From: a virus
Strand: one strand, 5' to 3'
IMG/VR virus record: IMGVR_UViG_3300025732_000343
Span: 1 to 20,150 of that record
DNA length: 20,150 bases
Shown here in pieces: positions 1 to 20,150 of this stretch. Made by a program: the position numbers and the translations under genes. Numbering within the stretch: position 1 is the first letter of the stretch; every line of letters begins with the position of its first letter. Below the pieces are notes generated by a model, which searched no databases, was not told the DNA's origin, and was given only the letters and a program-made list of their open reading frames with translations.

Positions 1-263
1 GAGCAACAACATTCAACCAGATTTCAATCGGTGCGTTAAATCGTGCTGGGTCGCTAAGTAATTACAGCGTATCTCAGCAAGATGATATTCGCATCTACAA
101 CCGCGCCATAACACCATCCGAGATCCAACTTCTCTACACCGGCGGTCGTGGCGTTGGACTAGCACCAGAACGTATCAAGCACCGCAGAAAAACAACCGCA
201 GCAGCAACATTCAAAGCCGCGTGGGCAAGACGACAGCAACACATTGGAAGCGGAGTCTATTAG
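1..263 (+). CDS. C-terminal end of a LamG/concanavalin-like domain protein (5' end outside window)
   Basis: An open frame runs in from the left edge (first whole codon at base 3) to a TAG at 261-263. The 86 visible residues contain QQDDIRIYNRAITPSEIQLL followed by YTGGRG. The D-[DE]-[IV]-R-[IV]-Y-N-R-A-[LI]-[ST] strand and following helix are the usual ending of LamG/concanavalin A-like jelly-roll domains, which bind glycans or act as adhesive modules. The last 35 or so residues are basic (KHRRK, ARRQQ) and form a short tail. The next gene starts 3 bases downstream, so this protein belongs to the same late operon and is probably a virion surface or fibre component. The length and the rest of the domain architecture lie outside the window. 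Family confidence is good, the role is inference. Confidence 0.8.
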   Translation, partial: ATTFNQISIGALNRAGSLSNYSVSQQDDIRIYNRAITPSEIQLLYTGGRGVGLAPERIKHRRKTTAAATFKAAWARRQQHIGSGVY

Positions 264-266
264 CAC

Positions 267-2693
267 ATGTATAGAAAAAACACCGCTACACAGTACATCT
301 ATTTCGGTCTTATCAACGCCACAAGCGGAGCTGCGTTGACGGGTGCGACCGTCACGGCATACCGTGCTTTGGACGGAAATGCACAAGCATCAGCAACCGG
401 AACAACAACCGAGCTTGGCAACGGCCAGTATCGCTTTAACTTGAGCCAAGCCGACACGAATGCGAACAACGGCTCGTATTTGTTCACGGCAACCAACGCG
501 ATTCCAGTAGAAAAGACAGTTGTTTTCACCGCAGCCGATCCTACAGATGCGACTGCGTTTGGTATCTCTCGACTGGATGCAGCAGTAGGGACGCGAGCAA
601 CACAAACCAGCGTCGATACGCTCGCTACCTATGTTGATACCGAAGTCGCCGCGATCAAGGCGAAAACGGATAACTTACCAATCGACCCAGCCGATGCTAG
701 CGACATCGCAGCATCGTTCGCCACGGTCAATGCTACGCTGGCTACGATTGCCGGATACATTGATACCGAAGTGGCGGCTATTAAAGCCAAGACCGATAAC
801 CTGCCAATCGACCCCGCTGACGCCAGTGACATTGCTGCCAGCTTCTCTACTTTAACCGGTCTTATCAACACCCTTACAGGCTATGTTGATACCGAAGTGG
901 CTGCGATCAAAGCGAAGACCGACAACCTCCCTATCGATCCAGCCGATGCTAGTGACATCGCCGCCAGCTTCGCCACGGTCAATAGTACGTTGGCAACCAT
1001 TGCCAGTTATGTTGACACAGAAATCGCCGCTATTAAGGCTAAGACCGACAACCTTCCTGTCGATCCAGCCGATGCCAGTGACATCGCTGCCAGCTTCTCC
1101 AGCCTCACCGGACTGGTCAATACGCTTACCAGCTATGTTGATACGGAAGTCGCTGCTATCAAGGCCAAGACGGATAATCTCCCGGTTGACCCAGCAGACG
1201 CCAGCGACATTGCGGCTAGCTTCTCCTCGGTAAACAGCACCTTGGCATCCATCGCTTCCTATATTGATACGGAAGTAGCGGCCATTAAAGCCAAGACTGA
1301 CAACCTCCCGGCCAATCCCGCCGCCGTTACCGACATCCCAACGGCCAACCAGAACCGCGATGCGGTCTGGAATGCGATCCTGTCCGGCGCGACCTACAAC
1401 CTCGCAGGCTCGGCAGGTCGTCGCTTGCGACAAGTCGCAGCCTCGATTATTTGGTCCGGTACGGCCCAAGGTGCAGGCACCGGCAATAACCAGATCCAGT
1501 TCGATGCGGGCGCATCTGCCACAAACGGCATCTACGACCCAGGATTGGTATTCATCGAAGCTGGGACTGGTGCCGGTCAATGCCGCTTGATTCTCCAGTA
1601 CAACGGCACTACCAAGACGGCCACGGTTGACCGCGATTGGCGTGTCAACCCAGACAATACATCCGAATTTGTCATCATCGGCAACGCTGGCCGCGACTCT
1701 GTGAACGAAGGCTTGGCACAAGCCGGAACATCGACCACAATCACCCTCAACGCCAATGCAAGTAGCGTAGACGATTGCTACAACGGCCAAATGATCTTTA
1801 TCCGGTCTGGAACCGGTCAAGATCAGCTTGCCGTAGTCACCGATTATGTCGGCTCTACCAAGGTGGCAACGATTAAGACGCATACGGCAAATGGACAATG
1901 GGCTGTCGTACCAGATACCACTTCTGCCTATGTAATGATGCCAGCCCACAACGATCCAGCCGAAGACTGGGATAATGTCGCCGCAATCAAGGCCAAGACG
2001 GATAACTTGCCAAGCGATCCAGCAGACCAATCGCTGCTTGCAGCCGCGATTTCCTCGGCAGTCGCCCCGCTGGCCTTGGAAGCAACGGCACAGGATATTC
2101 TGACAGAGGTAAATTCCCTTACCAATATCGGTGGATCAGGTGCTAGGACCGTGGCTATCACTGTCCGCGATGCCTCGGCTAATCCGATCCAGAACGCCAC
2201 AGTTCGCATCTCTCGCACGGGCGAGGCGTATGTGCTGCAAACCAATGCTTCTGGCTTGGCGACGTTCAGCATCGACGATGCTACCTGGACCGTGGCTATC
2301 ACAGCAACCAATTTCAGCTTCTCCCCGGTTTCCCTGGTAGTCAGTGGCAATGTCACCCAGACATACACGATGACGGCTGCCGGGGGCGGTGTAACGCCAA
2401 GCGACCCTCCTTTCTGCACGGGTTACTGGGTTGTCTACAACGTCAACGGTACGGTACAGGCCGGTGCCCAGGTTTCCTTGCAAGCCTCGGCCCCGCCGGT
2501 CGGAAGCACTGGAATCGTCATGGAAGACGCTGTACGAACCGGTACTGCCGACAACAACGGGGTAGTCCAGTTCAGCAACCTTATCAAAGGTGCAACGTAC
2601 ATCGTCTACCGAACCGGATCGTCCCGAAAGTTCACTGTACAAGTTCCAACCACTGCTGGTAACACAGCGGCTCTCGGAAGTATCGTAGGATAA
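267..2693 (+). CDS. Repeat-built fibre or head-decoration protein (808 aa)
   Basis: A modular structural protein. Residues 1-90 look like a beta-sandwich (GATVTAY, GNGQYRFNLS), similar in style to Ig-like or BppU-type domains. Residues 122 to about 350 hold six 42-residue repeats built on DTEVAAIKAKTDNLP, which is probably an alpha-helical stalk; a lone seventh copy lies near residue 570. Residues about 402-558 contain two related beta-rich domains of about 75 residues (SGTG-[AQ]-[GD]-Q and TTKTATVD / STKVATIK). The C-terminus has two carboxypeptidase-regulatory/Ig-like domains (VTVRDASANPIQNATV-type strands at about 625-700, and YNVNGTVQAGAQVSLQAS at about 725-800). ATG 267 is preceded by GGAG 11 bases upstream. 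Its position just ahead of the connector genes, rather than after the tape measure, fits a head fibre or capsid decoration as well as a tail fibre. No catalytic motif is seen. Confidence 0.75.
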   Translation: MYRKNTATQYIYFGLINATSGAALTGATVTAYRALDGNAQASATGTTTELGNGQYRFNLSQADTNANNGSYLFTATNAIPVEKTVVFTAADPTDATAFGISRLDAAVGTRATQTSVDTLATYVDTEVAAIKAKTDNLPIDPADASDIAASFATVNATLATIAGYIDTEVAAIKAKTDNLPIDPADASDIAASFSTLTGLINTLTGYVDTEVAAIKAKTDNLPIDPADASDIAASFATVNSTLATIASYVDTEIAAIKAKTDNLPVDPADASDIAASFSSLTGLVNTLTSYVDTEVAAIKAKTDNLPVDPADASDIAASFSSVNSTLASIASYIDTEVAAIKAKTDNLPANPAAVTDIPTANQNRDAVWNAILSGATYNLAGSAGRRLRQVAASIIWSGTAQGAGTGNNQIQFDAGASATNGIYDPGLVFIEAGTGAGQCRLILQYNGTTKTATVDRDWRVNPDNTSEFVIIGNAGRDSVNEGLAQAGTSTTITLNANASSVDDCYNGQMIFIRSGTGQDQLAVVTDYVGSTKVATIKTHTANGQWAVVPDTTSAYVMMPAHNDPAEDWDNVAAIKAKTDNLPSDPADQSLLAAAISSAVAPLALEATAQDILTEVNSLTNIGGSGARTVAITVRDASANPIQNATVRISRTGEAYVLQTNASGLATFSIDDATWTVAITATNFSFSPVSLVVSGNVTQTYTMTAAGGGVTPSDPPFCTGYWVVYNVNGTVQAGAQVSLQASAPPVGSTGIVMEDAVRTGTADNNGVVQFSNLIKGATYIVYRTGSSRKFTVQVPTTAGNTAALGSIVG
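630..1310 (+). repeat. Tandem 126-bp (42-aa) coding repeats with an 84-aa alternating super-period
   Basis: Copies begin at 630, 756, 882, 1008, 1134 and 1260, exactly 126 bases apart. Each starts Y-[VI]-D-T-E-[VI]-AAIKAKTDNLP, then DPADASDIAASF in the first five copies. The spacer following alternates between ATVNATLATIAG-like and STLTGLINTLTG-like versions, so the true unit may be a pair. The sixth copy diverges after NLP. Synonymous positions differ between copies while the protein is nearly constant, which indicates selection on the protein. Confidence 0.95.
1470..1940 (+). repeat. Diverged tandem duplication of a beta-rich domain
   Basis: Two stretches (about 1470-1683 and 1711-1938) encode related domains. 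The shared order is an I-x-[FL]-[DN]-A strand, an [AS]-S turn, G-x-[IV]-F-I strand, SGTG-x-x-Q, a Y-x-G-[TS]-T-K-x-A-T turn, and a W-x-[VA]-x-P-D-[NT]-T-S-x-[FY]-V ending. Identity is low enough to indicate an old duplication. Confidence 0.7.
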
Positions 2694-2695
2694 TC

Positions 2696-3100
2696 ATGGC
2701 ACGCACAACAATCGCCGCAGTCCAAAAGATCATTAGCTACGACCAAGTGCTGATCCCGGACATCCAGCCTTTCATCGACGATGCTAGCCTAATGGTGACG
2801 AACATCATCGGCACGGCAGCATCGGCGCAAACGCTGGAGATGGTCGAACGGTACCTAGCGGCCCATTTGATCGGCATCAGCGATCCCCGGATTCAGAGCG
2901 AACAGGTGCGAACGATCCAGGCTAGCTACCAAGTTCGGCTATCGGACGGGCTAGGAATCACGCATTACGGCGCGACCGCGATGCAGCTAGATACCAGTGG
3001 CAAGCTATCCCGTTGGAACAAATCTGTGATTTCTGGCATGGCTAATGCTTTCTCCCTAGTTTGGGGAGGAAAGGACATAGAATCCGATGTCTCTAATTAA
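2696..3100 (+). CDS. Head-tail connector (gp6-like adaptor), 134 aa
   Basis: A small, mostly helical protein with the layout of HK97 gp6-type connector/adaptor proteins. An N-terminal part (IAAVQKIISYD, then a PDIQPFIDDASLMV helix) is followed by a helix with EMVERYLAAHLIGI and a C-terminal loop region (YGATAMQLD, G-K-L-S). Proteins of this type form the ring that joins the portal to the tail. It starts 2 bases after the preceding stop and its end overlaps the next gene by 14 bases. The next three genes follow the connector, head-closure, neck and tail-terminator order known in siphoviruses, which supports the call more than sequence alone does. Confidence 0.7.
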   Translation: MARTTIAAVQKIISYDQVLIPDIQPFIDDASLMVTNIIGTAASAQTLEMVERYLAAHLIGISDPRIQSEQVRTIQASYQVRLSDGLGITHYGATAMQLDTSGKLSRWNKSVISGMANAFSLVWGGKDIESDVSN

Positions 3101-3431
3101 GCGATGTCAGCGCCAAACATTAGTCTACTGGGAACGAACCGGGACAGCCAAAACCGGTGAGCCGATCTGGGGTCCGCCTACCGAGATGACTTGCCGATGG
3201 GAAGACCGGCTGCAAGAAATTATCACTTCTACTAATACTAGGGTAATGTCATCAGTAGAAGTAATAACAGAAACCCGGCTACAAGTCGGCGGCCTGATAA
3301 AGCTCGGAACTATGGCTACCGTAGCCTACTGGGACACTCCAAAACAGAACGATGGCATCTACGAAGTCCTAAAGTCCTCAGAAACGCCAAATCTGCGTAA
3401 TACAGAGTCTTTGTACGAGGCTTGTGCATAA
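3087..3431 (+). CDS. Head-closure / head-tail joining protein, 114 aa
   Basis: The protein is 114 residues long, beta-rich, with a pattern typical of phage head-tail joining (SPP1 gp16 / HK97 gp7-like) proteins. It opens with a short tail and a QTLVYWERTG strand, has a central CRWEDR strand, and later IKLGTMATVAYWD and DGIYEVLKSSETPN strands. These proteins close the DNA-filled head after packaging and provide the surface on which the tail docks. The gene begins inside the last 14 bases of the connector gene and its TAA shares an A with the next ATG, so translation is likely coupled on both sides. The assignment rests on size, strand pattern and order. Confidence 0.65.
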   Translation: MSLIKRCQRQTLVYWERTGTAKTGEPIWGPPTEMTCRWEDRLQEIITSTNTRVMSSVEVITETRLQVGGLIKLGTMATVAYWDTPKQNDGIYEVLKSSETPNLRNTESLYEACA

Positions 3432-3841
3432 TGCCCAGGATCAAAATCGAAGGCATTGGCGCTCTTGCTAAGGCCCTTAAACGCTACGAAAAGGACACCG
3501 GCTCGGCCTTCAAGAAAGGTTGCGCCGAAGCGGCCCAGACTTTGCTGGATAATACAAAAGAATTGGTGCCGGAAGACACAGGGGCGTTACGAGCGTCCGC
3601 TAACCACTACCAAGACGGAAAAGGCTGGTCTACCGAGACTATTATAGGCTACGGTTTTGCGGTATCCGGTTTTATCGACGATATGGGCCTGGAGAAAGAC
3701 CCCAGCCTATATGCTGTCAATCAGCATGAAACCTTGTGGTACAAGCACCCAAAAGGCCAAGCCCTGTTCCTGCAAGCCGGGGTAAACCGCGATATAGGCG
3801 AGATTTCTAACATAATTACAACTTATGTGATGCGAGCATGA
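3431..3841 (+). CDS. HK97 gp10-like neck / tail-completion protein, 136 aa
   Basis: The start is placed at ATG 3431, which forms a TAATG junction with the previous stop. A TTG nine bases upstream would add only three residues. The protein shows features of the HK97-gp10 family: a helical N-terminus (GIGALAKALKRYEKDT), then TLLDNTKELVPEDTGALRAS (the hallmark V-P-x-D-T-G-x-L-R-x-S), IIGYG, and a Y-A-x-x-[NQ]-H-E segment (YAVNQHE), ending in a helix. The family is a neck or tail-completion component joining the head and the tail tube. The conserved P-E-D-T-G-A-L motif makes this the most secure of the connector-series calls. It overlaps the next gene by 4 bases (ATGA). Confidence 0.85.
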   Translation: MPRIKIEGIGALAKALKRYEKDTGSAFKKGCAEAAQTLLDNTKELVPEDTGALRASANHYQDGKGWSTETIIGYGFAVSGFIDDMGLEKDPSLYAVNQHETLWYKHPKGQALFLQAGVNRDIGEISNIITTYVMRA

Positions 3842-4227
3842 ACCCAGCACTAGCATTCGCGGAACTTATCGAAGCCAACCTTCTCAATACCGGTTATACG
3901 GTGTTTGTGAATCACGCACCGGATCAGCCGGACAACGTGATCCTGATCTACGAGATTGGCCGGGGACGCATGGAAGAACGCAGGATGCGTACAGGAATCA
4001 CCGACGAGCATCCCCTGCTGCATGTAATGGTCAGGGGCCAAGACTCGTCAGCAAGGGCCATTTTGGAGTCTATAGGGGGTATTACCGACGCCGCCTATGA
4101 CTTCGCGCTCTCCAACGGCCAAAAATTGCGGGTAATTACGAAATCTAATACAATAGGGTTTGCTGGACAGGAACAACAAACCCGCCGGTATATCTACACA
4201 CAGCAGTTCAGACTAACTCTGGAGTAA
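3838..4227 (+). CDS. Tail terminator / minor capsid-like protein, 129 aa
   Basis: The product has the size and layout of siphoviral tail terminator proteins, which cap the growing tail tube and bind the head. An N-terminal helix (FAELIEANLL) leads to a YTVFVNHAPDQPDNVILIYE strand pair, then a HVMVRGQDSSARAI segment, a long helix, and a C-terminal strand ending RRYIYTQQFRLTLE. The alternating x-V-x-V-R-G pattern followed by a helix is what I would expect of the minor-capsid/tail-terminator superfamily. It starts at an ATGA overlap with the neck gene and lies immediately upstream of the tail tube gene, the usual place. The call is mainly by order and fold pattern. Confidence 0.65.
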   Translation: MNPALAFAELIEANLLNTGYTVFVNHAPDQPDNVILIYEIGRGRMEERRMRTGITDEHPLLHVMVRGQDSSARAILESIGGITDAAYDFALSNGQKLRVITKSNTIGFAGQEQQTRRYIYTQQFRLTLE

Positions 4228-4233
4228 GCACAA

Positions 4234-4698
4234 ATGCCGCTACTGAAAGACGGTTACAAGACCCTGATCTCCATTTCCGGGATCACGGCATTGTTTGAAG
4301 AAATCGAAGTAACGCCTCCAGGCTTGGATTCGGGCGGGGCCATCGATCAAACCACCATGCGAAACAGCCGCTACCGAACCAAGCTCGGTAAGGCCCTGGT
4401 TTCGCTTGACACTGTTTCGATCAAAGTCGCCTACGACTCTCGGGTTTACGGTCAGGTCATCAACATCCTCGGAAGCAACCGAGCGATCACGATCACCTTC
4501 CCAGACGGTTGTACTTTGGTGTTCTACGCCATCGTCAGCAAGTTCACCCAAGATGCTTTGAAGGAAGGCGAACGACCAGAAGCTACCTTGGAATTGGAGC
4601 CAAGCAACTTGTCCACAGCAGCAACGCCAGCCGAAATTTCGCCGGTATTCACAGTGGGAACCACTGCTACCACGACTACGACTACGCTTGCACCTTAA
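4234..4698 (+). CDS. Major tail tube protein with a Thr-rich C-terminal tail, 154 aa
   Basis: Predicted to form the hexameric rings of the tail tube. Residues 1-130 are beta-rich and contain the pattern SRYRTKLGKALVSLDTVSIK, then YDSRVYGQVINILGSNR and ITFPDGCTLVFYAIVSKF, followed by E-R-P-E-A-T-L-E-L-E-P, consistent with a tail tube/gpV-like fold. The last 15 residues (TVGTTATTTTTTLAP) are a disordered-looking threonine tract like the linkers in the 1029-residue protein at 9840. It probably hangs on the outside of the tube. The gene is followed within 25 bases by a strong terminator, as expected for a protein needed in many copies. There is a 6-base gap to the upstream gene. Confidence 0.8.
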   Translation: MPLLKDGYKTLISISGITALFEEIEVTPPGLDSGGAIDQTTMRNSRYRTKLGKALVSLDTVSIKVAYDSRVYGQVINILGSNRAITITFPDGCTLVFYAIVSKFTQDALKEGERPEATLELEPSNLSTAATPAEISPVFTVGTTATTTTTTLAP

Positions 4699-4722
4699 TG
4701 CTGGCTGTTTGATTTGTTTACT

Positions 4723-4752
4723 ATGGCGAACAGCAGTGTTCGCCATTTTTTT
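4723..4752 (+). terminator. Intrinsic terminator after the tail tube gene
   Basis: ATGGCGAACA (4723-4732) and TGTTCGCCAT (4737-4746) form a perfect 10-bp stem with a GCAG loop, followed by a run of seven T (4746-4752). This is a textbook Rho-independent terminator. No convincing promoter follows before the ATG at 4770, so genes beyond it probably depend on read-through or an upstream antitermination event. That would set the expression of chaperone and tape measure below that of the tail tube. Confidence 0.9.
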
Positions 4753-4769
4753 GCAGAGGGTGAAAGAAT

Positions 4770-5129
4770 ATGGAAGCGATGAAGATTTCGGTAGTTCGGA
4801 AGTCCCAACCAGTCGAACTGGAAATGGATGCCGATGGCAATGTTGTAAAAGTCTTTGTAAAGGAAATGACCGGCGCACAGCGCGACGAGTATTTCAACAA
4901 GACGTCACAGCGTAGCCGGGTAGACCAAAACACCGGTGAGGTTGTAGGGATCAAGGACTACAAGGGCCTGTATAGCACGTTGCTTTCGTTCTGCGTCTAT
5001 GACACGGAAGGAAAGGCGTTGCCAGAGTCGAAGATTCAGGATTGGCCGGACGGCGCTCAACGGGCCATGTTTGAAATCGCCAGGAAGTTGAACAAACTTG
5101 GCGACGACGAGGGCGACGAAAAAAACTAA
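4770..5129 (+). CDS. Tail assembly chaperone, short form (gpG analogue), 119 aa
   Basis: A small protein lying between the tail tube and the tape measure, the place of the lambda gpG/gpGT pair. Its N-terminal beta region (ISVVRKSQPVELEMDADGNV) and helical middle (KEMTGAQRDEYFNKT, then YSTLLSFCVYD) fit tail assembly chaperones, which coat the tape measure during tail polymerisation. The C-terminus is charged (LGDDEGDEKN) and ends on the slippery sequence at 5120-5126, directly before TAA. ATG 4770 has a GAGGGTGAAAGA leader. Ribosomes that do not slip make this 119-residue form. Those that do make the 223-residue fusion with the frame at 5126-5440. Confidence 0.85.
   Translation: MEAMKISVVRKSQPVELEMDADGNVVKVFVKEMTGAQRDEYFNKTSQRSRVDQNTGEVVGIKDYKGLYSTLLSFCVYDTEGKALPESKIQDWPDGAQRAMFEIARKLNKLGDDEGDEKN
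5120..5126 (+). promoter_or_regulatory. -1 programmed ribosomal frameshift site A_AAA_AAC
   Basis: The 0-frame codons GAA AAA AAC TAA contain a canonical X_XXY_YYZ heptamer, with the stop directly after it. A -1 slip places the ribosome on CTA ACA CTC AGC GAT GAG, which opens the downstream frame with no stop until 5440. An SD-like GAGGG (5109-5113) lies 6 bases upstream and may stimulate slippage. A small 5-bp hairpin (ATACC-TTT-GGTAT, 5146-5158) is 19 bases downstream and is probably too weak and too distant to matter. Confidence 0.9.
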
Positions 5130-5440
5130 CACTCAGCGATGAGGAATACCTTTGGTATCACTTGTCGCACGAACTCGGATGGCCTGTGTCGTTGGTCAAG
5201 CAACTTACCACGGTGTCTGAATTTGATAACTGGCAGACGTATTTCACAATGCGTCGGAATCACAGGGACAAATCAGACTGGTATGCTGCGGCAACGATGC
5301 AGGCCATTTTTGCTTCCCAGGGAGCAAAAACAAAGATCGAGGATCACTTGCTCAAATTTGAAGCACCTGCATCCGAAGCCGATAAGGCCACAGATAGCAA
5401 GTCAGTTTGGCTGTCTATTTTTGGAATAACCCCGGAGTAA
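5126..5440 (+). CDS. Tail assembly chaperone frameshift extension (gpT part of gpGT)
   Basis: This frame is expected to be translated only as the C-terminal part of a G-T fusion made by a -1 shift at 5120-5126 (119 + 104 = 223 residues). It begins L-T-L-S-D-E-E-Y-L-W-Y-H, continues LSHELGWPVSLVKQL and FDNWQTYFTMRRN, and ends FGITPE. The order of a short acidic helix, W-P-x-S-L and an aromatic-rich segment is typical of the T domain of siphoviral tail chaperones. It has no ATG or Shine-Dalgarno site that would include the conserved first residues; the first possible start is a TTG at 5162. The TAA at 5438 lies 6 bases before the tape measure ATG. Confidence 0.85.
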   Translation, partial: LTLSDEEYLWYHLSHELGWPVSLVKQLTTVSEFDNWQTYFTMRRNHRDKSDWYAAATMQAIFASQGAKTKIEDHLLKFEAPASEADKATDSKSVWLSIFGITPE

Positions 5441-5446
5441 TCTAAG

Positions 5447-8419
5447 ATGTCTGAAAGAGAACTTCCGCCGCTGCGAGTGAAGATACTCGGGGATTCTTCT
5501 GGATATAATAAAGCCATTGGCACGGCCATTGCGCAAGCCCAACAATTAAAAAGTGTATGTGATCGTATCAGTTTTGTAGGGGCCACTACACAAGCCAAGC
5601 AGTTAACCGCTGCTTTGCGTGGGCTAAATACGCAGAATTTAAGAGGCTTGTTTAATCAAGTAGACACGCTGATTACTAGATTCCGCAACCTGGAAACCAT
5701 TCTTAACAATATCCAGAAAAAGACATTCTCTGGAAAAGGCGGTGGCGGTGGTATGTGGGCCGCTGCTGCTTCAAGTATTGCAAAAAGCATGGCAGATGCG
5801 GTCAAAGCAGCCGCCCCGCATCTAGGCCAGTCCGTAAAAGCCGCCTTGGTGTCTGCTTCAAAAATCATGGATTCAGTGGCAAAGAACTTTGCCAAAAGCA
5901 TGCAGAGCGGCGCAAAAGTAGCAGGAGCAGCAATCACACAAGCTGGACGAACAGTTGCAGCGACTATAAGTGCGGCTGCCTCTGTGCTGTCATCGGCAAT
6001 ACGCACCGCTGGCATGGTAACCGCCGCTGCTATTAGAAGCGCTGGGCAAGTGATGTCTAGGGCTATTGTTACCGCAGGAAGAACGGCTGCTGCTGCCATT
6101 AGTGCTGCCGCTAGAGCCTACGGCACAACGCTTACAGTGCTTGGCGGTGTCACTAGATCGCTCATCAGTGGCGTAGCGTCTATGGGCAGAACGGTAGGTG
6201 GCGTAATATCTACGTCCATTCGCTCCGCTTCTCAGGTGATGAATGCCGCCATCAGAGGAGGATCGCAGATGGGTGCCGCTGCCATTAGAAGTGCTGGTCA
6301 AGTGGCTGCGGCGGCTGTTCGCACAAGTGGTAGCAGGGGAGGTGGTGGCGGTGGCGGTGGAAGTATGGGCGGCGGACTAACCTCCCGCGCTGATATTTAT
6401 ATGCACTCAAATGCTATGCGAGCACTTACCCAACAATCCAAGGGATTGTTGGATATGACTATTCGTTTCGAGCAAAACCAAGTAGCTATCCAAGCCTTTA
6501 CCGGGTCCGCAAGACAGGCTGCTGATGTTATGAAGGAGATACAAGACTATGCTCTTATATCTCCTTACCAAACATTACAACTTGCAGATTCCGCTAGAAA
6601 TATGATGGCCTATGGGCAATCCGCAAAGGATACAATAGCCAACATGAAGATGCTTGGCGATGTAGCGGGCGGCAGCCAGCAACGGCTGGATTTGCTTATG
6701 TATGCTATGTCTCAGGTGACATCGTTAGGAAAATTACAAGGTAATGAACTGCGGCAGTTGACAGAACAAGGATTTAACCCTCTTAGAACCATAGCAGAAA
6801 AAACGCGCAAAGCCAATGAAACAATGGAGCAGGCAATGCAGCGAGTCAACAAAGCAAAAGAAGACGGGTTGGTAACGTCTAAAGATGTCATAGAGGCACT
6901 TAAAGCAGAAACCACAGGAACAGGCCGTTTTACCGACATGGCTAATAAAATGAATAGCTCTTTAGGCGGTATGATAAACCAGCTTAAAGAGCTTATTCAA
7001 AAGGTAGGTATGAATATAATGAAAGCCTTGGAAGATGATATGAAAAAATCATTAACCAAAGCAATTCAACTAGCAAAAGCAATTTCAGCATGGTTTGACG
7101 ACCCAAACAATTACGAAACCATACAGCAAATTGCACGCATGATTAAATTAGTCTTTACGGCAGTGCTTGCTTTTCATGCGATGGGTTTAGCTGTAGCAAT
7201 GGTACGATGGTGGATCGGCTCTGCATTGTCTACTTTGAGGGGCCTGTCCGTTTTATTACTGCCCATTAAAATGCTATTTGCTTCCATCATTCCTATCATC
7301 GGTATGATAGGAAGTGCACTAGCTTTTTTGATGTCTCCGATTGGTTTAGTGATAGCTGGTATAGCCGTTGCCACTGGTGCAATTCTGTATTTTAGTGGCG
7401 CTGGTTCGGCTATGCTTGGATTTTTGGGCGGCAAGTTTGAGGAATTAAAAGGCATTGTGATACCTGTTATTCAAGGTATCACTAAAGCCTTAATGCAAGG
7501 TCAGTTTCAAGAAGCTGGAACATTGGCAATGCTTGGACTGGAATTAGCATTCAGAGTCGGTCTAAGAGAGGTATATCTTATAGGTCGAGGCTTTATTACC
7601 GGGTTTTTGAATGCCTGGACTGATATGTATACAGGTTTGGCGGTGAACACTACTTTAGGGTTTGTGAACGTCGTAAACGCTTTTGCTGGAGCAGGCGTAA
7701 CGCTGCAAAATGCTTTTTCTATTATAATTAGTTCTATACAAGGCATGTGGGATAATGTAGTAACATATATCCAAGGAAAGTGGTTGTACATTAAAAGTTT
7801 CTTCGATAGGGGGATGAATTATCAACAAGAAATGGATAAGTTACAAGCGGACGCAGAGAACCGTAAAGTAACTAGACAGGCCGATTTAGAAAAAACAATG
7901 TCGGAGCGAGGTAGAGCTTTAGATGAAGCAAATAAAGGCCGTACTGATTATGCAATGGGCATGACAAATATCATGCAAAAAGAGGCAGAGCGCACAAAAC
8001 AAGAGCGAGCCTCTGCGGATATGACTGCTGCTAACGCTTTTGATAGTCGCATCGGAACCATCAAAACCGAAATGGCCGATGTTATGCAGACGATCAAACG
8101 GGGCACCGAAGAAATGGGACCACCAAAGCCGGAACCCCCTAGAGGCCCTGACTATAAACCTAAGTTTAGCGCAGGATTAGCTGGTGGCGGTGGTGCGACG
8201 TACAAGGCGTCCGATGCAATGTCCATGTATAGCAGCGAGTATTCCAAGAAAGCGGCTGAACAAGCAGAACGTGTTCGGCAAATGCGCGCCGGGGGCACGG
8301 CTAGCCAATCTCCGACAGTCGCTCAGTTGATATTCACGAATACCTTATTGGGTCAGATTGTCAAAAACACTCAGACCGGTCAAGTAAACCTTACTGCCTC
8401 GGGATTGTCAACACCATGA
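5447..8419 (+). CDS. Tape measure protein, 990 aa
   Basis: The largest gene of the tail block apart from the Thr/Cys-rich protein. It fixes tail length and is threaded inside the tube. Glycine hinges (97-102 and 298-310) flank an Ala-rich segment of 11-residue repeats (about 139-293). Residues about 320-510 match the tape-measure N-terminal domain pattern: FEQNQVAIQAFTGSARQA, YALISPYQTLQLADSARNMM, LGKLQGNELRQLTEQGFNPL. Hydrophobic stretches at about 563-650 (including ASIIPIIGMIGSALAFLMSP) resemble the membrane-active part of other tape measures. A charged coiled-coil region and a Gly/Pro-rich C-terminus follow. Using the common approximation of 0.15 nm per residue, the tail would be roughly 150 nm long. 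A GGAG lies upstream of ATG 5447, and the end overlaps the next gene by 4 bases. Confidence 0.92.
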   Translation: MSERELPPLRVKILGDSSGYNKAIGTAIAQAQQLKSVCDRISFVGATTQAKQLTAALRGLNTQNLRGLFNQVDTLITRFRNLETILNNIQKKTFSGKGGGGGMWAAAASSIAKSMADAVKAAAPHLGQSVKAALVSASKIMDSVAKNFAKSMQSGAKVAGAAITQAGRTVAATISAAASVLSSAIRTAGMVTAAAIRSAGQVMSRAIVTAGRTAAAAISAAARAYGTTLTVLGGVTRSLISGVASMGRTVGGVISTSIRSASQVMNAAIRGGSQMGAAAIRSAGQVAAAAVRTSGSRGGGGGGGGSMGGGLTSRADIYMHSNAMRALTQQSKGLLDMTIRFEQNQVAIQAFTGSARQAADVMKEIQDYALISPYQTLQLADSARNMMAYGQSAKDTIANMKMLGDVAGGSQQRLDLLMYAMSQVTSLGKLQGNELRQLTEQGFNPLRTIAEKTRKANETMEQAMQRVNKAKEDGLVTSKDVIEALKAETTGTGRFTDMANKMNSSLGGMINQLKELIQKVGMNIMKALEDDMKKSLTKAIQLAKAISAWFDDPNNYETIQQIARMIKLVFTAVLAFHAMGLAVAMVRWWIGSALSTLRGLSVLLLPIKMLFASIIPIIGMIGSALAFLMSPIGLVIAGIAVATGAILYFSGAGSAMLGFLGGKFEELKGIVIPVIQGITKALMQGQFQEAGTLAMLGLELAFRVGLREVYLIGRGFITGFLNAWTDMYTGLAVNTTLGFVNVVNAFAGAGVTLQNAFSIIISSIQGMWDNVVTYIQGKWLYIKSFFDRGMNYQQEMDKLQADAENRKVTRQADLEKTMSERGRALDEANKGRTDYAMGMTNIMQKEAERTKQERASADMTAANAFDSRIGTIKTEMADVMQTIKRGTEEMGPPKPEPPRGPDYKPKFSAGLAGGGGATYKASDAMSMYSSEYSKKAAEQAERVRQMRAGGTASQSPTVAQLIFTNTLLGQIVKNTQTGQVNLTASGLSTP
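5861..6325 (+). repeat. Hendecad (11-residue) repeats in the tape measure
   Basis: The translated segment can be written as consecutive 11-residue units, for example AAITQAGRTVA, ATISAAASVLS, SAIRTAGMVTA, AAIRSAGQVMS, RAIVTAGRTAA and AAISAAARAYG. About 13 or 14 units are recognisable, some weakly. An 11-residue period suits a long, slightly twisted helix and is known from other tape measure proteins. Confidence 0.75.
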
Positions 8420-9384
8420 CCGCATATTTAATCGGTTTGAAAAATCAGACAATGGATCGGGATGACGAGGGACATCGTACATACGATCTGACTTGGCACT
8501 ACCGAACCGACGACTACCTAGACGGCCCAGAAACCGTTTTGCAGATGGTCAATACGCTTCATCCCATAGGCAGTGCTTATGTTGAAGGTAATGACTACGA
8601 CCCCTGGGCATTCCGTACACCGGAACTTACCATTGCGCCGCACCGAGATATTCGGGAAGGCGATCCCTGCGCCGACTGGCTAGTTACCTCGAAATTCACA
8701 ACGAAGCCCATGTTTCGTTGTAACGATACCCAGATCGAAAACCCCTTGCTAGAGCCAGTAGCTATCTCTGGCGATTTCGTCCATGTCAGCCGGGAACAAA
8801 AGACCGACCGAAACGGTAAGCCGCTTCTGCATGTAAATTACGAGCCTATGATCGGGCCGGAAGTTGAAGAAAAGATCAGCTATCCAGCAATTACGTTGTC
8901 TTTTAATTCGGCTACCCTGCCTATCAGCATTATCAATTTGCTGATTAACAAGGTAAATGATGCCCCGCTTTGGGGCTTGCCCAAGCGATGCGTGCGATTC
9001 ACGGACTGCAAATGGGAGCGAATCCTGTATGGCGTCTGTTTCTATTACTTTAAGATGACCTACACGTTTGAGACGAACTTTGAAACCTTTGATAAGTTCA
9101 TTCCGGCAGTCGGTTACAAAACCCTGCTTCCCGGCTCTATTCCTTTTCTTCAAGGCAGCTATGCCGTTCAAAAGGATGTTTTGGGGGAAAACGAAGGATC
9201 TGTTATACTAAATTCCGTAGGCGGTCTTGCCGACCCTGACAAGCCGCCATTGATTGTTAATGCTAGCGGAGTCGTAGAAAACCCGCTTACGGGCAGCATA
9301 TTTGGCCCCCTGATTCAGCGGCGGGAAATCGCTAAAGAGGGGAATCTTTTACTTTTGGGAATCCCTAGTACCTTACCAACATGA
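8416..9384 (+). CDS. Unrecognised tail protein downstream of the tape measure, 322 aa
   Basis: I do not recognise a family. The gene occupies the position of distal-tail or baseplate hub proteins in siphoviruses and overlaps the tape measure by ATGA and the next gene by 4 bases, so a tail-tip role is inferred from context. The protein is soluble and mixed alpha/beta, rich in aromatic residues and proline. Recognisable segments are YDLTWHYRTDDYLDGPETVL, an internal ITLSFNSATLPISIINLLIN stretch, RFTDCKWERILYGVCFYYFK, and a C-terminal IPFLQGSYAVQKDVLG part that resembles a beta-sheet arm. It lacks a signal peptide and any catalytic motif I can identify. Confidence 0.6.
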   Translation: MTAYLIGLKNQTMDRDDEGHRTYDLTWHYRTDDYLDGPETVLQMVNTLHPIGSAYVEGNDYDPWAFRTPELTIAPHRDIREGDPCADWLVTSKFTTKPMFRCNDTQIENPLLEPVAISGDFVHVSREQKTDRNGKPLLHVNYEPMIGPEVEEKISYPAITLSFNSATLPISIINLLINKVNDAPLWGLPKRCVRFTDCKWERILYGVCFYYFKMTYTFETNFETFDKFIPAVGYKTLLPGSIPFLQGSYAVQKDVLGENEGSVILNSVGGLADPDKPPLIVNASGVVENPLTGSIFGPLIQRREIAKEGNLLLLGIPSTLPT

Positions 9385-9839
9385 CAAATAAGCAGCAGGA
9401 ACACGTTGCAAGGAGTGCTGGCCCTCCTAAGAACGAGGATCGTTTTACATTGGTTCTTACCACCCATTTTTTGGAATGGGATACCGGCGCAACCACGGAT
9501 GTCCGGTGGGCGTATGATCGTCTTAGCCCGACTGGTACCGGTACTTGTTTTCAGACTCAGCTACGATCCAATCCGGGTAAAAAGCAGAAAGTCACGTTAC
9601 CCGAAGACGACTGCTCCAAGTTTGAGATCATCTTAGGCCACAAGACGCCCCAACTAAGCGGCGACGATCCGCTGATGCAAGAACAACAAAAGCTGAACGT
9701 CATAGAAATCTGGGACGAGGAAAAGCAGATAGGATCTATCGCTCCTGATAGAATGATGTTCGGCCAGTTCAAAGGGCCATTGTATTTTGTATCCACCAGA
9801 ACAACAGCAATTCTCTCGGTAACGGCATTTCCAGTCTAA
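9381..9839 (+). CDS. Unrecognised small tail protein, 152 aa
   Basis: There is no recognisable family. The first 20 residues are polar (NKQQEHVARSAGPPKNEDRF) and the rest looks beta-rich, with FTLVLTTHFLEWDTGATTDV, VTLPEDDCSKFEIILGHKTP, LNVIEIWDEEKQIGSI and a final TAILSVTAFPV strand. It is sandwiched between two genes of the late operon: it overlaps the 322-residue gene by 4 bases, and its TAA is directly followed by the ATG of the Thr/Cys-rich protein. A minor tail or baseplate component is the simplest reading. Confidence 0.6.
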   Translation: MTNKQQEHVARSAGPPKNEDRFTLVLTTHFLEWDTGATTDVRWAYDRLSPTGTGTCFQTQLRSNPGKKQKVTLPEDDCSKFEIILGHKTPQLSGDDPLMQEQQKLNVIEIWDEEKQIGSIAPDRMMFGQFKGPLYFVSTRTTAILSVTAFPV

Positions 9840-12800
9840 ATGGATAATAAGCACTACGTTTTAACCAAGTCGGATGTACAGAAGCTCGGCAACCTATTAC
9901 GGGACGACCGAAACGCTCCTCCTCCGGCTATGATCCCTCGTAGTGAGCCGCAATATACCAAAGCCCCAGATGCTTACTGGGCGTTGCCTCCGTGCGAAAC
10001 CGGGCTTCCCGCTGCTGTGCGAAACGCTGATGGCAGCATCTCCCCCGGCGTGGCTAAGTGCTGTTTGTACAAATACGATGAAGACGCTAACCGCCTAGTT
10101 CCCATGCTAGATGCGGTAGGAATCCCGTTTCGTGCGGTTGTCAGAAATAGCTATCTACGAAGCACCAACGACTTTGTTCAAGTCTACCGCCACAAAGACG
10201 GGACATGGACAAACGAACGACCCGATCTTGTAGTTCAGACCTCTACAACTACAACCACCACAACTGCAAATCCTGGCAGCGTGGCAATAAATCCAGTGTG
10301 CATGGGTAGCTGTTTGTGGGTGGCTGCTCCTGTCACCGGTGGAGTAGGTTGGAAAGATCCCATTGGCGGTTGTTCTAATACGACGACAACTACGACCACG
10401 GCTGCACCGACCACAACGACATCGACTACGGCAGCGCCTACGACAACCACGACTACAACCACACAGGCACCCTGCGAAAAGCAACCTCCTTGCCGCCTTC
10501 GCTGCGTTGCCGGTGTAACCACCACCGTAGGTCCAGGCACAACGACTTCTTGGCCGCCGCCTCCGAGCACAGGCTATGTTTACCAAGTAATTAGCGGCGC
10601 ATGTAACGCGCCTTGTAATTGCTATGGCGCGGGCGATCCTTGCTTCCTGCTAAACGGTGAAATTGATTCTCGCTGCGTTTATGTTACGCCGACCACCACT
10701 GCATCGCCTACAACGACTACTACTTCTGGGCCATTGACCAGCCTTCAAGCATGCACGCTAGCCAATAGTGCTCTAGGCACACCTGCGCCTGGAACATATC
10801 GGGCAGCTACGATTAAGAGCTTTTCTAATGCCTGGACTGTTTGCCAAGACTGCCCAGCGGGTCAAATGCCCTTGTTTCCATTAGGATCAAAAGAGGCATC
10901 CGACCCTGCACCGGATAAGCAGTTTGTGGTTCATGATTCGCCGTGTGCTTTAGATCCTTGCAGCTTGAATACGCAGTTGTACCCAGAAGGCAAGGCCGTC
11001 TATCGTGCGCTTACACTTGCAGATCAGCAATGGTATTGGAACAGTTTGCCGGGATCTAGCGATGTCATTTATTCGGATGCCGACAAATACTTGGCTAATT
11101 GGCGAATCTGTCAACAGTGTCCAAGCGGTCTGCGGCCCGCTTTGCCTCCTAGCGCCTGGATCAATAAAAACGGGTCTGGCAATCCAGAGCTTCGCGGCGA
11201 TGGCATGTTTTATTATGAAACTACCTGTGTTGCTGGACCGGATTGCAATTCTTGCAAACTTGCCGCATCCGGCGCATTTCTTCCAGAGTCCACAACAACC
11301 ACCGTAAATCCATCGCAGACCACCCCAGCGCCGACGACGACAATAGCTCCTTGCGGGTGCGTCCCTCCTTCATATTGCCCAATAGTAGCCGGTGAGTGTG
11401 TTCGTACCGAATGTGTTCCTGGCGGTGCTGGCGCGGCAGGCAAACCTGCATGTCCGACAACAACTACCGGACCAAACCAATGTTTTGACGGTAGAAAAGT
11501 ATGTATCTGCGGATCGACTACCACTACTACGACAACAACAACTACGCGATTTCCAGTCACTACTACACCGATTGGCGGTTGCGGAAATTGTAGCTGGCTA
11601 GCTGCTAGAAATGCATTATCCGAAACGATTCAATGGATTCAGACAGCGGCATGTATTTGCGGAGGCTGTAGCTACCCAGGAACCAGCCCCACTTCTTGCG
11701 GACAGACTACTACTACGGCTTGCACTACGGCTGCTCCGGTTACAACTACAACATCCCGGCCTGGATTTGGTTGTAATTGTTCGGGGACTTGTATCTATTT
11801 TGCCGTTACATCATGGTCAGGAATAACCGGACAACCTGTGACATATTCTTGGTCGTTTTCTTATGCAAGCACCTGTTCGCAACTATCAATAGATCAAGTT
11901 ACAAGAACTGGTTGTGGATGTCCCTGTCCTTCTGATCCGCCTACATCTGCGTGTGATGTAACAGAAACATCTTGCGCCGATTCTACTTTTTGCGGATCTA
12001 GTAGCACTACTGGAGGAGGTATATTTATACCGCTTCCGCTGTGTAATATGCCGCCGCAATATGTTGAATGTGCTTGCTGTACTACCCAGGCTTGTGACAA
12101 ATACTGTACATTCAAAGGCAATGGAACTGGGGGTTGGACAAAGGTAGATGATCCTTGCCCAACCACCTGCCCATGCCCAGCATATCCGCCATCTAACAGT
12201 CAGTCAGATTGCGACATGCGGCGTTATAAGTGCGGTTCGGTCACTCCGACCACGACATCGACATCGCCGCCAAGCACGACGACCACTACACCAGCACCCG
12301 GCGCTTGCTGTTTATCCGGTGCTTGCAATACCCTATCCTATACCGCATGCATCAACGCTGGAGGTGCATGGCAGGGTGCCGGTGTTTCTTGCGCTGGTGT
12401 CACCTGCACTACGACTACAACAACTACAGAAGGCCCAGGGGCTTGTTGTGTCGGCAGTGCCAACGGCATTCCTCCTGGTCCTGGAACTATATGTATTTCG
12501 GCGTATCGATCTTATTGCCAACAGGTATCCGGGATATTTTTCGCCAATACAAGCTGCGCATCGAATCCTTGTGCAGTTGCCACCACAACAGCTTCGCCCG
12601 TAGGACGATGCTGCTGGTCATATAATAACTGGGCAGACTATTTCTGTGCGGATAACCAAAACTCTAATTTTTGTAGCGCTGCTAGTTTAGGTGCGGACGC
12701 TTCTATTAGTTGGGCTGTTGGTAGCACTTGTGCCAATAATCCATGCCCAGGCCCAGGCACAACCACAACAACTACGACAACTACGACCACGACAACGACT

Positions 12801-12929
12801 GCTGTTCCTCTTGGACAGTGCTGTATCGCCGGTGTATGCAGCATGCAAACAGCCGCAAACTGCGCTGCAAATGGTGGGACATGGACTGCTGGATCTAGCT
12901 GCGTAGGCGTGATGTGCCCAGAAGTCTAG
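9840..12929 (+). CDS. Mucin-like Thr/Cys-rich modular protein, 1029 aa
   Basis: Residues 1-130 form a non-repetitive head (YVLTKSDVQKLGNLLRDD, then YDEDANRLVPMLDAVGIPFR) that could anchor the protein to the tail. The remainder is a chain of cysteine-rich modules joined by threonine tracts, at about 136-142, 181-208, 291-295, 485-488, 560-569, 813-817, 857-863 and 974-987 (14 Thr in a row). Modules include C-x-W/Y types at about 156-178, 580-610 and 649-680, a duplicated C-x-x-C-P pair at 300-465, and four G-x-C-C modules at 821-1026. There is no signal peptide, so it probably joins the particle in the cytoplasm as a long, disulfide-braced or metal-bound tail fibre. The Thr tracts are candidate O-glycosylation sites, and three glycosyltransferase genes follow. 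Cellular proteins with similar linkers are secreted, and a cargo or host-adhesion function cannot be excluded. Confidence 0.8.
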   Translation: MDNKHYVLTKSDVQKLGNLLRDDRNAPPPAMIPRSEPQYTKAPDAYWALPPCETGLPAAVRNADGSISPGVAKCCLYKYDEDANRLVPMLDAVGIPFRAVVRNSYLRSTNDFVQVYRHKDGTWTNERPDLVVQTSTTTTTTTANPGSVAINPVCMGSCLWVAAPVTGGVGWKDPIGGCSNTTTTTTTAAPTTTTSTTAAPTTTTTTTTQAPCEKQPPCRLRCVAGVTTTVGPGTTTSWPPPPSTGYVYQVISGACNAPCNCYGAGDPCFLLNGEIDSRCVYVTPTTTASPTTTTTSGPLTSLQACTLANSALGTPAPGTYRAATIKSFSNAWTVCQDCPAGQMPLFPLGSKEASDPAPDKQFVVHDSPCALDPCSLNTQLYPEGKAVYRALTLADQQWYWNSLPGSSDVIYSDADKYLANWRICQQCPSGLRPALPPSAWINKNGSGNPELRGDGMFYYETTCVAGPDCNSCKLAASGAFLPESTTTTVNPSQTTPAPTTTIAPCGCVPPSYCPIVAGECVRTECVPGGAGAAGKPACPTTTTGPNQCFDGRKVCICGSTTTTTTTTTTRFPVTTTPIGGCGNCSWLAARNALSETIQWIQTAACICGGCSYPGTSPTSCGQTTTTACTTAAPVTTTTSRPGFGCNCSGTCIYFAVTSWSGITGQPVTYSWSFSYASTCSQLSIDQVTRTGCGCPCPSDPPTSACDVTETSCADSTFCGSSSTTGGGIFIPLPLCNMPPQYVECACCTTQACDKYCTFKGNGTGGWTKVDDPCPTTCPCPAYPPSNSQSDCDMRRYKCGSVTPTTTSTSPPSTTTTTPAPGACCLSGACNTLSYTACINAGGAWQGAGVSCAGVTCTTTTTTTEGPGACCVGSANGIPPGPGTICISAYRSYCQQVSGIFFANTSCASNPCAVATTTASPVGRCCWSYNNWADYFCADNQNSNFCSAASLGADASISWAVGSTCANNPCPGPGTTTTTTTTTTTTTTAVPLGQCCIAGVCSMQTAANCAANGGTWTAGSSCVGVMCPEV
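10740..11234 (+). repeat. Duplicated C-x-x-C-P-[AS]-G module in the Thr/Cys-rich protein
   Basis: Two halves (residues about 300-371 and 372-465) each carry A-x-W-x-[VI]-C-Q-[DQ]-C-P-[AS]-G followed by a Leu/Pro-rich turn: AWTVCQDCPAGQMPLFPL and NWRICQQCPSGLRPALPP. Each half is preceded by a Y-R-A segment (YRAATI, YRALTL) and ends near another Cys. The order is conserved but most other residues are not, so the duplication is old. Confidence 0.7.
12300..12917 (+). repeat. Four tandem G-x-C-C cysteine modules
   Basis: Modules start at residues 821 (GACCLSGAC), 867 (GACCVG), 922 (GRCCWS) and 992 (GQCCIAGVC), and each ends in a C-x(3-4)-C pair (CAGVTC, CASNPC, CANNPC, CVGVMC). Modules 1 and 4 are the most alike, sharing C-x-A/N-x-GG-x-W and S-x-C. 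Thr-rich linkers separate them. Similar G-A-C-C modules are, to my recollection, common in secreted proteins of Planctomycetota and Myxococcota. Confidence 0.8.
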
Positions 12930-12938
12930 TCTAGCTAA

Positions 12939-12969
12939 TTGTGGACTGATAAACACCAGCCGGTACAAT
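12939..12969 (+). promoter_or_regulatory. Weak promoter candidate before the 672-aa fusion gene
   Basis: TTGTGG (12939-12944) and TACAAT (12964-12969) are separated by 19 bases. The -10 box is good but the -35 box is poor and the spacing long. It is the only place on the plus strand of this window with a gap large enough for a promoter. A phage-specific promoter would not be recognised this way. Confidence 0.25.
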
Positions 12970-12980
12970 AAAATCAAACA

Positions 12981-13001
12981 AGGCAGCATAGCGGGCTGCC
13001 T
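12981..13001 (+). terminator. Hairpin in the gap after the Thr/Cys-rich gene
   Basis: AGGCAGC (12981-12987) pairs with GCTGCCT (12995-13001) around a 7-base loop. The following ATTTACAG is only weakly T-rich, so it is a leaky terminator at best and may instead be an RNA-processing or leader hairpin. It lies 30 bases before ATG 13032, whose AGGAG ribosome site is at 13017-13021. Confidence 0.4.
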
Positions 13002-13031
13002 ATTTACAGCGGGCATAGGAGCGTTATTGTT

Positions 13032-15050
13032 ATGGGTAGGTACGAACTGACGGTTGCGATGGCAGCCTACGACGATTTCAACGGAGTATTCTTTTCTAGC
13101 CAAGCATTGCGCATGTACCAAGACATGCGCAATGTCGAAATTGTCATTCTTGACAACAATCCCGATTCGGCAGAAGGTCAAGCCACCAAGTCGTATGTCG
13201 AATCAGTCCAGCATAACGAAGCCATTCGCTACGTCCCGTTCAAAGGCAGCATCGGGACTACCCAGACCAGGGAGCATCTTTTTCAGCTAGCCGAAGGCGA
13301 TGCAGTCCTAGTTATGGATTGCCATGTTTTGTTACAAGCTAATGCAATCTACCATCTAAAGAAGTTCTACCGCGAAGCCTCGGAACAGCAGCGAAAAGAC
13401 CTGTACACCGGCCCATTGCTTATGGACGGTTTGAACTTCGTGATGACCCACTTTGAGTGCGAATGGCGCGATCAAATGTGGGGTGTATGGGCAACTGCCT
13501 GGAAGCATCCTGACGGCACGGCAGTCCTATGCCGCCCGACCGAGAACAACAAAGTCAAAATGCGCCCGCTGATGACAGATGGCCCTTGGGCTACTATTGA
13601 TGTCCCTTGGCCCGCACACGAACAGCAACTACTGTCCAAGGGCTATAAAGTCATGGGCATGGATAGCACTGATGCCCCGTTTGAAATCCCGGCACAGGGG
13701 CTTGGCCTGTTCAGCAGCACCAAAGAACATTGGCTCGGGTTCAATCCAAATTTCAAAGCCTTCGGGGGCGAGGAGTGCTACATCCATGAAAAGTATCGTC
13801 AACACGGTCGAAAGGCTATGTGCCTGCCGTTCCTGAAATGGAATCACCGATTCGGGCGGCCCGGCGGACCTAAGTACCCGTTGACGCTAGAAGGCAAGAT
13901 CCGTAACTATATCCTTGGATTCGACGAGCTTGGTTTTGATCGTGAACCGGTACGAAAGCATTTTGTCGATGAAGTGGGTGTTGCTCAGCTTAAATATGAT
14001 GCGATTGCGGCGAACCCCATTGGATTCGACCCAATGCCAATGCCAAACCTACCGGTAAACGTGCCAGACGTGCAGGCAAAGAGCAATCTAGGTTTGCCAT
14101 TGCCTGTTGTGGCAGATAGTTTTTCGGATGTCATTGAATTTATCGTAAAGACTCCAAGAGACTTGGATCAGCATGTCAATGCGTTCATGCAATGGACACT
14201 AGGCTGCGATAGCGCTGTCGAAGTCACCAAGCGGCGAGAATCTACAGCCTTTTTGCTGGGCGCTATGGGGCGTAAGGTTTGCGGCGGAAAATGCCAGAAA
14301 GAGTCGTGCGACAAACAAAGTTGTAACAAAGTGGCGTATGTTACAAGCTACCAAGAGGAAGGCGACTCTCTTATCGGGTTGCTACAAGACTTGGTTAAGT
14401 CGCACACTGGCCGACCGCTTGAGTTTACCGTATCGCAGATGAACCACGATACGATGCTAGAAACCATACCAGCATCCGATCTGCTGTTCATCGACACCCG
14501 GCATCACGGTGAGCGCCTGTATGCGGAACTGACCGCATACGCCCCAAACATCGCAAAACGTATCCTGATTCACGATACGGCTACATTCGGAGTCAAGGGC
14601 GAAAATGATGGTAAAGGCATGTTTTGGGCGATCCGAAAGTTCATAGACGAGAATCCAGAATGGTTCATCGCGGAACACAAGGATCATCAATATGGAATGA
14701 CTGTACTTTCCAAACTGCCTGAGGATAAACCAGAAGAATTGGTCAAACCTTGGCCCAAGTCGGACAAAGACGGTAAGCCTTGCGGTTGCGGACAGAACGT
14801 CAAAAAGTTCCTAAAAATGATCGGTATCGAAGCCAGCGAAGGCTGTTCCTGCAATCGCCGAGCAGCCGTTATGGATCAGATGGGGCCGCAATGGTGCCGT
14901 GAAAATATCGACGAGATTCTGAACTGGCTCAAAGAGGAGGCCGATGCTAGAAACATGGGCCACCTGTTTATTCGCCCGGCGGTAAAGCTGATGGTTATGC
15001 GAGCCATTCGGCAAGCCGAAAAGGATGAAAAATCCGGTGCCTGTAGCTAA
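13032..15050 (+). CDS. GalNAc-transferase-like GT2 / methyltransferase-like fusion with Cys-bearing tail, 672 aa
   Basis: Domain 1 (about 1-310) is a GT-A glycosyltransferase of the GT2/GT27 kind. It has an MAAYDDFNGV start, EIVILDNN, a metal-binding D-C-H (96-98) in place of DxD, GGEE (245-248) and a late WNHRF (270-274), an order reminiscent of polypeptide GalNAc-transferases. Domain 2 (about 365-560) resembles the class I methyltransferase/cephalosporin-hydroxylase-like family: DLDQHVNAF, LLFIDTRHHGERLYAELTAY (484-503), LIHDTATFG (512-520), and a final GMTVLSK. It carries a Cys cluster (417, 421, 426, 431). Domain 3 (about 583-665) has CGCGQNVKKFLKMIGI, CSCNRRAAVMDQMGPQWC and a helical end, a tail domain I recall following similar domains elsewhere. 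A transfer of sugar to virion protein and its modification is a reasonable inference. The acceptor and the reaction of domain 2 are unknown. AGGAG lies 10 bases before ATG 13032. Confidence 0.8.
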   Translation: MGRYELTVAMAAYDDFNGVFFSSQALRMYQDMRNVEIVILDNNPDSAEGQATKSYVESVQHNEAIRYVPFKGSIGTTQTREHLFQLAEGDAVLVMDCHVLLQANAIYHLKKFYREASEQQRKDLYTGPLLMDGLNFVMTHFECEWRDQMWGVWATAWKHPDGTAVLCRPTENNKVKMRPLMTDGPWATIDVPWPAHEQQLLSKGYKVMGMDSTDAPFEIPAQGLGLFSSTKEHWLGFNPNFKAFGGEECYIHEKYRQHGRKAMCLPFLKWNHRFGRPGGPKYPLTLEGKIRNYILGFDELGFDREPVRKHFVDEVGVAQLKYDAIAANPIGFDPMPMPNLPVNVPDVQAKSNLGLPLPVVADSFSDVIEFIVKTPRDLDQHVNAFMQWTLGCDSAVEVTKRRESTAFLLGAMGRKVCGGKCQKESCDKQSCNKVAYVTSYQEEGDSLIGLLQDLVKSHTGRPLEFTVSQMNHDTMLETIPASDLLFIDTRHHGERLYAELTAYAPNIAKRILIHDTATFGVKGENDGKGMFWAIRKFIDENPEWFIAEHKDHQYGMTVLSKLPEDKPEELVKPWPKSDKDGKPCGCGQNVKKFLKMIGIEASEGCSCNRRAAVMDQMGPQWCRENIDEILNWLKEEADARNMGHLFIRPAVKLMVMRAIRQAEKDEKSGACS

Positions 15051-15703
15051 AGTTTAAGCAACTTTAGCCAGTGTTCGACCTTCATCATAAAAGTAGGCAG
15101 ATCGTAAAAAACGTCTGCCTGCTTTAGTTTATGGGTCGTATAAGTCGCCAGCGTTCCTTCGTACATAAACACTGGGCAGCCAATACTGTGTGCAATGTGG
15201 CTAAAGCCAGAGTCGCACCCAACAAACAAAGCACAAGTAGACAATGCCTGCGCCGCTGTCGGCAGGCTCAGGTGTGCCCCTAAGCGGATACCTTTGTATC
15301 CGTTTAGTTTCAGTACCGACTTAATCTCCGCGATAAGCGAAGTAGGCGGATTCTTTTCCTCTGCTGAGGATATACCGTCAAACTGGTAGCAGAACGTCCG
15401 TTGAACCCGATCATGCCGCCAGCGATACTTTGCATCTGCGGCCAACGGCGGATAGCACCAGTTCAGCCAGGGATCTACCTTGGTCTTTCCCGGATCTCGC
15501 ACAAACACCGGTCGGTACGGCTGCTCGGTGAACAGGGAATCGATCTGCTCGAATCTCCCGTAATAGTCCATGTGGAACCACTGTGTACCCAGCTTGTAAG
15601 CCACTTTGTGCCTTTGACCTAAAATGGTCATTAGGCAATAGCTGGTGAAGTGATCCCCTAGATTCGTATTATGCGGTTCGTAGATGATGGACGAGTCTAA
15701 CAT
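15047..15703 (-). CDS. GT-B glycosyltransferase-like (GT9/heptosyltransferase C-half-like), 218 aa
   Basis: The C-terminal half has the nucleotide-sugar-binding pattern of GT9/ADP-heptosyltransferases: LSTCALFVGCDSGFSHIAHS (154-173), then IGCPVFMYEG. The usual counterpart is D-[ST]-G-x-x-H-[LI]-A-x-[AS]-[LIF]-G-x-P. The N-terminal half has YEPHNTNLGDHFTSYCL, similar to the G-D-x-[LF] start of this fold, but at 218 residues the protein is much shorter than a full heptosyltransferase (over 300). It may be a compact phage version or work with a partner. It is the last gene of the minus-strand operon. It begins 4 bases after the GT2 gene, with a GAGG ribosome site spanning that gene's stop, and its own TAG overlaps the plus-strand TAA at 15047-15050. 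Confidence 0.65.
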   Translation of the reverse strand: MLDSSIIYEPHNTNLGDHFTSYCLMTILGQRHKVAYKLGTQWFHMDYYGRFEQIDSLFTEQPYRPVFVRDPGKTKVDPWLNWCYPPLAADAKYRWRHDRVQRTFCYQFDGISSAEEKNPPTSLIAEIKSVLKLNGYKGIRLGAHLSLPTAAQALSTCALFVGCDSGFSHIAHSIGCPVFMYEGTLATYTTHKLKQADVFYDLPTFMMKVEHWLKLLKL

Positions 15704-15707
15704 CGGA

Positions 15708-16448
15708 TTACCTCGACAATGCTTCTGGAAAGCGGTTTCGGATGTCTAGCAGGGTGTTTAAGTACCAGGGATCATACGATGGTACGATCAGACTGCCAGT
15801 ACATGAATGCGGGGTTTTACCCCACCATGTTTCGTCAGCCGCGCCCTGTGAATAACCGCTACAATGGTTTTCAGCATTTTCTCCCCAGCGATAGACATAG
15901 CTCGGGATTTCGGGGCGTCCGGGAGGTACAGCATCCGAGGCTCGTCGCAGGAACATCTGATCGTGCGCGCACGCTTTCGTATCCTGGAATCCGCCGATCT
16001 GTTCCAGCAATTCTCGGCTAACCGTAATAGACGACCAAAACCGCCCTTCGGTCGGGATCTTGTTTAGCCCTAGATAATCTGCGAAGATCGTATCCGGGTA
16101 TGTCCATTTCACAGATGGATCGGCGTACATTTCTGCTGCCAATTCCAAATGCAAAGGCAAGAATCCATCATCATCGTCCCAAATAGCCACGGCATCCCAA
16201 TCGATGCCCTCGGCGGCTTCCAGCATCTTTGTGTACTTTAGCGGCAAAGACGGTATTCGCTCTGCCGTTTTCACTAGCAGCACGTTCTTTGGATCGTTGT
16301 GAACCCTTACGATCTGGCATTCGGATGGCCGGTCATCGCAGATGACTAGCACCGCATCCTTGTGTGTCTGATCCAGAAAGCACTGAATAGCGTTTGCGAT
16401 GGTATCCGTGCGATGATTCCACACCGGCATCAAGCATAAGAATTTCAT
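15708..16448 (-). CDS. GT2 family (GT-A) glycosyltransferase, 246 aa
   Basis: The N-terminus has the GT-A start FLCLMPVWNHRTDTIANAI, with CFLDQTHKDAVLVICDD (the common S-V-L-x-Q-T-x-x-x-x-E-[IL]-I-V-x-D-D pattern) and an acidic IWDDDDGFLPLHLE (89-102) that supplies the metal-binding DxD. Later parts, SSITVSRELLEQIGGFQDT and DQMFLRRAS, are the usual G-G-F and acidic acceptor-site region, and YVYRWGENAENHCSG follows. It presumably moves a sugar from a nucleotide donor. The acceptor is not identifiable. It starts at an ATGA overlap with the 76-residue gene and has an AGGA ribosome site 6 bases before the ATG. It is soluble, with no membrane segment, so a cytoplasmic protein or DNA acceptor is more likely than a membrane lipid. 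Confidence 0.85.
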   Translation of the reverse strand: MKFLCLMPVWNHRTDTIANAIQCFLDQTHKDAVLVICDDRPSECQIVRVHNDPKNVLLVKTAERIPSLPLKYTKMLEAAEGIDWDAVAIWDDDDGFLPLHLELAAEMYADPSVKWTYPDTIFADYLGLNKIPTEGRFWSSITVSRELLEQIGGFQDTKACAHDQMFLRRASDAVPPGRPEIPSYVYRWGENAENHCSGYSQGAADETWWGKTPHSCTGSLIVPSYDPWYLNTLLDIRNRFPEALSR

Positions 16449-16675
16449 TCGTAGTCCTCGTTCTCTCTGTTTTTAAGGAATAGCCCTAAACCGCCGTAGT
16501 CGCTTCGGTCATTTTCATGGAAGATCGGATGGCCTAGCTCCAGCCTACGTCGCATAATCTCAATCTTTTCGGGACTTCCGGGGGCGGCATCGGTAGCTAC
16601 AAACATATTCATATCCTCCTCGTTGTACGGGTGATTGCCGTACCGAAGAATGTATTCGTACTTGTTGCTAGCCAT
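16445..16675 (-). CDS. Unrecognised acidic 76-aa protein
   Basis: A short acidic protein without a family I can name. It reads smoothly, with EYILRYGNHPYNEEDMNMFV, a Gly/Pro turn, a helix (PEKIEIMRRRLELG), then HPIFHENDRSDYGGLGLFL. The H-P-[IL]-F-H-x-x-D-R-x-D-Y-x-G-L-G portion looks like a conserved patch and recalls small hypothetical proteins of planctomycete-type genomes, from memory only. It overlaps the SbcC C-lobe gene by 8 bases and the GT2 gene by 4, so it is translated from the same message. Good overlaps on both sides and no competing frame support it as a real gene. Confidence 0.7.
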   Translation of the reverse strand: MASNKYEYILRYGNHPYNEEDMNMFVATDAAPGSPEKIEIMRRRLELGHPIFHENDRSDYGGLGLFLKNRENEDYE

Positions 16676-17213
16676 CTATTTGTACCTTGTGTTCAAAGTC
16701 CATGAACTCTTGGATATGCGTGATTAGGATGATCTGAATGCCGAACTCGTCCGCAAGCTCAGCCAATAGCGACCGCATGGGATCTCGGTAATTCGCCGAT
16801 AGAAACCGAAACGGCTCGTCTAGCACTAACACTTTTGCTGGCCTGGGGCGGCTCAGCATCAAGCAAGCCAGCCGCAAGCCGAACGACGCGACATCCAGCA
16901 CCCCGCCTCCGCAACTATTCACCGGGTCCAATTCGTATCCGTCAGCGTCTTTGTAAACGCCACGGACTTCCGTTTGGCCTCGCTTCTGCTCGAATACAAG
17001 CACAAACTCCATCGCCTTGTCGCCAAAAACGGCCTTTAGGCAGCGTGTGACGACATAGCCGATCTGACGTTGGCATTGTTCCTGGCAGTCAGTGCCGATG
17101 GTTTGCAGCGTTTGCTTGGCCTGCGAAATAGCCTCTTGTAGCAATTTGTTTTGCTCCAAGAGGCTATTTGTGCTTTCCAACGCTATAACACCGGCGTCCC
17201 GCTTAGCGACCAT
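16668..17213 (-). CDS. SbcC/Rad50 C-lobe as a separate protein, 181 aa
   Basis: This is the second half of an SMC-type ATPase head. A helix (IALESTNSLLEQNKLLQEAI) leads to a beta core, then the ABC signature region SCGGGVLDVASFGLRLA (about 100-116), Walker B KVLVLDEP (127-134), a D-loop-like FRFLS and the His switch LITHIQEF (H166). There is no Walker A, which is in the gene at 18477-19631, so this product must pair with that N-lobe to bind ATP. The signature lacks the canonical L-S-G-G-E, reading N-S-C-G-G-G. I prefer ATG 17213, 8 bases before the stop of the coiled-coil gene. ATG 17261 would add 16 residues that overlap that gene's end and look like an out-of-frame shadow. Confidence 0.85.
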   Translation of the reverse strand: MVAKRDAGVIALESTNSLLEQNKLLQEAISQAKQTLQTIGTDCQEQCQRQIGYVVTRCLKAVFGDKAMEFVLVFEQKRGQTEVRGVYKDADGYELDPVNSCGGGVLDVASFGLRLACLMLSRPRPAKVLVLDEPFRFLSANYRDPMRSLLAELADEFGIQIILITHIQEFMDFEHKVQIDG

Positions 17214-17451
17214 TATTGATAGCCGCGAGCGTGTCTCCGTAATCGTTAAGAAATTGCTCATATTGTTCCGTATAAGTCGGTTCGGTTGTTCTGATATACT
17301 CGTCCAGTTCGTCTAGCTCTTTTCGGGCAGACTCCACCGTATCATGGCCCAGCGATTTCAACGCCGCCATCAACTGATCCTTCTGGCCCTCTAGTCGTGC
17401 CTTGTGTTCCTTGGCTTGTTCTAATTTCTTTAGAATGTCCGCAACTTCCAC
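17203..17451 (-). CDS. Small coiled-coil protein of the split SbcC/Rad50 cassette, 82 aa
   Basis: Residues 1-45 (ADILKKLEQAKEHKARLEGQ, KDQLMAALKSLG) and 47-80 (SARKELDELDEYIRTTEPTY, YEQFLNDYGDTLAAI) are charged helices with heptad-like spacing, forming a helical hairpin. A GTG start at 17451 has a strong AGGAG eight bases upstream. It could serve as part of the returning coil that is missing from the split SbcC or as a linker between lobes. It overlaps the zinc-ribbon-like ORF by 110 bases in another frame and its stop lies 8 bases beyond the C-lobe ATG. Similarity to any known gene is not claimed. Confidence 0.7.
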   Translation of the reverse strand: MEVADILKKLEQAKEHKARLEGQKDQLMAALKSLGHDTVESARKELDELDEYIRTTEPTYTEQYEQFLNDYGDTLAAINNGR

Positions 17452-17590
17452 AATCTGTTCTCCTGGCTACTATGTCGCACGGCTGTCCGGGGTAAACTCT
17501 ACCCCGAAAAGGACAGTCGATCTGCTGTGTAACGTCTTCGCCCGCTGACCGCGATATTACTTCACCGCATGTCCGGCAGACGATAATCAT
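17342..17590 (-). CDS. Small zinc-ribbon-like protein (about 58-82 aa)
   Basis: ATG 17590 forms an ATGA junction with the SbcD stop. The first 58 residues carry VCRTCGEV (C5, C8), then DCPFRGRVYPGQPCD, and CGSCGHSKE (two further CxxC cysteines), a zinc-ribbon-like C-x2-C ... C-x2-C arrangement. The remaining residues (Thr/Gly/Pro-rich) are read from bases that overlap the coiled-coil gene in a different frame and may be a tail of low significance. An overlap of 110 bases is large, so the true product may be a short zinc protein. It might be a hook accessory for the split SbcC or an unrelated DNA-binding protein. Confidence 0.5.
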   Translation of the reverse strand: MIIVCRTCGEVISRSAGEDVTQQIDCPFRGRVYPGQPCDIVARRTDCGSCGHSKEIRTSQGTQGTTRGPEGSVDGGVEIAGP

Positions 17591-18510
17591 GCGAGCACCT
17601 TTTGCAATACGGCTGCAAGCTCTTTTCGGACAGCTTCTCTGGCTTCGACTTGAATGGCGGCTTTTAGCCGATCTGTAAACGAGTCGGCAGTATTCTCCAG
17701 GTCGTTAAGCTGCTCAATGACTTCACCGGCAATCTTAGCTGCCGGTAATTCATTTACGGCCCATTGCGGCTCTGAAATGTTTGGCAGTGCTTTTCGCTCG
17801 ATTGCGCCGTTACTATACAGAATACCGACCGATGGCTTTAGGTGCTTCTGGTCGGAGTTGTGCGGAATGAATCCACCGTGGTTGTAGATAGTTCCAGCTT
17901 GCCAAGGAATATGGTTATCGCCGATCAACGCCGCATGGAACTCTTTGAATAGGTAATCGGATTGCCCTAGTTCCGCTGTTTCCGGTGCGTGGGCATGGCA
18001 AGCCGATCCAGCATAAATGTATTTGTGAACCACCAACAAATTTAACACTTCTGGATTCGTAATTTCCGGCTTCGGTGTTTGGTACTGGTCCCAGGGCATT
18101 GCCCAGATGCGGAAACAATCTCCAGTAGGGTAATCGAAAATCGAGTTCCATCTGTTTATGGGCAGGTCGATAATCTTTTCAGACCTCACCATTGCGCCGT
18201 AAGCCCCTCGCATTCGTCGGCTGTAATCATGCCCTTCTAAGTCGTGGTTTCCCGGAATGGCGTACATAGGAGGCAGATTGTGCATAGCCCACGAAACAAC
18301 CTCGGAGGGCGGATTCCATTTATCGAAGACGTCACCGGCGCAGATGATCGGCAAGTCTTCTGTGACTGCCATATATGTCAGTTCACGGTACACTTGCTCC
18401 ATTACGCTGTACCAGCACTTTTCGGTTCTGGCAGATGGTGTAGTGTGCCGAATATGCAAATCCGATACTAACAGGGCTATTGGTTTAGGGGCTTTTGGCA
18501 CAGTGGGCAT
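17587..18510 (-). CDS. sbcD: SbcD/Mre11-like nuclease, 307 aa
   Basis: A metallophosphoesterase with Mre11-type motifs in order: SDLHI (D17, H19), CAGDVFDKW (D60, D63), PGNHD (N88, H89), VVHKY (H162) and IGDNHIPW (198-200, then NHGGF). The G-D-N-H version of the fifth motif is a slight variant of the usual G-H-x-H. The family cuts DNA ends and hairpins with an SbcC/Rad50 ATPase; in phage it is involved in replication and recombination (T4 gp47, T5 D12-type). A C-terminal helix (about 240-307) may bind the SbcC coil base. The gene overlaps the SbcC N-lobe by 34 bases and the next ORF by 4. At 307 residues it is a little shorter than E. coli SbcD, which is about 400. Confidence 0.88.
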   Translation of the reverse strand: MPTVPKAPKPIALLVSDLHIRHTTPSARTEKCWYSVMEQVYRELTYMAVTEDLPIICAGDVFDKWNPPSEVVSWAMHNLPPMYAIPGNHDLEGHDYSRRMRGAYGAMVRSEKIIDLPINRWNSIFDYPTGDCFRIWAMPWDQYQTPKPEITNPEVLNLLVVHKYIYAGSACHAHAPETAELGQSDYLFKEFHAALIGDNHIPWQAGTIYNHGGFIPHNSDQKHLKPSVGILYSNGAIERKALPNISEPQWAVNELPAAKIAGEVIEQLNDLENTADSFTDRLKAAIQVEAREAVRKELAAVLQKVLA

Positions 18511-19631
18511 AGCTTTTGGGTTTCCTTTTCCTGCTGCAACTCGATTTCTAGTTTTTGGACTCTATCACCAGCAAATAGGTACTTGCCCTGCCAATCGGCA
18601 ATAGCACTAAGCGTCTGGTATATTTTGTCCCTGTGTTGCTTTTTGCGGTTTAATTCCTCGCCAGCCGCCAACAATTTTTGCAGTTGGTCCGAAAACTTGG
18701 TCGTAACCAGATTCAGTCGTTGAAGTTGTTCAACAGCGTTTACCAGAGTCCGCAATCGCTGCTTCGCAGTATCTAACTTTTTAGCTGGTTTTGCAAGCGC
18801 AGATAGTTGTTTTCCAAGTGCATTTGTTTTAGCTATATCCTCGCAAACGCCATCAACTGAAAGCAAGCATTCGGCCAGCTTGATCTTTTTGGCCTTTGCT
18901 TTGGTTAGCCGTTGTGCCATATCCCGTATCCCAACAGCCGCTACCAGCATTTCGCCAACGGCGCCGATCTGGTCAGATACCGATTCCAATCTGGATATAG
19001 CTTGCTCTAACTTGCCTTTGCGTTCGCGTGCCGATTCTAAGTCGTAGTACATTTTTTCTAATGCTGTTAGCCTTTCATCAGCTACGCTAATCCAGGCCAT
19101 GTCCTCGCATGTCTTGGATTGCTGCTCAGCCAGCGTTTCCAGGGATTGTACAGTAGCCCTGATTGCATTGTACCTGGAGTTTATTTCTGAGTTTGCCTGA
19201 TCGATCACTGACAGGTCTACAATCCGGTTTAGTTCGCGGGCCATCTGCCCCGGCGTCAGCGTCAGCAGAAACGGGGGATCGTGTTGCCCCTGTAAGCAGA
19301 TTTCGGAGAGTCCCAAGACTTGCCGCACCGGTGCAGGCTGCGCGTTGGCGCAAGCAACATACACGCCGCCATCTACGGAGTAGCCGTAGCCATCCTCATT
19401 CTTAAACCGAATGACCGAGCCGTTGTCTGTTCTCAGCTTAACGAAAGTGTTATCCTCGCCATGCTTCTGCAAACCGCTGATAGGCTTATGCTCAACCACC
19501 CAGCGAATAGCCCTAAACACCGACGATTTACCGGCGTTGCTGGGGCCGACAATGACGGTGATTCCAGGGGATATTGGAATATCAAGCTCGCTATGAGCCT
19601 GAAAGTTCTTTAGCTCGACGGATTTAAGCAT
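18477..19631 (-). CDS. SbcC/Rad50 N-lobe ending at a zinc hook, 384 aa
   Basis: The N-terminal half of a Rad50/SbcC-type ATPase: LKSVELKNFQAHSELDIPI, Walker A GPSNAGKSS (29-37), and a Q-loop region CLQGQHDPPFLL. Residues about 140-370 are coiled coil (LETLAEQQSK, YYDLESARERKGKLEQAISR, TAKQRLRTLVNAVEQLQRLN). The protein ends KLCPLCQKPLNQ, a C-x-x-C zinc hook just six residues before the stop. It lacks the return coil, signature and Walker B. Those are in separate genes downstream, after SbcD. SbcC/Rad50 tethers and unwinds DNA ends for the SbcD nuclease. It overlaps the upstream exonuclease by 22 bases and SbcD by 34, so all are likely co-translated. Confidence 0.9.
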   Translation of the reverse strand: MLKSVELKNFQAHSELDIPISPGITVIVGPSNAGKSSVFRAIRWVVEHKPISGLQKHGEDNTFVKLRTDNGSVIRFKNEDGYGYSVDGGVYVACANAQPAPVRQVLGLSEICLQGQHDPPFLLTLTPGQMARELNRIVDLSVIDQANSEINSRYNAIRATVQSLETLAEQQSKTCEDMAWISVADERLTALEKMYYDLESARERKGKLEQAISRLESVSDQIGAVGEMLVAAVGIRDMAQRLTKAKAKKIKLAECLLSVDGVCEDIAKTNALGKQLSALAKPAKKLDTAKQRLRTLVNAVEQLQRLNLVTTKFSDQLQKLLAAGEELNRKKQHRDKIYQTLSAIADWQGKYLFAGDRVQKLEIELQQEKETQKLCPLCQKPLNQ

Positions 19632-20150
19632 GTCGGTAGGTATTTATCAGGAACGAAGTGCTGGCTAATGATCTCATTCTCCACCATTTGCACGGATGCT
19701 AGCAATAGCTCGGAAATGGCGTCTATGCCATTGTAGGTCAGGAGCGCAGGCATTGCTACTTGGTGGATCTTGTTTCGTTCGGCGTTGGACGGAGCATCAA
19801 AGTATTGCTCAACATCCTCGGCAAAGTATGGGATTCCCAGCCGGGCGAAGGCTTGGAATTTCAAACCGGTGATCCCTTCCATCGGGTTTTCCCAGTGGGC
19901 GGCTTGCATGGTATCCCAGTACCAGTTTCTCACGCGAACACCCAGCTTTTTATACGACCATCGCTCCTCGAATTTCATGTTCGCGGCGATTTTCTTTCCT
20001 GGAGATTGCAAGTACGCTTTCAGCGCCGACACGCAATCCGAGAATAGCGGAAACGCAATACATTTGACTTCCCCGCTTTCCACCCAAGCAATAGAAACAC
20101 TGACTATTTCATGGGTATCCCATTCAGGTTTCAGGCCCGTGGTTTCGTAG
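19610..20150 (-). CDS. Family-A-polymerase-type 3'-5' exonuclease domain (partial; start beyond window)
   Basis: Reading back from the right edge gives Y-E-T-T-G-L-K-P-E-W (the Exo I region, with the preceding Asp falling at or past the edge), HEIVSVSIAW, ANMKFEERW (Exo II with Glu in place of Asp), WDTMQAAHWENP, GLKFQAFARLGI, and YNGIDAISE (Exo III). That is the DnaQ-like exonuclease of PolA. The frame stays open to base 20150, so the GTG at 20083 is not the start. The protein stops about 50 residues after Exo III and there is no polymerase domain here, so it is a free-standing exonuclease; a separate polymerase would lie elsewhere. It overlaps SbcC N-lobe by 22 bases and is the first visible gene of the operon. 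Confidence 0.85.
   Translation of the reverse strand, partial: YETTGLKPEWDTHEIVSVSIAWVESGEVKCIAFPLFSDCVSALKAYLQSPGKKIAANMKFEERWSYKKLGVRVRNWYWDTMQAAHWENPMEGITGLKFQAFARLGIPYFAEDVEQYFDAPSNAERNKIHQVAMPALLTYNGIDAISELLLASVQMVENEIISQHFVPDKYLPTCLNPSS

Follow-up and report, generated by a model that had tools for sequence, protein, structure and literature searches.

The window, i.e. the whole stretch of DNA analyzed here, is a virus record of 20,150 bases. The gene for a threonine-tract protein, P0004, is preceded on its 5′ side by a tape-measure gene and by two small genes of the tail region. This is followed, after a gap of 102 bases, by the gene for P0001, a fusion protein with an N-terminal glycosyltransferase (GT) domain. 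Two additional glycosyltransferase genes, P0002 and P0003, are found on the opposite strand. The features are as follows.

5447–8419, plus strand: tail tape measure protein (PF20155, 2.3e-20, and PHROG tape-measure matches)
8416–9384, plus strand: P0005, conserved tail-region gene syntenic with the Thr-tract gene (homologues, same order in relatives)
9381–9839, plus strand: P0013, conserved tail-region gene syntenic with the Thr-tract gene (homologues, same order in relatives)
9840–12929, plus strand: P0004, Thr-tract, Cys-rich protein of 1029 aa, proposed acceptor (Thr tracts; syntenic homologues upstream of the GT)
13032–15050, plus strand: P0001, 672 aa, fusion of a GalNAc-T-fold glycosyltransferase, a degenerate O-methyltransferase-fold domain and a helical tail (Pfam GT2, models, fold matches)
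13032–14036, plus strand: GT-A domain of P0001, residues 1–335 (AlphaFold model; nearest solved folds are polypeptide GalNAc-Ts)
13317–13325, plus strand: D-C-H metal/donor motif of P0001, residues 96–98 (D96 and H98 invariant in 75 of 75 relatives)
13764–13775, plus strand: GGEE motif of P0001, within FGGEE at residues 244–248 (E248 in 75 of 75; aligned with GGEN of GalNAc-T7)
13839–13853, plus strand: W-N-H-R-F motif of P0001, residues 270–274 (W, H and F in 75 of 75; GalNAc-T7 alignment)
14079–15047, plus strand: C-terminal region of P0001, class-I O-methyltransferase fold followed by a Cys-containing helical tail (model, fold match)
15047–15703, minus strand: P0002, GT9/GT-B-like glycosyltransferase, candidate extension enzyme (PF01075; fused homologues in bacterial loci L085 and L122)
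15708–16448, minus strand: P0003, GT2 glycosyltransferase with a WDDDD motif, candidate extension enzyme (relatives; fused homologue in bacterial locus L103)

The original prediction placed the fusion gene directly after a gene full of Thr tracts, and this agrees with the 102-base spacing and the 20 tracts found in P0004. It also placed a GT2 gene and then a GT-B-like gene on the other strand. The two types of gene are present as described but in the reverse order, the GT9/GT-B-like gene being the first.

P0004 contains 166 Thr, including 20 runs of three or more, and 85 Cys; residues 536–580 and 965–990 are examples of its Thr-tract stretches. Its Thr codons are ACA (35), ACT (27), ACG (22) and ACC (20), and since all four are used the tracts are not the product of nucleotide slippage. 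The protein yields no family match in Pfam, PHROG and NCBIfam scans, thus its assignment to the virion is based on synteny and on relatives. Homologues of P0005 and P0013 keep the same order beside the Thr-tract gene in related loci. In the marine locus L020, the Thr-tract neighbor of the GT matches virion structural (9.5e-18) and tail-spike (1.7e-12) PHROGs; marine counterparts of P0004 are both Cys-rich and Thr-rich.

A scan of viral contigs for the GT gave 45 loci, which merge at 85% identity into 26 distinct loci. A gene with a run of at least four Thr directly adjoins the GT in 21 of the 26, compared with 2 of the 106 remaining genes of these loci (Fisher p = 1e-17, in a test that ignores the relatedness of the loci); L031, L036 and L043 are among those that show no adjacent tract. 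The reverse search, starting from the Thr-tract protein's N-terminal domain, shows the GT as the next gene in all 14 loci with enough downstream DNA, several of these being near-copies and about nine distinct, and two further loci are cut off. The linkage is a plain result of the computation, with proximity statistics that allow only in part for common ancestry. Proximity of genes is no proof of an acceptor, and it is together with the bacterial partners described below that we infer this role for P0004.

The P0001 reading frame is open, and D-C-H, F-G-G-E-E and W-N-H-R-F occur in that order, as expected from the earlier reading of these motifs as a polypeptide GalNAc-transferase arrangement. 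None of the 75 relatives, viral and bacterial, deviates at D96, H98, E248, Y250, K254, W270, H272 or F274, and these residues thus do not represent chance occurrences. The AlphaFold model of the GT domain has a pLDDT of 92.6. Searched against the PDB with Foldseek, the best 50 matches listed are all polypeptide GalNAc-Ts (top E-value = 3.6e-14), the enzymes with which animals begin mucin sugar coats. VIA-align gives Z = 20.2–24.3 for the 29 GalNAc-T entries listed, the best extending over 255 residues with 13% identity, and the next family is chondroitin polymerase with Z = 18.6. As judged from the model, the match in fold singles out polypeptide GalNAc-Ts. A viral structure library contains one clearly closer relative, from an uncultured phage.

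Amino acid sequence searches give a broader picture. The N-terminal 335 aa pass the Pfam GT2 (PF00535) gathering cut-off (24.9 bits vs 23.3), and PF00535 is matched by all 37 members of set A1 with E-values up to 0.1. A PDB sequence search with P0001 as the sole query shows nothing meaningful, and the NCBIfam scan of P0001 displays weak polysaccharide-GT matches and nothing else. Top sequence matches of the broad GT profile are polysaccharide GTs as well. A 75-row profile matches GalNAc-Ts in the PDB weakly (E-value = 0.009–0.037). The profile of the C-terminal half of the GT domain is collinear with GalNAc-T7 through GGE and H-x-x-R; H272 aligns with the His of the GalNAc-T GHxxR, and E248 occupies the place of N in GGEN.

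P0001 shares with the GT27 polypeptide GalNAc-Ts, e.g. GalNAc-T2, the GT-A fold, the order DxH, GGE and H-x-x-R, and a Thr/Ser-tract acceptor, which for P0001 is a putative one. It is not, however, a strict GT27 member. The WGGEN motif of GT27 is replaced in P0001 by FGGEE, with the second E invariant, and the family scan shows no ricin-type lectin domain, an O-methyltransferase fold being found there instead. The P0001 family is present in phages and bacteria, and the enzyme is perhaps inverting; GT27 enzymes use UDP-GalNAc as donor and are retaining in their transfer to Ser/Thr. Inverting enzymes such as the GT7 galactosyltransferases carry a catalytic Asp (GGED) at the corresponding position. 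Since E248 replaces the GalNAc-T Asn at this place, P0001 is more plausibly inverting than retaining. With respect to GT2 enzymes such as the E. coli K4 chondroitin polymerase, P0001 is similar in the GT-A fold and in its Pfam membership, which is just over the cut-off, but it displays DxH and not DxD, has a C-terminal half like that of polypeptide GalNAc-Ts, and has no polymerase partner domain.

The C-terminal part of P0001 folds as a class-I Rossmann O-methyltransferase (4oa8, E-value = 2.7e-7, and many others). Calmodulin-like PDB profile matches of this domain alone were taken as chance and dropped in favor of the fold match. The glycine-rich SAM motif I is absent from the window protein, where TKRREST is found in its place, and close relatives carry similar strings, KRREST or KRRET, at this position. 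The motif is intact in relative L013 (VVELGVARGGST) and similar in L050 and L070. Marine relatives do not contain the methyltransferase-like domain and stop soon after the GT domain.

A scan of a genome collection shows 80 bacterial loci with the P0001-type GT domain, in many phyla; Desulfofustis glycolicus DSM 9705 (L060) is one carrier available in culture. Many of these adjoin one to three tandem small secreted proteins that share a Tat-like leader, RR..LK...LP..WTKPVV..V..PAHA, followed by tails rich in Thr, Ser or Pro. The association was assessed by simple ORF calling and one motif, itself taken from the first examples. By composition, a Thr-tailed neighbor is found in 13 of 66 bacterial loci, the majority showing none by such simple methods. 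This gene calling undercounts the partners because spurious antisense open reading frames can hide the Thr repeats, e.g. in L062 and L122, and a scan for the leader motif was added alongside. Within 3 kb of the GT there are 40 matches in 396 kb (0.101 per kb), and farther away 3 matches in 469 kb (0.0064 per kb), a 16-fold higher density near the GT; reversed sequences gave one match. The leader motif is present in 29 of 78 bacterial loci and absent from the viral loci. Bacterial partners mostly do not contain the Cys-rich modules of the phage protein but keep the Thr/Ser/Pro tails. The Thr/Ser-rich stretch is thus the sole feature common to bacterial and phage partners, and this is the strongest reason to consider it the acceptor.

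Some of the bacterial GT proteins carry a fused PqqD-like domain or have a separate PqqD gene nearby, and in some the fusion partner is a kinase-like domain akin to HprK-related kinase A. The kinase-like domain of L096 gives 84.7 bits (5.6e-24) against NCBIfam TIGR04352, which has a cut-off of 200, and is therefore related to that family but not a member. GT25, GT9 or FkbM methyltransferase domains are also found on some bacterial GT proteins. Among the scanned window proteins no PqqD/RRE family is found, and the window does not display the RRE guidance of a RiPP-like system.

P0002 passes the GT9 (PF01075) cut-off (27.5 bits vs 22, 2.3e-6) over a match of only 41 residues. P0003 scores under the cut-off of PF00535, and its DDD is invariant among relatives. 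A P0002-like domain is fused to a P0001-type GT in L085 and L122, and in L103 a P0003-like domain is fused with a P0001-type GT and a methyltransferase-like domain. These fusions tie P0002 and P0003 to the P0001 pathway, in line with the earlier proposal that both glycosyltransferases are part of it. Relatives of the window keep the GT and Thr-tract genes but swap or lose those resembling P0002 and P0003, as would be expected if the first sugar were constant and its extension variable.

From the combined data we consider it fairly probable that P0001 catalyzes the first step of a protein O-glycosylation system that the phage encodes and that acts on the Thr tracts of P0004, with P0002 and P0003 extending the glycan. 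The N-terminal domain would move a sugar from a nucleotide-sugar onto Thr (and Ser) side chains of the tracts. By analogy with the GalNAc-T fold, D96, H98 and H272 would hold a divalent metal, and the invariant E248 is probably the catalytic base of an inverting enzyme. The probable role of P0002 and P0003 is to extend the glycan or to decorate it. The domain with the methyltransferase fold probably methylated it at one time and is probably non-catalytic in the window protein. The purpose may be adsorption, or to shield or stiffen the tail protein. The original proposal of a GalNAc-T-like enzyme acting on virion Thr tracts gains independent support from the specificity of the fold, the pairing in phages and the Thr/Ser-rich partners in bacteria, but identity with the GalNAc-T family itself is not supported, given GGEE and the missing lectin domain. 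Most likely the predicted function of the P0001 family is to put sugars on threonine tracts.

Many phage GT2 enzymes modify the host O-antigen, and P0001 might likewise glycosylate a host surface polymer or lipid carrier, as in receptor masking or serotype conversion, with its place beside the Thr-tract gene reflecting a cargo spot in the tail-fiber region. The score against PF00535 and the polysaccharide GTs at the top of the broad-profile search are in keeping with this. In fold, however, polypeptide GalNAc-Ts resemble P0001 more closely than any polysaccharide enzyme does. The GT and the Thr-tract gene remain together in divergent phages whichever of the two is used as the query, homologues in bacteria have Thr/Ser-tailed proteins as partners, and scans of the window proteins show no flippase or membrane-anchor family. 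A host-surface substrate therefore appears unlikely. DNA or a lipid is also given a low rank as acceptor, since it is a Thr/Ser-rich protein that recurs as the partner.

The 85 Cys of P0004, and the Cys-rich character of its marine counterparts, suggest that the sugar could go to the Cys-rich modules or to folded domains of P0004, or to other tail proteins, and not to the Thr tracts; this is improbable in view of the bacterial partners, where the tails are retained mostly without such modules. There is also the possibility that P0001 is a catalytically dead relic, as its SAM motif I, and that of close relatives, is degenerate. Decay is confined to the methyltransferase-like part and the GT motifs are invariant in 75 of 75 relatives, which makes a dead enzyme very improbable. 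Glycosylation of the Thr tracts by P0001 is thus the preferred reading.

In 2023 Freeman et al. (cited in PMC12691614) reportedly described mycobacteriophage virion glycosylation, in which phage-encoded enzymes act on the virion proteins of the phage itself. Those are isolated actinobacteriophages, whereas in window-type phages a dedicated Thr-tract gene, the proposed acceptor, is paired with the GT. Phage-encoded virion glycosylation is already known in mycobacteriophages. A literature search, with preprints and most subscription papers outside its scope, showed no description of phage or Thr-rich GalNAc-T-like systems, HprK-related cassettes or this enzyme-acceptor pairing. RRE-glycosyltransferase fusions have been flagged by RRE-Finder (PMC7470986, PMC12710340), in passages that describe them no further. 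Some bacterial P0001 homologues resemble them in having a PqqD-like domain or neighboring gene and small leader-bearing precursors. Those passages make no mention of Thr tails, the GalNAc-T fold or phages, and no PqqD-like domain is found in phage P0001. Similarly, the domain related to HprK-related kinase A systems (TIGR04352) is present on bacterial GTs such as that of L096 but is not found in the window proteins.

A wider reading, which we hold tentatively and at somewhat less than even chances, is that of a widespread and so far undescribed family, shared by bacteria and phages, of polypeptide O-glycosyltransferases that are inverting, GalNAc-T-shaped and dedicated to Thr/Ser tracts. In bacteria, PqqD-like domains would direct these enzymes to Thr-tailed proteins that bear the leader and are exported by the Tat route, and Planctomycete-type phages would have captured them for mucin-like tail proteins. 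If this holds, eukaryotes would not be alone in using a GalNAc-T-shaped enzyme for mucin-type decoration of Thr tracts; there would be a prokaryotic counterpart, the phage version of which acts on virion proteins. This would account for the poly-Thr, Cys-rich tail proteins of many uncultured aquatic phages, give the bacterial cassettes of the PqqD/HprK type a concrete chemistry, and provide glyco-engineering with an enzyme and its acceptor as a simple pair.

The P0001-type enzyme is not found among the phage isolates of the collection, and a plasmid search for it was empty. In the tree, the closest non-viral neighbors of the window protein are Planctomycetota rows. The Planctomycetaceae MAG locus L050 shows the gene order tape-measure, one other gene, Thr-tract gene and GT. 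This order and the neighbors in the tree suggest a Planctomycete host, and phages that carry the P0001-type GT probably infect Planctomycetes. McrBC-type genes lie further on in L050.

The GalNAc-T-like gene is found directly adjoined by a GT2 glycosyltransferase gene similar to P0003 in four other phage and bacterial contigs (L065, L013, L014 and L077). Upstream of the GT gene, bacterial loci also encode small proteins, single or as tandem paralogues, that begin with a Tat-like leader and have a poly-Thr tail:

L055, 6240-6911
L067, 5266-6137
L068, 5648-6911
L082, 1452-2916
L104, 6171-6986

These proteins possibly form a glycosylated RiPP-like class.

In relatives, other tail-region proteins, one of them a homologue of the conserved tail-region protein P0005, display a Thr tract near the N-terminus (MTTTTTT..AP), and these tracts are candidate further glycosylation sites:

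L139, 2499-2933
L141, 2283-2705 and 6541-7539
L142, 2790-3218

Carboxypeptidase-regulatory-like domains are present in a repeat protein of the window:

267-2693 (+), repeat protein with approximately 6 repeats of the type AIKAKTDNLPxDPADASDIAASF

Within the tape-measure gene, GC content falls to about 0.41 at 6500-8000, compared with about 0.50 around it.

Two window genes look like halves of one SbcC/Rad50-like ATPase, with an SbcD-like phosphoesterase gene situated between them:

16668-17261, 17587-18510 and 18477-19631, all (-), apparent split ATPase and phosphoesterase

The N-half gene contains the P-loop and ends right after a CPLC zinc-hook-like motif, and the signature and Walker B motifs are found in the C-half gene.
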